Source: Lacihabitans soyangensis
GTDB taxonomy: Bacteria > Bacteroidota > Bacteroidia > Cytophagales > Spirosomataceae
Assembly: GCF_024343775.1 (NCBI RefSeq)
Contig: NZ_RJUF01000007.1
Span: forward strand, 1 to 64,000
Direction: 5' to 3'
Length of the DNA stretch: 64,000 bases
Shown here piece by piece: positions 1 to 64,000 of the stretch (position 1 is the first letter of the stretch; the number at the start of each line of letters is the position of its first letter). The notes under the pieces are model-generated. The model was not told where the DNA came from, searched no databases, and saw only the letters and a list, made by a program, of their open reading frames with translations. The position numbers and the translations under genes are program-made.

Positions 1-1083
1 TGGCTCGGTCTAAGCACCGGGCTGGTGGTGTTTATAGTGAGCATAACAGGCTGTTTGTATGCATTTCAAAAAGAAATTCAGGATGTCACTCAGACTTTCA
101 GGTTTTCGAAAATAGAAAATCGAGAAATTTTACCACCCTCCGCCTTTGAAAATGTAGCACGAAAGGCATTACCAAAGGCTCACCTTCATGCCATCAATTA
201 CCCAGGAAAAGGCAGAAGTGTAGAGGCCATATTTTATGGTTTTGACCCCGAACATTACTATATCATTTACCATAATCCCTATACCGCCAAGATACTACAA
301 GTACAAAATATAGAGGAAACGTTCTTTCATTGGGTTCTTAACGGACACTATTATCTTTGGTTACCTCCTAAAATTGGGCAACCTATTACCTCTTATTCCA
401 CACTAATTTTTGTATTTATGCTTATTACAGGTATTATTCTCTGGTGGCCAAAGAACAAAGCTGCCGCTAAACAACGGTTTTGGTTCAGATGGAAAGACGC
501 TACTCAGTGGAAACGCAAGAATTACGACCTCCACAATATCCTTGGATTTTACAGTTCTACATTATTGCTCATTATCGCTGTGACAGGTATTTTCTTTGGT
601 ATACAGTGGTTTACTTACCTCATTTATTCAGCTACCGGGGGTGAAAAAGAACTACTTTTTACCGAACCCATATCACAAAAACCCATTACAACATCTTTCA
701 AAAAACCTGTCGCGGATTTGGTTTGGGAAAAGATGAAAAAGGAACACCCTAATGCACTTTCTCTTGAAGTCCACGCCATTGAATCAGATTCATCTACAAT
801 TGGGGCAAACGTAAACACAAAGGAAGATATGTATTGGAGCACAGACTATCGGTATTTCGATCAGTACACATTAAAAGAAATACCAGTTAAGCACGTATAT
901 GGTAGACTAAAAGACGCAAAATTCGCAGACAAACTAATAAGGATGACTTACGATATCCATACGGGCGGTATATTGGGCTTTGCGGGTAAGATCCTTGCAT
1001 TTTTATTGTCCTTGGTGGCTGCAAGTTTGCCAATTACTGGATTTATGATTTGGTGGGGACGAAGAAATAAAGTAAAAGCATGA
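1..1083 (+). CDS. PepSY-associated TM helix domain protein (5' partial)
   Basis: Inner-membrane protein of the PepSY_TM family, often found with siderophore receptors and thought to be involved in iron uptake or iron reduction. The frame is open from base 1, so the true start lies upstream; a GTG at 25 is only an internal valine in a membrane helix. Visible are a first helix (about residues 2-22), a second at about 132-150, a third at about 186-206 and a C-terminal helix followed by the basic tail WGRRNK. The second and third helices are separated by a short basic loop, as in the family. The stop overlaps the start of the downstream Fur-family gene by four bases (ATGA), which implies translational coupling and supports a metal-related role. 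The exact substrate is not known. Confidence 0.85.
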   Translation, partial: WLGLSTGLVVFIVSITGCLYAFQKEIQDVTQTFRFSKIENREILPPSAFENVARKALPKAHLHAINYPGKGRSVEAIFYGFDPEHYYIIYHNPYTAKILQVQNIEETFFHWVLNGHYYLWLPPKIGQPITSYSTLIFVFMLITGIILWWPKNKAAAKQRFWFRWKDATQWKRKNYDLHNILGFYSSTLLLIIAVTGIFFGIQWFTYLIYSATGGEKELLFTEPISQKPITTSFKKPVADLVWEKMKKEHPNALSLEVHAIESDSSTIGANVNTKEDMYWSTDYRYFDQYTLKEIPVKHVYGRLKDAKFADKLIRMTYDIHTGGILGFAGKILAFLLSLVAASLPITGFMIWWGRRNKVKA

Positions 1084-1544
1084 ACGGAGACATATACAAT
1101 AAAGCCCAAGTTATTTTAGACAAAAAGATAGAAGAAAAAGGCCTTAGAAAAACACAAGAACGCTACAGGATCCTGAGAGAAATATACAATAGAGAAGACC
1201 ATTTTGAAATTGAGGAACTTTACAATGACATCATGGCCCAGAAATTCAATATCAGCAAAGCGACGGTTTATAATGTAGTAGAACTTTTGGTAGAGGTTGG
1301 CCTTGTAACCAAACACCAATTTGGGTTAAAACACGCTTCTAGATATGAGAAATCCTTTGGTAGGAAACAACATAGCCATCTAATTTGTATCAACTGCAAC
1401 AAAGTATTTGAGTTTTGCGACCCCAGAATCCAAAACATCCAACACACACTAGAGGAATTTAGCGGCTTAGAAATAAAGGATCACTCTTTGATATTATACG
1501 GACAATGCAATAAAAGTAATTGCATCAAAACGAATATCTACTAA
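1080..1544 (+). CDS. Fur-family transcriptional regulator
   Basis: Metal- or peroxide-responsive DNA-binding repressor of the Fur superfamily, 154 aa, full length. The N-terminal winged helix covers about residues 20-85 (KGLRKTQERYRIL, then SKATVYNVVELLVEVGLV). A structural zinc site is likely from C103-x2-C106 and the C-terminal pair C143/C148; the HSH at 98-100 fits a metal-sensing region. It overlaps the upstream PepSY gene by four bases, so both are probably made from one transcript and the regulator may control iron uptake including its own operon. Whether it senses Fe, Zn or peroxide cannot be told from sequence alone; the gene is therefore left without a symbol. Confidence 0.9.
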   Translation: MNGDIYNKAQVILDKKIEEKGLRKTQERYRILREIYNREDHFEIEELYNDIMAQKFNISKATVYNVVELLVEVGLVTKHQFGLKHASRYEKSFGRKQHSHLICINCNKVFEFCDPRIQNIQHTLEEFSGLEIKDHSLILYGQCNKSNCIKTNIY

Positions 1545-1554
1545 TAAACAAACC

Positions 1555-2169
1555 CTATTTTTTTACGACAACTGGACTTCCAAGTTTAATCAAAACCGCA
1601 TCAGAAATATTGCCAAGGCCTTTATCACCGGCGTACAAAACCACTCTATTGGAGGTCATTGGGCCGTCAGATTTATTCCGAGTGAATACATATTTCAGGC
1701 CTTTCTCTTTGGCCACCGCTTGTGCTGCAGTTTTTATATTTGATTTGATTAGTACCACGGCATCGCCTGTAAATTGCTGTAGATCTTTCTCGGCTTCTCT
1801 CTGATAATTCTCCGAGGCAGACTTTACTTCCTGTACTTTTTTGAGCTTTTCATTCAGCTTTTCTGTGGTCAATGAATCCAAGTTCTTCATGGAGTTCTGG
1901 TAATCAAGATATAGGGTTTGATACTCTATGGCCATTTTATTAAACGATTCCTGATAAACTTCTTGCTTTTTCTTAATATCTTCATCGAGTTTTTTGACTT
2001 CTTTGTAGTTTTCAAAAATGTAATCCTCGAATATATAGGCGATTTTGGGAGAAACTCCGGGTTTTGTAGTTGCCGCTTTGGCTGGAGTTTTGGCTGCTGG
2101 CTTTTTAGTTTGTGCGTTTACAGAATTTATAGAGAGTGCTACCAGAGCAGCAAGAATAATACGTTTCAT
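1555..2169 (-). CDS. OmpH/Skp-family periplasmic chaperone-like protein
   Basis: Probable periplasmic holdase for outer-membrane proteins. The start is placed at the ATG giving MKRIILAALVALS, a clean Sec signal peptide ending SVNAQ; the longer reading starts eight codons upstream and buries this signal. After a Lys/Ala/Pro-rich linker (about residues 21-40) comes the OmpH core: IAYIFEDYIFENYKEV, then a long charged coiled-coil stretch (about 65-140) and a C-terminal strand region ending in VVVKK. The family average (about 160-200 aa) is matched. It converges with the Fur-family gene, with 10 bp between the two stops. A Bacteroidota-type promoter match lies upstream at 2191-2225. Confidence 0.8.
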   Translation of the reverse strand: MKRIILAALVALSINSVNAQTKKPAAKTPAKAATTKPGVSPKIAYIFEDYIFENYKEVKKLDEDIKKKQEVYQESFNKMAIEYQTLYLDYQNSMKNLDSLTTEKLNEKLKKVQEVKSASENYQREAEKDLQQFTGDAVVLIKSNIKTAAQAVAKEKGLKYVFTRNKSDGPMTSNRVVLYAGDKGLGNISDAVLIKLGSPVVVKK

Positions 2170-2190
2170 CCAGATTTTTTTAAAATTTCT

Positions 2191-2225
2191 CAAAAATACC
2201 GATTTCTGTTCAAATTGAAAGCAAA
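2191..2225 (-). promoter_or_regulatory. Candidate Bacteroidota promoter of the OmpH-like gene
   Basis: On the minus strand the -7 element TATTTTTG (2198-2191) matches TAnnTTTG exactly, and a TTTG (2225-2222) lies 23 bp upstream as a -33 element. The spacing is a few bases longer than usual. It would start transcription about 15 bases before the ATG at 2169. Confidence 0.35.
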
Positions 2226-2262
2226 ATTTTATTTAGCGAACGTATGAATACATTTCAATTCA

Positions 2263-3588
2263 TTAAATCAGTCTTTTCTTCTTGATATCCATGTAGGTAT
2301 TTATAAGACCCAAGCTCAAATTTTCTGGTTTTGTATGTAGAGCCTTAATGCCATGTTTATTCAACTCTTTAGCTATCAATTTATTCTGTAATATCAGACT
2401 TTGGCCAATGGTAAAGTCATAAATTTCTTTAAGATCTTTGGCTTGATTATCTACTATTTGTGCGACCTCTGAATTCTCAAAAAACACAACCAAAACAAGA
2501 TGATACCTGGATAAAGCTTTCAAATAAGGCAAATTCCGATGCATTGCATTCACCGAGTCAAAGTTGGTAAAAATTACCAAAAGACTCCGTTGACGAATAT
2601 TAATGCGGGCAAATTTATACAATCTCTCAAAATCAGATTCCTTGAATTTTGTTTCCAAATTGTACAACAAATCATTGATTTTACCAAATTGCTTGAGGTC
2701 CTTTTTAGCCGGCAAATAATCGCATCTATCATACGAAAAACCCACCAATCCCGCCTTGTCTGACATGGTAATTATGGCTTTGCTAAGTGCCAAAGTGCCA
2801 TTAATCGCATAGTCAAGCAATGTTTGACCATCAAAAGGCATTTTCATGGTTCTACCCAAATCGATGGCACAATAAATATCTTGGCTTCGTTCGTCTTGAT
2901 ACTGATTCACCATCATGAGGCCACGCTTGGCACTGGCTTTCCAGTTGAGATGTCTGTAATCATCTCCTCTAGAGTACTCCTTAATCTGCTCAAATTCAAG
3001 ACTTTGCCCAATCCGCTGAACTACTTTCTCACTATTCTGAACATTGTTTACGATAGCACTGATGGGTATTTTTTTGAACTGCTCAAAAGATGGAAAGCAT
3101 GCCACCGTTTGCGTGAAAAAGAAACGCTCCCTTCGGGCTACCAAACTCCAACTTCCCAACTGCAACAGTACATTCGTACCACCCCACTCATATTCTCCCC
3201 TGGTTTTCGGAAAAACCAAATAGTTAATGGCCTTCTCTTCTAAAGATTTTAATGAAAAACTTCTCTCCCATTTACGAATTTGAAGCTGCTCGGGCAGTTC
3301 TTCTACGAAGTATCCAATAAATGATTTTTTTGTGAAATTCTTGATTTCAAGCTCCACTTGATTTTCATCGCCGTTACTTAGTTTTTTGGGTAATATCCTA
3401 CTAACACAGATAATTTCTTTCGTATCAAAAAGTAAGATGGTCTCCCCTAACACCACCAACCAAGTCAGAAAAAACAATACTTTCCCAACCACAAAAAACA
3501 CTTCGTTGATCATGCCAAAACTAAAAAACAACACACAAACACCTAAGCAAACAAACAGATTTCGGGTGAGATAGAAGGATTTCATCAT
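2263..3588 (-). CDS. DUF58 domain-containing protein (MoxR-associated, VWA-like)
   Basis: Membrane-anchored partner of MoxR AAA+ ATPases. Two N-terminal helices (about residues 10-27 and 31-52) precede a beta-rich region and the DUF58 signature EYSRGDDYRHLNWKASAKRG at 204-223. A von Willebrand A-like segment follows (DIYCAIDLGRTM, 237-248), with D-x-G-x-T resembling a degenerate MIDAS. 441 aa is normal for the family. The start overlaps the stop of the MoxR gene by four bases, so it is the last gene of a five-gene operon. The cluster is widespread in Bacteroidota; its molecular role is unknown, and envelope protein maturation or stress is only inferred. Confidence 0.9.
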   Translation of the reverse strand: MMKSFYLTRNLFVCLGVCVLFFSFGMINEVFFVVGKVLFFLTWLVVLGETILLFDTKEIICVSRILPKKLSNGDENQVELEIKNFTKKSFIGYFVEELPEQLQIRKWERSFSLKSLEEKAINYLVFPKTRGEYEWGGTNVLLQLGSWSLVARRERFFFTQTVACFPSFEQFKKIPISAIVNNVQNSEKVVQRIGQSLEFEQIKEYSRGDDYRHLNWKASAKRGLMMVNQYQDERSQDIYCAIDLGRTMKMPFDGQTLLDYAINGTLALSKAIITMSDKAGLVGFSYDRCDYLPAKKDLKQFGKINDLLYNLETKFKESDFERLYKFARINIRQRSLLVIFTNFDSVNAMHRNLPYLKALSRYHLVLVVFFENSEVAQIVDNQAKDLKEIYDFTIGQSLILQNKLIAKELNKHGIKALHTKPENLSLGLINTYMDIKKKRLI

Positions 3589-4571
3589 CGCGGAATCTCA
3601 ATAGAATTAAATAATTCTGAAAGCACTTCATCTTCCGTCACTCCTTCCATTTCAGAGTCGGCGGTTAGGATAATTCTATGTCTGAGAACCGGTATTCCTA
3701 TCGTTTTGATATCTTCCGGAATCACGAAATCTCTTCCTGATATGGCAGCCAAGGCCTTAGATGCCTGCATTAGAGCAAGAGAAGCTCGTGGAGAGCCACC
3801 TAGTTCGATTTGTTTATGATTTCGGGTAGACTGCACAATATCGGTTATGAACTTTAAAAGATGGTCCTCAATGATGATCTTTTGAATAGTCTCCTTCAAA
3901 TCAATGATTTTTTCTTTACCCAATATGGCATTCACCGTTTCCGTAACCTGAATCTGCGTTTGATAATTAAATTTCTTCAATAAGTCTATCTCCTCATCGG
4001 GTTTTGGATAATCTACCAAAATCTTCATAAAAAACCTATCTAACTGGGCTTCGGGCAGTCTATAAGTGCCTTCTTGGTCGATTGGGTTTTGCGTAGCCAA
4101 AACCAAAAATGGCTGATGCATTTGGTAGGTTTGCCCATCGATAGTTACTTGTTTCTCTTCCATTAGCTCAAACAGTGCAGCTTGGGTTTTAGGTGGAGAA
4201 CGATTTATCTCATCAATCAAAATAATATTACTAAAAATAGGCCCAGGTTTATACTCAAACTCCAAGCTCTTCGGATTAAAAACCGATGTACCCAAAACAT
4301 CAGATGGCATGAGGTCAGGAGTAAATTGTATCCGCTTAAAACTAACATCAAGTGATTGAGCCAGCAATTTGGCCGTAAGGGTTTTAGCTACGCCAGGCAC
4401 ACCCTCCATCAGCACATGCCCACCACACAAAAGACTGGTAATAAGCAAGTCTATGTTTTCTTGCTGACCTATGATGACCTTTGAGAGCTCCTCTTTTATT
4501 TGCTTTACAGAGTTGGCCAATTCGTCGAGGGCTATTCTATTACTGAATATTGGTTCTTCTTCGTTTTCCAT
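3585..4571 (-). CDS. MoxR-family AAA+ ATPase
   Basis: Cytoplasmic chaperone-like ATPase of the MoxR family, 328 aa. Walker A is GVPGVAKT (57-64), Walker B IILIDE (116-121), sensor 1 ATQN (159-162) and an arginine-finger region EAQLDRF (about 174-180); a C-terminal AAA lid follows. MoxR proteins act with VWA-domain partners to insert cofactors or remodel protein complexes, and the neighbouring DUF58 protein is the expected partner. It lies 3 bp after the DUF4350 gene and overlaps the DUF58 gene by four bases. Confidence 0.95.
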   Translation of the reverse strand: MENEEEPIFSNRIALDELANSVKQIKEELSKVIIGQQENIDLLITSLLCGGHVLMEGVPGVAKTLTAKLLAQSLDVSFKRIQFTPDLMPSDVLGTSVFNPKSLEFEYKPGPIFSNIILIDEINRSPPKTQAALFELMEEKQVTIDGQTYQMHQPFLVLATQNPIDQEGTYRLPEAQLDRFFMKILVDYPKPDEEIDLLKKFNYQTQIQVTETVNAILGKEKIIDLKETIQKIIIEDHLLKFITDIVQSTRNHKQIELGGSPRASLALMQASKALAAISGRDFVIPEDIKTIGIPVLRHRIILTADSEMEGVTEDEVLSELFNSIEIPR

Positions 4572-4574
4572 TTT

Positions 4575-5816
4575 TTATGATTTTGAGAATTTATGTATGT
4601 CTTTATAAAACTTTATTAACCACTTTTTGTCTATTGTCTCGTTTTGTTCCAAAAACGCTAGCTGACCAATAATCTCCTGCACTTCTGATTCATTTCTACC
4701 TGTTTTTCGAGCAATTTTTGCAGCGTTGTTGAGGTCAAAATCCTTCGGATAAATCCTATACTTAGTTTGTAAATGATCAAAAAACTGTGAGGCTATTTTT
4801 TCAGAGATATTCTTATTGTCCTGTTTTAGCCAATACAATCCAGCCAATGCCTTGGTAAAGTCATAGGATGTATTTTTAACATCGGTAATGACCGGAATAG
4901 GACGCTGAATCCGGCGAGAATGGATCAAAACAAAAAGCCCTAAACCAAACAAAAACGTGTAAACCGCCCACTGGAGTGGTGGATTTTGATTTACCAACTC
5001 CATAAAATAGCTATCGCCCGGCTTCGAAACATCATAATCAGGCCTCGAAAGCGGATGCCTTCTGTAAAATTCATCCCAAATGATTTTCCTATTTTTTGCA
5101 CCAATATTATCCAAAATAAGCCCTAAGTATTCATGGTTGCTTTTGTGCATCAAGAAATAATTTGTCATGGTCATGGGCCTGGTTTGAATAAAGACTCGAC
5201 CTTTACCAAATGGAATACTTACCAAGCCATAGCCTCCCTTTTGGTCATAACTTAGTACTTCCAGTGTGTCTGATTCCTCCAGGTAGCCTTCATTATAAAA
5301 CGACACACCCAAGCCAGGGTAAGAAAAAGTCTTGGGAATACTGTCCGCTCCGTTCCAAATTATTGCGGTGGAATCTTCGGCATTTGGCACGGGTGGCCAT
5401 TGATTATAAAAAACTGCCTTCTCCTTTAAATTGAGAAGCGTATCCAAAAATACAGGTGCAAGTGTAAATGCACTCAAGTATATATTATTTCCCCTATTCA
5501 CGAAATCCAAAAGTTCGGCGGTTTCTTGATTGTTGGGCAAAAAATAGGGGCTACAAACCACAAAAACGCTATTTTCTGATTGAAAAAGTTTGTTTACATA
5601 ATCAGGTTTTTCATCATTGATAACAAATCCCTTCTTAGAAATTTTAGAAAATTCATCAAAAGCAAACTTTATGTCGTAAGGCTTGTAGGAGTTGGTCTTG
5701 TACCTAATCGAACGGTCAAATACCTTTTTTTTGGGTTCAGCCTTGCCCGTACCTTGAAATACCAGAAAACCCAATATTAAAATTATAACTAAACCAATTA
5801 TTACTCTTTTTATCAT
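4575..5816 (-). CDS. DUF4350 domain-containing membrane protein
   Basis: 413-aa protein with an N-terminal anchor helix (about residues 4-21), a long extracytoplasmic DUF4350 domain and a second helix at about 281-299 followed by the basic segment HSRRIQRPIP. The N-terminal domain resembles a GATase-like fold in this family. It overlaps the DUF4129 gene by four bases and is followed 3 bp later by MoxR. Function unknown; it travels with MoxR, DUF58, DUF4129 and SpoIIM-like genes in Bacteroidota, and probably forms an envelope complex with them. Confidence 0.8.
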   Translation of the reverse strand: MIKRVIIGLVIILILGFLVFQGTGKAEPKKKVFDRSIRYKTNSYKPYDIKFAFDEFSKISKKGFVINDEKPDYVNKLFQSENSVFVVCSPYFLPNNQETAELLDFVNRGNNIYLSAFTLAPVFLDTLLNLKEKAVFYNQWPPVPNAEDSTAIIWNGADSIPKTFSYPGLGVSFYNEGYLEESDTLEVLSYDQKGGYGLVSIPFGKGRVFIQTRPMTMTNYFLMHKSNHEYLGLILDNIGAKNRKIIWDEFYRRHPLSRPDYDVSKPGDSYFMELVNQNPPLQWAVYTFLFGLGLFVLIHSRRIQRPIPVITDVKNTSYDFTKALAGLYWLKQDNKNISEKIASQFFDHLQTKYRIYPKDFDLNNAAKIARKTGRNESEVQEIIGQLAFLEQNETIDKKWLIKFYKDIHKFSKS

Positions 5817-6511
5817 AAAAATCTACCTATCAGTTTTTTATAGTGAGCAATAATTTTCTGATAATCAGCTGAACTTATGCCAAACTCTCCAAACCAAACA
5901 AAATTGTAGAACTTCGTACATTCTTCAAAATCCAGGGAATATTTACTACCACTCATCTCGTTGCAGTACTGTCGGTTGGTTTTATTGGCCTGAAAGTCTA
6001 TAAATTTGGCATCGCTGAGGTTTTTTATTAGCCATAGGTAATACACCCTGATGGCCAATCTATAATTTTGACTTGCTTCAGCCTTATCAATTTGTGTCTG
6101 AAAATTCACACTTTCCAAATCCTCAATACGCTCTATCTTGGTACTTTCAGTAATTTCCTCATTGACTTTTTGATTAGTGTTCGAAAAGCCACCGAAACTG
6201 AATTTTGATTTTACGACCAAGTACAAAATGGCCCCAGCCAACACTGCAAAGAATAAATACTGTATAAATCTAAAAAAATTCTCCAAGTTTTGTGGCTCAA
6301 AAACGGTTTCTCTACCACTATAGGGCTCTGATTTTATATCCACAGTATCTTTTTTTGTAGTATCTACCGGTGGCTTTTGGTCAACATACCAAAGTTCTGG
6401 AACCGTTTTCTTCAAATCTTCAACTCGTTTTCCTCTGGAATCAGACTGAGCAAAACTCAACAATTGAGCTAAAAAGAAAACCAAGAAGAAGATATGGGTC
6501 TTATTTCTCAT
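5813..6511 (-). CDS. DUF4129 domain-containing protein
   Basis: 232-aa membrane protein. A signal peptide covers about residues 1-21 (ends LLSFAQ), a single transmembrane helix lies at about 83-101 (YLFFAVLAGAILYLVV), and the C-terminal DUF4129 region (about 135-232) would be cytoplasmic; it carries the family-typical RLAIRVYYLWLIKNL helix. Some longer DUF4129 proteins are fused to transglutaminase domains; this one is not. The start overlaps the SpoIIM-like gene by 11 bases and the end overlaps DUF4350 by four, so translation is likely coupled. Confidence 0.8.
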   Translation of the reverse strand: MRNKTHIFFLVFFLAQLLSFAQSDSRGKRVEDLKKTVPELWYVDQKPPVDTTKKDTVDIKSEPYSGRETVFEPQNLENFFRFIQYLFFAVLAGAILYLVVKSKFSFGGFSNTNQKVNEEITESTKIERIEDLESVNFQTQIDKAEASQNYRLAIRVYYLWLIKNLSDAKFIDFQANKTNRQYCNEMSGSKYSLDFEECTKFYNFVWFGEFGISSADYQKIIAHYKKLIGRFL

Positions 6512-7499
6512 GGCTGATTTCTTTTAAATATTGATCCAAAGGTGTTTCTTTGGCCAGTTTTTTACTGTAAATAAAGAAATACCAAACCACAAAAGCCACA
6601 CAAAAAACCAAAACCAATACCAGTAAAATAGACATAAAAAGGCTGGTCTTTTGTAGCCCCGAACTACCCAAACGAGTAATGTAACTTTCTATAAATGCCG
6701 CAATGAATGTAAATGGCACTGTACCAATAAAGATTTTTGCACTTTCAAAAAGCCCTTTCTTGATGGCCTGTTTGCGGGTCAAAGTTTCTGGGAAAAGAAA
6801 GCTCAGACCTAAAATCAAACCTGCCATACATTCCAAGACTAAGCCCATGAGTTCAAAAGTTCCATGAAGATTAATTACAAAAATGGCCTGAAAGCCCAAA
6901 TTGTGCTTAAAAAACATGGTGAGAAAAGTACCGACCATGAGCCCATTTTTGAAAGTATGGTAAAATGAACCCAAACCAGCCAACACGCCCGACATATACA
7001 CAATCAACCCAACAAAGAAATTATTGGCAAAAATAGTAAGGAACATTTTGAAAGGAGGCTGGTCTGCATAAACGCCAAAAGGCATGCCCTTACGGATGTT
7101 GTCCTCCGTCATGTCCACATAGCCGCTCCCCATAACCGCCTCTATAAAATTGGGCTCGGTAATGCTACATATAGCTCCTAAACTACAAAAAGTCACAAAA
7201 AAAGCTAAGGAGAGCCAAAGAACCCTTTGGTTGTGTCCCAAAATCAGTGGAAAATCGCGTTTCCAGAAATTCAAGATCACATTATTTTTGGGCTTTTGGT
7301 AAATAGATTTGTAAACACCAGCGGCAAGAAAATTCAAATAACTGGTGATTTTACTGTGCGGATAGTGGGTTTGTGCATAAGACAAATCGCTGGTGAGGTC
7401 AATAAAATCCGACGAAATCTCGTCTGGGTCCTCTTTTTCTGAGGTTTCGATTTCCAACCATCGGCTGCGATTCCTATCAATAAAGGTGGTTTCTCTCAT
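6501..7499 (-). CDS. SpoIIM-domain (stage II sporulation protein M-like) membrane protein
   Basis: 332-aa polytopic membrane protein and first gene of the five-gene MoxR cluster. After a hydrophilic N-terminus (about 100 residues) come five or six helices, including FLVTFCSLGAICSITEP-like and FVGLIVYMSGVLAGLGS segments and the conserved NLHGTFELMGLVLECMAGL motif of the SpoIIM/DUF95 family. In Firmicutes SpoIIM works in engulfment; in Bacteroidota the family occurs without sporulation, so only an envelope role is inferred. Divergent from the RDD gene, with 148 bp between starts. Confidence 0.85.
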   Translation of the reverse strand: MRETTFIDRNRSRWLEIETSEKEDPDEISSDFIDLTSDLSYAQTHYPHSKITSYLNFLAAGVYKSIYQKPKNNVILNFWKRDFPLILGHNQRVLWLSLAFFVTFCSLGAICSITEPNFIEAVMGSGYVDMTEDNIRKGMPFGVYADQPPFKMFLTIFANNFFVGLIVYMSGVLAGLGSFYHTFKNGLMVGTFLTMFFKHNLGFQAIFVINLHGTFELMGLVLECMAGLILGLSFLFPETLTRKQAIKKGLFESAKIFIGTVPFTFIAAFIESYITRLGSSGLQKTSLFMSILLVLVLVFCVAFVVWYFFIYSKKLAKETPLDQYLKEISHEK

Positions 7500-7647
7500 A
7501 AAAAGCTGTTGGCCTTGGGTAAAATGTTGGTATATTTAATTATTCAAATTAAAAAAAATCAAAAAACAGTATGGCACTAATTTTGAACCAGAACCAAAAT
7601 AAATGACAAAACTTGGAATTCCATATTTTTCCTCATAAACTTACAAA

Positions 7648-8415
7648 ATGAACGCAATAAACATTCCAACTTTTTTAAATATTGATCTATCTTTCAACCT
7701 CAGCGGTCCCGGAAGAAGATATGGAGCGTTTTTTATTGATTGGGCCATCAAAATTGGCTACTTTTTTTTGATTTCAAATCTACTGTACATCGACATCTTT
7801 TCTCAGAGCTTCTTGTTGAGTTTTCTGGTCTATACGCCTTTTTTGTTCTATACTTTTTTTATGGAGTGGCTCTGGAAAGGCCAAACCATAGGTAAAAAAT
7901 TGATGAGCATAAAAGTAATTGGCGAGGATGGCAATCATCCATCGGTAAGCCAATGTGCCATCAGATGGATGTTTTTATTTGCTGATGCATACGTTTTTAC
8001 TTTGGCGGCATTTTTAAATCCGCTTTTTGGTTCGCTTGCACTTTTTGGACCTTTGGTGGGTGCTATACTGATAGGAGCCACAAAAACAGAGCAACGCTTG
8101 GGTGATATTGCAGCAAAAACCTACATAGTGAGTACCAAAGAAACCCATTACAGCATAGAAGACACCATTTATGCCTACTCTAACAAACGAAACAATTATG
8201 TGGTAAAATACCCCGAAGTTGTCAAGCTATCGGACAAGGACATGACCATTATCCAAAATCTCTTAGAGAAATCTGAAATCCAGATGGATGAAAATTTGAC
8301 AGAAAAACTGGCCTCACACGTGAAAAGAATACTAAAAATTCAAACGGAAGATAGCGATTTGGTATTCTTAAAATCTTTATTGAGAGACTACAACCATCTA
8401 ACGATAGAACAATGA
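7648..8415 (+). CDS. RDD family membrane protein
   Basis: 255-aa membrane protein. The RDD signature is seen as GPGRRYGAFFIDW (R24, D31) at the first helix; further helices follow at about 43-75, with W-x-G-Q-T-I-G-K-K-L-M at about 75-88 and a third membrane region at about 105-145. The C-terminal 110 residues are hydrophilic and mostly helical. RDD genes sit next to SpoIIM/MoxR clusters in many Bacteroidota, as here, so it probably belongs functionally with the divergent operon. An exact TAnnTTTG match (7578-7585) lies upstream but without a clear -33 element. Confidence 0.9.
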   Translation: MNAINIPTFLNIDLSFNLSGPGRRYGAFFIDWAIKIGYFFLISNLLYIDIFSQSFLLSFLVYTPFLFYTFFMEWLWKGQTIGKKLMSIKVIGEDGNHPSVSQCAIRWMFLFADAYVFTLAAFLNPLFGSLALFGPLVGAILIGATKTEQRLGDIAAKTYIVSTKETHYSIEDTIYAYSNKRNNYVVKYPEVVKLSDKDMTIIQNLLEKSEIQMDENLTEKLASHVKRILKIQTEDSDLVFLKSLLRDYNHLTIEQ

Positions 8416-8497
8416 CATTGGAAACTGCAAACCACACAAAATGCAGGGCGAAATCCGAAAAGCCAAACGAGTAGGAAACCATTTAAACAATTACATT

Positions 8498-8914
8498 ATG
8501 GCATTTCAGTACTATTTAGACGCATTTAGAAACTATGCAACATTCACCGGAAGAGCTCGAAGGAGCGAGTATTGGTACTTTGTATTATTCAACCTGATTG
8601 CTACGGTTTTATGCATGGGCGTTGATAATGCATTAGGCACCACAATTGACCCCTTACCATATGGTTATGTCTATTACCTGTACAATTTGGCAGTAATCGT
8701 GCCTAGCCTTTCTATAGGCACCAGAAGATTGCATGATGTAGGTAAAAGTGGTTGGATGATTTTGATTGCTTTAATTCCATTGGTAGGAGCGATTTGGTTA
8801 TTAGTTTTATTCTGCACGGATAGCAACTTTGGAACAAACCAATATGGTCCAAATCCAAAAGGAATAGGAAATGACCAAGATGATGAAAATCTAATTCAAA
8901 ATATAGGACAATAA
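8498..8914 (+). CDS. DUF805 domain-containing membrane protein
   Basis: 138-aa inner-membrane protein of unknown function. The start is set at the ATG giving MAFQYYLDAFRNYATF, the normal family N-terminus; an upstream ATG would add 19 unconserved residues. Family hallmarks are FTGRARRSEYW (about 16-26) and the GTRRLHDVGKSGW loop, with four hydrophobic segments. A strong terminator follows at once. It is 82 bp after the RDD gene and may share its transcript. Confidence 0.9.
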   Translation: MAFQYYLDAFRNYATFTGRARRSEYWYFVLFNLIATVLCMGVDNALGTTIDPLPYGYVYYLYNLAVIVPSLSIGTRRLHDVGKSGWMILIALIPLVGAIWLLVLFCTDSNFGTNQYGPNPKGIGNDQDDENLIQNIGQ

Positions 8915-8918
8915 TTTC

Positions 8919-8957
8919 AAAAAAAGGCTTCAAACACAAATTGAAGCCTTTTTTATT
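8919..8957 (+). terminator. Rho-independent terminator after DUF805
   Basis: A perfect 13-bp stem (8921-8933 with 8941-8953, core GGCTTCAA/TTGAAGCC) with a 7-base loop is followed by a T-rich tail. The flanking A-run makes it able to act in both directions. Confidence 0.85.
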
Positions 8958-9008
8958 TTGCAAAAAGCCCGTATTGGTTTATTTTTATAAAAAGTTTCAT
9001 CTGTCATT

Positions 9009-9785
9009 TTGTATAAACTCATCATTTTTTGGTCTGCCGTCCTATTGGTTTTTTCCTGTCAAACTGAACCTGAAATCATCGAAAAGGATGGAATGGTTTT
9101 AGTTAAAGGCAATGAAAAACTCGACGATTTTTGGGTGGACAAATACCCAGTAACCGTTGCTCAGTTTGCCGAATTCGTAAAAGCCACAGGATACAAAACC
9201 CAAGCCGAAGAGTTCGGCGACGCAGGATATTTTGATTTCCAGACTGGCGAATGGACATTAAAAAAAGGGGCCAATTGGCAATTTCCTCTTGGAAAAGACA
9301 CCACAGCAGCACCATTGAATCACCCAGTAACTCAGGTTTCTTGGAATGACGCCGTTGCCTACTGCAAATGGGCAAAAAAAAGATTACCTTCTAGCCAAGA
9401 GTTTCTGTTTATCGAAAAAAATGGAGAAACTGATTATGAAAAGACCTACACTTGGGGGGATAATTTCTTCGAAAACGACAAATTTAAAGCAAATTTTTGG
9501 CAAGGGAATTTTCCATTCAATAATACCGTAGAAGATGGTTTTCTGACCACTTCACCCGTGGGTTATTTTGGACTCAACAAACTGGGCCTTGGAGATGTAG
9601 GTGGCAACGTTTGGCAATGGTGTAGCGATGAAAACCCAGCCAAACCCACCGAGTGGTTTCAAAGGGGCGGCTCATTTCTCTGCGACCCAAAAATTTGCCA
9701 CGGATTCAAAATCGGAGGAATTTCGTCTTCTACTCAAGAAACTTCTCTTATGCATGTGAGTTTTCGGTGTGTGAGGGGGATTTAG
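9009..9785 (+). CDS. SUMF1/FGE-domain lipoprotein
   Basis: 258-aa formylglycine-generating-enzyme-like protein, anchored as a lipoprotein: the N-terminus is a short signal with lipobox VFSC (about 14-17). The start is a TTG; no in-frame ATG exists before the upstream stop. Family motifs are WVDKYPVTVAQFAEFVKATG, HPVTQVSWNDAVAYCKWAKK, GNVWQWCSDE and RGGSFLCD. The C-terminal part around KICHGFK lacks the normal C-x-x-Y-R arrangement of catalytic FGEs, so a sulfatase-activating role is unlikely; binding or structural functions are seen in related gliding-motility-type proteins. The gene stands alone between a terminator and a repeat block. Confidence 0.85.
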   Translation: MYKLIIFWSAVLLVFSCQTEPEIIEKDGMVLVKGNEKLDDFWVDKYPVTVAQFAEFVKATGYKTQAEEFGDAGYFDFQTGEWTLKKGANWQFPLGKDTTAAPLNHPVTQVSWNDAVAYCKWAKKRLPSSQEFLFIEKNGETDYEKTYTWGDNFFENDKFKANFWQGNFPFNNTVEDGFLTTSPVGYFGLNKLGLGDVGGNVWQWCSDENPAKPTEWFQRGGSFLCDPKICHGFKIGGISSSTQETSLMHVSFRCVRGI

Positions 9786-9810
9786 GGAGGTGGTTATTGG
9801 TTACTGGTTT

Positions 9811-9885
9811 ACTGGTTATTGGTGTATTGGTTATTGGTGTATTGGTTATTGGTGTATTGGTTATTGGTGTACTGGTTATTGGTGA
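9811..9885. repeat. Five tandem copies of a 15-bp unit
   Basis: Five head-to-tail units of consensus attggttattggtgt occupy 9811-9885; the three central ones are identical and the outer ones begin actggt. Degenerate relatives (ggttactggttt, ttattggttcaatgg) flank the array on both sides, from 9790 to about 9913. The same TTGGTTAnTGGT vocabulary recurs at 56512-57033. The gap from 9786 to 10087 otherwise contains only the terminator of the next gene. Confidence 0.9.
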
Positions 9886-10028
9886 GTTGTTTTGTTGTTA
9901 TTGGTTCAATGGTAATTAGAAATTGATCACCTGAATGTTTGTTTTCAGAAATAATTGGGTATTCATTTCTTGATTATAAAGAATGAATATTCTAAATATG
10001 ATGCTTTGTATTTTTTGTCAATCGTTTC

Positions 10029-10065
10029 CAAAAAAAAGAGCCTTCACCCTAAGTGAAAGCTCCCA
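10029..10065 (-). terminator. Rho-independent terminator of the carboxylesterase gene
   Basis: Read on the minus strand: stem GAGCTTTCAC / GTGAAGGCTC (one A/G-type mismatch) with loop TTAGG, then a run of eight T. It lies 25-60 bases after the carboxylesterase stop. Confidence 0.8.
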
Positions 10066-10087
10066 TTCAAACGTTATATTTATTCAA

Positions 10088-11722
10088 TCACTTGTTTTTG
10101 TAAGCCTTATCCAAAAACTCATAGCGGGCATCATCCATGGCTTTTTCGATTTTTGACTCGGTATTAATGTTCATCACTGGTGGAGTTTTATCCCCAGCTT
10201 TTGCTGCTTGCCATTCTGGCAATTTATCGCCATTCGGGTTTCCTGTTTTTATGAAATTGGCAAAATAATTCAACATCGTCTCTGAGGTTTTGTAATCATC
10301 GGCTGTCCAGTCAAACTCCATGGCCAAATACAAATTTCCCATACAATATTCTATCTCACTAGCGTGCGAAGCACCAACAGGTTCCGGAGCTTTTGGGGTA
10401 TTCCCATCTTTCTTTAAGGTTCCACCGGCCAGACCAGCTACCAGTGATTTATCCACAAATGGCGGACGAATTTTGCTGAACATGTACCTATAAACCGGAG
10501 ACGAGCTGTTATTTCGGTGCAAATCAAACCATTTCCATGTACTGTAAGAAATAAATCTGTCTGAGGCTAAAGCCGTGGCAGAAAGCTCTACCTCTCGCTC
10601 GTTGCTATGAGGATAAAGCTTCAAAACTTCCTCAAAATCAACAGGATATTCCTTCTTTACTCGAGTAATAAAATTCTCGGTTGTATTTGGCATGCCGAAC
10701 ATAAACGCACCTCCTGGAATCTCGGCGGAGTTCCAACCTAACAATAGCGGCACCTGGGCTTGTTGTTTGGCATTAAATATTTCAGGTAATGTTTTAGGTA
10801 AAAAATACCCATCTAAAACTACTGGGAATCCAAATCGCTTTGATTCGTTATACATTTCATATAGCTCTCGGCTGCTCAGTGCCCGCAACTGCTTCAAGCT
10901 TAGCACACCTGCATTTTTGGCAAATTCAGCACCTTGTTTTTCAGCTTCAGCCAAAGTCACTGGAGCCAAAGTCGGATTGATACCTGCTCCACTCTCCCCT
11001 ATCGCACCGGCTATCAGGTCTTTACCAAGCGGTGAAGCCATCTGATAACTCACTGATATAGAACCCGCTGACTCACCTGCAATTGTTACTTTCTTTGGAT
11101 CACCTCCGAACGCCGCAATGTTTTTCTGAACCCATTTCATAGCTGCCACTTGGTCTAATAAGCCGTAGTTGCCAGAGCCTTTATAAGAAGTTTCAGCACT
11201 TAACTCAGGATGAGCGAAATTCCCGAAAACATTCAATCTGTAATTACAAGTAACCACCACTATTCCTTTTTTGGCCATGCTTTCGCCATCATAACGTGGC
11301 TCAGAGGCATCGCCAGCCACATTTCCGCCGCCGTAGAAATACAGCAAAACAGGTAAATCTTTGGTATTGCGTTTAGCAGGTGTCCAAACATTCAGGTATA
11401 GACAATCTTCACTTACGCCATTCGAACGGGAATTCATATCACCAAAAACTACCGCTTGCATCGGTCTTGGCCCGAAAACTTTGGTTTCTTTAATACCAAC
11501 CCAGTTTTTTACTGGCTGCGGAGCTTTCCAACGTAAATTACCCACTGGTGGTGCTGCAAAAGGTACTCCAAAATAAGTTTGAATGCCTGACTTGGTGTCG
11601 TAATTTCCTTCAATGATTCCGTTCTCAATTTTCACCTGAACGCCAAACGCATTCTTATTTTGAGCGTTTACGACCAAAACAACCAAAATCTGCAAGGCTA
11701 AAAAGCCAAAAAGTTTTTTCAT
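10088..11722 (-). CDS. Type B carboxylesterase/lipase family protein
   Basis: 544-aa secreted or periplasmic serine esterase. Signal peptide about 1-20 (ends VVNAQ). The oxyanion hole is YGGGN (130-134), the nucleophile elbow is GESAG with Ser218, and the catalytic His lies in GASHASEIEY, typical of the carboxylesterase type B family (PF00135). Length is normal. The substrate is unknown; Bacteroidota homologues often remove acyl groups from polysaccharides. It is transcribed divergently from a Nudix-fold regulator, with a palindrome between them, so it may be a target of that regulator. Confidence 0.9.
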   Translation of the reverse strand: MKKLFGFLALQILVVLVVNAQNKNAFGVQVKIENGIIEGNYDTKSGIQTYFGVPFAAPPVGNLRWKAPQPVKNWVGIKETKVFGPRPMQAVVFGDMNSRSNGVSEDCLYLNVWTPAKRNTKDLPVLLYFYGGGNVAGDASEPRYDGESMAKKGIVVVTCNYRLNVFGNFAHPELSAETSYKGSGNYGLLDQVAAMKWVQKNIAAFGGDPKKVTIAGESAGSISVSYQMASPLGKDLIAGAIGESGAGINPTLAPVTLAEAEKQGAEFAKNAGVLSLKQLRALSSRELYEMYNESKRFGFPVVLDGYFLPKTLPEIFNAKQQAQVPLLLGWNSAEIPGGAFMFGMPNTTENFITRVKKEYPVDFEEVLKLYPHSNEREVELSATALASDRFISYSTWKWFDLHRNNSSSPVYRYMFSKIRPPFVDKSLVAGLAGGTLKKDGNTPKAPEPVGASHASEIEYCMGNLYLAMEFDWTADDYKTSETMLNYFANFIKTGNPNGDKLPEWQAAKAGDKTPPVMNINTESKIEKAMDDARYEFLDKAYKNK

Positions 11723-11741
11723 TTTATCTAAAGTTTATTTA

Positions 11742-11760
11742 TTGTCTCACTTTGTGACAA
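11742..11760. promoter_or_regulatory. Candidate operator palindrome TTGTCnCAnnnTGnGACAA
   Basis: The sequence TTGTCTCACTTTGTGACAA forms an inverted repeat with seven matching positions in each arm, placed between the divergent carboxylesterase and Nudix-type regulator genes. Its size and symmetry fit a dimeric winged-helix regulator. It also overlaps the TTG that would be the start of the longest reading of the regulator gene, which argues against that start. Confidence 0.5.
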
Positions 11761-11795
11761 TATTAATTAGTTTTATAATATTTTCCTATTTATTT

Positions 11796-12509
11796 TTGAA
11801 AAAAATACCCGACGAAATTTTGAACCCTAACACCTATTTAAAACATATTGCTTACGATTCAGTGGTTTTTGGTTTTTCTGGCGAAAAACTAAAAATCTTG
11901 GTCATGAAATACAAGAATACCGATTATTATGCCCTTCCGGGCGGATTTGTTGGCCAAGAAGAAGACCTAAACTCTGCCGTAAGACGTGGTTTGAAAGAAA
12001 GAACAGGACTGGACACTATCTTCCTAGAGCAGTTTTATACTTTTGGTAATGTCTCGAGGTCCAAGCCTGAGTTTATGAAAGCCATCATGGAGGCAAATGG
12101 CGGAATAAATGAATTTGGGTGGATGTTGGACAGGTTTATCTCAGTAGCCTACTACGCCCTCATTAACTACGACGACGTAGAACTCACGCCAGATGCCATA
12201 TCTGAATCCTGCGATTGGTACGATTTGGACAATCTTCCTGAACTCATTTTTGATCATAAAGAGATATTGGACAAGGCATTGGCCACACTAAGAAGCAATC
12301 TTGAAACCAAGCTCATGGGCGTAAACTTGCTTCCGCCATTGTTTACTATGAAAGACCTCCAAAAAGTTTATGAAGCCATTTTGGGTGAAAAACTTCATAG
12401 AGGGGCTTTCCAACGCAAAATTTTGGGAATGAATCTGCTAAAACGGCATGAAAAACAATTTTCAGGTGCAGCCCACAAAGCTCCTTTTTTGTATAGTTTC
12501 GAGAAATAA
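11796..12509 (+). CDS. Nudix-fold transcriptional regulator (NrtR/AraR-like)
   Basis: About 237 aa: an N-terminal Nudix domain (about 15-145) followed by a C-terminal winged helix (FTMKDLQKVYEAILGEKL... RKILGMNLL). The Nudix box GGFVGQEEDLNSAVRRGLKE is degenerate: the RE pair is RG and the EE pair is ER, so the metal-binding glutamates are missing and hydrolysis is unlikely; this is what is seen in regulators that use the domain only to sense a ligand. Start: TTG at 11796 gives MKKIPDEILNPNTYLKH; a TTG at 11742 would add 18 hydrophobic residues and overlap the palindrome. The effector (sugar or nucleotide-sugar) is unknown. The neighbouring esterase is the likely target. Confidence 0.8.
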   Translation: MKKIPDEILNPNTYLKHIAYDSVVFGFSGEKLKILVMKYKNTDYYALPGGFVGQEEDLNSAVRRGLKERTGLDTIFLEQFYTFGNVSRSKPEFMKAIMEANGGINEFGWMLDRFISVAYYALINYDDVELTPDAISESCDWYDLDNLPELIFDHKEILDKALATLRSNLETKLMGVNLLPPLFTMKDLQKVYEAILGEKLHRGAFQRKILGMNLLKRHEKQFSGAAHKAPFLYSFEK

Positions 12510-12529
12510 ACTGCTCAATATTCTACAAG

Positions 12530-12719
12530 AAGAACACGGATTAACACCCATTAGACCGCACCGGCGGCCCGGACGGATTCTATTCTTCAAACAAATAGAA
12601 TTAAAACTATAAGGTAGTTTGTAATCGCAAAAAGAACGATTATATCCGTGTCAAATCCATAAAATCCGTGTGCCATCAAACCAATCCTTATCAAATCCTT
12701 AAAATCAGCGATCTATTAA
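12530..12719. repeat. Intergenic palindromic/ATCCGTGT repeat remnant
   Basis: The 212-bp gap between convergent genes holds an inverted pair of short motifs (aacacggatt at the left, atccgtgt twice at the right) and a smaller hairpin with arms ATTCTATT and AATAGAAT. No gene is seen. It may serve as a two-way terminator; the motif resembles dispersed intergenic repeats common in Bacteroidota. Confidence 0.4.
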
Positions 12720-12721
12720 TT

Positions 12722-13900
12722 CTAAATCTTGATAAAAATCTTCTTCTTGTACATCCACCAAAGCACGAGCCATTCTAGAAACAACACCAATGCACCATTA
12801 ACCAGATGCTCATAATGTTCTCCTAAAATCTGAGCATAGTTTTTACCCAAATGAACTGGTAAATTGTCTGCAATAAAGTATACCAAAGTATGAGCTATCA
12901 CATAAGCCGCAATGGAATTTACTCCTATAATTTTCAGGAATTCGAACCACGAATTTTTGCCCTTTATTTCTACCAAAAAATAAAACAAAGAAAGTAACAA
13001 AAAACACCATCCTCCGCTGAAAAGCACCCAAGTGGGTGTCCATATACGTTTAACGTTTGGACAAATTCCTGAGAGATTAAGCAAAAATCCAATTACTAAA
13101 AGTGAAACTCCATAAATCAAAAACTGCCTCAGTTTTTCTTGATTAGTTTTCTCAGATTTTAAGATATTCCCTGCAAAAAGTCCCAAAATCATAGTACCTA
13201 GCGTGGGGATAAAACTCAAGGTCACATAACCACCTCGGTTAAATGTGTAGGGTTTTTCTCGTGGAAAAAGATTCAGAAACCACGTATCAAATCCTGCGGC
13301 CATGTTGGAAAATTTGTTCCAGTGAGCTGCAAAACCATTCAACAACAGAGGCTGTCCTTCGTCCCCTTTTCCAATTAGATAAAAATCAACCTGTTGGACT
13401 GGATATAAAGCAAAGGCCAGCCAATACCCAACCAAAATTACTACTAAACTGACCCATTGCATACTAGGTTTCAGAAAACCAAGTAGGAATAGAAAAGTAT
13501 AGCCCAAACCAATCTGCGTCAAAGTATCTTCAAAAGTCCAGTTGGTCATATTTCTATCCACCGACCGCAGAAATACTCCGAGTAGAATTAATATTAAGGA
13601 GCGTTTTATAGTATGCAGAAAAAGTAAATTAAAACCTGCCCCTTTGGACATACGGCTGGATATAGAAAAAGGTAAAGCCACGCCCACTAAAAAACTAAAT
13701 GATGGCTGAATGAGATCGTGAAGGGAGCATCCCACCCATTCTACATGTGACTGATGGAAAGCCAGAAAACTCCAAAATTTACTATCGGGAATGGCTTCGG
13801 AAACTTTTGAAAACTCAAGTACTTCGGCCATCATCAGGAACATCACAAAGCCACGATATATATCAACGGCGTGGTTTCTTTGGGTTGAGGTTTGATTCAT
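12722..13900 (-). CDS. DUF5009/HGSNAT-like membrane acyltransferase
   Basis: 392-aa polytopic membrane protein related to heparan-alpha-glucosaminide N-acetyltransferase and the DUF5009/DUF1624 families. Hallmarks are HAVDIYRGFVMFLMMAEV at the N-terminus, HDLIQPSFSFLVGVALPFS in the second helix region, and about ten further helices. Human HGSNAT moves an acetyl group from cytosolic acetyl-CoA to glucosamine on the other side of the membrane; the bacterial substrate is not known but is probably a glycan. The gene stands alone and converges with the Nudix regulator gene. Confidence 0.85.
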   Translation of the reverse strand: MNQTSTQRNHAVDIYRGFVMFLMMAEVLEFSKVSEAIPDSKFWSFLAFHQSHVEWVGCSLHDLIQPSFSFLVGVALPFSISSRMSKGAGFNLLFLHTIKRSLILILLGVFLRSVDRNMTNWTFEDTLTQIGLGYTFLFLLGFLKPSMQWVSLVVILVGYWLAFALYPVQQVDFYLIGKGDEGQPLLLNGFAAHWNKFSNMAAGFDTWFLNLFPREKPYTFNRGGYVTLSFIPTLGTMILGLFAGNILKSEKTNQEKLRQFLIYGVSLLVIGFLLNLSGICPNVKRIWTPTWVLFSGGWCFLLLSLFYFLVEIKGKNSWFEFLKIIGVNSIAAYVIAHTLVYFIADNLPVHLGKNYAQILGEHYEHLVNGALVLFLEWLVLWWMYKKKIFIKI

Positions 13901-13948
13901 TTTTAGATTTTTAGGGTTGAATTGTTAGTAAAAATAATATCGAATCGG

Positions 13949-14866
13949 CTATAATTCTAATTTTTGACCCGTTTCTACCCAAGCAAATCCTTTCATCTTC
14001 AGATCTTTTCTTTCTTTTGAATGGGGTAGTAAAATGGGATTGGTGTGATTTAGGTGAATGAATTTCACCTTATTCTTTTCATTTTTTGGCAAATCTGAAA
14101 GCAATCCTACGGTTTCCGTAATGAATGGATGCGGACCTTCACTCATCGGTCTGTCAATCTCTCCGTCCTTATAAAATGTTCCATCCAAAAGTAGGACATT
14201 ATTCTCTTTCACTACATCGACTAAATTTTTATCCCACTTTTGCCATTTATCTATGTCGGGAATGAATATCAGACTTTTATCTTTCGTCATGATTTTATAA
14301 CCAACCGTTTCAGAAAATTCGTCACGGTGTGGAACGCGGAAAGGCACTACCTTTATTCTCTCATTTAAAACTATAACTTCAGTTTCCTCTATTTTGCGAA
14401 TCTCTATATTTTGAATACTCACCAGTTGACTCCTCGGGCCGTTATTTTCAAGAAAACCTTTCATTTTTGGCATTGCAAAAACCTTCATTTTACTGCTTCC
14501 CATCACCTCCCTACCCAAATGCATCAAACCCGTGTAGTGACCGATGTGAGCATGAGTAAGGAAAATGCCATCCAAAGATGTTGAATTTCCCGTATGGTTA
14601 TTGAGCAAATGAAGTTGCTCAGGAAAATCCGGAGTAGCATCGAAAATCCATTTTTGCTTAGATATGGGATCAATTAAAGCGAGAGAAGCAACACCTTCGT
14701 GCGGTATTTTATTTTCCCAAACTGATTTGCAACATTCTTTCTTACATCCAGCTTGTGGAAATCCGCCATCCTGAGCAGTTCCAAGAACCAAAACATAGGG
14801 TTTCTGTGCTGAAACCTTTAGGTTCGCAAAAGTGAAAAAAATAATTATTTGCAGAATTAATCGCAT
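13949..14866 (-). CDS. PqqB-like metallo-beta-lactamase-fold hydrolase
   Basis: 305-aa MBL-fold protein closest in pattern to PqqB. A signal peptide (about 1-20, ends VSAQ) makes it periplasmic, unlike cytoplasmic PqqB of PQQ producers. The N-terminus has LGTAQDGGFPQAGCKKECC with three cysteines; the metal motif is THAHIGHYTG instead of HxHxDH, as in PqqB; later ligands are likely the H of VPHRDEF and D of IPDIDKW. No pqqA, C, D or E is in this window, so PQQ synthesis is not implied. The gene is divergent from the M24 peptidase gene. Confidence 0.85.
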   Translation of the reverse strand: MRLILQIIIFFTFANLKVSAQKPYVLVLGTAQDGGFPQAGCKKECCKSVWENKIPHEGVASLALIDPISKQKWIFDATPDFPEQLHLLNNHTGNSTSLDGIFLTHAHIGHYTGLMHLGREVMGSSKMKVFAMPKMKGFLENNGPRSQLVSIQNIEIRKIEETEVIVLNERIKVVPFRVPHRDEFSETVGYKIMTKDKSLIFIPDIDKWQKWDKNLVDVVKENNVLLLDGTFYKDGEIDRPMSEGPHPFITETVGLLSDLPKNEKNKVKFIHLNHTNPILLPHSKERKDLKMKGFAWVETGQKLEL

Positions 14867-14943
14867 CCAATAGAATTTAATGTCAAATTAGAATAATTTT
14901 TCAAGAAAAAAACCTTAAAATTGTTGAAACCTTCAAACTAACT

Positions 14944-16266
14944 ATGAAACGAATTCTATTTGTCTTATTTTCTTTTGTTTTCATTCCTTCATTTTCTCAA
15001 AAAATCCTTTCAGAAAAAGAAAGAGCCGCAGTAGTTGACGAAATTCTGGAAGACAGAATGACCAATCTTTTGCCAAAATTGATGAGAAAAGCAAATATCG
15101 ACATGTGGGTAATTATTGGTCGAGAATACAACGAAGACCCTGTCATGAAAACCATGCTGCCATCGGTTTGGCTTTCGGCACGTCGTAGAACCATTATGGT
15201 TTTCACTGACAAAGGTGAAAAAGATGGAGTTGAGCGTTTGGCCATAGCCAGGTATGACGTCGGGAATTTATTAAAAGGCGAATGGGACCTCAACACCAAC
15301 CCCGACCAATGGGATGCCTTGGTAAAACTTATAAAAGAGCGTAATCCGAAGAAAATAGGCCTAAATTTCTCGAAATATTATGCACATGCCGACGGATTAA
15401 CCTTTACAGAACATTCAGAATTTCTTAAAAAATTACCAGCAGAATTTCACCCAAAGATAGTTTCTGCCTCTGATTTGGCAGTAAATTGGCTGGAAACCCG
15501 CACGGAAAGAGAAATGGTGATTTACCAACAAATTTGTAAAATTTCACATGAAATAATAGCCGAGGCATTTTCGGATAAAGTGATACAACCAGGAGTAACC
15601 ACCACCGACGATGTAGTTTGGTGGATGCGTCAAAAAGTGACCGACTTGGGTTTAGAAACATGGTTTCACCCGACTGTAGATGTTCAAAGATATGACCCTG
15701 AGAACTTTGACCACCTACGAACTTTCTCCAAAAGACCTGAAAAGCAAGTCATTATGCCAGGTGATTTACTGCATTGTGACTTTGGAATAACATATCTCCG
15801 CTTAAACACAGATCAGCAACAACATGCCTATATTTTGAAACCTGGAGAAACCAAAATTCCTGAATACTTGGTGAAGGCCTTTGCCCAAGGCAATAGATTA
15901 CAAGAATGTTTAACAGAGAACTTCAAAGCTGGAAAAACTGGAAATGAAATATTGGCTGACGCTTTGTCTCAATCCAAAAAAGAGGGAATAAACGGAACGA
16001 TTTACACCCACCCTATTGGTAATCATGGGCATGCAGCTGGGCCAACCATAGGCATGTGGGATAACCAAGGGAAAACCATCGGACCAGGAGATTACCCGCT
16101 GAATCCGAACACTGCGTATTCTATCGAACTTAATGCAGCAGTACAAATACCTGAATGGAAAAAGACTGTAAGAATAATGTTAGAAGAAGATGGTTTTTTT
16201 GACGAAAAAGGGAATTTCAGATATATTGATGGCCGACAAAAAGAGATTTATATGATTCCGAGATAA
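14944..16266 (+). CDS. M24-family metallopeptidase (Xaa-Pro aminopeptidase-like), secreted
   Basis: 440 aa. Signal peptide about 1-18 (ends SFSQ). An N-terminal creatinase-like domain (about 30-180) precedes the pita-bread catalytic domain. Candidate metal ligands are D in HCDFGITYLRLNTD (both aspartates), H in THPIGNHGHAAGP and glutamates in SIELNAA and RIMLEED. All five positions look intact, so the protein is probably active on dipeptides or on a creatinase-type substrate. It is followed 28 bp later by a TIM-barrel isomerase on the same strand. Confidence 0.85.
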   Translation: MKRILFVLFSFVFIPSFSQKILSEKERAAVVDEILEDRMTNLLPKLMRKANIDMWVIIGREYNEDPVMKTMLPSVWLSARRRTIMVFTDKGEKDGVERLAIARYDVGNLLKGEWDLNTNPDQWDALVKLIKERNPKKIGLNFSKYYAHADGLTFTEHSEFLKKLPAEFHPKIVSASDLAVNWLETRTEREMVIYQQICKISHEIIAEAFSDKVIQPGVTTTDDVVWWMRQKVTDLGLETWFHPTVDVQRYDPENFDHLRTFSKRPEKQVIMPGDLLHCDFGITYLRLNTDQQQHAYILKPGETKIPEYLVKAFAQGNRLQECLTENFKAGKTGNEILADALSQSKKEGINGTIYTHPIGNHGHAAGPTIGMWDNQGKTIGPGDYPLNPNTAYSIELNAAVQIPEWKKTVRIMLEEDGFFDEKGNFRYIDGRQKEIYMIPR

Positions 16267-16294
16267 TTAATTTATACCTAAAGATATTCAACCC

Positions 16295-17212
16295 ATGGAA
16301 AGAAGAGATTTTTTAAAAAATGCAGGACTTGGCTCGGCAGCGATAGTCTTACCAAAGCCTAATATTCAAGCCGATACCAATTTAAAGCCACGAATAAAGC
16401 TCAGCGTGTCAAGTTATTCGTATTGGCATTTTAAGGGCGATAAATTTCCCATAGAAAAAGTAATTGACGACGCCGCCCGAATGGGTCTAGATGGCATTGA
16501 CGTATTGCACCGACAAATGGAAGGCGAAGACAATGCTTATATCCAAAAACTAAAACGCCATGCTTTCGAAAATGGAATAGCACTTACTTGCTTATCTATT
16601 CATCAAGGTTTTGTTTATCCTGATGATGCTGAACGGAAAAAGCACATCGACCACACACTTCATTGCATAGAATTAGCTGCCAAAATGGGCATTCCCTGTT
16701 TACGTCTCAACACAGGCAGGTGGAACACTATAAAGTCATTTGACGATTTCATGAAGGCTCGCGGAATAGAACCGGCCATAGCTGGCTACACCGAAGATGA
16801 CGCCTTTGGTTGGTGTATCGATGGCGTGGCCCAATGTGTAAAAAAAGCTGAAGAATTGGGCGTTTTGTTGGCTCTAGAAAACCATTGGGGACTTGCCGCT
16901 ACACCACAAGGAATGCTCAGAATCCATAAAGCCATCAATTCACCCTGGTTACAATTGTTGATGGATACGGGCAATTTCTTGGAAGATCCTTATGATAAAC
17001 TGGAGATAATAGCCAAAGATACCTGTTTCGTACAAGCCAAAACTTATTACGGCGGAGGAGTATGGTATAGTCTGGATTTGGATTATGAAAGAATAGTGAA
17101 AATTCTCAACAAGGTCAATTACCAAGGCTATATTTCCATCGAATTTGAAGGAAACGAAGCCGCTGAAACTGGGGTTAGAAAAAGTGTGGAAATGTTGAGG
17201 AAGTATATATAA
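16295..17212 (+). CDS. Sugar phosphate isomerase/epimerase family TIM-barrel protein, Tat signal
   Basis: 305 aa, AP-endonuclease-2-type TIM barrel. The N-terminus MERRDFLKNAGLGSAAIVLP is a twin-arginine signal, so folding with cofactor in the cytoplasm and export are likely. The barrel shows the usual metal-ligand region: E in LLALENHWG, D in LLMDTGNFLEDP, the QAKTYYGGG strand and a final E in YISIEFEG. Substrates cannot be predicted; many Bacteroidota proteins of this kind are annotated as sugar isomerases but are uncharacterised. Probably cotranscribed with the M24 peptidase. Confidence 0.8.
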   Translation: MERRDFLKNAGLGSAAIVLPKPNIQADTNLKPRIKLSVSSYSYWHFKGDKFPIEKVIDDAARMGLDGIDVLHRQMEGEDNAYIQKLKRHAFENGIALTCLSIHQGFVYPDDAERKKHIDHTLHCIELAAKMGIPCLRLNTGRWNTIKSFDDFMKARGIEPAIAGYTEDDAFGWCIDGVAQCVKKAEELGVLLALENHWGLAATPQGMLRIHKAINSPWLQLLMDTGNFLEDPYDKLEIIAKDTCFVQAKTYYGGGVWYSLDLDYERIVKILNKVNYQGYISIEFEGNEAAETGVRKSVEMLRKYI

Positions 17213-17219
17213 AAATTAA

Positions 17220-17283
17220 TTGCCACGAATTCATGAATTTACTGACTTAATTAACCCGTATAAAATTCGTGAATTCGTGGCAA
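17220..17283. terminator. Long inverted repeat between convergent genes (putative two-way terminator)
   Basis: Arms of 21 bp (17220-17240 and 17263-17283, beginning TTGCCACGAATTCA) pair with one G-T-type mismatch around a 22-base loop. The element lies between convergent stops at 17212 and 17288. There is no strong T-run, so termination is inferred from place and stem length. The CCACGAATTC motif resembles a dispersed intergenic repeat. Confidence 0.5.
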
Positions 17284-17287
17284 ACTT

Positions 17288-17860
17288 CTAGAATTCGATT
17301 GGAATCGTAACACCTGTTTTGTCCCAACCAATGTGCATATCGGCTCCTTTAGTTTCGCTTTTGGTAAATACAATCGAAAGATTTTCTAGCCTTTCAGCCA
17401 AAGTTCTTGTTTTAACTTTGAACCTCACCACATCTTTGGCTTCTTTGTAGTCGTAGTCTCCCCAGATGTCAGTTTCTGAGTTTAAAATAATGGTCCATTC
17501 GTCAGCGGTTGGAATTGCAAAAAGGCTGTAAACGCCAGCTTTGACTTTTTTGCCATCTATTTTTACATCTTTAAAAAACTTGATTTCGGTGGCCTCATTC
17601 GCTCCAAAACGCCAAACTTTGTCATAAGGAACTAGCTTGCCTCCAAAAACTTCACGGTCTTTTTTGGCAGGACGAGAATAAGTAACTCTTACAAATGCTT
17701 CTTTACCCACCTTTTCTGGGGCAAATTTTATGTCGTGAGCAAAATTATCGGGATAATATGCCATATCCATCGGGCTTTTGTCAAGGCCTCTGAATTTTTG
17801 AGCTTGGCTTGTGAGAGTAAAGATTAATAAAACAAACAGGGTAAATAACTTTTTTCTCAT
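17288..17860 (-). CDS. DUF2911 domain-containing secreted protein
   Basis: 190 aa. Signal peptide about 1-20 (ends TSQAQ). The DUF2911 core (about 45-185) is visible as RVTYSRPAKKDREVFGGKLVPYDKVWRFGANEATEIKF followed by KAGVYSLFAIP and WTIILNSE. Function unknown; the family is very common in Bacteroidota and exported. No operon partner is apparent. (The quoted core is at about residues 58-96.). Confidence 0.85.
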   Translation of the reverse strand: MRKKLFTLFVLLIFTLTSQAQKFRGLDKSPMDMAYYPDNFAHDIKFAPEKVGKEAFVRVTYSRPAKKDREVFGGKLVPYDKVWRFGANEATEIKFFKDVKIDGKKVKAGVYSLFAIPTADEWTIILNSETDIWGDYDYKEAKDVVRFKVKTRTLAERLENLSIVFTKSETKGADMHIGWDKTGVTIPIEF

Positions 17861-18078
17861 GATTTTAGTTTTTTCACAAATATCATCATTTTGTTTAGAA
17901 TGCTTTGTTTTCTAGATGACAAATTGGTTATTTTTTGAACGATAGATCTCAATAACAGTGAATTCAAATTTCAGGACATATTATATTAACCTTAAATCTA
18001 TTTTTGAATCCAAAAAAAAGTAATGTCGTTCCTTTGGGGCTTTTATAATTTTATTTCTTCTGTTCTTACCAAAATATC

Positions 18079-18091
18079 GCCCCGATGGGGC
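18079..18091. repeat. Short GC-rich palindrome GCCCCGATGGGGC
   Basis: Lies in the 279-bp gap 17861-18139 between two minus-strand genes, which is otherwise AT-rich. A related motif (cctttggggc) lies about 50 bases to the left. The pair resembles dispersed GGGGC-type intergenic repeats of Bacteroidota. It might also terminate the upstream hydrolase transcript (the gene ending at 18140). Confidence 0.35.
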
Positions 18092-18139
18092 TAATTAATA
18101 GATCCTTCTAATTGTTTTTTTGAATGCAAACTCCTTATC

Positions 18140-19093
18140 TCAATAAATCTTTTCAATAAATTCTTTTACCGCAATTATACTTGCTTTTGGGTCTTCTTCC
18201 ATGGGCACATGTCCAAGGTTTTTCAAAATCACTAAAGTGTCATTTGGTAAATCTTCATGAAATTTATAGGCTGATGCTATGGGAATAAGCTGGTCCTGGT
18301 CGCCCCATAAAACCAAAGTAGGTACTTTGATGGTTTTTATTATTTGACTTGTGTTGTTTTTGCTGGCGGTATTTTTTGAAGATGCCAATCGCTCTTTGAA
18401 TGCTTTCCGATTTCCTTCTCTTAACGTAAGTTCGTAATATCTATCTATAAGCACGTTAGAAACTTTCGTGGGGTCGAAATACACATTCTTCACACTCGAT
18501 TCCACCATTGACCTTGGTGTTATTTTTTCAAGTAAATTGTTCAAAATTGGAACTTTGGCTAATTTAAATGCAATAGGAACAGAGGTAGAATTTAACGGAT
18601 AACCACCTGCATCTATTAAAATCAGCTTTTTTATTTTCTCTGGATGTTCAATGGCATAGTTCCAGCTCACCGAACCACCTAGCGAATTTCCACCCAAAAT
18701 ACACCTGTTTATTTTTAGTTTTATCAGTAAACTATCCAGGAAGTCAACATAGGCTTTTTGAGAATAATCATGGTTGGCATTTGGCCCAGTAAGTCCATTA
18801 GCTGGCAAATCGAAAGTGATAATTCGTTTCGTCGCTTTTAGTTCAGCCACCCAAGGCTCCCAAGTATGAAGACTGGCAGCGGTGCCGTGGATTAATACCA
18901 AAGGCAAAGAGTCTGTCGGTAAACCTTGGTCTCTGAAATGTACTTGAATTCCATTGATAGGCATAAATTCAGATTCCTCGTTGGCGTACTTGGATTTCAG
19001 ATAGTCTAATGAAAGATCATTTCTCCAAAAAATGATAATCAATGCAAAAAAGGGAACGAGAAGTATGAGTAGAAGTATTTTTATGAATTTCAT
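18140..19093 (-). CDS. Alpha/beta hydrolase, membrane-anchored
   Basis: 317 aa. An uncleaved N-terminal helix (about 4-23) anchors an alpha/beta-hydrolase fold. The oxyanion motif is LIHGTAAS (about 68-75), nucleophile elbow GGNSLGGSVSW, catalytic Asp in LWGDQDQLIP and His in NLGHVPMEE. The triad is complete, so it is likely an active esterase or related hydrolase with unknown substrate. Stands alone. Confidence 0.85.
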   Translation of the reverse strand: MKFIKILLLILLVPFFALIIIFWRNDLSLDYLKSKYANEESEFMPINGIQVHFRDQGLPTDSLPLVLIHGTAASLHTWEPWVAELKATKRIITFDLPANGLTGPNANHDYSQKAYVDFLDSLLIKLKINRCILGGNSLGGSVSWNYAIEHPEKIKKLILIDAGGYPLNSTSVPIAFKLAKVPILNNLLEKITPRSMVESSVKNVYFDPTKVSNVLIDRYYELTLREGNRKAFKERLASSKNTASKNNTSQIIKTIKVPTLVLWGDQDQLIPIASAYKFHEDLPNDTLVILKNLGHVPMEEDPKASIIAVKEFIEKIY

Positions 19094-19111
19094 ATGTTTA
19101 TTATTTACAGC

Positions 19112-19132
19112 TAAGACGCCAAGACGCTAAGA
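19112..19132. repeat. CTAAGACGCCAAGACGCTAAG intergenic repeat remnant
   Basis: A short motif made of two GACGC(T/C)AAG-like units lies just upstream of the alpha/beta hydrolase gene. Similar motifs lie at about 29704-29725 and 49859-49880, each in a gap between genes. The wider gap 19094-19514 is AT-rich and contains no well-supported gene. Confidence 0.4.
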
Positions 19133-19308
19133 AATAATCATTTCCCTATATGTCTGAAATCTTAGTCATGAATGTTTCATTTCTAGATTAACTTAGTCAG
19201 TAAGACAATTAATTAAAACGTTAACATTCAATAATTTAAGTATATTTAATAAAAACCACTAAACTAAAACAAACTTTTTAAATCTACTTCAATTTTAAAG
19301 ACTAATTT

Positions 19309-19440
19309 ATGAAAATTAAGCCCAAACATATTTTTAGTATTGGCCTAAAACCAACTTCCCTTTATTATTTTCCCAAGATTTTTGAGTTTGTAGGCTTTGA
19401 GGTCTTACAAACAAATAAATCTAAACGCAACCAAAATTGA
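19309..19440 (+). CDS. Possible small ORF (43 aa), weak
   Basis: The only noteworthy open frame in the 420-bp gap 19094-19514. It starts MKIKPKHIFSIGLKPT and ends KSKRNQN, basic at both ends with a short hydrophobic centre. No recognisable family, ribosome binding site or promoter. It could equally be chance in AT-rich DNA. Confidence 0.15.
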   Translation: MKIKPKHIFSIGLKPTSLYYFPKIFEFVGFEVLQTNKSKRNQN

Positions 19441-19514
19441 AGTGAATAGTATTTTTTTCATGATACATAGGTGTGTGAATTGGAGATTCAACGAAGGGAA
19501 TGCTGTACTATTTT

Positions 19515-20264
19515 CTAAAATAGTGAAATTCCTACATCAATGTATTTCTGTTTTACTTCAATACTTATTTTTTTATCTGTTACAATATTCTTTACACTAC
19601 TTATTTTTGAAAAGGACAAATATTTCACAGTTTCAAATTTCGAAGAATCACACAAAAAGTAGGTTTCTTTGGCATTATTAGCCATTGTCATAGTCATTTC
19701 TGCCTCTTTTTCTGAGTTTGCACTAAGTCCATTGGCTATCGAAATACCATCAACACCAACAAAAGCCTTTTCAGCTTTATACCTAGCAAGGTGTTCGGTT
19801 GCAATTGGCCCATGAGCCGCTTGCCGAAGTGCATCTATTTCGCCACCAGCAAAGTTAACTTGAACCTCGCTATTGAGTAATTCAAGCAAAACAGGAATGG
19901 AATTCGTAACTACCTTTATCTTTCTATTTTTCAAATACTTACACATTCTAAAAACCGTGCTTCCACAATCCAAGAATATGACTTCACCAGCTTTTATAAG
20001 TTCGGAGGCTTTCTGTGCGATTTCTTCTTTGGCATCTGCATTTACATCGTTTTTATCAAAAAACGCAATTTTGGGTTTATCAAAATCATTTCGAATAGCC
20101 CCTCCGTGTGTTCGCGTGAGCAAGCCCTGATTGGCAAGTGTATTCAAATCGCGTCGAATCGTAATCTCCGATGTGCCAATTTCACTTGCCAAATCTGCCA
20201 CATCTGCAGAATCATTGGCCGCCAATATTTCTAAAATTTTATGTTTTCGAAGTTGAAAATTCAT
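19515..20264 (-). CDS. DeoR/GlpR-family transcriptional regulator
   Basis: 249 aa. An N-terminal DeoR helix-turn-helix covers about residues 5-57 (VADLASEIGTSEITIRRDL, then GLLTRTHGGAI). The C-terminal DeoRC sensor domain (about 75-230) shows IFLDCGSTVFRMC, VVTNSIPV and FVGVDGIS, which bind sugar phosphates in this family. It is divergent from a NudK-type gene; the 53 bp between them hold facing promoter matches, so it may regulate both itself and that gene. Confidence 0.9.
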   Translation of the reverse strand: MNFQLRKHKILEILAANDSADVADLASEIGTSEITIRRDLNTLANQGLLTRTHGGAIRNDFDKPKIAFFDKNDVNADAKEEIAQKASELIKAGEVIFLDCGSTVFRMCKYLKNRKIKVVTNSIPVLLELLNSEVQVNFAGGEIDALRQAAHGPIATEHLARYKAEKAFVGVDGISIANGLSANSEKEAEMTMTMANNAKETYFLCDSSKFETVKYLSFSKISSVKNIVTDKKISIEVKQKYIDVGISLF

Positions 20265-20317
20265 TTCTATCCTTACATTTGTTCAAAAATAATCATAAAT
20301 AATCAATATCTATCAAA
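20252..20317. promoter_or_regulatory. Facing promoter matches between DeoR and NudK genes
   Basis: Plus strand: TACATTTG (20274-20281) matches TAnnTTTG exactly with a GTTG 18 bp upstream (20252-20255). Minus strand: TATTTTTG (20291-20284) with a TTTG (20317-20314) 22 bp upstream. The two -7 boxes are only 2 bp apart, so the promoters overlap and could be switched by one bound repressor. Confidence 0.4.
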
Positions 20318-20884
20318 ATGAATATAAAAAATATCAAAACAGAGGTGCTTTCTGACAATTGGTACACGCTCCGAAAAGTAACTTTTGACCACCAAATGAA
20401 ATCTGGAGAATGGGTCACACAAAGCAGAGAGGCCTACGACAGGGGCAATGGAGCAGTAATTCTTTTGTACAATTCAGAACAAAAAACCGTGATTCTCACC
20501 CGACAATTTAGAATGCCGACCTACTTAAATGGTAATCCTGACGGCATGTTGATAGAGGCTTGTGCTGGACTTTTGGATGCCGACAACCCCGAGGATTGCA
20601 TAAAAAGAGAAACCGAAGAAGAGACGGGCTTCAAAATCAGCGAGGTAAAAAAGGTTTTTGAGGTATATATGTCACCTGGCTCGGTTACCGAAATTCTCTA
20701 CTTTTTTGTGGCTGAATACTCCAAAGATTTACAAGTAAATGATGGCGGCGGGGTGGATAACGAAAATATTGAGGTGTTAGAATTAGATTTTCAGGAAGCC
20801 ATGAAAATGATAAAAACTGGAGAAATTAAAGACGCCAAAACAATTATGCTTTTGCAATATGCTTTTATTGAAGGCTTGGTTTGA
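20318..20884 (+). CDS. nudK: NudK-like Nudix hydrolase (GDP-mannose pyrophosphatase family)
   Basis: 188-aa cytoplasmic hydrolase that by family cleaves GDP-mannose or related sugar nucleotides. The start [21 protein letters not shown] and the segment [16 protein letters not shown] match NudK. The Nudix box is intact at the catalytic end: RETEEETGF, preceded by [14 protein letters not shown]. The C-terminal [11 protein letters not shown] is typical too. Divergent from a DeoR regulator. Mannose-related substrate is inferred from family similarity. Confidence 0.8.
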
Positions 20885-20889
20885 TTCGG

Positions 20890-20925
20890 TAATGTGCTAA
20901 TGTGTTAATGAATGAAAGAATGATG
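20890..20925. repeat. GTGCTAATGTGTTAATG low-complexity remnant
   Basis: Directly after the NudK gene, two TAATGTG(C/T) units occur in tandem, followed by AATGAATGAAAGAATG. The remaining gap to 21153 is AT-rich with no gene seen. Confidence 0.3.
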
Positions 20926-21153
20926 GAATAATTTATGTAAGGTCGAGAATACCAAATTCATCAGTTCAATAATGACTTAATAAGAAAATAGTTAATCAAT
21001 TGTGAAAACGATTTACTGAAACCAAAAATGAGAAAAAGTAAAACTCTAAAATAGGCTTTTTTAACCTCTTGGCAGTTCTGTTTCTAAAAAACGTACATAT
21101 TATTTCCAAACCCAGAATTTGCTCGTATTTTTACTTTTATTCATAAAATATCG

Positions 21154-21522
21154 ATGAGCAAAAAAATAATATTTACAGAGAAAGCACCAGCGGCTATTGG
21201 ACCTTACTCACAAGCCGTTTTGGCTGGCAATACACTTTATGTTTCGGGACAAATTGCCTTAGATTTGGCTCCTTTGGGCGACATCAAGGCCGAAACTCAG
21301 AGAATCATGGAAAATCTAGGACACATACTTGCTGAAGCAGGAATGGATTATACCAACGTTGTGAAATCCAGCATTTTTCTTAAGAAAATGGACGATTTTG
21401 GCATTGTAAACGAAGTTTATGGGAGTTTCTATCCTGAAAACCCGCCAGCAAGAGAAACAGTGCAAGTTGCGAAATTGCCAAAAGACGTAAACGTAGAAAT
21501 ATCAGTAATCGCCGTGAAATAA
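21154..21522 (+). CDS. ridA: RidA-family reactive imine/enamine deaminase
   Basis: 122-aa member of the Rid (YjgF/YER057c/UK114) family, which hydrolyses toxic 2-aminoacrylate-type imines formed by PLP enzymes. Hallmarks are EKAPAAIGPYSQAV at the N-terminus, LYVSGQIALD, the catalytic-site arginine in NPPARETVQVAKLPKD (R at about 105) and the terminal VEISVIAV. All substrate-binding positions seem intact. It is monocistronic; a small GGAGG/CCTCC hairpin follows the stop. Confidence 0.9.
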   Translation: MSKKIIFTEKAPAAIGPYSQAVLAGNTLYVSGQIALDLAPLGDIKAETQRIMENLGHILAEAGMDYTNVVKSSIFLKKMDDFGIVNEVYGSFYPENPPARETVQVAKLPKDVNVEISVIAVK

Positions 21523-21524
21523 AA

Positions 21525-21547
21525 AACCTCCCGATTGCTCAGGAGGC
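21525..21547. terminator. Small hairpin after ridA
   Basis: CCTCC and GGAGG arms flank a 10-base loop, with an A6 run on the left. This would act as a T-tailed terminator only on the minus strand; on the plus strand the tail is mixed. Weak. Confidence 0.35.
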
Positions 21548-21684
21548 TATGTTTAAGGTCAAGATTGATCGTTTATTAAGGTTAAATAGCACGACAAAAC
21601 TATAACAAATTCAAGAAAAAATATAATTTTCGTCTAAAATATTTTAAGAAATTTTACATCTATCTAATAATCAACCTTTAAATA

Positions 21685-22614
21685 ATGAATAACAGAAGAG
21701 CGTTTATCAAAAAAAGCATCGGTGCCGCATCATTGGTCGGTCTTGGAGGCTTAGGAAACCAAGTTTTTGCCGAGAAAACAAAAGCTGAAAAGAACAATTT
21801 TAAGCTATTATATGCCCCACACTTTGGCATGTTCAAGCACTCAGCTGGAGACGATTTGTTCGACCAATTACAATTCATGGCCGACAATGGATTTATGGCT
21901 TTGGAAGACAACGGAATGCTGAAAAGACCTATTGAAACGCAAAAGAAAATAGGCGAAACACTCAATAAACTAGGAATGAAAATGGGTGTTTTTGTGGTGG
22001 ATGGCGGCGAAAACTGGAAAACTTCCTTGGCATCAGGAAAACCTGAATTTTTAGAAAACTTCTTAAAAACTTGTCGCGAATCCGTAGAAACAGCCAAACG
22101 TTGCAATGCCAAATACATGACCGTAGTTCCTGGTTTTTTTGAAAGAAAACTTCCTATGGGTATTCAAACAGCCAATGTGATAGACGCCTATCGCAGAGCT
22201 TGTGACATCTTTGAGCCACACGGCTTGGTGATGGTGATGGAGCCATTGAGCGATACGCCAGACTTATTTTTACAGAATTCTGACCAGAGTTATTTGATAT
22301 GTAAAGCAGTTAACAGTCCTTCTTGCAAGATACTATTTGATATGTGGCACATGCAACGCAACGAAGGCGAAATGACCCGAAACATGGATTTGGTTTGGGA
22401 CGAAATTGCCTATTTCCAAATCGGCGACGAACCAGGTAGAAAAGAACCGACTACTGGTGAAATCAACTATAATTTCCTTTTTAAACATATCCATGACAAA
22501 GCCAAAGCCAACAAGCAAGAGTTTATAATGGGTATGGAACACGGCAACATGTTCCCCGGCAAAGAAGGTGAACAAAAACTCATAAAAGCCTATGTACAAT
22601 CTGATAATTTCTAA
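21685..22614 (+). CDS. Hydroxypyruvate isomerase-like TIM-barrel protein, Tat signal
   Basis: 309 aa. The start MNNRRAFIKKSIGAASLVGL is a twin-arginine signal peptide, so the enzyme is exported folded. The barrel belongs to the AP-endonuclease-2/hydroxypyruvate isomerase group: likely metal ligands are E in MVMEPLSD, D in LFDMWHMQRNEG, the H after it, and E in IMGMEHGN. It resembles the Tat-type barrel at 16295 only in fold. Substrate unknown. The next gene starts just downstream. Confidence 0.8.
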   Translation: MNNRRAFIKKSIGAASLVGLGGLGNQVFAEKTKAEKNNFKLLYAPHFGMFKHSAGDDLFDQLQFMADNGFMALEDNGMLKRPIETQKKIGETLNKLGMKMGVFVVDGGENWKTSLASGKPEFLENFLKTCRESVETAKRCNAKYMTVVPGFFERKLPMGIQTANVIDAYRRACDIFEPHGLVMVMEPLSDTPDLFLQNSDQSYLICKAVNSPSCKILFDMWHMQRNEGEMTRNMDLVWDEIAYFQIGDEPGRKEPTTGEINYNFLFKHIHDKAKANKQEFIMGMEHGNMFPGKEGEQKLIKAYVQSDNF

Positions 22615-22682
22615 GAAGAGCCTCACCGTGTCGACGGACGCCCCAACCCCCGGGGTGCCGTTCCACTCCACATGGAGAGGGA
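22615..22682. repeat. GC-rich repeat fragment fused to a gene start
   Basis: A 68-base stretch far richer in G and C than its surroundings joins two CDS. It contains CCCCAACCCCCGGGGTG and the pairing arms CTCCA/TGGAG of a GGAGAGGGAG motif. On the minus strand it reads like the dispersed CTCCCTCTCCATGTGGAG-type intergenic repeats of Bacteroidota. It encodes the N-terminal extension of the following phosphatase. Confidence 0.45.
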
Positions 22683-23161
22683 GTTTCTATTTATTTGCTT
22701 TTTTGTTGTCGGCATGGGCATTAAGTTCCTGTACCACAAGTTTTTATATTGTACGACATGCCGAAAAATCTACTTCGCCAAAGGAAAACCCAGTATTAAC
22801 AGAAGCTGGAAGTCAAAGGGCTGAGAGATTGAAAAAGATACTAGAAAACAAGGGAATAGAAAGAGTATACTCCACGAAAACTGTACGAACCACCACTACC
22901 GCAAAGCCCTTGGCAAATGCCAGAAAGATTGAAATCGAAATTTACGAGCCAAAAAACCAATCGGCTTTGATAGAAACCTTGAAAAAATCAAAGCAAAATA
23001 CTTTGATAGTTGGTCATAGTAACACTATACGACACATTATCAACGGATTATCCGAGAAAGAATTTCTCAAAAAAGACCTTGAAGATAGCGAATATTCTAA
23101 TTTGTATTTGGTAAAACGGGGGAAGCTTGGAAAGCCGAAGGCGAAGGTGCAACAATACTGA
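22655..23161 (+). CDS. SixA-like histidine phosphatase family lipoprotein
   Basis: Histidine phosphatase (phosphoglycerate-mutase-like) domain with catalytic YIVRHAEKS and a second-histidine motif VGHSNTIRHI. The hydrophobic signal SFYLFAFLLSAWALSSC carries a lipobox (LSSC), so it is probably a lipoprotein. The start is uncertain: a GTG at 22655 gives a normal lipoprotein signal of about 26 residues, whereas the ATG at 22592 overlaps the upstream gene by 23 bases and adds repeat-derived residues. The last ten residues (GKPKAKVQQY) look unusual and may reflect a late frameshift. Substrate unknown. Confidence 0.75.
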   Translation: MPFHSTWRGSFYLFAFLLSAWALSSCTTSFYIVRHAEKSTSPKENPVLTEAGSQRAERLKKILENKGIERVYSTKTVRTTTTAKPLANARKIEIEIYEPKNQSALIETLKKSKQNTLIVGHSNTIRHIINGLSEKEFLKKDLEDSEYSNLYLVKRGKLGKPKAKVQQY

Positions 23162-23165
23162 GTTC

Positions 23166-23773
23166 ATTGTCTGAATTAGGATTTTTAGGATTACAAGATT
23201 TTAAGATTAGCCTTGTCAAGTATTGGAAAGGTTCATTTTTTATTCAGATTTATATTTTTTTTAATGAAACACAAAGAGATAACTCATAAGATTATAGGGT
23301 GTGCTATGGCTGTTCATAGTGAACTTGGAAATGGTTTTCAGGAAGTGATTTACCAAAGAGCTTTAGACATAGAAATGACAAAACAAGGTTTAATTTTTCA
23401 AAGAGAAATGTCGATGAATATCTATTATGATGGTCATGATATTGGTACCAGAAGGGTAGATTTCTTTGTTGAAGGATGCATAATGGTGGAAATTAAGGCA
23501 ATAATCCAACTGGATGCCGTACATCTAGCTCAAGCAATGAATTATTGCCAAGCGTATAATTTACCAATTGGATTATTGATAAATTTTGGAGCTAAAAGCT
23601 TAGATTTTAAAAGAGTTTACAATGTAAATCACCCGGAGAATAAGAAGGAATAAATGCCCTGATTAGGATTCTTAAGATTTCAGGATTAGTTATTTGTAAA
23701 GAAAGAATAAGAAAGTACTCAATGTTATAAAATCTTATAATCCTCTAATCCAACAAATCCTAATTCTGACAAT
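23166..23773. mobile_element. Inverted-repeat-bounded element carrying a GxxExxY gene
   Basis: The left end attgtctgaattagg (23166-23180) is matched by cctaattctgacaat (23759-23773) with a single difference. Inside both ends the similarity continues as GGATT...AAGATTTT-type repeats. The only gene inside is the GxxExxY ORF (23264-23653). No transposase is present. Such repeat-flanked GxxExxY or four-helix-bundle ORFs occur scattered in Bacteroidota and Leptospira genomes. Confidence 0.55.
23264..23653 (+). CDS. GxxExxY protein (PD-(D/E)XK-like small protein)
   Basis: 129 aa. The ATG at 23264 gives the family start MKHKEITHKIIGCAMAVHSE; the upstream ATG adds 17 unconserved residues. The name-giving motif is GFQEVIY, followed by the conserved basic region GTRRVDFFVEG and VEIKA, which with the preceding D fits a PD-(D/E)XK nuclease-like core (D-x13-E-x-K). 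Function unknown; nuclease activity is an inference from fold. It is the only gene in an inverted-repeat element. Confidence 0.85.
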   Translation: MKHKEITHKIIGCAMAVHSELGNGFQEVIYQRALDIEMTKQGLIFQREMSMNIYYDGHDIGTRRVDFFVEGCIMVEIKAIIQLDAVHLAQAMNYCQAYNLPIGLLINFGAKSLDFKRVYNVNHPENKKE

Positions 23774-23917
23774 TGAAATGAAAATATCTGAATAGGATTC
23801 ATAAGATTAAAGGATTAGTTATTAATTAAATAGAAAATAAGAAAGTACTCAATTCTATAAAATCATAAAATCCTTTAATCCCAAATTCCAATAGCTTTCG
23901 GAACTAATTCTGACAAA
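23659..23917. repeat. Two tandem MITE-like copies (about 115 and 129 bp)
   Basis: Copy 1 (23659-23772) starts ctgattaggattcttaagat; copy 2 (23788-23916) starts ctgaataggattcataagat. Both contain aataagaaagtactcaa, and both end in (c)taattctgacaa. Each has inverted ends of the GGATTAnAAGATT type, so each resembles a deleted form of the adjacent GxxExxY element. Copy 2 runs directly up to the start codon of the SNF2 gene. Confidence 0.7.
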
Positions 23918-26900
23918 ATGCACCCTCAAACATACATCCTGAAAAACCACCAAGTAGCTACGCTAACCTACGCTGACACTTTTCGCTATGGTGTTGAGAT
24001 AAGTTCGGGGCTTAAAAATGTTGAAGTTCAGCCTTTAAATATCGAAATTGACAACGCTCTTTTTGCTTTAAATAGCCAAAGTAAAAACTTGCCTGATGTG
24101 GCGGTAAGCCAGATCGAAGCTGATTTAGTACTAACTTGTGGATGTGGTGCGGTTAAAAACACACTTTGTGAACACCAAACTTTGGTTTTACAAACGCTCA
24201 TTTCTAAGCCAGACTTTAAGGCATTTTTTGACAAAAACCTTCGTCTAGAAAAAATAAAAAAAGCTGCTGAAGCCTACGGCATGGCCGAAGAAGAGGATTT
24301 GGAAAAATATTTTGGGCTCAAATATGCTGATAGACAGACTTATGTAGTTCCCTTAAATCCCGAGCTGATTCCGGTGGATGAAAAATCTACTTCTTTTTTT
24401 AAAAGTAAATTATTTGCAAAAAATGTAGAACCAAGTGAATCTGAAAAGGGGGAAACGAAGCAGCAAATTATAGTTTTTAGAAGAAACAAATTTCAGGAAA
24501 CCTATTCGCTCGAACTTTACGATGCCACTTTAGCAAAAAATGGCAAAATTAAAGCTCCTTTTAGCCAATTAGACCCGCTAAATGAAGTTTGGAATCATGA
24601 AAAACCCGAAATGATTCGTTTTTTTACAGCACTAGCCAAAGTGCAGAAAAACTCGGAATGGAATGATAATCAGGCGATTGATTCTATCGTTAAAAACCCA
24701 CTTTCTCTTAATTTTTATCTTTCTGAAAACGATACAATATCGGCAAACAATTTGATTTCTGTTAAACTCGAAAATGCATCTGTTGGGCTCAATATTAATG
24801 TAAATTTGAAGGAGCCGTTTTATGAAGTAACCACAAGCGTAACTATAAATGAGCATATTTATGCTTTGCAAGATCTAAAAATCAGATTCAATTGTTTCTT
24901 TCAAACTGGGGATAGATTGGTTTTTATTTCAGATGTTGAAATGTTGCCCGTCATTAAGTATTTCGCAGAAAAACGAGCTATTATGCTCATTTATCCTTCG
25001 AAATTTGAGCTTTTCCGAAAGGAAATTCTCGATGCTATGTCTGATAAGGTGAGTATTGCGTATGCCTTTATTAAAAAGAAAAAAGAGGAGAAATCTGTAG
25101 AATGGGAAAGTAGTTACGAAATAGAGAAACTTATTTATTTGACTGACCAAAAGAATTTTGTGAACATTACTCCAGTAATGAAATACGGTCAATTGGAAGT
25201 GGCAGTACATTCTAAAAAACAATTAATAGATGTTGACCCCAATGGAAACCACTTTTCGGTGGAGCGTGATGATACAGCGGAATTGAATTTTACTTCAATG
25301 ATTTCAAGATTACATCCTGAGTTTTCAGGACAATTGGCCGACGGAAATTATTTCTATTTGCACAAACAAAAGTTTCTGGACGACAATTGGTTTCTAGATT
25401 TCTTTGAAATACTGAGAGAAAACAATGTAAAAGTTCTAGGATTTAATTCTTTGACAAATAACAAGTTAAGTCCATACAAAGCCTCAGTAGAAATCAGTGT
25501 GGCTTCTGGGATTGATTGGTTTGACACCAAAGTAAAACTTAAATTCGGCAAAAAAGATGTCCCACTAAAAGTATTGCATAAGTCTCTCAGAAACAAATCC
25601 AAATTTGTAGAATTAGACGACGGCACTTTGGGCTTGATTCCAGAAGAATGGATTAAGAAATTCAATAATTATTTCAAAGCTGGTAAGCTGGAGGGGGCTT
25701 TGATTCGAACGCCGAAATCAAGGTTTCTGGATATTCCGGATTTATACGAAACGGAAGTTTTAAGCAAGGAAGCTTGGGCAGAAATAAGTTATCTAAAATC
25801 CAAATTTGAGCATTTTGATACAATCGAAGAGGTGGAAGTTCCAGGTGAATTAAATGCCACTTTACGAGATTACCAGAAGCATGGACTCAATTGGTTGAAT
25901 TTCCTTGACGGCTTTAATTTTGGAGCTTGTCTAGCAGATGACATGGGTTTAGGAAAAACGATACAAATCATCGCATTTCTTTTGATTCAAAAACAAAAAC
26001 TTCCAGAGCAACAAAGTTTGATAATCGTTCCAACTTCGTTGATGTTCAATTGGTTGGATGAGTTTAGTCGATTTGCTCCAAGTTTAAAAATTGCCTCACA
26101 TTATGGCAACACCAAATTGAATTCAAAAGAAGAAATACAAGGTTTTGATGTAGTTTTGACCACTTATGGCACTCTACTTTCCGATTTGCATTTCCTGAAA
26201 AATATCACTTTCAATTATATAATTCTTGATGAATCTCAAGCTATCAAAAATCCAGAATCTCAACGATACCGAGCAGCTAGAATGTTGGTTTCGAGAAATA
26301 AAATAGTTTTAACGGGTACGCCTATTGAAAACAATACCTATGATTTGTACGGGCAGTTATCCTTCGCTTGTCCAAATTTGTTGGGCAGCAAAAGCTATTT
26401 TAAAGACATTTATGCTGAACCCATTGATAAATTCAAAGAAAGCCGTAGAGCGGAAGAGTTACGCAAGAAAATCAGTCCTTTTATTCTCCGGAGAACTAAA
26501 AAACAGGTGATTGAAGAATTGCCTTCAAAAACAGAAATGTTGATTTACTGCGAAATGGCCTTGGACCAGAGGGCTATTTACGATACCCATGAGGCCGAAT
26601 TGAGAGATTATTTGCAGCATAAAACCGAGGAGGAAATTAGCCCGATGCATGTTTTGACAGGCTTAACCAAACTCCGCCAAATTTGTGATTCACCCTCACT
26701 CCTACCCGATGACGAATATCCAAACGAAGTGTCTTCAAAGATAGATGTGCTTCTAGAACAGATTGAAGGTCAAATAGGTGAACACAAAATCCTGATTTTT
26801 TCGCAGTTTGTCGGCATGTTGGATTTGATAAAAAAATCTTTGGTTGCACGAAACATTAACTTTGAATATCTGACGGGTCAAACCAAAAATAGAGCTGAAA

Positions 26901-27238
26901 AAGTCAAAAACTTTCAAGAAAATCCTGATGTTAGAGTTTTTCTGATAAGCCTAAAAGCGGGTGGTGTTGGACTAAATCTCACCGAGGCCGACTATGTTTA
27001 TTTGGTAGATCCATGGTGGAATCCTGCCGTAGAAAATCAAGCCATTGACAGGGTTTACCGTATTGGCCAGAAAAACAAAGTGATAGCCGTAAGGCTTATT
27101 TGCCCCAACACTATAGAAGAAAAAATGCTAAAACTACAATCCACCAAAAAAGACCTTGCTGGTAAATTGGTCAACACTGAGGCAGATATATTTAAAGCTT
27201 TTAACCGCAAGGAATTGTTGGAGATTTTGGGGAGGTAA
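23918..27238 (+). CDS. SWIM zinc finger / SNF2-family helicase
   Basis: 1106-aa ATP-dependent DNA translocase. An N-terminal SWIM finger has ligands C74, C76, C84 and H86. A long middle region (about 100-640) is typical of bacterial SNF2 proteins. The motor carries DDMGLGKT (about 674-681), a DESQ box in ILDESQAIKN (about 770), and motif VI QAIDRVYRIGQ (about 1040). All helicase motifs are intact. Bacterial homologues are thought to remodel transcription or repair complexes. The start codon lies immediately after a MITE-like repeat. A stand-alone SWIM protein begins at 62459 and may be a partner. Confidence 0.95.
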   Translation: MHPQTYILKNHQVATLTYADTFRYGVEISSGLKNVEVQPLNIEIDNALFALNSQSKNLPDVAVSQIEADLVLTCGCGAVKNTLCEHQTLVLQTLISKPDFKAFFDKNLRLEKIKKAAEAYGMAEEEDLEKYFGLKYADRQTYVVPLNPELIPVDEKSTSFFKSKLFAKNVEPSESEKGETKQQIIVFRRNKFQETYSLELYDATLAKNGKIKAPFSQLDPLNEVWNHEKPEMIRFFTALAKVQKNSEWNDNQAIDSIVKNPLSLNFYLSENDTISANNLISVKLENASVGLNINVNLKEPFYEVTTSVTINEHIYALQDLKIRFNCFFQTGDRLVFISDVEMLPVIKYFAEKRAIMLIYPSKFELFRKEILDAMSDKVSIAYAFIKKKKEEKSVEWESSYEIEKLIYLTDQKNFVNITPVMKYGQLEVAVHSKKQLIDVDPNGNHFSVERDDTAELNFTSMISRLHPEFSGQLADGNYFYLHKQKFLDDNWFLDFFEILRENNVKVLGFNSLTNNKLSPYKASVEISVASGIDWFDTKVKLKFGKKDVPLKVLHKSLRNKSKFVELDDGTLGLIPEEWIKKFNNYFKAGKLEGALIRTPKSRFLDIPDLYETEVLSKEAWAEISYLKSKFEHFDTIEEVEVPGELNATLRDYQKHGLNWLNFLDGFNFGACLADDMGLGKTIQIIAFLLIQKQKLPEQQSLIIVPTSLMFNWLDEFSRFAPSLKIASHYGNTKLNSKEEIQGFDVVLTTYGTLLSDLHFLKNITFNYIILDESQAIKNPESQRYRAARMLVSRNKIVLTGTPIENNTYDLYGQLSFACPNLLGSKSYFKDIYAEPIDKFKESRRAEELRKKISPFILRRTKKQVIEELPSKTEMLIYCEMALDQRAIYDTHEAELRDYLQHKTEEEISPMHVLTGLTKLRQICDSPSLLPDDEYPNEVSSKIDVLLEQIEGQIGEHKILIFSQFVGMLDLIKKSLVARNINFEYLTGQTKNRAEKVKNFQENPDVRVFLISLKAGGVGLNLTEADYVYLVDPWWNPAVENQAIDRVYRIGQKNKVIAVRLICPNTIEEKMLKLQSTKKDLAGKLVNTEADIFKAFNRKELLEILGR

Positions 27239-27349
27239 AAAAAATGACCTTATGTAAACACTCTCTGACTTTAGAAATAAATATAACTAAGCCAACTTAA
27301 GTAAAAATCTAAAAAATGTAGTATTTACTATTAAAACTAGAAAATATAC

Positions 27350-27395
27350 TTTGTCAAAAAAAGGGATAAAATCCCTCAGAAATCCGAGGGATTTT
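27350..27395 (-). terminator. Rho-independent terminator of the sugar-acid operon
   Basis: A perfect 10-bp stem (27368-27377 with 27386-27395, AAAATCCCTC/GAGGGATTTT) and 8-base loop is followed on the minus strand by ATCCC and seven T. It lies 19 bases beyond the last gene of the operon (stop at 27414). Confidence 0.85.
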
Positions 27396-27413
27396 GACAA
27401 TTAACCTTTCTTA

Positions 27414-28688
27414 CTATTCAAAAAATGGAACATTTGGTGTGGCATATTTACGCATGGCTTCTTGGTTGATTTCAACCCCAATACCTGGTTTTTCGGATAG
27501 GGTTATTTGGCCATTTTTTATCATTGAAGGATCATAATTTACGATTTCCTTGAACATCGGGTCTTTGTGAAAATATATCTGCCATTCCAAAATCATGAAG
27601 TTTGGCACTGACGCACACACATGAGCAGAGGCCATTGCACCTAAATACGAAGCCACCATGTGGGGAGCAAACGGCACGTAATACAAATTGGCCAAATTGG
27701 CAATTCTTTGTCCTTCGCCAATTCCACCTGCCTTCTGTAAATCAGGCATGATAATATCCACAGCACCAGATTCCAGCAAAGGCCTAAATCCGTAGGCCAA
27801 ATAATGATTCTCCCCAGCACAAATTGGTGTAGAGGTCGAACTGGTAATTTTTTTATAGGCATCCGCATTTTCGGCTGGAATGGGTTCCTCTAGCCACATA
27901 AGATTTAGCGGCTCAAGCATTTTTGCAATTTTCTCACCAGTTATGGCATCATAACGGCCATGCATGTCGGCACAAATGTCTACATTTGGACCCACCGCTG
28001 CACGTGCGGCCGCCATCTGATCGTACATACGTTGTAATTCAGCTGGACTCGCGGTCCAGTTGTATTTGTCGTATTTATTGGGGTCATTGGCTTGATCAAG
28101 GTCAAACTTTACGGCATTAAAACCCATTTTTACAGCTTCCAATGCAGATTCGGCAAAATCTGAGGGCCTAGGTAACCTGTTCTGATACAAAGCTGTGTCC
28201 ATGTACAATCGGATGGTATCCCTAAATTTACCACCTAAAAGTTGGTAAACGGGAACCCCCAAGGCTTTGCCAGCAATGTCCCATAGAGCAGTTTCAACAG
28301 CCGTTAGCACAGCCACGTACATACCAGACTGAGCACCTTCAAAGAAACCTGACTTACGTATATCCTCAAATAGACGGTGAACATTCAGTGGGCTTTTGCC
28401 CTTGATTCTTTCCCCGAACATTTTCACCAAATGGTAAGTACCAGGTGTAGCATCTACTCCTTCACCGTGACCCACTATGTCTTGATTGGTATAGATTTTC
28501 ACAAAAAGGCTATGGCCATTTCTGATATATCCACATTTGATATCGGTGATTTTCAGGTCCGAGGGAGCCGAACTTTTGGGTGCTTTGTCCACCGCAACCT
28601 CATATTCATGGCCAAAATTCAACAATGGAGTGGCTGCTAAAGCAGAAGTTAAAGCTGCTTTAGAAAGGAAATTTCTTCTAGATGACAT
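27414..28688 (-). CDS. Enolase-superfamily sugar-acid dehydratase (MR/MLE), Tat-exported
   Basis: 424 aa. N-terminal SSRRNFLSKAALTSALAA is a twin-arginine signal. Mandelate-racemase-family catalytic residues appear in order: K in AVKFDLD, metal ligand D with a following His in ICADMHGRYD, E in WLEEPIP, E in CAGENHY, D in IIMPDLQKAGG and H in FAPHMVAS. The D-x-H-G-R arrangement is that of acid-sugar dehydratases such as D-galactonate and D-mannonate dehydratase. It should remove water from an aldonate or uronate-type acid to form a 2-keto-3-deoxy acid, in the periplasm. Last gene of a cluster with RraA, BASS and SusCD genes. Confidence 0.9.
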   Translation of the reverse strand: MSSRRNFLSKAALTSALAATPLLNFGHEYEVAVDKAPKSSAPSDLKITDIKCGYIRNGHSLFVKIYTNQDIVGHGEGVDATPGTYHLVKMFGERIKGKSPLNVHRLFEDIRKSGFFEGAQSGMYVAVLTAVETALWDIAGKALGVPVYQLLGGKFRDTIRLYMDTALYQNRLPRPSDFAESALEAVKMGFNAVKFDLDQANDPNKYDKYNWTASPAELQRMYDQMAAARAAVGPNVDICADMHGRYDAITGEKIAKMLEPLNLMWLEEPIPAENADAYKKITSSTSTPICAGENHYLAYGFRPLLESGAVDIIMPDLQKAGGIGEGQRIANLANLYYVPFAPHMVASYLGAMASAHVCASVPNFMILEWQIYFHKDPMFKEIVNYDPSMIKNGQITLSEKPGIGVEINQEAMRKYATPNVPFFE

Positions 28689-28741
28689 TTTAATATTTTT
28701 TTTGGTTGAATAAATAATTTGGTGCTATTAGGAAAAACTAA

Positions 28742-29686
28742 TTACCAAGTTCTTCCCTTTAACAATTCTTGAATTTGCTCCATCGGCACTGGTAATTTTG
28801 ACTTATTATCGTTCAGCCATTTCGAAAAATCTCTCTCGATTTCATCTGACCATCTGGTGTCTATTTGACCTGGAGTATATTTTTGTTCACGAAGTCTTTG
28901 ATGTCCAAACATGTCTCTAAGTCGCACTATTTCAGACACTTTTACACATTCTTCTACAAGATGTGGTGGAATAAAAAGTACGCCTCCATCCCTTCCAAAA
29001 ACCACGTCACCGGCCATTACGGTGGCATCGCCAATACGCGTAGGTTGATTGATTCCCACCAATGTGGTATTCAATGCTGTGGCAGCATTATTGAGGTGAT
29101 GACTTGGATGATAAGATTTAAAAAATGAAGTGAAGCCACCAATCTCTTTTAGTCCGTTGATATCCCTCACTGCTCCGTTATAGACAATTCCATTTCCTGT
29201 TTTTGCATAAATAGAATTCCCCAAATTGTCGCCAATGGTTGGTCCATCTTCGTAAGCATCAAATTGGTCCACCACATAAACATCTCCTTTTACCAAAAGA
29301 TCGATTGGCCAAGCGTTTTGCGACTTCACCCTTCCGTCTTTCTCATGGCCTTTGTCGTCTATAGCCGTTTGCAAATCTGGTCGACCTGGTGTAAATGTAG
29401 CCGTAACAGCACGCCCAACTAGAACGGAGTCAGGGTTGATGGTTTGCCAATTGCCTTCATATTGGTGTTTGTAATTCTTATTTCGCAAAACTGCCCAAAC
29501 CTCCTCAAGCGTTGATTTTTTTAGTCGCTGTAAAAGTGCATCTGATACTTTTGGACGGCCATCGGGAAAACGTTCACCCTTCCATTCGCGGGTTAGGTGA
29601 AGCATATATTCTTTTGAAATCTGTTGAGAAAAACCCACAAAAGACACAAAAGTCAATATCGTTAAAAGCAAAATTTTGTTTTTCAT
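28742..29686 (-). CDS. RraA-family (HMG/CHA aldolase-like) protein, secreted, copy 1
   Basis: 314 aa from the ATG giving MKNKILLLTILTFVSF, a Sec signal ending GFSQ; an upstream GTG would bury the signal. The RraA domain (about 80-270) shows GDNLGNSIYAK and NGAVRDINGL, with the R-D pair that binds substrate and metal in class II pyruvate aldolases of this family. A conserved EWKGERFPDGRPKVSD block precedes it. It is paralogous to the protein at 32324. Role: probable retro-aldol cleavage or decarboxylation of a 2-keto acid in the periplasm; the inhibition of RNase E known from E. coli RraA is not expected for an exported protein. Confidence 0.85.
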   Translation of the reverse strand: MKNKILLLTILTFVSFVGFSQQISKEYMLHLTREWKGERFPDGRPKVSDALLQRLKKSTLEEVWAVLRNKNYKHQYEGNWQTINPDSVLVGRAVTATFTPGRPDLQTAIDDKGHEKDGRVKSQNAWPIDLLVKGDVYVVDQFDAYEDGPTIGDNLGNSIYAKTGNGIVYNGAVRDINGLKEIGGFTSFFKSYHPSHHLNNAATALNTTLVGINQPTRIGDATVMAGDVVFGRDGGVLFIPPHLVEECVKVSEIVRLRDMFGHQRLREQKYTPGQIDTRWSDEIERDFSKWLNDNKSKLPVPMEQIQELLKGRTW

Positions 29687-29703
29687 TATGTTTTTGATTT
29701 TAC

Positions 29704-29725
29704 CGCTAAGACTGAAGGACACAAA
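29704..29725. repeat. Remnant of the GCTAAGAC-type intergenic repeat
   Basis: The motif CCGCTAAGACTGAAGGACAC resembles the repeat at 19112. It lies in the 97-bp gap between BASS symporter and RraA genes. Confidence 0.25.
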
Positions 29726-29783
29726 GAAATATTTATTACTCTTTGGTCACTTATGAATTGGCAATAGTTTTTAATCGTTTTTG

Positions 29784-30707
29784 TTAATCATTATTTTTTT
29801 TAGTACCCCACCAACTGGCTAGTAGTGAGCCAGATATATTCATCATTGGTCCAAAAATGGCTGAGGCCAATCCAACAGTCGCAAGTTTTCCCAACTCGTT
29901 GGCAAGAGCAGAAGCAAGGCCTCCATTTTGCATACCTACTTCCAAAGCGATGGCCCTTGCGTCCTTTTCCTTCAGTTTCAATAATTTGGCTGAAAAATAG
30001 CCCAGCAAATAACCTCCTACATTATGAATAAATACCGCCAATAATAACAGCCCGCCTACTGTTTCGAGTGATTTTTGACCGCTGGCCGTCACTATAATAA
30101 TAATAAAGCCTATTCCGACCATAGAAAAACAAGGTAAGATGTTCTTGATTTTGGCCATCAAAACCGGAAAGAATCTATTGGCTAAAACCCCAAGGACTAC
30201 GGGTAGAATTACAATCTTGGTCATATCCCAAACCATACTCAGAAATTTGATTTCTATGAGTTCTCCTCCCAAGGTTTTCATCAAAAGCGGTGTGAGAATG
30301 GGAGCTAAAAGCGTTGCCATGGTGGTTATACAAATAGAAAGAGCCAAATTGGCTTTGGCTAACATAGCCATTACATTAGAGGCTAATCCACTCGGACTAC
30401 AACCTATCAGTACCAATCCAGCGGCTATCTCGACAGGAAAATCAAATACTTTTGTAAGTCCAAAACCCAATAATGGCATAATCATAAACTGAGCTACAAG
30501 CCCAATTACCACTAATTTTGGAGTTTTTACAATCGCCATAAAATCTTCCTCAGTGATGGTAGAGCCCATACCAAGCATGATTACTTGCAGAATAGGAATA
30601 ATGAATTTGTTAAACTTTACTCCATTATACTCCACAAAATAATCAGGGAAATTGTACGCAACAATTACAATAAGAATTATTGAAAAAGGATAAATGTATT
30701 TTTTCAT
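29784..30707 (-). CDS. BASS-family (bile acid:Na+ symporter) transporter
   Basis: 307-aa inner-membrane protein with about nine or ten helices. Family motifs include GMGSTITEEDF, LVLIGCSPSGLASNVMAMLAKANLALS (around the crossover helix) and EVGMQNGGLASALA (second crossover). BASS proteins use sodium gradients to import organic anions such as bile acids, pyruvate or pantoate. Here the place between exported dehydratases and aldolases suggests it imports a keto acid (for example pyruvate or 2-keto-3-deoxy acid) made in the periplasm. Confidence 0.9.
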   Translation of the reverse strand: MKKYIYPFSIILIVIVAYNFPDYFVEYNGVKFNKFIIPILQVIMLGMGSTITEEDFMAIVKTPKLVVIGLVAQFMIMPLLGFGLTKVFDFPVEIAAGLVLIGCSPSGLASNVMAMLAKANLALSICITTMATLLAPILTPLLMKTLGGELIEIKFLSMVWDMTKIVILPVVLGVLANRFFPVLMAKIKNILPCFSMVGIGFIIIIVTASGQKSLETVGGLLLLAVFIHNVGGYLLGYFSAKLLKLKEKDARAIALEVGMQNGGLASALANELGKLATVGLASAIFGPMMNISGSLLASWWGTKKNND

Positions 30708-30733
30708 TTAAGGAGGTTTATATTAGAATATTT

Positions 30734-30765
30734 AAACGGCAAACTACAAATAATTTGCCGTTTTT
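30734..30765. terminator. Intercistronic hairpin between MR/MLE and BASS genes
   Basis: A perfect 10-bp stem AAACGGCAAA/TTTGCCGTTT with a 10-base loop lies in the 65-bp gap. On the minus strand, the direction of transcription, the tail is only TTTAAATATT, so it may be a leaky terminator or an RNA-stabilising end that lowers expression of the downstream genes. Confidence 0.5.
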
Positions 30766-30772
30766 GAAAAAA

Positions 30773-32272
30773 TCAGCTCCATGTTCGGTCCCAACTATCC
30801 ACTTTATCCCACTCATTGGTAGGTGCAAAGTATAACTCTCCAGTGGCAAGATGTTCTTTCACTACTTTTTCGTTAAGGTCTATCCCAAGACCTGGGGTGT
30901 CGGGTACTTTCACAAATCCGTCTTTGTAAATTGGTTTGTCTATGCCCGTCACCATATCTTCCCACCAAGGCACATCAAAACTATGATGCTCCAAAGCCAC
31001 AAAGTTTTCAGTGGCGGCTGCACAGTGGATGTTTGCCATAAAGCAAACCGGCGTGCCGGCAAAGTGCATCGCCATCGGAATGCCACGCTCCTCGGCATAA
31101 TCACCAATTTTTTTGGTTTCTATTAATCCACCCGAACTCGCCAAATCTGGCTGAATCATATCAATGGCTTTGTTATCAATGAGTTTGATAAACTCCTCTT
31201 TCAGAAATATGTCTTCCCCTGTCAAAGTTGGTGTATCCAAAGCATCGGTAATTTGTTTCCATTGATCAGTGTAAAACCAAGGAATCATGTCTTCCAGCCA
31301 GGCTAATTGATACTTTTCCAAGGCTTTCCCCAATCTGATGGCCGTATTTACACCGAAATGCCCAAAGTGGTCAGCTGCAAGTGGTATTTCATATCCTACT
31401 ACTTTACGTGTTTCCTCTACAAAATTGGCCATTATTTCAATGCCCTTGTCCGTAATTTGAATACCAGAAAAAGGGTGTTTGGTCATTGAATATCCTCGGG
31501 CATTGCCTTTTTGCGGCCCCGCAGTTCCCCATTGTCTGGTGTAGTCGATGTTCTGACCACCGACTACGGTTCCTGGGTGATTTTTAAGCATTTCAACCCC
31601 GAAATCCATCTTCAAGAAAGTCAGACCCAGTTTTTTTCTTTCGTTCATTTTTTGAGCAAAAGCTATCGGATCTGGTAAAGTTGGCGTGTCGCCATAGATA
31701 CGGATGTGGTCGCGGTATTTACCACCCAACATTTGGTAGGCTGGAACTCCGAAAGCCTTTCCTGCCAAATCCATGAGGGCCATTTCAACTCCACAAACAC
31801 CTCCGGCTGCTCTTCCATGATTTCCAAATTGCTTTATTTCCTTAAAAATCATCTCAGGAGTACAAGGGTTTTTACCTAGCAATCTACTTTTGAGGAACAA
31901 ACCGTATTTTGCACTTGCTCCATCACGAATTTCACCGTATCCCGAAATCCCCTGGTTGGTGTCTATCCTGATAAGTGGGCAGGTCATTGGAGCTTTGGTA
32001 ACTACGGCTATTCTGACATCAGTTATTTTAAGGTCGGAAGGATTGCTAGAGCGACTAACTTTCTGGGTAAGAAACTCCACTTCTTTAGCCGGATTGCCAT
32101 CGAATATCATACCTAACGAAAGACCACCCAGTGCCGATTTTTTCAAAAAATCACGCCTATTGTCACCCTTGTTTAGAGAGTCTTCCTTCGAAAAATTCTC
32201 TGTTTGGATTCCTTTAGGGCCTAAAGGCAGCTCTCCATTTAATTTAAACCTATCTAAAAAATTCTTTTTCAT
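30773..32272 (-). CDS. Enolase-superfamily sugar-acid dehydratase (MR/MLE), exported, second type
   Basis: 499 aa. A twin-arginine motif (NRRDFLKKSALGGLSLG) lies at about residues 38-54 after a hydrophilic N-terminal extension that is unusual for a Tat signal. Catalytic positions: K in FLKMDFG, D and H in AADHFGHFG, E in WLEDMIP, E in LTGEDIF, D in MIQPDLASSGG and H in AMHFAGT. Thus it is a complete dehydratase-type active site. It differs clearly from the MR/MLE copy at 27414 and likely acts on another stereoisomer or step. Lies 51 bp after an RraA gene. Confidence 0.9.
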   Translation of the reverse strand: MKKNFLDRFKLNGELPLGPKGIQTENFSKEDSLNKGDNRRDFLKKSALGGLSLGMIFDGNPAKEVEFLTQKVSRSSNPSDLKITDVRIAVVTKAPMTCPLIRIDTNQGISGYGEIRDGASAKYGLFLKSRLLGKNPCTPEMIFKEIKQFGNHGRAAGGVCGVEMALMDLAGKAFGVPAYQMLGGKYRDHIRIYGDTPTLPDPIAFAQKMNERKKLGLTFLKMDFGVEMLKNHPGTVVGGQNIDYTRQWGTAGPQKGNARGYSMTKHPFSGIQITDKGIEIMANFVEETRKVVGYEIPLAADHFGHFGVNTAIRLGKALEKYQLAWLEDMIPWFYTDQWKQITDALDTPTLTGEDIFLKEEFIKLIDNKAIDMIQPDLASSGGLIETKKIGDYAEERGIPMAMHFAGTPVCFMANIHCAAATENFVALEHHSFDVPWWEDMVTGIDKPIYKDGFVKVPDTPGLGIDLNEKVVKEHLATGELYFAPTNEWDKVDSWDRTWS

Positions 32273-32323
32273 GCTCGTAATTGTATTTTTCGGTTGAATA
32301 ATGTCTTTTTTAATTAGTCGATT

Positions 32324-33253
32324 TTACCAATTTCGGTCCTTCATGAATTTATCAAGCTCAGCCCTCGTCATGGGTAACAGTTTTGGATTTTCATTTATCC
32401 ATTTTAAAAAATCATCTTTAATTTCTCGCGTCCATGCTTGGTCAATCTGGCCCGGGGTGTATTTTCCTTCCTTAAGTCTTTGTATTCCAAATTTATCTCT
32501 AAGGGCTATAAACTCTGAATTGATGATTACTTTTTCTGCTAAATGAGCGGGTATGAAAATCACACCCTCTCTTTTACCTAAAACCAAGTCTCCCGGAAAT
32601 ACAGAAACACGGCCAATTCTGATCGGGCAATTGATACAGGTCATGATCATTTCTTTAATGTATGACGGGTCAGCACCACGGATAAAACCCACAAATCCAT
32701 CAATATTTTCTAGGCCTTCAAGGTCACGAATGGCCCCATCAAATACAACTCCAGTTTTGGATTTTGCATAAATGGAATTTCCAAGGTTGTCACCAATGAG
32801 CGTTCCGTCCACTATTTTGCCATAACCGTCAGCCACGTAAACGTCGCCATATTGCAATAAATCTATCGGCCAAGAGTTTGGCGATCCTAGTCTGCCTTCA
32901 GCTTTGCCTTTTTCTTTTATAGGATTGTCCAAATCTGGTCTTGAAGGCATATACTGAGTGGTTAAAACCCTACCAGCAAGTACTTTATCGGGATGTATAA
33001 TTTGCCAACCTCCTTCAAACTGATTGTTGTAGCCTTCGTTTTTCATGGTTCCCCAGGCTTCTTCAATAGAAATATTAGCGAGGCGTTTTACCAAATCATC
33101 TGAAACTTTTGGACGGCCGTCGGGGAAACGTTCACCTTTCCATTGAGAAGTAAAAATTAACATTTGATCTTTGGCCCATTGGATATTTTGACCAAATACA
33201 GATAAGGAGGAAAGAAAAATACTCCAAAAACAAATTTTGAAAAGCAATTTCAT
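32324..33253 (-). CDS. RraA-family (aldolase-like) protein, secreted, copy 2
   Basis: 309 aa, signal peptide about 1-21 (ends SVFGQ). Paralogue of the protein at 28742, sharing QWKGERFPDGRPKVSD, GDNLGNSIYAK, R-D in DGAIRDLEGL and the C-terminal TPGQID region. Each RraA copy is paired with one MR/MLE gene in the same order, which suggests duplication of a two-gene module. Expected reaction: cleavage of a 2-keto-3-deoxy or hydroxy-oxo acid to pyruvate and an aldehyde, in the periplasm. Confidence 0.85.
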   Translation of the reverse strand: MKLLFKICFWSIFLSSLSVFGQNIQWAKDQMLIFTSQWKGERFPDGRPKVSDDLVKRLANISIEEAWGTMKNEGYNNQFEGGWQIIHPDKVLAGRVLTTQYMPSRPDLDNPIKEKGKAEGRLGSPNSWPIDLLQYGDVYVADGYGKIVDGTLIGDNLGNSIYAKSKTGVVFDGAIRDLEGLENIDGFVGFIRGADPSYIKEMIMTCINCPIRIGRVSVFPGDLVLGKREGVIFIPAHLAEKVIINSEFIALRDKFGIQRLKEGKYTPGQIDQAWTREIKDDFLKWINENPKLLPMTRAELDKFMKDRNW

Positions 33254-33287
33254 AGCAATTAATTAAATGGTTGAATAAAGATTAGGT

Positions 33288-33326
33288 CAAAAAAAAATCT
33301 CTTTGGTAAAATACCAAAGAGATTAT
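33288..33326 (-). terminator. Rho-independent terminator after susD
   Basis: A perfect 13-bp stem (33296-33308 with 33312-33324, AATCTCTTTGGTA/TACCAAAGAGATT), 3-base loop, and on the minus strand a run of nine T. It separates SusCD from the downstream enzyme genes, so these are transcribed by read-through or from a separate promoter. Confidence 0.9.
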
Positions 33327-33338
33327 GGTCTGTGGGTA

Positions 33339-34880
33339 TTATTTGTCCCACCATACCTTGGTGTCGAGGTCATCGGCACCTTGGCGGCTTATCGCCTCTT
33401 TAACATTTACACTATTAACCGAAATTTCAGAATTTGGGTAAGTCAACCTATTGATAAAGTTTCCTTTGATAACTTTTCCTGGGAAAGGATTCGATGTTAA
33501 CACAGGGAAACCACTCCTTCTGAAATTAGCAAATGTCTCCGGCCCGTTTAAGAACGAAGCCACCCAATACTGGGTATTAATTTGTTCCAATGCCTTTGTA
33601 GAGTCAAACGGATTGGCTACGAAATATTCGTCAATGGCTGCTGGTGCAACGGCTGAATTGGCATCGTAGGCAGCCAATTGCTCCATGTGAGCTTTCACAC
33701 CATTTTTAAAGTAGGTTTCAATTGATCCTGTAGTCCAACCTCTTTGTGCGGCTTCAGCCAACAAAAGCTGAGTTTGGGCATAAGTAACCAAAAACATAGG
33801 AGCGGTTGTTTTCACCATTCTTGCTCTATCTACTTGTGAGAAGTCATAAAAACTAGCTAAACTTAGGTCTTTTACTGGACCCGAGATAGTACTATTGTCA
33901 TATCCAAAAGGCATTCCTATCTGCACAGCTGGGTCGGTGTTAGCTCTTGCAGCAACCATTTCTGGACCAGACTTAGCCCCGACATAACGAACTGCTATAG
34001 ATTTCAAACGCGGATCTTTCGTATTTTTTAGATAGTTAGCAAATGGAGCAGCAAGATAAATGTTCGCTGCCTCTGTAGAGTTCAACATAACTCCCACACC
34101 GTTGGTATAGTTGGCATCATGTCTGATAACGGCATTGTCGGCATTGGAAGTAATTAAACCGCCACTTACTGCCTTGGCTACCACCTGAGCGGCCTGAGTT
34201 GGGTCTATTTTGCTTAATCTCATACCAGCTCTTAGCAGAAGTGAATTCCCGAATTTCTTCCATTTGGCTATATCTCCGCCATAAAGCACATCGGCTGTTT
34301 CGACCGTCTTAGCTGCATCTAAAGCAGCAGATGCCTCGGTTAACTCTTTGATAATTCCTACGTAAACAGCTTGCTGAGACTCATATTTTGGTTGAACTAT
34401 CTGATCTGAGTAGCCTTTACCTGCCTGTGCATAAGGTATATCTCCATAGGTATCTGACAAGATCATAAATGCATAGGATTGAAGGATTCTAGCCATATTG
34501 TACAGATTACTACGCGTGGCTTGATCTTTCGTGCTCATTATAACATCTTGCGTATTTCTTATCACGTTTCTGTAGTATCTCTGCCAGTTAACCTGGGTAT
34601 TGTCACGGCTATCTTGGTTAAAGTTTGCTCCTGTCAATACACCTGAGTTTGGAGAAACCATTTGCTGAACTATACCCACTTCATAGATGACCGTTCCGGC
34701 TGGAAAGGACATATTAAGCGTGGCATTATTTAATGTAAAAACTGGGTTAATAGAAGTAGCTGCGGTTTTATTGATGTTCATTTCATCAAAACCTTTATCG
34801 CATGAGCTGAGGCCTAGAATACCAATAGCTAATGCCAGCGTCCATTTATTTTTAATTATATTTCTCATTATCATTTTCAT
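33339..34880 (-). CDS. SusD/RagB-family outer-membrane lipoprotein (SusD-like_2)
   Basis: 513-aa surface lipoprotein: signal with lipobox LSSC (about 26-29), followed by DKGFDEMNIN. It belongs to the SusD-like_2 group (N-terminal NPVFTLNNATLNM, then IVQQMVSPNSGVLTGAN and RNTQDVI). SusD proteins cap a SusC pore and capture substrate. 27 bp after SusC on the same strand, and both are cut off from downstream genes by a terminator. Ligand unknown, but a sugar acid or glycan that contains one is suggested by the neighbouring enzymes. Confidence 0.92.
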   Translation of the reverse strand: MKMIMRNIIKNKWTLALAIGILGLSSCDKGFDEMNINKTAATSINPVFTLNNATLNMSFPAGTVIYEVGIVQQMVSPNSGVLTGANFNQDSRDNTQVNWQRYYRNVIRNTQDVIMSTKDQATRSNLYNMARILQSYAFMILSDTYGDIPYAQAGKGYSDQIVQPKYESQQAVYVGIIKELTEASAALDAAKTVETADVLYGGDIAKWKKFGNSLLLRAGMRLSKIDPTQAAQVVAKAVSGGLITSNADNAVIRHDANYTNGVGVMLNSTEAANIYLAAPFANYLKNTKDPRLKSIAVRYVGAKSGPEMVAARANTDPAVQIGMPFGYDNSTISGPVKDLSLASFYDFSQVDRARMVKTTAPMFLVTYAQTQLLLAEAAQRGWTTGSIETYFKNGVKAHMEQLAAYDANSAVAPAAIDEYFVANPFDSTKALEQINTQYWVASFLNGPETFANFRRSGFPVLTSNPFPGKVIKGNFINRLTYPNSEISVNSVNVKEAISRQGADDLDTKVWWDK

Positions 34881-34907
34881 TGTAATTTATAAAAAATCAG
34901 TTTGGGT

Positions 34908-37900
34908 TTAGAATTTAACATTTAAGTTGAAACCTAAACTACGAGTAGTTGGAAGACCTGTAGACTCCATACCCACCAGGTTATCCGAAGAATATCCAAA
35001 TGACTCAGGATCAATATTATCCACCCATTTTTTAAGCATCAATACATTGTTTGCCACAAAGCTCAATTTAGCTCCTTGAATAAGAGTATTTTTTGGAATG
35101 AATTTCGAAATATCATATCCTGCGGTGATTTGACGCAATTTCCAATAGCCACCATTGAAAATAACCGGCTCAATAAGTGCTTGAGAACGTACCACTGACC
35201 AGTAATCTTGAACATTAGCTTTTACGGTGTTGGTTTCGCCGTTAAGATTAACACCAACTGCCGTAATTCCATTAGTTGAGCGGCCTTCAAGAGTCATTTT
35301 GTGCAAACCATGACGCACAGCGTTGAAGTTTGTTCCAGACAACATCGTGTTGCCCAATTTGAAATCTATCAATGCTGACAAACTGAAGCCTTTGTAATTA
35401 AAACTGTTGTTAATTCCACCTACCCATTTTGGTAGTGCTGAACCAAACGAAATCAAATCGGTTGTACGAAGTGGAATACCATTGGCTCCAAGAATCATCT
35501 GCCCCTTGTCATTTCTTCTAAAACCAAATCCATAGATTTGACCCATTTCTTGGCCTACCACTTGGCGAAGTTCACCGTTAAACACGTGAGTTCCAACAGT
35601 GATTCTCTCACCTTCCTTATTTGTAGCCAAACTCAAAACTTTGGTTATGTTATAAGAACCATTGAGGTTTACTTCCCACTGAAAATCCTTGGTTTTTACC
35701 GGAACCAAAGTCAACAATGCCTCCAAACCATTATTTCTACTACTACCACTGTTTATTAAAGTTGTAACAAAACCAGATGCATCAGAAATTTGAGCAGAAA
35801 CTATCTGATCATCAGTAATTTTACGATAAACGGCCATATCAAGAGAAACTCTATTGTTTAGTGTTTTGAGTTCAAGACCAATCTCTGATTCGGTTGTTCT
35901 CATTGGTCTAAGATTTGAGTTAGGCACTACGGTACCAGAAGACCCACCAACCGGTTGAGGCTGTCCTGCTGGATTTGGAAATAGATTGGCGTTTATTCCG
36001 TAAAATAGGTTATTGGCATATGGACCAACGTCTGTATCACTACCCACTTGGGCATAAGCTGCTCTTAACTTACCAAAGTTCAACCAGCTAGGCATATTTT
36101 CAAATGCTTGTGAGAACACAAAACTTCCTGAAACCGATGGATAAAGAATGCTTCTGTTTTCTTTAGACAATGTTGAGAACCAGTCGTTTCTGGCTGTTAT
36201 ATTTAAATACAAGAAATTTTTATATGAAAACTCACTTGCTCCATAAACCGAGTTTACTGCTCTTTCTGAAAGGCCATAGATTGGATCTTTAACCCTACCA
36301 TTCATTACTGTATAAAGTCCTCTAACTACAAAATCCTGCACCAATACTGAATTTAGATCTGACCTACGGTACATTTGATTACCTCCCACGTTAAAGTCAA
36401 GGCCGAAATCACCGAAAGTACGATTTCCTGACAACAACACATCCACGTTGGTTTCTCTAAACCTGCGAGATTCTTGTGTGTAAGTTCCGTTTACAAAACC
36501 AGCAGGAGCTGCTGCTAAAGAGGCATGTCCCGTAGGGAAGTTATTGAAATCTTGGTCTCTTGACCAATAGTCTTGACCCACACGACCTTGAACAAACAAC
36601 CAAGGCAGTAAATTGTATTTGGCAGAAATATTACCAAAAACTCTGTCTCTTCTTATGTTTTGAAATTGCTCAGCCAAAACCCAATATGGATTTGTTCTGT
36701 TTTGAAATCTTGAATATATAAATTCATTACCGGCAGCATTGTATTTCTTTTCATTCAACAAATCAAAAGGCATGGAATTGGCCATGTTATAAATTGAAGT
36801 CGGAATGGAGTTGTCTTGATTGGCAATATTTGGCGGGTTTTTGTTGTATTCGTTAGAATAATTGATATTTCCAGCAAAACTCAATTTTTTAGACAAATCA
36901 TAACTATAGCCTAGGTTGATAGTTTTACGGTTGAAACTGTTATTGGGTACTATACCTTTGCTGTCCATATTAGAGAATGAAAGGTTCATGCCGCCTTTGT
37001 CTCCACCTGTAGATAAGCTCACGGTATTAGTTAAGTTCTGACCGTTTCTAAAGAATTTCCTGATTCTGTCATATTGTGGTACATACGGTACTGAAACACC
37101 ATCAAACAATATTTGGGTCATACCAGGAGCGAATTTCTCTCCGAAAGACCACTGACCAGACGTAGGGTTTGGAGATTGAGGACGAACACCGTTTTCACCT
37201 TGACCGTATTCATATTGATAGTCTGTAAAATCCAATGGAGTTTCATTGGTATAGTTCATGTTGTAGGTTACACCTACTCCTTTCCCAGCCCCGCGACTTT
37301 TGGTCGTAATCATAATAACACCATCTTTGGCTCTTGAGCCATAAAGTGCAGCAGCAGTTGCACCTTTCAGTACTGTCATGCTTTCGATATCGTCAGGATT
37401 GATAGACGAAAGTCCGTCACCACCGTCTGATGTATTTCCACCTCCACGAACACCGATTGAGTTATCAGCTGCGGCATTCCCTGGGTTAGTTCCAAAGTTG
37501 GTGTTATCAATAGGTACACCATTTACTACTATTAAAGGGTTATTTTGACCTGAAATAGACGATTGACCACGGATACGAATTTTCGATGTTCCGGCAGGAC
37601 CAGTTCCTAATCCTGAAATGTTTACACCCGCAATTTTACCTTGGAGCGTATTCATAAAATTCGGAGAGCGGTTTTCAGTAATAGCTGCCGCGTTTACTGT
37701 AGTTGTAGCATAACCAAGCTTCTTGGCGTCTTTTTTAATTCCTAAGGCAGTTACCACCACTTCTTCAAGGCTCGAAACGTCCTCATCTAAGCTTACATCA
37801 ACGATGGTTTGGTTGCCTACTTTTACTTCCTTGGTAGTGAAACCAATGTAACTAAAAACCAAAGTAGCCCCAGAATTAGCGTTGACAGAATAGCTACCGT

Positions 37901-38072
37901 CTGCATTGGTAGAGGTACCCATATTGGTGCCTTTAACTTGTACAGAAACCCCCGGAAGTGTGGAGCCGTCTTTGCCTCCCGTGACTTTACCAGAAATTTT
38001 TTGGGCTATAGCCATCGAGGACATGAGTGTCCCAAATGCCATAAGCAAAATAAAGTGTAGTTTTTTTTTCAT
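34908..38072 (-). CDS. SusC/RagA-family TonB-dependent outer-membrane receptor
   Basis: 1054 aa. Signal peptide about 1-23 (ends IAQ), CarboxypepD_reg-like domain about 25-105 (KISGKVTGGKDGSTLPGVSV), TonB-dependent plug with SusC signature EEVVVTALGIKKDAKKLGYA, then a 22-strand barrel ending in GFNLNVKF with the terminal aromatic. It imports substrate into the periplasm with its SusD partner, powered by TonB. Divergent from the AraC gene (192 bp between). First gene of the minus-strand cluster. Confidence 0.95.
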   Translation of the reverse strand: MKKKLHFILLMAFGTLMSSMAIAQKISGKVTGGKDGSTLPGVSVQVKGTNMGTSTNADGSYSVNANSGATLVFSYIGFTTKEVKVGNQTIVDVSLDEDVSSLEEVVVTALGIKKDAKKLGYATTTVNAAAITENRSPNFMNTLQGKIAGVNISGLGTGPAGTSKIRIRGQSSISGQNNPLIVVNGVPIDNTNFGTNPGNAAADNSIGVRGGGNTSDGGDGLSSINPDDIESMTVLKGATAAALYGSRAKDGVIMITTKSRGAGKGVGVTYNMNYTNETPLDFTDYQYEYGQGENGVRPQSPNPTSGQWSFGEKFAPGMTQILFDGVSVPYVPQYDRIRKFFRNGQNLTNTVSLSTGGDKGGMNLSFSNMDSKGIVPNNSFNRKTINLGYSYDLSKKLSFAGNINYSNEYNKNPPNIANQDNSIPTSIYNMANSMPFDLLNEKKYNAAGNEFIYSRFQNRTNPYWVLAEQFQNIRRDRVFGNISAKYNLLPWLFVQGRVGQDYWSRDQDFNNFPTGHASLAAAPAGFVNGTYTQESRRFRETNVDVLLSGNRTFGDFGLDFNVGGNQMYRRSDLNSVLVQDFVVRGLYTVMNGRVKDPIYGLSERAVNSVYGASEFSYKNFLYLNITARNDWFSTLSKENRSILYPSVSGSFVFSQAFENMPSWLNFGKLRAAYAQVGSDTDVGPYANNLFYGINANLFPNPAGQPQPVGGSSGTVVPNSNLRPMRTTESEIGLELKTLNNRVSLDMAVYRKITDDQIVSAQISDASGFVTTLINSGSSRNNGLEALLTLVPVKTKDFQWEVNLNGSYNITKVLSLATNKEGERITVGTHVFNGELRQVVGQEMGQIYGFGFRRNDKGQMILGANGIPLRTTDLISFGSALPKWVGGINNSFNYKGFSLSALIDFKLGNTMLSGTNFNAVRHGLHKMTLEGRSTNGITAVGVNLNGETNTVKANVQDYWSVVRSQALIEPVIFNGGYWKLRQITAGYDISKFIPKNTLIQGAKLSFVANNVLMLKKWVDNIDPESFGYSSDNLVGMESTGLPTTRSLGFNLNVKF

Positions 38073-38264
38073 AAAAAAGGTTAATTTAATTGAATAAAGA
38101 CAAGTTAAAAAAGTCTCTGCTTTTTACCGAAAGCAAATGTCACCCAAACTTTCAACTTAAACTTCCAAAACTCTTCAACGGTGATTATTATAATAATAAA
38201 TGTATTATTTTGTACTATTTTTACACAAAACACCCGAGGGTTAATAAATACGTAGTGGCTATAC

Positions 38265-39140
38265 ATGAATTACTTCTCTTTAATAAAAGGTAAATCGCAA
38301 GAAATATCTCCTTGGCCGCACATCATGGAGTTTTCGAAAATGAAGATTCAATCCGTCAAAGCAGACTCTTTTGTTATGGAAGAAAACCGAGGTGTTAGGT
38401 TCATGTATGTGCTCGATGGTAAGTATTATTGGACCATAGAAAATCAAACCTTTACGGTATTCCCAAACGATCTGGTGGTAATTTTCCCGGGGCAATTATT
38501 TGGAAGTCTTACTGGAAGTTTTGAAGTTGGGACTTTTTTCTCTCTCAGATTAGAGGTAGATTTTCAAGATCAATCGGAGCTTCGATTGGGCGATTGGAGC
38601 AATATTACAGAATCAGAGCAGCGATTGATAAGTCAAATACTATCTCAAAAAGACCAATCTATTATACCTAATTTTAAACTTTTTGGAGAATTGGCTTCAA
38701 AGGTGGAAAGTGAGATGTTTGCAAACGAGGTGGGTTACAAAACCAAAATTAACAACCTTTTGGATGACATTTGGATTTGGACAGCAAGACAAATGAGTAA
38801 AAATGAAAATCAGGGAAGAATATTCCCGCAGACCTTTCATAGGCTCGACCAAATGCTCAGAGAAAACCTCGCACACCCTTGGACAGTAGAAGAAATGGCA
38901 GCCATCATTGGACTAGGAACAACCACTTTTACCGAAAAAGTGAAAGCTTTCTCTGGTTTTCCACCTCTCAATTATCTTATAAATTTACGAATTTCAGAAG
39001 CAATAAGACTAATGAAAAACTCAGACAAAAGCCTAACCGATATCGCCTTGGATACTGGATTTTATTCCTCACAGCATTTTTCAACGACTTTTAAAAAACT
39101 GACAGGATATACTCCAGGGCATTTTAGGAAAAATAAATAA
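38265..39140 (+). CDS. AraC-family transcriptional regulator
   Basis: 291 aa. An N-terminal cupin-like sensing domain (about 35-110, with RFMYVLDGKYYWTIEN and VFPNDLVVIFPGQLFG) precedes two helix-turn-helix motifs at the C-terminus (WTVEEMAAIIGLGTTTFTEK; LTDIALDTGFYSSQHFSTTF) ending FKKLTGYTPGHFRKNK. Divergent from SusC and 12 bp before a gluconokinase-like gene, so it is the probable activator of the whole sugar-acid locus. Confidence 0.9.
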   Translation: MNYFSLIKGKSQEISPWPHIMEFSKMKIQSVKADSFVMEENRGVRFMYVLDGKYYWTIENQTFTVFPNDLVVIFPGQLFGSLTGSFEVGTFFSLRLEVDFQDQSELRLGDWSNITESEQRLISQILSQKDQSIIPNFKLFGELASKVESEMFANEVGYKTKINNLLDDIWIWTARQMSKNENQGRIFPQTFHRLDQMLRENLAHPWTVEEMAAIIGLGTTTFTEKVKAFSGFPPLNYLINLRISEAIRLMKNSDKSLTDIALDTGFYSSQHFSTTFKKLTGYTPGHFRKNK

Positions 39141-39152
39141 TTACGAAAAAAA

Positions 39153-40664
39153 ATGGATTGCATCATAACCATAGACCTAAATACATCGGCTGTTAAGATT
39201 GCTGCTTATAATCTTGAAGGCAAGCTAGTTGCTTTCAGAAAGGGATCATTCTCCATACTATACCCACAGCCTGATTATAGCGAACAAGATCCCGAACAGG
39301 TGTTCATAACGGTTCTTTTTGTATTGAAAGATCTTATTCGTGAACAAATATTAGAAAAAAACCATCGGGTAATCTCCATCGTATTCAGTGCCGCCATGCA
39401 CAGTGTTTTACCAATCGATAGTCAAGGAAATCCACTAGGAAATGCTATAATTTGGGCAGATAACAGAGCAAAAAAAGAGGCAGATATGATTAAAAAATCT
39501 GAAAATGGCGTGAAGATTTATGAGAAAACAGGCACACCTATTCATGCCATGTCGCCACTTGCCAAAATAGCGTGGCTAAAAACAACCCAGCCAGAGCGAT
39601 TCAAAAAGACAAGTAAGTTTATTTCCATAAAAGAATATATCATCTATCAATTTACTAATCAGTACGTTATAGATTACAGCATGGCTTCGGCAACTGGCCT
39701 TTTCAACATCAAAGAAAAAAAATGGGAGCAAGATTCACTAGATATTTCGGAACTAAAAACATCACAGTTCTCGGACTATGTATCTGTTTTCAACGCAGAC
39801 CTGAAACTTAAACCGGGACTGGCCAAATCACTTCAACTGCCCAAAAACACAAAAATAATTATAGGAAGCACGGATGGGTGCCTCGCAACATTGGGCTCTG
39901 GGGTATTTGGAGAAGGGCAAGCGACCATATCTATAAGTCATACAGGTGCGGTGAGAGTAGCTGGTAAGAAAATAATAAAAGACAAGGAAAATAGGTTTTT
40001 CAATTATGTGTTGGACGAGGAAACCTATATTTCGGGTGGACCTACCAACAATGCCGGCGTAGTTTTAGAATGGTTTGCAAGTAATTTCCGTAACCACCCC
40101 ATTATTGTGGACTTTGAAGATGCCGTTGAAGACTTGTTCAAGGAAGCCACCTTGGTAAAATCAGGATCCAATGGTTTGCTATTTTTGCCCTACTTATTGG
40201 GAGAAAGAGCACCAATCTGGAACTCAAATGCCCGAGGAAGTTATTTTGGAATAAACATCAAACATCAACCGAAGCATTTTTTGCGTGCTACCATTGAGGG
40301 TATTATTTTTGAGATTTATAGCATTGGAAAAATTTTGGAAAAGTACAGGAAAATTGACAAACTGTACTTGACAGGAAAATATGCTTCCTTACCGATTTGT
40401 GCTGGAATAATTGCTGATGTATTTGGCAAACAAGTAATCGTTTCTGACGAGGCCGAAAACGTGAACAAAGGGGCAGCCTTGCTGGCAATGATAGACGAAG
40501 GAGTATTCAAAAACTTAGAAGAGGCAGCAAAAAGCATCACAACGAAAAATGTCTTTGAGCCAGTAGTGGAGAACAACGATACCTATCAAAAACTGTTTGA
40601 TATATTTCAGAGACTAACCCAAAAACTGTCAGAAGAATTTGAGCTCATAGAAAAACTGCAATAA
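39153..40664 (+). CDS. gntK: FGGY-family carbohydrate kinase, gluconokinase-like
   Basis: 503-aa cytoplasmic kinase. N-terminal ATPase-fold strand CIITIDLNTSAVKIAAYN; gluconokinase-type motifs SAAMHSVLPID, IIWADNRA, GTPIHAMSPLAKIAWLK and SIKEYIIYQF, YSMASATGLFNI. The C-terminal domain has TISISHTGAVR and FLPYLLGERAPIWN. The family phosphorylates D-gluconate to 6-phosphogluconate; close relatives use other sugar acids or polyols. Cotranscribed with the AraC gene. It supplies the cytoplasmic step of the locus, though its exact substrate should be regarded as open. Confidence 0.85.
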   Translation: MDCIITIDLNTSAVKIAAYNLEGKLVAFRKGSFSILYPQPDYSEQDPEQVFITVLFVLKDLIREQILEKNHRVISIVFSAAMHSVLPIDSQGNPLGNAIIWADNRAKKEADMIKKSENGVKIYEKTGTPIHAMSPLAKIAWLKTTQPERFKKTSKFISIKEYIIYQFTNQYVIDYSMASATGLFNIKEKKWEQDSLDISELKTSQFSDYVSVFNADLKLKPGLAKSLQLPKNTKIIIGSTDGCLATLGSGVFGEGQATISISHTGAVRVAGKKIIKDKENRFFNYVLDEETYISGGPTNNAGVVLEWFASNFRNHPIIVDFEDAVEDLFKEATLVKSGSNGLLFLPYLLGERAPIWNSNARGSYFGINIKHQPKHFLRATIEGIIFEIYSIGKILEKYRKIDKLYLTGKYASLPICAGIIADVFGKQVIVSDEAENVNKGAALLAMIDEGVFKNLEEAAKSITTKNVFEPVVENNDTYQKLFDIFQRLTQKLSEEFELIEKLQ

Positions 40665-40709
40665 TTTGGACAAAAAAACCTAGTGAATTTTTGCTTTGCA
40701 AAATGTCTT

Positions 40710-41327
40710 TTAAACCAACTTGGTGGTATATTCCCAATAGACTTTCTCTGAAGCATTACAAGAGGCACAATAAGGAGCCCAAGCATTGTTCTCCTGATTG
40801 ATCAAAACATTCATTTGAGCAATTTCCTGTGTAATTTGACCCTTGAATACTTCAATACGGCTATCAGTGCTAAGTTTTTCCAAATCCAACAATTGAAGAT
40901 AAGAATCTGTTAAAAAATACTCTGCGATAAAAATTGGAACGAATTTTCCAGCCAAAAACCGTGTAATTGTACCCTTGTTTAGCTCAATTCTATTACATTT
41001 TTGACAAACAGAACCATCCAAAATAGTTGAACAATTATTTGGCAGTTTAATCGAACGATCCTTTGCAAAACCGTAAGAAATACTCGCTAAATTGCTCAAA
41101 AGTGCGTTTTTCCAATAGCCTAGGTTTTCTCCATAATTGAGATTAATATCATTGAAAGATCCAGCTCCACCAAAAGCATCCAGATGATGCTGAGTTGACT
41201 CAGAACTTTTCCATGACTCTATGTCTTGCTGGATCCAATTGGCCCAAAAGGGCTCGTTATTGGCCGATAGGAGCTTTTGAAGTAAGTCTAGGGCCTTCAG
41301 GTAGTTATTCAATTCTTTATTTTCCAT
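40710..41327 (-). CDS. DUF6966-like N-terminal domain protein with two CxxC pairs
   Basis: 205 aa, no signal. Residues 1-75 resemble DUF6966: FWANWIQQDIESW, then HHLDAFGGAGSFNDINL, the family-typical glycine-rich FGGxGSxND motif. The rest is a different domain with CQKC (about 107-110) and CASC (about 187-190), perhaps binding one zinc. Start overlaps the M28 peptidase gene's stop by 11 bases, so translation is coupled to it. I do not recognise the C-terminal domain. Function unknown. Confidence 0.6.
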   Translation of the reverse strand: MENKELNNYLKALDLLQKLLSANNEPFWANWIQQDIESWKSSESTQHHLDAFGGAGSFNDINLNYGENLGYWKNALLSNLASISYGFAKDRSIKLPNNCSTILDGSVCQKCNRIELNKGTITRFLAGKFVPIFIAEYFLTDSYLQLLDLEKLSTDSRIEVFKGQITQEIAQMNVLINQENNAWAPYCASCNASEKVYWEYTTKLV

Positions 41328-42807
41328 ATAACTCTTGGCCTACTTTTTCATACTTGTCGCCTGCGATCCATTTTGGGGCTTTGGCTTTATTGGCAATTAA
41401 TCTAGCCGAATAGATAAAAACTTGGCAGAATTTGGTCAAATAACTCATGCTCACGTTTTCTACATTATCAGCCGCTTGGTGGTAATATTTACCGATATCG
41501 GCATCAAAAGCCGTTAAACCTGGTGACATATTAGGAGCAGGGATACCCTTGGCGGCTAAGCTTACATTATCCGATCGATCAAACAAATTTTGTTCTGGAA
41601 CAGGATCGTTAATGGCTTCAATACCGAAAGCTTTGCTTGCTGTCACTATTTCAGCCTCTGCATCAGTACGATTCAAACCGATGATAGTCACCTTTGTAGA
41701 ATCATTATAACCAGCTCCATCGCTGTTCAGGTTGAACACACATTGTTTCAAAGGCACCAAGGGATTCTCGGCATAATATCTTGAACCTAACATCCCCACT
41801 TCCTCACCTGTATACCCAATCAGCAATATCGAGCGTTTGGTTTTTTGAGCCGCAAATGCCTTAGCTGCGGCTAAGATGGCTGTAGTACCTGTGGCGTTGT
41901 CGCGAGTTCCATTAAATATGGTATCTGATTCGGTTACTTTGCCATAATTTTTACCCGCACCAATGTGGTCAAAATGTGCTGAAAGCACTACATATTCGTT
42001 TTTGAGCTTAGGATCCGAACCTTCAATAACACCCACCACATTGTATGCTGGAACGGCTTTTTTAACCACTTCTCCGACATTCAGACTAAGCGAAGTAAGC
42101 GATTCTTTCGAAAACTGCTTGATATAAGTGCTGTTTACCCACAAATGTGGAATGTCTGCGTTATATCCCGACGAAGCCATAAGTCGTTCCCCACCAAAAT
42201 TTCTCACAATAGAAGCAAATGGAAAATTAAGGTTGTACACTTGAACCAAAGCCAAAGCACCATTTTCTGCAGCAAACTTTGCCTTTTTAGTAGAGCCCGT
42301 CATGTTTTCGAAAGGTTTGTCATTGTTAGGAATTCCGAATTGACACACTACAATCTTGCCTTTCACATCCACATCTTTGTAATCATTTTGCTTATCATCA
42401 ATCCAACCATAACCCACAAAAACCACTGGTATATTCTGTAATTTTGTCGCTTTACCACCCAACATCACAAAGTCTTTGCCCAACTTCAAAGTATCTTTTC
42501 CTGCATATATTTCGCCCATTTTGGCACCTTTTGAAAACTCCAATGGTACTTTTTGAAGGTAATCTTTTTGCCCCGATATTGGTTTTACACCTGCCAATCT
42601 GAACTGCTCAGCTATATACCTTGCGGCCACATTGTTGGTTACTTCTCCGGTTCTTCTGCCGAGCATTTCGTCGGAAGCTAGAAATCTCAAATGGGCCTCC
42701 ACTTCAGCTTGCGACAGTTTGTATTCAGGCAGTTTGGTGAGTTTTTGAGAAAACGCAGTAATTAATGTTGAAAAGATGAGAACGAGAGTAAGTTTATTGC
42801 GAAGCAT
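41317..42807 (-). CDS. M28-family zinc aminopeptidase with PA domain, secreted
   Basis: 496 aa. Signal peptide about 1-20. A protease-associated region (about 105-250) is inserted before the catalytic M28 fold. Zinc ligands can be placed: H in SAHFDHIGAG, D in RDNATGTTAIL, the E pair in GYTGEEVGMLGSRYY, D in NLNSDGAG, and a final H in KYYHQAADNVEN. Bacteroidota homologues are exported peptidases that cleave N-terminal residues. Likely periplasmic. Confidence 0.9.
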   Translation of the reverse strand: MLRNKLTLVLIFSTLITAFSQKLTKLPEYKLSQAEVEAHLRFLASDEMLGRRTGEVTNNVAARYIAEQFRLAGVKPISGQKDYLQKVPLEFSKGAKMGEIYAGKDTLKLGKDFVMLGGKATKLQNIPVVFVGYGWIDDKQNDYKDVDVKGKIVVCQFGIPNNDKPFENMTGSTKKAKFAAENGALALVQVYNLNFPFASIVRNFGGERLMASSGYNADIPHLWVNSTYIKQFSKESLTSLSLNVGEVVKKAVPAYNVVGVIEGSDPKLKNEYVVLSAHFDHIGAGKNYGKVTESDTIFNGTRDNATGTTAILAAAKAFAAQKTKRSILLIGYTGEEVGMLGSRYYAENPLVPLKQCVFNLNSDGAGYNDSTKVTIIGLNRTDAEAEIVTASKAFGIEAINDPVPEQNLFDRSDNVSLAAKGIPAPNMSPGLTAFDADIGKYYHQAADNVENVSMSYLTKFCQVFIYSARLIANKAKAPKWIAGDKYEKVGQELYGK

Positions 42808-42856
42808 AAGGTTTTTCTTTCAAATATACAGACGAAAAACTTAATGAAAAACTATT

Positions 42857-43831
42857 CTATCTTTTGGCGAACTTAAAACTCCGAAAGCTTAACCAAGTTT
42901 GATTTCGAAAGGCAGACCAATAGTATTTCAAAATATTTCTAAAAAGTAATGCTTGTACCCTCGCTTTTGGAATAAAAAATAGAAAGATGCCTAGAAATCC
43001 AAAAATGGATTTGAAAACCAAAGTATTGATTACTAACAATATATGACTGGGTATTTTTTGTAATGCAGAAAAATTGTTTTCGATGTACACATGATGAGAA
43101 ATTATAACCTCCGATTTGGTTAAAGCAGATGTTTCAACATTTAATCTACTTGCTCCACCATGCTCATGCACGATGTTTACCTCACAAAGCATTCGTAACA
43201 GACCTCCGGCTTCTTTGACTTTAATGGATAGCTCCACGTCCTCAAAATACATCCAATAGTCTGTATTCCAACCTCCTACTCTTTCAAACCAATCTCTAGA
43301 AATCATTACAACTGAGCCCGAAATCCAATCTGGTGAAATGGCGTTGCAGTTACAAGTGAGGCAATTGTTCTCTTTAAATTTGTTTGGAAAAAGCAATACA
43401 TAAAGGCTTCTTTGCGGACCAAATAATGAAAATATGCTGGGTTTAATCTTTCTATAAGCCGATGGCCTATCGGATTGCTTACAACTTAAAATACCGACTT
43501 CGGGATTTGAGATGTATTCATAAAACATTCTCTCCAACGATGTCCTAGGGGCCAAAGTATCAGGATTCAAAAAAAGAAGAACATCTCCCGTGGCAAGTTT
43601 TGCACCGAAATTACACCCATGAGCGAAACCCCAATTCCCTTCATTTTCAACAAATAATACATTTGGAAAAAGAGAAATAAACTCAGCCAGTTTTCCATCT
43701 TTGGAGCAGTTATCTACGACAATAATCTGAAGAATGATATTATCAAAATCGTAAGAAGAAAGCAATTCTAAGTTTTTTTGGAGAATAACCCAACTCTTGT
43801 AATTTACGATTATGATGGAAAGTGAATGCAT
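42857..43831 (-). CDS. Glycosyltransferase family 2 (rhamnosyl-type)
   Basis: 324 aa from the ATG giving MHSLSIIIVNYKSW; an upstream ATG adds seven residues. GT-A fold with LLFLNPDT as the DxD-like motif and MYFEDVELSIKVKEAGG as the catalytic ED region, followed by a C-terminal hydrophobic segment (about 265-295) that associates with the membrane. The pattern resembles rhamnosyltransferases that act in LPS or exopolysaccharide synthesis. Donor unknown. Near another glycosyltransferase and an FkbM methyltransferase. Confidence 0.88.
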   Translation of the reverse strand: MHSLSIIIVNYKSWVILQKNLELLSSYDFDNIILQIIVVDNCSKDGKLAEFISLFPNVLFVENEGNWGFAHGCNFGAKLATGDVLLFLNPDTLAPRTSLERMFYEYISNPEVGILSCKQSDRPSAYRKIKPSIFSLFGPQRSLYVLLFPNKFKENNCLTCNCNAISPDWISGSVVMISRDWFERVGGWNTDYWMYFEDVELSIKVKEAGGLLRMLCEVNIVHEHGGASRLNVETSALTKSEVIISHHVYIENNFSALQKIPSHILLVINTLVFKSIFGFLGIFLFFIPKARVQALLFRNILKYYWSAFRNQTWLSFRSFKFAKR

Positions 43832-44011
43832 CTGCAGTTTTTGTGAGCCCAAAAATATAAAATAAATATAGAATTGATGGTGGAAGGATAACGAATGTTG
43901 AAGTAATTTTGGTCTATTAGGAAGCCTGAGGGATAGCTATTTCAATTAAAACTTGAAAAATAATAACTTATCTAGTTCTCACCCAAAGACTTTGATACAA
44001 AATTCATCAAA

Positions 44012-44944
44012 ATGAAAATAAGTGGATTTACTTTTCTGAGAAACGCACACAAGCTTTATTACCCCATAGCTGAGTCTATAAATTCCATACTTGACCATGT
44101 GGACGAATTTGTGGTGGCCTTGGGCAAGGGAGACGAGAATGATAATTCTTTGGAAATATTACAAAGTATAAATTCACCTAAAATTAAGATAATTCATACC
44201 GAATGGGATCTAGATAAATACCCTAGCGGAACGGAGTACGCTCACCAAACCGACCTAGCCAAAGAAGCTTGCTCAGGCGATTGGCTTTTTTATCTTCAAG
44301 GTGATGAGGTAATACACGAAGACGACCTAGAAAGTATAAAAACAGCTTGCGAAAAATACCACTCCGACCATCGGATTGAGGGTTTTGTGTTCAATTACCT
44401 TCATTTTTGGGGAGATTATGGGCATTATTTTTCGGATCATTGTTGGTACAAAAAAGAAATAAGAATCATTAGAAATCTGCCTGAAGTACACTCTTGGAAA
44501 GACGCCCAATCTTTTAGATTTATTTCTGATTTTGCAGGAAACGATTATAACAGAAAGAAAAATACACGAAAACTAAACTGTATTGCTTTGGATGCCAGAA
44601 TCTTCCATTATGGCTGGGTAAGACCTCCTGAGGTAATGAAAACTAAAAACGATGCGGTAATGAAAAACTACAGTCATACTTTTTGGGAAGACTTTGCGGA
44701 AAATTTTGATTACGGGAGAATGGATTATTGTAAGGTTTTTCAAGAGACTCACCCAAAAGTCATGTTGGAACGAATTAAAAACCTAGATTGGAGTAATAAG
44801 TTGAGATATGACGGACCAGTCGCCATTAATAGATCGAAAATGAAGCACGAGCGGCCCAAGTATAGAATTCTCACTTCGATAGAGGAAAATCTCCTTGGAG
44901 GTTATGTAATCGGAGGTTTTAAAAACTATCGTATCATCAAATAA
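44012..44944 (+). CDS. Glycosyltransferase family 2-like protein
   Basis: 310 aa, cytoplasmic. N-terminus MKISGFTFLRNAHKLYYPIAES is typical of GT2 proteins related to SunS/WcaE-like or glycan-decorating enzymes; the catalytic DxD-like motif is WLFYLQGDEVIHEDDL. The C-terminal part (FHYGWVRPPEVM, WSNKLRYDGPVA) is conserved in this subgroup. Convergent with the FkbM gene with only three bases between the stops. Donor and acceptor unknown. Confidence 0.85.
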   Translation: MKISGFTFLRNAHKLYYPIAESINSILDHVDEFVVALGKGDENDNSLEILQSINSPKIKIIHTEWDLDKYPSGTEYAHQTDLAKEACSGDWLFYLQGDEVIHEDDLESIKTACEKYHSDHRIEGFVFNYLHFWGDYGHYFSDHCWYKKEIRIIRNLPEVHSWKDAQSFRFISDFAGNDYNRKKNTRKLNCIALDARIFHYGWVRPPEVMKTKNDAVMKNYSHTFWEDFAENFDYGRMDYCKVFQETHPKVMLERIKNLDWSNKLRYDGPVAINRSKMKHERPKYRILTSIEENLLGGYVIGGFKNYRIIK

Positions 44945-44947
44945 CCT

Positions 44948-45808
44948 TCATTTGACAGCTCTCAAAACCGCTTTCCTGAGAAATGGTGGCTCCACTACAT
45001 TGCTACTTCCGTAATGAAAAATCATGTATTTATCAGAGAAATGATTTTTGAAACCTTTGGTTTTTAGCAATTCATCTAACTCCTTTGCATCCGATTGTCT
45101 ATGGTAGGTACAAACGGCTATCCTGAGATCCTTTTGCCTCTTTATCAAGTCATTGGCACCATCAATCACTTGGGCTTCGGCACCTTCTACGTCGGCTTTA
45201 ATAAAATTCACCCGCTGGTTCTCTGCAAAAAAAGTATCTAGTTTTATGCATTGCTCATTGTCGATATCTGACACGTACTTTTGCACAATCTGTACCTTTT
45301 CTTTCCAAGGCTCAAAGGTCGCTTCCAAGGCCTTTATCCAGTCTTTTTCTACTTCAAAAAGATACACCTGGCTTGCTTTTTCAATCACACTCAATGAGAA
45401 ATTACCCTCTGCAGCACCCACATCTACTATTACATTGCCCTCCTTTACATCAAAATCTTCGGTAAGATATCGGTGAGGTGAATCTGAATCTTGCTCCAGC
45501 AACAAACTATTGAAATAAGTCTGTGCTTTTTTTACTTGATGACCGTTTTTGTAATACAGTTTTTTTCCCTCCCACAAGGTAAAAAGTAGACCCTTTTCTT
45601 CATCTTTTTCGATTTTAATATCAGAGGGCTTGTATTTTTCAGGAAAAGCGTATGGAAAAATATGCAGTGGGTTGCTTTTTAGAAAAGCTAAAACTTCTTT
45701 TTCTTCAAGATTCAAATCCCTACTTTCTAGATTTTTTACAATCTGATTTTTAAGTATCTCTAAGCGAATTGACCTCGGAATAAGCTTTTTGTAAATTGGA
45801 ATTTTCAT
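44948..45808 (-). CDS. FkbM-family methyltransferase
   Basis: 286 aa. The SAM-binding motif is NVIVDVGAAEGNFSL (about 131-145) and the FkbM signature is FIKADVEGAEAQVIDGA (about 208-224). About 95 residues lie before the domain with no recognised fold. FkbM-type enzymes methylate hydroxyls on polyketides, glycans or lipids; given the glycosyltransferases nearby, methylation of a surface glycan sugar is a reasonable guess. Confidence 0.85.
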   Translation of the reverse strand: MKIPIYKKLIPRSIRLEILKNQIVKNLESRDLNLEEKEVLAFLKSNPLHIFPYAFPEKYKPSDIKIEKDEEKGLLFTLWEGKKLYYKNGHQVKKAQTYFNSLLLEQDSDSPHRYLTEDFDVKEGNVIVDVGAAEGNFSLSVIEKASQVYLFEVEKDWIKALEATFEPWKEKVQIVQKYVSDIDNEQCIKLDTFFAENQRVNFIKADVEGAEAQVIDGANDLIKRQKDLRIAVCTYHRQSDAKELDELLKTKGFKNHFSDKYMIFHYGSSNVVEPPFLRKAVLRAVK

Positions 45809-45997
45809 TCGAGAAATCTAAATTTTGACTTTAATTCTGCCCAATTTAGGCTAAATCTCCGCCAATCAAAAATTTAAGATGTTCCAAATTCAAACTTTCC
45901 CAATTTTGGCTAATTTTAAATTAATAAAATAAAAATTTGAAGTTTGCTAATTCTTGTCGTAGGCAAAGACATATTTGCTGTACCTAATGCTTTGTAA

Positions 45998-47188
45998 TTA
46001 ATCGAGATTAGAATTTTTAATACCGTAGAAAATCAAATAACCACTTAATGTAGTAGAGTCAGAAAAATCACTCAAATCATCAACATTATGAACAACTTTA
46101 AATCCGTTCAAACTAACATCATAAACTTTTGAACCATAAATAGCACCAAAATAATCTAAAATATTAGTGGCTCCAAGAGGAATAATATCCGAATATCCCT
46201 GAGTCTGAGTATTGTCATATGAAAATGAAAGAACTACCGTATCATCAACAGATGTTATAATAATTTGCGTAGTTAAAGAACTTACTAAACTTCCAGAAAT
46301 ATTGGAAATTTCTTGGGAATCAACACCATCTTCATTCAGACTAACTTCATATTTTGCAATACCAATAGGAACTAGGTTGAGATTACCTGTTTGGGCCGCA
46401 TATATTCCTGCTTCGGTTTTAAAACTTCCATTTATATGCAGTTTCTGTTCGGGAAATTCGATTCCCAAGCCAACTCTTCCATTTTCTCTAAAATAATGTT
46501 GATTTGCACCATTATTGGTATGTAAAATTAATGGGTGATTTGACTTTGTACCCAACCAGCCAGCATTTCCGCCTATGTAAGTACCAATTTTTACAGCACC
46601 ATTAGAGTGTAACATTCCGTATTTATTAGAGGAAGTGAGCGTTGTAAACTTTTCCTCTGGTTGGTCAGTACCAATACCAACATTGCCAGCAACAAAGGTT
46701 GACCCCAGTCCATTTACGATGTTGACTTGCAATCCTAAATTCTTGGGTGTTGTAATAGCATTGAACGATAAACCTCCATTTAGTCTCAATGCTCCATTTG
46801 TAATATTTTTGGAAAGAAATCCGTATTCTACTCCTGAATCATACAATCCTAAATTTCCATTCACTGAAAGTTTAGCTGCTGGAGTAGAGATTCCTATCCC
46901 CACATTGCCCGAATTCGTACTATACTGATCATTTCCTGAACTTTGCCAAGCACCACTAGAACTACCATTGGTTACTGATTGCCAAGTTGTTCCGTCCCAA
47001 TACTTCATTTGATTCAGTATATTATCAAATACCATAGTACCTTTGGCCTGACCAGTTAAGGCGTTGATTTGAATTGTAGTCATCTGTGGAAATACAACAC
47101 CATGTGGAGTCAAAGTGGTGTTTTGTGAAAAAGAATAACTTATTGATAATAAGAAAATTAATATTGAGAGATAATGTCTATTTTTCAT
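45998..47188 (-). CDS. Secreted tail-fibre-like repeat protein (GIGTxxP modules)
   Basis: 396 aa from the ATG giving MKNRHYLSILIFLLS (signal, ends SFSQ); this ATG overlaps the stop of the upstream hydrolase as ATGA. A module of about 50 residues after the signal (HGVVFPQMTTIQINAL, then VFDNILNQMKYWDGTTW) also opens the protein at 48112. Then come at least three phage-tail-like units: NVGIGISTPAAKLSVNG, NVGIGTDQPEEKF and RVGLGIEFPEQKLHING. The last 110 residues form an unrelated C-terminal domain. Surface-attached protein of unknown role; common in Bacteroidota and not evidence for a prophage. Confidence 0.8.
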   Translation of the reverse strand: MKNRHYLSILIFLLSISYSFSQNTTLTPHGVVFPQMTTIQINALTGQAKGTMVFDNILNQMKYWDGTTWQSVTNGSSSGAWQSSGNDQYSTNSGNVGIGISTPAAKLSVNGNLGLYDSGVEYGFLSKNITNGALRLNGGLSFNAITTPKNLGLQVNIVNGLGSTFVAGNVGIGTDQPEEKFTTLTSSNKYGMLHSNGAVKIGTYIGGNAGWLGTKSNHPLILHTNNGANQHYFRENGRVGLGIEFPEQKLHINGSFKTEAGIYAAQTGNLNLVPIGIAKYEVSLNEDGVDSQEISNISGSLVSSLTTQIIITSVDDTVVLSFSYDNTQTQGYSDIIPLGATNILDYFGAIYGSKVYDVSLNGFKVVHNVDDLSDFSDSTTLSGYLIFYGIKNSNLD

Positions 47189-48099
47189 AGTTTTTGTTTT
47201 TTCATCCAATTGTTAATTACTCCAAAAAAAGCCTCGGGCTGTTCAATCCAAATAAAATGTCCCGCGTTTTTGATTACCGATAGTTGAGAATTTTTAATTG
47301 CTTTTTGGATACGATTTGCATGCGAAACCTGATCACATATAAAGTCATCATCGCCTACGATAACCAAAGTAGGAACCGTAATTTTTGGCAACAAGTCCAG
47401 AATTTGCTCCGAGCCTAAGCCTCCTTTTGAGGTCATATCCCATGCTTTTTGACTGAGTTGAACGTTTTCTACTGCCATGAATTTGGGTAAATTGGCTTGG
47501 TCATGAAAATAGAAAGGCATAATATAGCCCATCTCCTCTTGAAGAGATCTTTTCATAGTATCTTGACCCAAAAGCATCTTAGACCCAGGAGCATAATAAG
47601 GTTCTGAACTACGTTTTTGAATAGCCTTAACATATTCATCCTGTGCTAGTTGATCCATACCTGCAAAAGCGGCAATGGCTATGATTCCTTTGAGATTTTT
47701 ATTGTATTTAATTCCATAATTAAGCACTTGCCAACCGCCCATGGAGTGCCCAGCTATCCACACTTTATCTTGTTTTAGGTGAATTCTGAGTTGCTCGATG
47801 TCCTCAATAAAATCATCGGTTTGGTAATCTTCGGGCTTGTCCGATCCTTCAGAAAGACCAGAAGCTCGGGTATCCAACCACACAACTGTAAAGGTTTTCT
47901 CAAGCTCTGGCATCGAATTTTTGTAGGCATCAAGATTGGGTCCCCAACCCGGTGTAGGAAATATGCAAAGAGGACCATTGCCAGATACCACATAATGCAA
48001 TTTTAGCCCATTGATTTTTGCAAAATGCTCACCTTTTGAAAGTGGATTTTGGGCGAGAGACTGAAGGCAAATTATGAATAGGAATAATGTTTTTTTCAT
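47185..48099 (-). CDS. Alpha/beta hydrolase, secreted
   Basis: 304 aa. Signal peptide about 1-16 (ends SLAQ). Catalytic triad: S in IAGHSMGGWQ (about 118), D in VGDDDFICD and H in NAGHFIWIE. The oxyanion region is CIFPTPGWGPN. The fold is like proline-iminopeptidase or haloalkane-dehalogenase relatives, but substrate cannot be inferred. It lies between two secreted proteins sharing an N-terminal module and overlaps the downstream one by four bases. Confidence 0.85.
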   Translation of the reverse strand: MKKTLFLFIICLQSLAQNPLSKGEHFAKINGLKLHYVVSGNGPLCIFPTPGWGPNLDAYKNSMPELEKTFTVVWLDTRASGLSEGSDKPEDYQTDDFIEDIEQLRIHLKQDKVWIAGHSMGGWQVLNYGIKYNKNLKGIIAIAAFAGMDQLAQDEYVKAIQKRSSEPYYAPGSKMLLGQDTMKRSLQEEMGYIMPFYFHDQANLPKFMAVENVQLSQKAWDMTSKGGLGSEQILDLLPKITVPTLVIVGDDDFICDQVSHANRIQKAIKNSQLSVIKNAGHFIWIEQPEAFFGVINNWMKKQKL

Positions 48100-48111
48100 G
48101 GTTATAAGATA

Positions 48112-48963
48112 TTAATAATGAAGAATTACAGCTCCGGAAGCACCAACATTAAAATTTACGTATGAACAGCCAGCACCACCACCCGGAAATTTACCCGTAA
48201 TTTCAAATAAGTTCCCTAAGCTTGATCCAATAAAACTACCAGAATTAACATCGAACTCCATGGTTATAGAATTCCCACCATTAGCAAAAGTTGGATATGT
48301 ACCTCCTCCTGCTCCAGTCTTAACTATTTTTCTATAAACTCCTGCATTGGCTTGCTGAAAACTGAACTCTGCAGATTTTCCATTTTGGCCAGAAACTATC
48401 ATGATAAGATTTACATCATAATTAGGGGTTTGGTCCCCACCCACTGAACTGCCAGCATTTCTGGCTGATACCAAGGTTGTATTTCCTCTTGTTAATGAAT
48501 TAGAAAACTCATCGAATACTAGGTTAAGAGTTTCAACAGGGTTTACGCTTACCATTGCCTGAACATATTGTCCACCTCCTCCTCCTGAACAACGAACATC
48601 TGCTCCTATGGACGACAAAATTTGCCCATTGCCTCCATCGCCCCAAATCTCAACTAAAATTTTTGTTATACCTGCTGGAACTACAAAAGTTGTGTTTTGT
48701 GAATAAAGTTTATGATTAGTATACATGGATGATTGGCTTGCAGTCAAACCTGAAATGTAATTCCATTGGTTACCGTCATGCACCGCAAGTTTCTTTTCAT
48801 CCGCATTAAAAACCACATTGCCAGCTTGTTGGGGTGGCAGTGTGCTTTGTTGTGAAGTGGAAAGTCGTGGCAGGATCAAGCTTGTAGGGCTTAATTCGGA
48901 GGCAACTTGTGCCTGAGAAAATATAGAAATAAAGAGTAGAACTAGGACTACATATTTTTGCAT
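48112..48963 (-). CDS. Secreted glycine-rich protein with shared tail-fibre-type N-terminus
   Basis: 283 aa. Signal peptide about 1-18 (ends SQAQ). Next comes the module LSPTSLILPRLSTSQQSTL and VVFNADEKKLAVHDGNQW, parallel to residues about 25-75 of the 45998 protein. The C-terminal half is glycine-rich (CSGGGGGQY, GAGGGTYPTFANGG, FPGGGAGC), a beta-rich sequence resembling receptor-binding or adhesin surfaces. Function unknown. First gene of a three-gene run with the hydrolase and the repeat protein. Confidence 0.7.
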   Translation of the reverse strand: MQKYVVLVLLFISIFSQAQVASELSPTSLILPRLSTSQQSTLPPQQAGNVVFNADEKKLAVHDGNQWNYISGLTASQSSMYTNHKLYSQNTTFVVPAGITKILVEIWGDGGNGQILSSIGADVRCSGGGGGQYVQAMVSVNPVETLNLVFDEFSNSLTRGNTTLVSARNAGSSVGGDQTPNYDVNLIMIVSGQNGKSAEFSFQQANAGVYRKIVKTGAGGGTYPTFANGGNSITMEFDVNSGSFIGSSLGNLFEITGKFPGGGAGCSYVNFNVGASGAVILHY

Positions 48964-49094
48964 TGATTTGTATCATTTACAGATACAAAATTGAGGAAGA
49001 AGAGCATATTCATCAATAACATAAAAAGGTAAAAAAGTAGAGGTTTTGGGTCATAAAATAAAAAACAAGAAGAAACAATAACCCTTTTTGTGGA

Positions 49095-49213
49095 ATGTGA
49101 TATTTGTAAACGGCACTCTCCAAGCGTTAACGATAGGAGCGGCATCCTTTTTGGCCTGGCGAAGACGGACAAAAAGATATAGCGGATAGCGTGTCCCGAT
49201 AGCTATCGGGACG
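49095..49213. repeat. Composite intergenic hairpin with a 20-bp perfect palindrome
   Basis: Located downstream of the NarL-type regulator. At 49193-49212 lies the palindrome GTCCCGATAGCTATCGGGAC. Left of it is an imperfect stem-loop around ATCCTTTTTGGCC and GGACAAAAAGATAT, bracketed by GAGCGGC and AGCGGATAGC. I know both parts as widely dispersed intergenic elements in Bacteroidota. It may terminate the regulator transcript. Confidence 0.6.
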
Positions 49214-49215
49214 CC

Positions 49216-49839
49216 CTAAATTATTCCTTCTTTGATAGCTTTGGCAACTGCTTCTGGTCCGCTCTGAACATGGAGTTTTTGGTAGGAGTTTTTGATGTGC
49301 CTCCTAACAGTCTCTACCGATATATCCAATTCAATAGAAATCATACGATAAGAGAAGCCTTTGGCCACGAGGTTGAGCACCTCTATCTCTCTGGCTGTGA
49401 GACTGTAAGTGTCTTTGGGCGATTGTTTGCGGAAAGATTGCAGGACTTTGGTGGCTATAAATGGTGACATAGGAGCACCACCAGCCAGAACTTCCCTAAT
49501 GGCCTCAATGAGGCGTGTGGGTGAGTCTTTTTTGAGAATATAGCCGTCTGCACCTTTGCTCAGGCTTTCGAAGAGGTGTTCGTCTTCATCAAAAACAGTA
49601 TGCATGATAATTTTAACCTCTGGAAACTTACTTTTGATCTCAAAAACGGCTTCGGTACCCAGTTTTTGGGGCATGTCTATGTCCATAATGATGACATCAG
49701 GCCTATTCAACTGAGTATTCTGCAATGCCTCTAAGCAATCACCGTATGACGACAAGAGTTGCATGCCCTCGGTAGCTTCTATTAGCATGCAAAGTAGCTG
49801 ACTCAGGCGTTCGTTGTCCTCATATATTGAAATTTTCAT
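49216..49839 (-). CDS. NarL/FixJ-family response regulator
   Basis: 207 aa. Receiver domain about 1-120 with phospho-acceptor Asp in VIIMDIDMPQKLG (about 53) and conserved K in LKKDSP. C-terminal LuxR-type helix-turn-helix: LTAREIEVLNLVAKGFSYRMI, then SVETVRRHIKNSYQKL. It is 143 bp downstream of the sensor kinase gene on the same strand and is its probable partner. Confidence 0.93.
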   Translation of the reverse strand: MKISIYEDNERLSQLLCMLIEATEGMQLLSSYGDCLEALQNTQLNRPDVIIMDIDMPQKLGTEAVFEIKSKFPEVKIIMHTVFDEDEHLFESLSKGADGYILKKDSPTRLIEAIREVLAGGAPMSPFIATKVLQSFRKQSPKDTYSLTAREIEVLNLVAKGFSYRMISIELDISVETVRRHIKNSYQKLHVQSGPEAVAKAIKEGII

Positions 49840-49858
49840 AATCTTATTTATTTACCTC

Positions 49859-49880
49859 TAAGTCGCAAAAACGCTAGGAA
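49859..49880. repeat. CTAAGTCGCAAAAACGCTAGG remnant
   Basis: A degenerate copy of the CTAAGACGC(A/C)AAGACGC motif seen at 19112, in the gap between kinase and regulator genes. Confidence 0.3.
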
Positions 49881-49982
49881 ACAATCTTTCTCTGTGTTTA
49901 TAAAACCTACACCTGATTTTTTTATTAGTATTCTATATTTTTTTTACAAAATTGAACTTAAAATTTTATTCAAAAAATAACC

Positions 49983-52883
49983 TTATTTGAGCGGAAATTT
50001 TATAACAACCTGAGTTCCTTTCCCTATTTCTGAGTGAATAAGCAAGTGCCCGTTCAGGTCGACAGTACGTTTTTTTAGATTTTTGAGTCCATTTCTATTG
50101 GATTCTTTGGCTTTATCAAATCCACAACCGTTATCCTCAAAAACCAAGGAGAGGAAATTACCAGATAAGGAACATTTTAAACTGATTTTGGTTGATTGAC
50201 TATGCTTGAGGGCATTGTTAATCAACTCCTTAAGCATGAGGTATAAGTTACGTTTGTTTTCCAAAGACATATTTTTGCCACTCAAATCATTAGACTCAAA
50301 TTCGTATTGAATGTTTTGAGCCTCTATTAATTCGGACGCTTCTTTGTTGATTTTGGTAAAAAGGCTCTCTAAAGAATCATACTTTGGGTTGATATTCCAA
50401 ATGATGTAGTCAATGGCAGTACCTGCTTTTTTAGCTTCCTCAGCTATCATTTGTGCAAATCCATTGTTTTTTGGGTCTTGGGTGAGATTTTGTTTTAGCA
50501 GTCCTCCCAAAATGCCAATGCTACTGAGTGATGCCCCTATTTCGTCGTGTAAATCTGCCGAAATGCGATTACGAAGACTATAAACTTTCTGAATTTGATT
50601 GAGTCTGAACTTATAAAATGCATAAAACAAGGCAAAAATAATGGCAGAAAGTAGAATTCTGAACCAAAGTGTTTCGTACCAAGCGGGTAGAATTTCAAAA
50701 TTCACGATTTTGCTCTCTGAAACCCAAGGACCTGAGATTTTAGAGTATTGTATGTTCAATGTATATTTTCCTTTATTGAGATTTGGGAAAACAAAAGTCG
50801 GGTTGTTACCATTTTCAATCCAATTATCGGATACACCACTGAGTTTATATCGATATTTTGTTTTTTGAGGAGCTGCGAAATTGAGTGGAGAAAAGGAAAA
50901 ACTAAGACTGTTGTCGGCTTTCTGGAATTTAAAACTGGACTTTGGCGAAACAAAAGTTGGCCTACCCAAAACCGTTACTTTACTTAAAACCAGTTCGTTG
51001 TGAACAATACCTTCATTTAAAAGATCAAAATCAACGACGGATAAGCCATTTTTATGTCCCAAAAGTAAAAGGTGTTCATCGATATAAAAACCATTTGAAA
51101 CATCGTTGGAAACCAGGCCGTCAAATCGTGTGTAACGCGTGACTTTCCTCTTAGCGTCCATTAGAGCAAGGCCTTCTTTTGTACCGATCCAATAATCTCC
51201 TGCTTTACCACCGGCGATATTGAAATACTGATAGTCTGCCACAGACTCTTGGTATTGCTCTGAACCGAATTTTCCGATAATTTTACCACGGCTATTGACC
51301 TCGTTGAATCCTCCATAAGCCGAAAAAAGCAAATTTCCTGACTTTGAAAGTCCAATATTGAGGTAATAATCGCTGACAAATTCATTATGCTTATTGTTAT
51401 CACTTAATTCAACGAAAGCATTGGTTTTCATATCATAAACCGCCATTCCGAAGCCTTTGGGAATCCAACCTGCAATCCAGATTTTGTTTTGGTAATAATA
51501 AACTTTCTTGAAAAGGTTTTCCTCAAAAAATGACGGGTAAGGCAACCTATTCCATGGTTTTACCTCCATATTTTTTTGGATATCCAACACCTGAAATGGC
51601 TTATTGGGACTTACCAACCATAAACGATTAAGACTATCAAGGGTCAAACTTGTAAACTGCCCACCAAGTAATTTAACCACTTTCAAGCTTGGTAACACCT
51701 TAAATAAACCCTGCTCGGCAGCCAAGAATATTTGATTGTCATTAACAAGAATTTCGTTGATTCTCCCAGAATTCTGAATATCAATTTTGTCAAACGTACC
51801 TAAACTCCGATTCCATTTCAGCATTTCTCCAGTGCTTAGCCCCAAGACGTATGCATTTGTCGAGACTTTGGCTATGGATGAAACAATGGCCTTGTCAGAA
51901 ACCAATTTTTTAGGCAAATCTATAGACTGAATTACCTGTTTTTCAAAGGATTGTTTAAATATACCTTCATCCGTTCCAAGCCATATTTCTTGATTTTGGT
52001 TGACCAGAATAGCATGATAATGGAGATTTTGAGTTTCTAATTCTTCAAAATGCTGAATTGATTTGCTCTGCCTATCAAAAGCTACTAATTGTGACGGGGT
52101 AAGAATTAAAAATTGCGAACCTCTAACCGAAATGGAAATTATTGATTCATTAACTCTTAAGGTTTTCATCAATAAATGTCTATTAGGCGAATAATTAAAT
52201 AGCTGTCCTTGAGCATCTCCAAGTAAAAACTGAGCAGATTTTGTGTCGAAATAAATAGAGGTAAAGTCTTGTTTGGAAGAAACCCTAATCCATTTATTGC
52301 TGCTGTAATTATATTTGCAAAACCCCATGGGACTAATGGACCATAGATTACCATTTTGGTCAAGAGAAAAAACTCCAATCCTAGGATTTTGCTGATTTTG
52401 ATCTAGCACTTTGAATATTTTCAGTTTCTTCTCTGAAGGAATGTAAGTTTTAAGATGATGAAAATCTGTGGACCAAACCCATCCTTTTTTGTCAATAAAC
52501 AAACCATCAAAATGATCATTGTCCGGATTAGCGTCCTTCAGGTTTGAACTTATAACCACTTGGGTGCTTCCATTCGATGTATTAATTTTTAAAAGACCCG
52601 CATTGTTACTAAACCAAATATTATCCCCAGCGTCAATGTCCATGGCATCTGGCTTTGAATTAGGGCCAAACTTTTCGAATCGATAACCATCATACTTACT
52701 GATACCGAGATTAGAATGCACCCACAAAAAACCTTGGGCATCCCTTTTTAAGTCAAAAATAGCATCGGAAGCCAAGCCATCTTTTGTGCTGATGTTTTCA
52801 AAAAATCTCTCCTGAGAATAAGCACCAAAACACGTTAAAAACAGTAAAAAATAAGAATAGAAAGTATTTTTCAAACGAATCAA
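49983..52883 (-). CDS. Two-component sensor kinase with beta-propeller sensor and HisKA_3 domain
   Basis: 966 aa. Signal peptide about 1-23. A long periplasmic region of WD-like Reg_prop repeats (about 25-620; e.g. DGLASDAIFDLKRDAQGFLWVHSN, shown here in shortened form by D-G-L-A-S-D-A-I and G-F-L-W-V) forms two seven-bladed propellers, followed by a Y_Y_Y domain (about 650-730), one transmembrane helix (about 735-755), a HisKA_3 segment with phospho-His in ISADLHDEIGASLSSIG and an ATPase domain with LKELINNALKHS and DNGCGFD. No receiver or AraC output is fused, so it is a classical kinase acting on the NarL protein. Ligand unknown. Confidence 0.92.
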   Translation of the reverse strand: MIRLKNTFYSYFLLFLTCFGAYSQERFFENISTKDGLASDAIFDLKRDAQGFLWVHSNLGISKYDGYRFEKFGPNSKPDAMDIDAGDNIWFSNNAGLLKINTSNGSTQVVISSNLKDANPDNDHFDGLFIDKKGWVWSTDFHHLKTYIPSEKKLKIFKVLDQNQQNPRIGVFSLDQNGNLWSISPMGFCKYNYSSNKWIRVSSKQDFTSIYFDTKSAQFLLGDAQGQLFNYSPNRHLLMKTLRVNESIISISVRGSQFLILTPSQLVAFDRQSKSIQHFEELETQNLHYHAILVNQNQEIWLGTDEGIFKQSFEKQVIQSIDLPKKLVSDKAIVSSIAKVSTNAYVLGLSTGEMLKWNRSLGTFDKIDIQNSGRINEILVNDNQIFLAAEQGLFKVLPSLKVVKLLGGQFTSLTLDSLNRLWLVSPNKPFQVLDIQKNMEVKPWNRLPYPSFFEENLFKKVYYYQNKIWIAGWIPKGFGMAVYDMKTNAFVELSDNNKHNEFVSDYYLNIGLSKSGNLLFSAYGGFNEVNSRGKIIGKFGSEQYQESVADYQYFNIAGGKAGDYWIGTKEGLALMDAKRKVTRYTRFDGLVSNDVSNGFYIDEHLLLLGHKNGLSVVDFDLLNEGIVHNELVLSKVTVLGRPTFVSPKSSFKFQKADNSLSFSFSPLNFAAPQKTKYRYKLSGVSDNWIENGNNPTFVFPNLNKGKYTLNIQYSKISGPWVSESKIVNFEILPAWYETLWFRILLSAIIFALFYAFYKFRLNQIQKVYSLRNRISADLHDEIGASLSSIGILGGLLKQNLTQDPKNNGFAQMIAEEAKKAGTAIDYIIWNINPKYDSLESLFTKINKEASELIEAQNIQYEFESNDLSGKNMSLENKRNLYLMLKELINNALKHSQSTKISLKCSLSGNFLSLVFEDNGCGFDKAKESNRNGLKNLKKRTVDLNGHLLIHSEIGKGTQVVIKFPLK

Positions 52884-53055
52884 AAGTTTTACAAATCAGT
52901 ATGTAAACATAGAAAATTTATATTCTGGATTTGCTAAAAATCAAAAAAATACAATTTTATTTTAGAAGCTTTTTAAATTAGATAATTTATTTAGTAATAG
53001 GCAACATTGGGTTTTAAGAATACGTATAAGAGATTAGAAACAGATTAAAACCTAT

Positions 53056-53658
53056 ATGACGAGATACGAATTTCTAAAATCAGCCGGCTTCTCCGGTGCC
53101 TCTTTAATGGCTTTACTATCATGTGTAAAAACAGATGACAGTTATGTAGAAGCGTTGGTTCAAAACCCTGATGGGACTACTGGAACAACATCAGGTACGG
53201 GCACAACTTCAGGGACAACATCGGGAACTGGAACCACTTCAGGAACGACTTCTGGCACTACAACCGGAACAAACACCAACACCGGAACCACAACAGTGGC
53301 CGCCACAAATGCCGACAAGACCTTGTTTATAAGCACCGACGCCTTGAGCAAAATAACAGCAAAGCTAAAAATAGACCTCACCTCGGCCACCTATTCCAAA
53401 CTAAAAACTTTAGGTGGATATGTGGTAGTGAGCAGTGCCTATGTAGTTGCTCTCTCAAAAACAGGTAAATTTATTGCTGCCACAGTGACATGTTCGCATG
53501 AACCGAAGAAAAGAATAATTTACTCAAACGAAGAATGGTATTGTACCGACCACGGTGCTAGATTTACTTTGGCCGGCAAAGGACTCAACTCAAACGCCAG
53601 CAAAGGACTCACAATTTACAACACTGCCACAGATGGCAACACACTCATAATTTATTAA
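53056..53658 (+). CDS. Rieske-type [2Fe-2S] lipoprotein with Thr/Gly-rich linker
   Basis: 200 aa. N-terminus MTRYEFLKSAGFSGASLMAL with lipobox LLSC (20-23) looks like a lipoprotein signal, related to Tat-type Rieske signals but with one arginine. Residues 41-80 are a Thr-Ser-Gly repeat linker built of TSGT units. The Rieske domain follows: ligands C146-x-H148 and C163-x2-H166, 14 residues apart; the two extra disulfide cysteines of bc1-type proteins are missing. It should carry electrons at the outer face of the inner membrane or in the outer membrane. First of five tightly packed genes. Confidence 0.82.
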   Translation: MTRYEFLKSAGFSGASLMALLSCVKTDDSYVEALVQNPDGTTGTTSGTGTTSGTTSGTGTTSGTTSGTTTGTNTNTGTTTVAATNADKTLFISTDALSKITAKLKIDLTSATYSKLKTLGGYVVVSSAYVVALSKTGKFIAATVTCSHEPKKRIIYSNEEWYCTDHGARFTLAGKGLNSNASKGLTIYNTATDGNTLIIY

Positions 53659-53660
53659 AA

Positions 53661-54092
53661 ATGAAAATATTAGCTTTAAAACTTCTGGTTCTGTCCTTTT
53701 TCAACGGAATCGTTTGGGGAGAAAATCTTGAAACAGCACAAGCCGACGCCAAGCAAAATCACAAATTGGTTTTGCTCTATTTTTCGGGTTCTGATTGGTG
53801 TGGACCATGTATAAAACTGAAGCAGGAAGTACTCGAAACATCTGAATTTCAAGATTTCGCAAAAGAGCATCTGAATTTGGTCAGGGCTGATTTTCCGAGA
53901 ATGAAAAAAAATCAGCTGTCGAAAGAACAGACTGCATATAACGAGAAACTGGCCGAAAAATATAATCCAAAAGGTAAATTTCCATTGACGGTCTTGATAA
54001 ACCCCGATGGCAAGGTAATCACTGAATGGGATGGCTACCCCAAAGACCTCAGCACCCAATCTATTAAAAAACAAATACTTACGCACTTTTGA
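53661..54092 (+). CDS. Thioredoxin-fold protein, exported
   Basis: 143 aa. A signal peptide covers about 1-20; the thioredoxin fold has the redox motif W46-CGPC (C47, C50) and cis-proline segment KFPLTVLINPDG. It begins 2 bp after the Rieske gene and its stop overlaps the ApbE start. Probably reduces or oxidises cysteines in its envelope neighbours; candidates include the CxC of the DUF4266 protein. No strong similarity to a named thioredoxin (TlpA, DsbE) can be claimed. Confidence 0.88.
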   Translation: MKILALKLLVLSFFNGIVWGENLETAQADAKQNHKLVLLYFSGSDWCGPCIKLKQEVLETSEFQDFAKEHLNLVRADFPRMKKNQLSKEQTAYNEKLAEKYNPKGKFPLTVLINPDGKVITEWDGYPKDLSTQSIKKQILTHF

Positions 54093-55018
54093 ATCAAAAG
54101 CTCTTTTCTAGAACACTCAGGCTAATGGGTAATAGATTCGTGATAACCGTCACAGCTGAAAACAGCGACGAAGGTGAACCACTCATCGATGAGGCTGTGG
54201 GTGAAATACAAAGAATCGAAAGTTTACTTACCACTTTTTCAGAAAACAGCCAGACCAATCAAATCAATAAAAACGTTGGTATAAAGGCGGTTAAAGTAGA
54301 GCTGGAAGTATTTGAATTGATAGAACGAGCTCAAAGGATTTCGGAACTGACGGATGGGGCTTTTGATTTGAGTTATGGCTCTTTGGATAAAAAGTTTTGG
54401 AATTTTGACAAATTGATGACCGAACTTCCCGACCCAGAGACGGCTAAAGCGAAAGTCAGACTGATTAATTTTAAAAATATAGTTTTAGATAAATCTATTT
54501 GTAGCGTTTTCTTGAAAGAAAAAGGAATGCGAATAGGATTTGGAGGAATAGGAAAAGGATATGCAGCTGATAGAGCGGCGAATTTACTAAAAAGCAAAGG
54601 CGTAAAAAGCGGAATCGTAAATGCTAGCGGCGACCTCATAACCTGGGGAAATCAACCGAATGGTGAACCGTGGACCATCTCTTTGGCCCATCCAGACCTT
54701 CCCACAAAAGCTTTCTCGAAACTGAATATCAGCAATTTGGCTGTGGCCACATCAGGAAACTACGAAAAATTCGTGGTCATTGATGGCAAAAAATATTCCC
54801 ATACCATCAACCCTAAAACTGGCTATCCTGTATCTGGCATCAAGAGCGTTAGTATCATTTGCCCCATAGCCGAGCTTGCAGATGCACTGGCTACTCCGGT
54901 AACAATCATGGGCGTAGAAGCTGGTATAAACCTAATTAATCAGTTAAACAGCGTAGAATGCGTGATAATAGACGACAACAACTATGTATATAAATCAAAT
55001 AATGTTAAAATCGACTAA
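54089..55018 (+). CDS. apbE: ApbE-type FAD:protein FMN transferase
   Basis: 309 aa. The start is a TTG (overlapping the thioredoxin stop as TTGA); the first ATG, 12 codons later, would begin within the conserved LMGNRFVITV strand. Family motifs: MGxRF-type N-terminus, RIGFGGIGKGYAADRAANLL, IVNASGDLITWG, ATSGNYEKF and YSHTINPKTGYPV. ApbE attaches FMN to Thr/Ser of target proteins outside the membrane. No signal peptide is obvious, though the domain acts in the periplasm in other bacteria. No classical D-x2-SGAT target motif was found in the operon. Confidence 0.9.
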   Translation: MNQKLFSRTLRLMGNRFVITVTAENSDEGEPLIDEAVGEIQRIESLLTTFSENSQTNQINKNVGIKAVKVELEVFELIERAQRISELTDGAFDLSYGSLDKKFWNFDKLMTELPDPETAKAKVRLINFKNIVLDKSICSVFLKEKGMRIGFGGIGKGYAADRAANLLKSKGVKSGIVNASGDLITWGNQPNGEPWTISLAHPDLPTKAFSKLNISNLAVATSGNYEKFVVIDGKKYSHTINPKTGYPVSGIKSVSIICPIAELADALATPVTIMGVEAGINLINQLNSVECVIIDDNNYVYKSNNVKID

Positions 55019-55019
55019 G

Positions 55020-55229
55020 ATGCGAAAAATACTTTCAGTCCTAAGTTTGGGCTTATTAATGGGTTCATGCGTGAGTGTAAAAGAGTACCAAAAAAGCAGG
55101 ATAAACGACTCCGAGATGGAATTGGCCAACAGAAAAGTGGAGAAATTTGAGACCAATTTTTATCTCTATCGCGAAGGTGCCGCAGGTGCCAACGGTGGTA
55201 AAAGCGGGGGTGGATGTGGGTGTAATTAA
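55020..55229 (+). CDS. DUF4266 mini-lipoprotein ending GGGCGCN
   Basis: 69 aa from the ATG giving MRKILSVLSLGLL. Lipobox MGSC (14-17), then VSVKEYQKSRINDSEM, the FYLYREGAAGANGGKSGG segment and a C-terminal GGGCGCN. The family always has the glycine-rich Cys-x-Cys end. It begins 1 bp after ApbE. The two cysteines may bind metal or flavin, or be oxidised by the thioredoxin. Function unknown. Confidence 0.88.
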   Translation: MRKILSVLSLGLLMGSCVSVKEYQKSRINDSEMELANRKVEKFETNFYLYREGAAGANGGKSGGGCGCN

Positions 55230-55275
55230 AAATCGCCGGTCCTTTTATAACCACTATCAAAACATTATTAATTCG

Positions 55276-56508
55276 ATGAAGAAAGTAATCATAAGCATAG
55301 GCATATATTGTAGTGCATTCTTAAGTGTAAATGCACAAAACAAAACCTCAGAGCTTAAACTTGCCGAGGCAAAAAAAGAAAAAACTGGTCTAAAAAGTTT
55401 GAAGATTGACGAGGTAAATCTGGTAAGCTCTTACTACTCGCAAACCGGCAATAATTCTGCCATAACAGGTGGAATCGGTACCGAAAAACTTTGGGATGCG
55501 GCCAATTCTTTAGATCTCAAGTTGTCATTTATTGACAAAAAACAAAGAACCAATTCCGTGGTTTTGGATGCAGCAATGGACTACTATTCTTCTGCATCTT
55601 CTGATATGATCGATTCCCGTTCCTTGTCATCTGCATCTATGACTGACCTCCACTTTTACCCTTCAGTCTCTTGGAGCAGAAAAGATGAGACCAAACACAG
55701 CAACTTTGGAATAAGTGCAGCATATTCTACCGAATGGGACTATGAGTCTTTTGGTGGAAACATCAGTTACAGTAAAAGTTCTAAAGACAACAATACGGAG
55801 TTGAGTCTAAAAGCAGGAGCTTTTTTTGATAAATGGATGGCTATTCTTCCCTATGAGCTTCGACCCACCAGTTATCCTTCAGGTGCTGAAGGAGACCAAG
55901 GAGGCATCGCCTTCAAAAACAGAAATTCCTACAATGCCTCGATTGGCGTCTCAAGAGTAGTTTCGAAAAGATTGCAAATGATGCTTACCGTAGAGCCAGC
56001 CTTTCAGGAAGGTTTGTTGAGCACACCTTTCCATAGAGTCTACTTTACTGACAATACCCTAAAAGTAGAAAAATTACCAGGCCAAAGGGCAAAATTACCA
56101 ATGAGCGTTAGAGCCAACTATTTCATGGGCGACAGGCTGATTTTCAGGACTTTCTACCGCTACTACGTGGACTCTTGGGGAATGATAGCCCACACGGTGA
56201 GTGCCGAGACTTCGTATAAAATAAACTCATTTTTGTCTATCACGCCACATTATAGGTTTAATAGCCAAACTGCTGTGAAGTATTTTGCGGCCTACAAAAA
56301 GCACGCATTGACTGAACAATATTACACGAGTGACTATGATATTTCGGATTTCAATAGTGCATTTTGGGGTGCTGGACTAAGAATTGCACCTCCTGGAGGA
56401 ATTTTGGGCAACCGATGGTGGAATTCGCTCGAGGTTCGTTATGGACACTACAACCGAACAAACGGTATGGTTTCGCATATCATATCCTTGAGTACGAAGA
56501 TTAAGTAG
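55276..56508 (+). CDS. DUF3570 outer-membrane barrel-like protein
   Basis: 410 aa from the ATG giving MKKVIISIGIYCSAFL (signal, ends SVNAQ); the longer reading overlaps the DUF4266 gene and has no signal. The family pattern is visible: EVNLVSSYYSQTGNNSAITGGIGTEKL near the N-terminus (about residues 38-64), alternating strands, and the end MVSHIISLSTKIK. It is predicted to form an outer-membrane beta barrel. It follows DUF4266 by 46 bp and closes the operon. DUF3570 and DUF4266 genes occur together in other Bacteroidota and Proteobacteria. Confidence 0.88.
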   Translation: MKKVIISIGIYCSAFLSVNAQNKTSELKLAEAKKEKTGLKSLKIDEVNLVSSYYSQTGNNSAITGGIGTEKLWDAANSLDLKLSFIDKKQRTNSVVLDAAMDYYSSASSDMIDSRSLSSASMTDLHFYPSVSWSRKDETKHSNFGISAAYSTEWDYESFGGNISYSKSSKDNNTELSLKAGAFFDKWMAILPYELRPTSYPSGAEGDQGGIAFKNRNSYNASIGVSRVVSKRLQMMLTVEPAFQEGLLSTPFHRVYFTDNTLKVEKLPGQRAKLPMSVRANYFMGDRLIFRTFYRYYVDSWGMIAHTVSAETSYKINSFLSITPHYRFNSQTAVKYFAAYKKHALTEQYYTSDYDISDFNSAFWGAGLRIAPPGGILGNRWWNSLEVRYGHYNRTNGMVSHIISLSTKIK

Positions 56509-56511
56509 TTT

Positions 56512-56720
56512 GGTTATTGGTTGATTGGTGACTAGTTGATTGGTGACTGGTAACTGGTTCTTGGTCCACTGGCAAAAGTGCTATGCAGAAGTGGTTTGTT
56601 GGTTACTAGTTGACTGGTTATTCGTTCACTGACTACAGAACTAAGCCAAATTGAGTTGTTGGTTTATTGGTTACTTGTTGACTGGTTATTGGTTCACTGG
56701 CTACACAGAGCGAAACCGTA
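56512..56720. repeat. Degenerate TTGGTTACTGGT-type repeats, left half
   Basis: Three imperfect units of about 70 bases contain TTGACTGGTTATTSGTTCACTG, each followed by a short unique segment (e.g. gcaaaagtgctatgc, actacagaactaagcc, gctacacagagcgaaacc). The TTGGT/ACTGGT vocabulary is that of the 9811 array. The 67-aa frame at 56651-56854 is derived from it and is not taken as a gene. Confidence 0.7.
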
Positions 56721-56859
56721 ATGGATTACTGAATGATTGGTTTTCTGACACTGAAAGGTTCCGAGGCCTATTTATGGGAGAGCGATTGATAGTTGACCTT
56801 AAAACTGAATTGTTTTACAATCTGGCGTTTATTTCAGGTCCAACTATAGTCTGAACTCA

Positions 56860-57033
56860 CATCACTAATTCACCAATAACCAGTATACCAATAAACTAAC
56901 AAACTACCCCCTGACCGCACTTCACTAATCCACCAGTTCACCAGTATATCAATAAACTAACAAACTACCCCCTGACCGCACTTCACTAATCCACCAATTC
57001 ACCAGTAACTAGTAACTAACCCACTAATAACCA
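56860..57033. repeat. Two tandem 61-bp repeats plus flanks, right half
   Basis: Copies at 56879-56939 and 56940-57000 differ at three or four positions and start accagtatac/accagtatat; the flanks hold partial copies. They have the complementary vocabulary (ACCAGTAACCAAT) to the left half, so the region is a long, imperfect inverted arrangement between convergent genes. Central 56725-56850 shows no gene. Confidence 0.85.
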
Positions 57034-57038
57034 AACAC

Positions 57039-57782
57039 CTATCCCCCAATCTGCCGCTTGTCAATCATTTCTCTAAAGGCTTTTTTGTAGGTATCCGAAA
57101 TGGGAATGGTAGATTTATTAATAACGAGTCTGTCTTTTTCTATTTCTTCAATGGCCGCAATCGCAATTATAAAACTATTGTGGACCCTCACAAATCGCTC
57201 ACTTGGTAATGAAGCCTCCAGTGATTTCATGGTCTGAAGCGAAATTATTTTTTTTTGAGGGGTGTAAATACAAACATAGTCCTTAAGCCCTTCGATATAC
57301 AGAATGTCCGAGAGGTTAATTTTTATAAGTTTAGTACCGTCTTTTACAAAAATATAATCCTGATTTGCTACAGACTGCACTTCTTGAATAACGGTGGTAA
57401 CAGGCTGAGAAACATTAGTTCCATCTAGCCGAGCAATACCTTTTTCCACGGCTTTCAGAAACCGCTCAAAACTAATTGGTTTCAGCAAATAGTCATACAC
57501 TTCGAGTTCGTAACCCTCCAATGCATATTCTGAATAGGCCGTGGTGAGTATAATTAGGGGTTTGGTTTTGAGCAATTTTAGAAGTGTAATTCCGGTAACC
57601 TCGGGCATCTGAATATCCGAAAACAGAACATCAACAGGATTTTCTCTGAGGTATTCTAGTGCATCGAGAGCATTCGAAAAAGACTGTTTCAGCTCTAGCC
57701 TTGGCACTTTGGAGATGTAGGCCGACAAAAGATTGCGTGCAAGTGGCTCATCCTCAACTACAATACAACTATATGGGGTCAT
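57039..57782 (-). CDS. LytTR-family response regulator
   Basis: 247 aa. Receiver domain about 5-120 with phospho-Asp in DVLFSDIQMPEVTG and K in LLKPISF; C-terminal LytTR DNA-binding domain about 140-240 (FVKDGTKLIKINLSDILYIEG, VRVHNSFIIAI). LytTR proteins bind pairs of direct repeats in promoters. 2 bp after the histidine kinase gene; partners. Confidence 0.93.
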   Translation of the reverse strand: MTPYSCIVVEDEPLARNLLSAYISKVPRLELKQSFSNALDALEYLRENPVDVLFSDIQMPEVTGITLLKLLKTKPLIILTTAYSEYALEGYELEVYDYLLKPISFERFLKAVEKGIARLDGTNVSQPVTTVIQEVQSVANQDYIFVKDGTKLIKINLSDILYIEGLKDYVCIYTPQKKIISLQTMKSLEASLPSERFVRVHNSFIIAIAAIEEIEKDRLVINKSTIPISDTYKKAFREMIDKRQIGG

Positions 57783-57784
57783 TT

Positions 57785-58828
57785 CTAAAAGTCTATTTTC
57801 AACGAAACTTCATAGGTTTGGTCGGTTTCTGCTTGCTCCATTACGTATTTGTTCGGGTAGCTCAATTCCAACCTTCGTTTCACATTTTGGAGGCCAATTC
57901 CCGACTTTTCCAAAATAGAATCTTTAGGCAATTTACTGTTTTTGACGATATAAACAATACTTTTTGGGAGTATTTCCACCGAAAGCTCCACATAAGAACC
58001 TTTGAAATTGTTGCTTACTCCATGCTTAAAAGCATTCTCAAGAAAAGTTATGAGAATCAAAGGCACTATCTGAACGCCTTTAGGATTACCGATCACCTCA
58101 AAACTAACCGGCACCTGATTGTCAAGTCGAAGTTTCTCCAAACTTATATAGTTCTCCATGTAAGCCAGTTCCTTCTCTAACGAAACCAAAGGATGGTTAG
58201 ACTCATAAAGCATGTAACGCATCATTTGAGAGAGTTTTTCTATAACTTCCGTAGTATTTGGTGAGTTTACGGTGGCCAAGTAATACAGGTTATTCAAGGT
58301 ATTAAACAGAAAATGAGGATTAATCTGGGCTTTCAAAAACCTTAATTCGGATACAAGTTTTTCATTTTCAATCTCTTTCTTCTTCGACTCAAGAGCAAAC
58401 CAATCCTCCACAAACTTGAGCATACCCACAAAAATGCTTATAAAAAGTGTAACTGCTGCGTGTTGAAATATAAACTTCCCCGAATTCATAAAGCCCTTTC
58501 CTTGCTCTATAAACTCCGAGTACAAGAACCTTTTGAAGGAAATATGCAAAAAAACGATAATCACGAATGGAACAAAGAACTCTAACAAATACCTCCCAAC
58601 ATTTTTATGTTTCAGAAATCTCGGCAACCAAATGAAGTAATTCAGGTAACTGACAGCACCCATAAAAAGTACATGCGTTAAAGCATCGACGAGTGCTCGG
58701 CCAATGTTTATATCATCTCTATGTCTGAAAAATGTGATCTGATAGAAGAAAAAAGAGAAATACAAGCACCAAAATGACAGGTGCATGATGAGTACTCTTT
58801 TGTTTGAAAATATGGTTTTTGTTTGCAT
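57785..58828 (-). CDS. LytS/YehU-type sensor histidine kinase
   Basis: 347 aa. Four N-terminal helices (about 15-140) of the 5TM-like/DUF-type sensor followed by a His_kinase domain (PF06580) with phosphoacceptor in KAQINPHFLFNTLNNLYYL and an HATPase with ENAFKHGV and GIGLQNVKRRLEL. No periplasmic sensor domain is present, so it probably senses membrane state or a signal inside the membrane. Divergent from the barrel receptor gene at 59105. Confidence 0.93.
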   Translation of the reverse strand: MQTKTIFSNKRVLIMHLSFWCLYFSFFFYQITFFRHRDDINIGRALVDALTHVLFMGAVSYLNYFIWLPRFLKHKNVGRYLLEFFVPFVIIVFLHISFKRFLYSEFIEQGKGFMNSGKFIFQHAAVTLFISIFVGMLKFVEDWFALESKKKEIENEKLVSELRFLKAQINPHFLFNTLNNLYYLATVNSPNTTEVIEKLSQMMRYMLYESNHPLVSLEKELAYMENYISLEKLRLDNQVPVSFEVIGNPKGVQIVPLILITFLENAFKHGVSNNFKGSYVELSVEILPKSIVYIVKNSKLPKDSILEKSGIGLQNVKRRLELSYPNKYVMEQAETDQTYEVSLKIDF

Positions 58829-59011
58829 TATCTAGGTTAATAACATTCAATATTACGGTGATTTTTAAGATATTACCTTACCAATGTTACGATTTTATAT
58901 ATCTCAACCAAAATCATCTATAAATTGGCGTATTGGCTCGAAGAATGGCATAAACGCTCTAAAAGTGTTAAAAAGTCGTAAAACTTACCGTATTGTCGAA
59001 TTATTAACCCC

Positions 59012-59039
59012 TTTGGTCTATTCCACACAATTTGGTCTA
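59012..59039 (+). promoter_or_regulatory. Direct repeat TTTGGTCTA x2 upstream of the barrel gene
   Basis: Two exact copies of TTTGGTCTA lie at 59012-59020 and 59031-59039, offset 19 bp. They are followed by TTATTTTG (59051-59058), one mismatch from TAnnTTTG. Direct repeats of this kind fit binding by a LytTR dimer, and the divergent LytTR gene is the obvious candidate. Confidence 0.4.
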
Positions 59040-59104
59040 AACTTCTACATTTATTTTGTGTCATTATTCCACCGAAAGACATAAATCATTTAAAAAATAA
59101 CAAA

Positions 59105-61642
59105 ATGAAAAAGATTTTATTAACAGTACTAATCGGCCTCGGATTCAATGCAGCATTTGCACAATGGGGCCCTCCGGGTGGCGGAGGTGGAATGGGTCGC
59201 CCAGGTGGCGGTAGCGAAAACGGTAGACCAGGTGCCAACACACAAAAACCTGCTACCTTAGATTTGGAAGCGAACGTACCAAAAGGAAATTCAAAAATTT
59301 CTGGTAATGTAGTAGACGACGCTGTAACCACAGCCGTAGAATTTGCCAACATAGCCTTGATAAACATCGAAACTAAAAAGCCGGTAGACGGAACTATGGC
59401 AGATGAAAAAGGTTTTTTCTCTATGAAAAAAGTAGCAGCTGGAACATACAATATTCAAGTTTCTTTCATTGGTTTTGACACAAAAATCATAGAAAAAGTA
59501 GTCGTAGAAAAAGGCAAAGACGTTGAATTGGGCGTGATTAAACTAAAACAAAGCACCAAACAACTTGACGAACTCGTGGTAAGTGGACAAGCCGCCATGA
59601 TTGAAGAAAAAGTGGACAGATTGGTTTACAATGCCGAAAAAGACCTATCTGCCAAAGGCGGTGATGCCTCTGATATTCTTAAAAACGTGCCGATGTTAAG
59701 TGTGGACTTAGAAGGAAACGTTTCTTTAAGAGGAAGTGAAAATATTAGAGTTTTGATTAACAATAAACCTTCAACTATTGTAGCCAGCAGCATAGCAGAT
59801 GCGTTGAAAATGATTCCTGCTGACATCATCAAAAGCGTAGAAGTAATAACTTCACCATCAGCAAAATACGATGCCGAAGGATCTGCGGGTATAATCAATA
59901 TCATCACCAAAAAATCATCATTACAAGGCCTTAACCTTAACATTGACTCAGGTGTGGGTTTGAGGGGATCTAACCTTGGTCTGAACGGTAACTTCCGCAA
60001 AGGCAAACTAGGTATAACTCTAGGCGGTTTTGGTAGAGCTTTTTACAATAAATCAGCTGGCGAAACTAGCCAATTATTGAAAAGCACCGGAGTAAGTACA
60101 GAACAAAATCAAGATGGAAATCATTTCGGAATGTTTGGAAGGTATAATATCGGTTTGGACTATGAACTGGCAAAAAATCAATCACTTTCGGGAACCTTGG
60201 CCTTCGGTATCCGTAGCTTCGACAGAGATCAGGTGCTTAATTCTTCAAGCTTCTTAAATGGCTCACTATTGAATTCTTCTATCAGAGACATCTCTTCTAT
60301 AGATAGATCGAACTCTATGGACGCCAACATTGACTATATCAGAACTTTCAAGCCGGGTCAAGAATGGTCCGTTTCAACACAGTTTAGTCAAAACAAGTTG
60401 GTAAATAACTTTGACTCTGATCTCTTGAGTATTTCAAACGAAATATTGAGCAGACAAAAAAATATAAACGATAACCTCAATACTGAAATCACTTTGCAGT
60501 CAGACTATGTAAGTCCGATTGGTAAAAAACAGCAGATAGAATTCGGTGCAAAGGGAGTTTTTAGAACAGTAGAAAGTGATTTTGAGTATCTTTTGGCCAA
60601 CCCGACTGGAAACTTCAGCAGCGATGCAAGAAATCCCTCAGGATATCTCAACTATTCGCAAAATGTTATGGCTGCCTACGCCTCTTATTTGTTCACAACC
60701 AAAAAGAAATTCAACTTTAAGGTAGGAGCGAGATACGAATACACCGAAATCACAGCAGATGACTCAAGAGGTGCAATAGAGATCCCAGCCTACTCTAATT
60801 TGGTACCAAGTTTTAACGTTTCCAAATCAATAAAAGCTACAACTTACAAACTCGGATATAACCGAAGAATACAAAGACCTGGATTACAACAACTTAATCC
60901 GAACGTAAACTTGGTAAACCCACTAAGCATAAGTTACGGAAATTCTAGCCTAAATCCAGAATTGACCGATAACGTAGAGTTTAGCATAAGCAAAAGTATC
61001 AAAAAATCATATTTGACTGTCTCGCTTTTCGCTCGCCAATCTAACAATTCTATCACTAGAGTTAGCTTCGCATCAGACTCCATCCCGGGTGCTATTGTAA
61101 CCACTTTTGAAAACATCGGAAAAGAACAAACATTGGGCACTAACGTATTTGGTAACGTAATTTTATCATCCAACTGGACACTAAATGGAGGCGTAGATAT
61201 GTACTACAGATATTTAGAAGGTTTTCAAACAGGCCTAACAGGATTATCAGAGAAGGTTAGCAACGATGGTATAATTTTAAGTGGTAGATTAATGTCTAAC
61301 CTGAAACTTAAGAAAGGCTGGGCTATGCAAGCTGGTGGTGGCATGAGAGGCAATAATATAAACCTTCAAGGTAGACAAGGCGGTATGGGCATGTATTCTT
61401 TGGGTGTTAGAAAGGACTTCGGCAAAAAAGCCAGCCTTGGCTTAGCAGCAGAGAACTTCTTTGGAGGTATGATAATGAGAAACTCAACAGATACACCTGT
61501 GATTTTCCAAAAATCGGTGAATTACATGTACAATTCGAACATAAAAGCTACGTTTAGCTATAAAATCGGAAATATGAGATTTGTTGCCGACAAGAAAAAA
61601 GTAAAAAATGATGATGTAAAAAGTGGTGGTGAGGAGAACTAA
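59105..61642 (+). CDS. Outer-membrane beta-barrel receptor with CarboxypepD_reg domain (OMP_b-brl_3)
   Basis: 845 aa. Signal peptide about 1-19 (ends AFAQ), then a Gly/Pro-rich stretch (WGPPGGGGGMGRPGGGSENG), a carboxypeptidase-regulatory-like domain (about 58-145) and a TonB-type plug with EEKVDRLVYNAEKD, SLRGSENIRVLIN and SAKYDAEGSAGIINIITKK. The barrel ends in a long hydrophilic tail (DKKKVKNDDVKSGGEEN). A family often controlled by a neighbouring LytSR. Substrate unknown. A strong terminator follows. Confidence 0.92.
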   Translation: MKKILLTVLIGLGFNAAFAQWGPPGGGGGMGRPGGGSENGRPGANTQKPATLDLEANVPKGNSKISGNVVDDAVTTAVEFANIALINIETKKPVDGTMADEKGFFSMKKVAAGTYNIQVSFIGFDTKIIEKVVVEKGKDVELGVIKLKQSTKQLDELVVSGQAAMIEEKVDRLVYNAEKDLSAKGGDASDILKNVPMLSVDLEGNVSLRGSENIRVLINNKPSTIVASSIADALKMIPADIIKSVEVITSPSAKYDAEGSAGIINIITKKSSLQGLNLNIDSGVGLRGSNLGLNGNFRKGKLGITLGGFGRAFYNKSAGETSQLLKSTGVSTEQNQDGNHFGMFGRYNIGLDYELAKNQSLSGTLAFGIRSFDRDQVLNSSSFLNGSLLNSSIRDISSIDRSNSMDANIDYIRTFKPGQEWSVSTQFSQNKLVNNFDSDLLSISNEILSRQKNINDNLNTEITLQSDYVSPIGKKQQIEFGAKGVFRTVESDFEYLLANPTGNFSSDARNPSGYLNYSQNVMAAYASYLFTTKKKFNFKVGARYEYTEITADDSRGAIEIPAYSNLVPSFNVSKSIKATTYKLGYNRRIQRPGLQQLNPNVNLVNPLSISYGNSSLNPELTDNVEFSISKSIKKSYLTVSLFARQSNNSITRVSFASDSIPGAIVTTFENIGKEQTLGTNVFGNVILSSNWTLNGGVDMYYRYLEGFQTGLTGLSEKVSNDGIILSGRLMSNLKLKKGWAMQAGGGMRGNNINLQGRQGGMGMYSLGVRKDFGKKASLGLAAENFFGGMIMRNSTDTPVIFQKSVNYMYNSNIKATFSYKIGNMRFVADKKKVKNDDVKSGGEEN

Positions 61643-61645
61643 TAA

Positions 61646-61690
61646 TGAAGAGTAGTCAATTTTTAGTTGAAACATTGACTACTCTTTTGA
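61646..61690 (+). terminator. Rho-independent terminator after the barrel gene
   Basis: A perfect 13-bp stem (AAGAGTAGTCAAT 61648-61660 with ATTGACTACTCTT 61674-61686), 13-base loop, short T-run. Confidence 0.85.
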
Positions 61691-61776
61691 AAAACATTAG
61701 TTTAGCAACCATTTCAAATAAAAATCGTAATCGTATTTAAACAATTATAATTTCTAATCTAAAATTTATTTCTAAA

Positions 61777-62340
61777 ATGAAAAAAATCAGTCTTTTGGCA
61801 ATCGCACTTTTTACAACAATTGCCGTTTCAGCCCAAAAATGGACCCTAGACAAAGCACACTCAAAATTGACTTTCACTGTGACTCACCTTTTGATGTCAG
61901 AGGTTGACGGTGTTTTCAAATCTTTCGACGCTAGCATTACTTCTTCAAAAGAAGATTTCTCTGATGCTACATTTGAGCTAACAGCAGACATGACCAAAGT
62001 AACTACCAACAACGACATGCGTGATGGTCACTTACAAAAAGAAGATATTTTTGACACTGCTAAGCACCCAACAATGACTTTCAAAAGCACTGGTATTAAA
62101 AGTGCTGGTGGCAATAAATACACATTAATGGGCAATTTGACCATGAAAGGTGTTACTAAGCCAGTTACATTGAATTTGACTAAATTAGGAACAGGTACTA
62201 ACCGTCAAGGAAAGAAATTGGTAGGTTTTAAAGTTACTGGAACTATCAAAAGAACTGACTTTGGTGTAGGTGCTATGCCTGCAGCTGTAGTTGCTGAAGA
62301 CGTTGAACTTACAGCAAGTGGTGAGTTTGCTTTAAACTGA
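61777..62340 (+). CDS. YceI-family periplasmic lipid-binding protein
   Basis: 187 aa. Signal peptide about 1-19 (ends SAQ). The lipocalin-like YceI fold shows KWTLDKAHSKLTFTVTH, DMRDGHLQKEDIFDTAKHPTM, and KRTDFGVGAMP near the end. The family binds polyisoprenoids and is induced by stress in some bacteria. Monocistronic, with its own terminator. Confidence 0.93.
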   Translation: MKKISLLAIALFTTIAVSAQKWTLDKAHSKLTFTVTHLLMSEVDGVFKSFDASITSSKEDFSDATFELTADMTKVTTNNDMRDGHLQKEDIFDTAKHPTMTFKSTGIKSAGGNKYTLMGNLTMKGVTKPVTLNLTKLGTGTNRQGKKLVGFKVTGTIKRTDFGVGAMPAAVVAEDVELTASGEFALN

Positions 62341-62369
62341 GTAAGGGGTAAAAGTAGAATAGTTGATGG

Positions 62370-62403
62370 GCAGTCTCTCTAATGGGGAGGCTGCTTTTTT
62401 ATT
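62370..62403 (+). terminator. Rho-independent terminator after yceI-like gene
   Basis: An 11-bp stem (GCAGTCTCTCT/GGGGAGGCTGC type, two G-T wobbles) with a short loop is followed by TTTTTT. Confidence 0.8.
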
Positions 62404-62416
62404 ATAACACTTGTTG

Positions 62417-62444
62417 TTTGCTAGGTATAAGCTATTTATTTTTG
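62417..62444 (+). promoter_or_regulatory. Candidate promoter of the SWIM gene
   Basis: TATTTTTG (62437-62444) matches TAnnTTTG exactly; TTTG (62417-62420) lies 16 bp upstream, shorter than usual. A transcript from here would have a very short leader before the ATG at 62459. Confidence 0.35.
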
Positions 62445-62458
62445 ATAAAAATTATGTA

Positions 62459-64000
62459 ATGGCCAAGCTCTCACTTCAAAACTTTGGTAAACATTTCTCC
62501 GATGAGGCTAAACTTTGGGCTACCAAGTGTGCGGTACGTGAGTGTGATGAAGAAACAAAAGGCAGCTTTGTGGCTTTTGTAGATCAAGGTGAACAATCTT
62601 TCGATGTTGGAGTAGCCCTCAATGCGAAACAAGAAATACTATCCACCATTTGTGATTGCCCGAAGGGCGACAGTCTGTGTGCCCATAAATTTGCCTTACT
62701 TTCTCATATTTCGAATAATGCAAAAGTGGCCCCGCCACAGCTGGCAAAAAATAAAATTTCTCCATTAGAGCGAGTTTTTTCAGAAATAAGTCATGAAGAA
62801 CTTAAGACTTGGCTACTAAAAGCATTTGAAAAAGACAAAGCCTTGCAGGCCGAATTCATCCAAGATTTTACTCCTGTCGAGCAAAAGCTTTTGACGCAGC
62901 AAGAACTCGAAAAAAAACTCAAAGAGCTACTTAAAGCTGTAATCGGAAGCAAAAAGAAAGTCGAAACTCCAGATTTCAAAAAAGCCATGTCGCTTTGGGA
63001 AAATTTCGCAATGAATCATGTAAAAATCTATCTCAATAAACCCACGCTCAATCTTCACTTCGAACAACTTGACCTGTTGTATAAAGCCATGTCTAGCCAG
63101 GTGTCTATACTGATGACCAAAAGCTACACGAGCTATTTTAATATTCAGAAAAAAATAGAGGCACAAATAGCATTAACAATCAACGGCTTACCAACCGAAG
63201 AAGAGTTCACATTGGCAGTAGAGATACTTGCATTTCATTTGGTCACCTCTCAAGGCTTTGATTCCGCCATGTTAAAGATTTTGCTCAGAATTTTTGAAAA
63301 AGCAAGCGAAAGAGGCAAAATACAAATCACCGATTTGATATTAGAGCAATACAAAAAGTTTCATGTCAATACCAAATTTGGAGACAAATACTTCACACAT
63401 GTGGCCTACATGATGGTAGATACCACTCAGGCATTTGACAAATATGAAGACTATTTACTACCCATAAGCTACGACAACGACTTCAACGTAGATTTGATAG
63501 GTAAACTAGTAGAGCATAAAAAATTTGAGAAGGCCATCGAACTTTGTAATGTCATAGTCAGAAATAACTATTATGCGGAGTATAACTTTCCTTATTGGGC
63601 CTTCCTAAAAAAGTTGTATATACTCACAAAACAACCAGAGAAGTCGCGTGAAATAAAGAAACAAATGGTGCCATTTACAGGCAATTTTGAGGATTTTTTG
63701 GAAGTTTATGAAAGCATAGAAGACGAAGGCGAAAAGAAAAGCTATCGAGTGAACCTTCTAACCAAATTCAGGTCACATTCGCAAGTTGGCAATTTCACTA
63801 CTACGGATTTGTTCTGCATCAAACTGGCAGGATACGAGAAAAACTATAACAAACTCATAGAATATCTGGTAGACTACCGACACATACAATTCTATATGCC
63901 ATATTTGGAAGAAATGTTGTATCAGAACAAAAAGAAAACCTTTCTTAATATTATCAATTACTTCAAATATACAACGGCTGGATTAAAACCAGAGTTATTC
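62459..64000 (+). CDS. SWIM zinc finger protein (3' partial)
   Basis: 514 codons are visible and the frame is open to the end of the window, so the gene is truncated there. Start MAKLSLQNFGKHFSDEAKLW is normal for the family. A SWIM finger has C65, C67, C74 and H76. The middle is helical, with TPR-like alternation in the second half (KFEKAIELCNVIVRNNYYAE). Such proteins often go with SNF2 helicases, one of which is encoded at 23918 with its own SWIM finger; association is inferred only. Confidence 0.85.
   Translation, partial: MAKLSLQNFGKHFSDEAKLWATKCAVRECDEETKGSFVAFVDQGEQSFDVGVALNAKQEILSTICDCPKGDSLCAHKFALLSHISNNAKVAPPQLAKNKISPLERVFSEISHEELKTWLLKAFEKDKALQAEFIQDFTPVEQKLLTQQELEKKLKELLKAVIGSKKKVETPDFKKAMSLWENFAMNHVKIYLNKPTLNLHFEQLDLLYKAMSSQVSILMTKSYTSYFNIQKKIEAQIALTINGLPTEEEFTLAVEILAFHLVTSQGFDSAMLKILLRIFEKASERGKIQITDLILEQYKKFHVNTKFGDKYFTHVAYMMVDTTQAFDKYEDYLLPISYDNDFNVDLIGKLVEHKKFEKAIELCNVIVRNNYYAEYNFPYWAFLKKLYILTKQPEKSREIKKQMVPFTGNFEDFLEVYESIEDEGEKKSYRVNLLTKFRSHSQVGNFTTTDLFCIKLAGYEKNYNKLIEYLVDYRHIQFYMPYLEEMLYQNKKKTFLNIINYFKYTTAGLKPELF

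Follow-up and report, generated by a model that had tools for sequence, protein, structure and literature searches.

A putative DUF3570/DUF4266 flavinylation system with an added Rieske lipoprotein in Lacihabitans soyangensis

Described relatives and layout of the operon

The closest described relatives of the locus studied here are the 'DsbD systems' of Meheust et al. 2021 (PMC8238504). According to that paper, ApbE flavinylates a DUF3570 protein at two sites, DUF3570 and its cognate ApbE were co-expressed in E. coli with a cloning similar to that of the paper's signal-truncated constructs, a DsbD-fed thioredoxin/flavin hybrid was already proposed, and DsbD is not obligatory in the cluster, 316 clusters being without it. 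The Gram-positive flavinylated extracellular electron transfer systems, as described in PMC8238504 and PMC12052999, also have an ApbE-attached FMN carrier outside the cytosol, but they use another acceptor protein, and the present locus belongs to an organism with a Gram-negative outer membrane.

The window, i.e. the whole stretch of 64,000 nucleotides of L. soyangensis DNA that was analysed, carries on its forward strand a Rieske-like gene (53056-53658, from the ORF list) followed by four ORFs with Pfam matches over cut-off: a thioredoxin gene (53661-54092; Thioredoxin_7, PF13899, 8.6e-12), an ApbE gene with a TTG start (54089-55018; ApbE, 6.7e-80), a DUF4266 gene (55020-55229; DUF4266, 5.3e-20) and a DUF3570 gene (55276-56508; PF12094, 1.6e-29, 103.4 bits for a cut-off of 25). 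The ORF coordinates gave gaps of 2, -4, 1 and 46 bp, in agreement with the five genes, positions and spacing of the original prediction, and its statement that all the products except ApbE carry envelope signals held on reading of the N-termini, these signals being assigned by eye for the five proteins. Alternative longer starts exist for DUF4266 (ATG 54984) and DUF3570 (TTG 55147). The tight spacing suggests that the five genes are cotranscribed. Scans of the DNA showed no excess of promoter-like patterns over chance (8 found, 9.6 expected), one terminator-like pattern for 3.5 expected, and 5 matches, for 6.1 expected, to a Bacteroidota-type promoter pattern. The haem motif CxxCH occurs in none of the five operon proteins. 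The operon would work in the way of the MtrCAB-type porin-cytochrome conduits, with an outer-membrane barrel that bears redox groups and stands between carriers in the periplasm and on the surface, but with flavin, thiols and Fe-S instead of haem, and it is not a member of that group.

The unit had also been predicted to be an undescribed system, which must be corrected, since the thioredoxin/ApbE/DUF4266/DUF3570 cluster is the one described under the name 'DsbD systems' in PMC8238504. The new part is the Rieske gene. The two share the four families, the terminal CxC of DUF4266, a pair of DUF3570 flavin sites (predicted here) and a DsbD encoded in the genome; they differ in that the operon here has a leading Rieske lipoprotein gene, an ApbE without signal peptide, SSAS sites and a DsbD gene outside the cluster. 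The word "Rieske" is absent from the main text of PMC8238504, and that paper was the only one found by a literature search on DUF4266 or DUF3570. The available text of PMC11334425 and PMC11885536 holds nothing on a Rieske/DUF3570 operon. A search for ApbE together with Rieske found both in PMC11237620, the topic of which is nitrous oxide respiration.

Distribution of the core and of the Rieske gene

Conservation of gene order, a check proposed with the original prediction, was examined in 81 DUF4266 loci (80 fetched and the window): 71 also had thioredoxin, ApbE and DUF3570 matches, so the arrangement is not due to chance, and the order differs in family f17. The DUF4266 product is a small lipoprotein with, by reading, a lipobox MGS-C and the terminus G-G-G-C-G-C-N, whose CxC codons lie at 55215-55223. 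This C-terminal CxC was present in 82/82 and 64/64 proteins of two sets that share some genomes.

We then compared the distribution of the Rieske protein with that of DUF4266. Among 29 genomes sampled in the host's family, a Rieske protein above 200 bits was found in all 15 DUF4266-positive genomes and in none of the 14 negative ones, this absence being provisional as a maximum of 14 candidates per genome was scored. Both states, the two genes present or the two absent, occur inside three genera (g2, g3 and g143). Among the best 80 Rieske-seeded loci, the core was complete in 64. In 58 of these the Rieske gene preceded thioredoxin, in three it followed DUF3570 and in two it stood between thioredoxin and ApbE; an inserted gene separated it from the core in the remaining one. 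This co-distribution and the gene position support the view that the Rieske gene regularly belongs to the unit. Outside the host's family it is uncommon (6 of the 66 other DUF4266 loci), and one of these six, L063, has lost a Rieske cluster ligand, which indicates that the core works without Rieske. The same Rieske subfamily adjoins DUF5777-like barrels in 12 of the 80 loci. A Rieske tree of 88 rows and 101 columns, with many open forks and used for the count of label changes only, gave six changes, of which at least four were forced; its labels were assigned per locus, and L202, labelled 'other', stops with its contig at the Rieske gene and is probably a core locus.

The Rieske lipoprotein, the flavin acceptor and the thioredoxin

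The predicted Rieske [2Fe-2S] lipoprotein exhibits, by reading, a lipobox LLS-C with the lipid-bearing Cys23 at 53122-53124, then a Thr/Gly/Ser-rich linker and a Rieske domain at about residues 90-200. Box I is C-S-H (53491-53499), and its ligands C146 and H148 are kept in all 46 alignment rows. Box II, C-T-D-H (53542-53553, ligands C163/H166), is followed by G-A-R-F; C163, H166, A168 and F170 are invariant in 46/46 rows, a count that is not independent as the box II stretch was the search pattern that collected every row except the window's. Box II was recovered independently in 15 Rieske proteins of the family, with GAR or GAQ followed by F in 14 and Y in one. The window protein scored 14.2 bits against Pfam PF00355, under the cut-off of 20.3, and is one of the seven rows without a match at E <= 0.01, the other 39 of the 46 having one. 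Six of eight operon-relative proteins (L108, L071, L135, L090, L063 and L133) are over the cut-off, L102 and L112 being below. The model of the domain has a pLDDT mostly above 90, and Foldseek matched it to PetC3 (E 1.8e-4) and to BphA3 (E 5.6e-4, TM 0.71 by target length), the latter in complex with its reductase. The assignment as a Rieske protein still holds despite the sub-cut-off score, given both ligand boxes, the matches of the relatives and the fold of the model.

In fold and ligands the protein is like the low-potential Rieske ferredoxins BphA3 and CarAc (PDB 2yvj and 2de5) and like PetC3 (PDB 5cxm). PetC3 also has Ala and Phe where Ser and Tyr stand in the high-potential types, but it keeps the disulfide cysteines, absent from the window protein. 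In the 46 aligned rows, gathered through box II, Ala168 and Phe170 replace the high-potential Ser/Tyr pair throughout, and a disulfide cysteine at 151 or 165, the second Cys of each box, was found in none. BphA3 and CarAc are not known to carry the Ser/Tyr pair either. Compared with the Rieske ferredoxins, the protein here is a long-linker lipoprotein, and the operon has no oxygenase or reductase gene. The missing disulfide cysteines and Ser/Tyr pair read as a low-potential signature. In the yeast Rieske protein, loss of Ser or Tyr lowers the potential by 130 and 65 mV (PMC12954380); a counterexample is the anammox Rieske Kustd1480, without the Tyr but with the Ser, whose potential is still high.

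The residues that follow the lipid Cys were also compared. The Capnocytophaga surface-lipoprotein export signal (LES) is C-X-K-(D/E)2-X, according to PMC5080379. In 61 core Rieske rows, position +3 is basic in 75% and positions +5 and +6 are acidic in 82% and 90%, for an alignment in which six proteins had no lipobox by rule and some extra-family rows were aligned on the wrong Cys. The window protein reads C-V-K-T-D-D, with the acids one position later than in the LES pattern. Unlike the Rieske family, the SusD lipoproteins of the host genome have Asp at +3 in 8 of 13, these being the ones of 20 with a lipobox by rule (several of the seven dropped have one by eye, and L232 is probably misplaced). 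The family pattern resembles that of Capnocytophaga and the host SusD proteins disagree with it, so a LES-like surface signal on the Rieske protein is a possibility only.

The operon ApbE contains the motifs GGIGKGY, TSGNYEK, HTINPKTG and ADALAT and aligns with solved ApbE structures, and would be an FAD:protein FMN transferase. There is no room for a signal peptide, the longest frame beginning 12 residues ahead of the conserved MGNRF, and flavinylation may consequently precede export. By a crude hydrophobicity rule excluding frames outside 280-420 aa, the N-termini of 140 ApbE proteins were classified as 52 with no signal possible, 49 extended but not hydrophobic and 39 signal-like, a few rows being fragments or misanchored and some, such as L161, L173 and L210, seemingly inflated by frames upstream of the likely start. 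Signal-like termini were found in 18 of 20 classified loci of family f3 and in none of the 15 loci of the host family.

The DUF3570 product has, by reading, a signal peptide, and its model is a beta barrel of 16 strands by our count, which compares with a BamA model entry (Z 21.7, rmsd 3.5, 277 aligned). The model, the structure comparison and the signal peptide support an outer-membrane barrel. Six matches to solved structures from a sequence search (E 0.16-0.7) were judged to be chance. Two FMN sites are predicted, D102-Y-Y-S-S-A-S108 (55579-55599) and S-S-A-S121 (55627-55638); Ser108 and Ser121 are kept in 52/52 rows and D102 in 48/52, and the second site is SSAS in 42 rows, SGAS in nine and SGPS in one. 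The published flavinylation motif is D-x-x-[S/T]-G-A-[S/T]; in the window protein the Gly of [S/T]GA[S/T] is Ser at both sites, with the acceptor Ser kept. A Gly-to-Ala change in another substrate brought flavinylation down to about half. Both serines stand in one conserved loop of pLDDT <50, which in the model lies probably on the outer side of the barrel. A genome search of the host found one DUF3570 and no FMN_bind or DUF2271. As both serine sites are kept and these other acceptor families are absent, DUF3570 is the likely acceptor; the predicted flavinylation of an unknown member by ApbE agrees in kind with PMC8238504, and DUF3570 would be the target here.

The secreted thioredoxin-like protein, with a signal peptide by reading and a CGPC motif at 53799-53810, is nearest to DsbH (2.8e-26, under the model cut-off), an NCBIfam entry labelled disulfide reductase, and matched the structure PDB 2ju5 with an E of 5.2e-20. 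The host genome has a single DsbD_TM match, on a separate contig (C4) outside the cluster. DsbD_TM is present in 45/45 DUF4266-positive genomes of the order sample, from two lists compared by eye; as it occurs in 213 of 241 genomes, its presence is uninformative as a marker of the system. A near-full-length DsbD stands inside the operon in 6 of 11 f17 loci and in no other locus of the first set. Several neighbours of 600 aa taken for DsbD proved to be an acyltransferase, a sulfatase, a glycosidase and a polysaccharide epimerase. A role of the Rieske protein as DsbD substitute was ruled out, since most loci have neither and L208 has both, with its DsbD gene 108 bp after DUF3570.

Proposed electron route and its alternatives

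We put at about even chances that the operon encodes the DUF3570/DUF4266 flavinylation system extended by a Rieske protein, and that it works as follows. ApbE, apparently cytosolic here, would attach FMN to the two DUF3570 serines before export, and DUF3570 would then insert in the outer membrane as a barrel, with the flavin loop predicted at its outer mouth or in the lumen. DsbD, encoded elsewhere in the genome, would pass reducing power over the inner membrane to the secreted thioredoxin, and from there it would go to the C-terminal CxC of DUF4266, carried on a Gly-rich arm, and to the barrel flavins, this order of steps being a proposal. Between the Rieske lipoprotein and the flavins, electrons would pass one at a time, as they do between low-potential Rieske ferredoxins and flavoproteins, and the lipoprotein might thereby connect a thiol/flavin chain that works in two-electron steps with a partner that works in one-electron steps. 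Electrons would flow from the periplasm to the surface, with iron as leading candidate for the terminal acceptor or donor. A bolder form, in which a haem-free outer-membrane wire runs from periplasmic thiols (thioredoxin and the DUF4266 CxC) through two outer-loop flavins, attached in the cytosol, to a surface-flipped Rieske terminal, seems to us unlikely.

An iron reductase or iron-handling function, in which the flavins serve to reduce Fe(III) outside the cell or to support iron uptake, is plausible, if less probable than the proposed chain; it gives a purpose for the same wire rather than another mechanism and is compatible with that chain. PMC8238504 has 25 clusters with VIT1. In our sample, 10 of 80 DUF4266 loci, spread over five families (L066, L071, L078, L085, L086, L118, L132, L134, L137 and L140), have a same-strand VIT1 less than 1 kb from the core, and so do two (L184 and L186) of the 64 Rieske-seeded core loci, 11 of these 12 calls being confirmed by Pfam and L085 by similarity only. 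VIT1 stands directly or nearly directly ahead of the Rieske gene in L071 and L184; against this, positions 46001-64000 of the window and the seven Lacihabitans-like loci L148-L154 have no VIT1 homologue, and VIT1 transporters may carry iron or manganese, outward from the cytosol. An inward flow, with flavins or Rieske taking electrons from external reductants to the thiol relay or the respiratory chain, appears quite unlikely: the direction is not fixed by any sequence feature, and PMC8238504 allows reversal in principle, but the relation of the thioredoxin to a disulfide reductase and the DsbD genes within f17 operons speak against an inward flow.

We regard as very doubtful that the Rieske gene is a passenger, sharing a promoter with no role in the flavin chain. 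The many loci with the core alone would fit it, whereas the agreement between Rieske and DUF4266 in 29/29 family genomes, the three arrangements in which the gene is joined to the core and the forced changes on the tree speak for a role. Just as improbable is that a second, secreted ApbE modifies DUF3570 in the periplasm and the operon ApbE has a cytosolic substrate. The host genome does encode another ApbE, with a signal-like N-terminus, at C179, the operon copy lacks a signal peptide, and the majority of ApbEs are apparently secreted (PMC12052999). Against it, ApbE matches are present in 76/81 DUF4266 loci, with N-termini differing between families f3 and the host's as if either compartment serves, and flavinylated DUF3570 was obtained from E. 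coli carrying the cognate ApbE, in a strategy akin to signal-truncated constructs (PMC8238504).

For the passage of electrons over the outer membrane of Gram-negative bacteria without multihaem cytochromes, the operon names every part of one possible route, and it adds a one-electron carrier that is tied to this route in every member sampled from one family. The operon is, besides, a clear test case for the cytosolic attachment of flavin to an outer-membrane-bound protein.

Gene content of the operon and its surroundings

The five genes of the operon (53056-56508, + strand), announced in the original prediction with spacings of 2, -4, 1 and 46 bp, were recovered by ORF reading at these coordinates, and the thioredoxin, ApbE, DUF4266 and DUF3570 assignments were confirmed with Pfam. 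The first gene codes for a Rieske lipoprotein scoring 14.2 bits, below the Pfam cut-off of 20.3. Its identity is upheld despite this low score: the ligand boxes are intact, the relatives match Rieske (6 of 8 operon relatives exceed the cut-off, and the match is at E 0.01 or better in 39 of the 46 members aligned in A3) and the predicted structure has a fold resembling Rieske ferredoxins. The closest named Rieske protein is from Lacihabitans sp. CCS-44 (94% across 99 columns).

The system had been proposed as undescribed, but its four-gene core is already published: Meheust et al. (2021, PMC8238504) reported clusters that combine ApbE and DUF3570 with DUF4266 and a thioredoxin-like protein, DsbD being present or absent, and also remarked on the CXC of DUF4266. 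The word 'Rieske' is absent from the main text of that paper. In the literature library searched, no other paper covering DUF4266/DUF3570 was found and none on a Rieske protein in a DUF3570/DUF4266 system.

Downstream, a response regulator and a histidine kinase (57039-58828, by reading) are convergent to the operon. Imperfect repeats of the GGTTATTGGT type, direct and inverted, occupy the gap between convergent genes at 56503-57036 and recur at 9799-9913; the window has 11 matches in all, the expected number being 0. Rfam matches in the window are a Flavo-1 sRNA (49119-49200) and a DUF805b cis-regulatory RNA (8445-8477). Five of the seven Lacihabitans-like loci L148-L154 carry a gene of 246-247 aa downstream of the operon; that of L148, the only one typed, is LytTR.

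Co-distribution of the Rieske gene with the core

DUF4266 was present in 45 of the 241 genomes of the order sample and, within the window's family (Spirosomataceae, 29 genomes), in 15, the other 14 having none. With up to 14 Rieske candidates scored per genome, a protein above 200 bits to the Rieske profile A1 was found in exactly these 15 genomes (lowest 214.8), against a top score of 128.5 bits in the 14 negative ones; the high scores are partly built in, because A1 was made largely from those same operons. Other Rieske proteins were found in positive and negative family genomes alike. Both states, Rieske and DUF4266 present or absent, were seen inside three genera (g2, g3, g143), and the unit therefore seems to have come or gone jointly more than once; a plain probability is unsuitable for this co-distribution because the genomes are kin. 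The Rieske gene is part of the unit in the window's family.

Outside this family, a Rieske gene beside the core is uncommon: among 80 fetched DUF4266 loci (family f17 thinned, two order-sample genomes of f3 left out), it adjoins the core in 20, namely 14/14 from the family and 6/66 from elsewhere. Two more Rieske matches, in L098 and L101, are distant from the core and apparently unrelated. One operon Rieske of family f3 (L063:5571-6011) lacks one of the Cys ligands of the cluster, its box II reading VVSPNH, and is perhaps a decaying copy.

A search with the Rieske protein alone gave 189 relatives in genome contigs, of which the best 80 were kept. All four core genes were present in 64 of these 80 loci, which is no phylum-wide rate because choosing the best 80 favours near relatives. 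Within these 64 loci from the best 80 of 189, the Rieske gene lies upstream of thioredoxin in 58; the six other placements are between thioredoxin and ApbE (2), downstream of DUF3570 (3: two Roseivirga, one Cytophagales contig) and separated from the core by an inserted gene (1). In a tree built from 88 Rieske domains, 6 changes of the core label are needed, and well supported branches force at least 4 of these. A Jiulongibacter MAG (L166:2185-3158) has two tandem Rieske genes upstream of thioredoxin, the first of which falls outside the tree's main core group.

Of the 16 remaining loci among the best 80 of 189, 4 lie elsewhere and 12 have the same Rieske subfamily preceding a DUF5777-like barrel (L203, L204, L211, L212, L214, L216, L218, L221, L222, L223, L225 and L226); 11 of the 12 also encode a YceI-like protein (Pfam for L203 only). 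These are a second pairing of Rieske lipoprotein and membrane barrel. The window's genome holds a further Rieske lipoprotein gene, followed by those of a membrane protein with weak similarity to b561 and of a YceI protein (L146:1225-2989).

DUF3570 as predicted flavin acceptor

The expectation that ApbE flavinylates another operon member agrees with our results, and DUF3570 is the likely acceptor. Two sites on a Chlorobium DUF3570 were shown to be flavinylated by ApbE (PMC8238504), and the serines are kept here: Ser108 and Ser121 are invariant in 52 aligned proteins, with the Asp of the extended motif in 48. The first site reads [S/T]-S-A-S, the published motif being D-x-x-[S/T]-G-A-[S/T] (PMC12052999). 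In an 81-row set, the last residue of the first site is Ser or Thr in 79 rows, the other two being halves of one split gene, and that of the second is Ser in 66; the 15 rows left over are gapped, misaligned or different there. Searched for FMN_bind, DUF2271 and DUF3570, the window's genome gave one DUF3570 and no protein of the other two families. In a Spirosoma MAG (L109:6532-7737, L190), DUF3570 is in two frames (98 + 276 aa); either the gene is broken or the assembly is at fault.

The AlphaFold model of DUF3570 (mean pLDDT 86.8, pTM 0.78) has 16 strands when 123-127 and 130-137 are taken as one strand, 233-239 and 242-246 as another, and three short strands are omitted; in the second-look comparison, a BamA model entry matched it best (Z 21.7, rmsd 3.5, 277 aligned, N to N and C to C). 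Even strands are followed by loops of 3-5 residues, in one case 11, and odd strands by loops of 9, 17, 2, 24, 29, 4, 27 and 4. The barrel side with short turns is usually periplasmic, so the loop 106-122 with both serines is predicted on the outer side or folded inside the lumen; residues 108-121 have pLDDT <50. Conservation is 0.764 for the odd-side loops together versus 0.688 for strands and 0.666 for even turns; one odd-side loop, 189-212, is lower at 0.649. Most outer-membrane proteins show the opposite pattern, and the well-conserved odd-side loops fit an active site there.

As had been noted, the window's ApbE has no envelope signal: in its frame, no more than 12 residues can precede the conserved MGNRF, too few for a signal peptide. 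By a crude rule, a signal-like ApbE N-terminus was found in 0/15 family loci versus 18/20 classified f3 loci; a second ApbE of the window's genome, on contig C179, has one. Wherever ApbE resides, modification should precede barrel insertion, because an outer-side loop would then be nearly out of reach for a periplasmic ApbE. DUF3570 was flavinylated with its ApbE in E. coli, by a cloning strategy termed similar to signal-truncated constructs (PMC8238504), and Klebsiella has a cytosolic ApbE (PMC12052999). An ApbE-DUF2271 fusion adjoins the operon in L105:9448-10986 and L108:3352-4869 (Pfam-tested in L105 only), a second flavinylation system nearby.

Rieske type, sidedness and a putative electron route

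The disulfide cysteines are present in none of the 46 aligned Rieske members, which have Ala and Phe at the Ser and Tyr positions; the 15 family proteins (the window's and 14 fetched via DUF4266) agree (Ala 15/15, Phe 14, Tyr 1). In the 46, invariance of box II is by design, since part of it was the search pattern, which did not include box I. In yeast Rieske, loss of Ser costs 130 mV and of Tyr 65 mV, roughly additively, but an anammox Rieske lacking only the Tyr keeps a high potential (PMC12954380). From these residues, the window-type Rieske would be expected to have a lowered potential, closer to that of flavins. The second Foldseek match of its model is BphA3 complexed with its reductase.

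Most members keep an N-terminal R..FLK, resembling a Tat signal with one Arg substituted, and TatC is in the genome, which hints at Tat-like export. After the lipid Cys, operon Rieskes mostly read C-[VI]-[KR]-E-[ED]-D, near the Capnocytophaga surface-lipoprotein optimum C-X-K-(D/E)2-X (PMC5080379), whereas in the window's C-V-K-T-D-D the acidic residues come one position later. DUF4266 reads C-V-S-V-K-E-Y, and the SusD lipoproteins of the window's genome have Asp at +3 in 8/13 instead of the Capnocytophaga-type pattern. A surface location of the Rieske protein is thus no more than a possibility.

The window's operon has the ApbE motifs, the thioredoxin CGPC and the Rieske ligands, and the CxC tail is in 146/146 DUF4266 rows (some genomes counted twice). 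Electrons would pass from DsbD to thioredoxin, on to the CxC of DUF4266 and from there to the flavin, which may exchange single electrons with the Rieske cluster. DsbD_TM was found in 45/45 DUF4266-positive genomes of the order sample, yet also in 213/241 overall. A Flectobacillus MAG (L208:6266-8470) has a DsbD gene 108 bp after DUF3570, so that its run of six genes includes Rieske as well as DsbD. A VIT1 transporter (iron/manganese-type), reported in 25 clusters in PMC8238504, is encoded on the core's strand at a distance of 1 kb or less in 10 of the 80 DUF4266 loci, which represent five families, and in 2 of the 64 Rieske-seeded core loci from the best 80 of 189 relatives (L066, L071, L078, L085, L086, L118, L132, L134, L137, L140, L184 and L186), and just upstream of the Rieske gene in L071 and L184; none was found in positions 46001-64000 of the window or in its Lacihabitans kin (the seven loci L148-L154). 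In L078, a haem-binding PF14376 protein is encoded between VIT1 and the core.

The DUF3570/DUF4266 system itself is known; the new variant is its Rieske-led form, maintained as one unit inside a family and with a signal-less ApbE.
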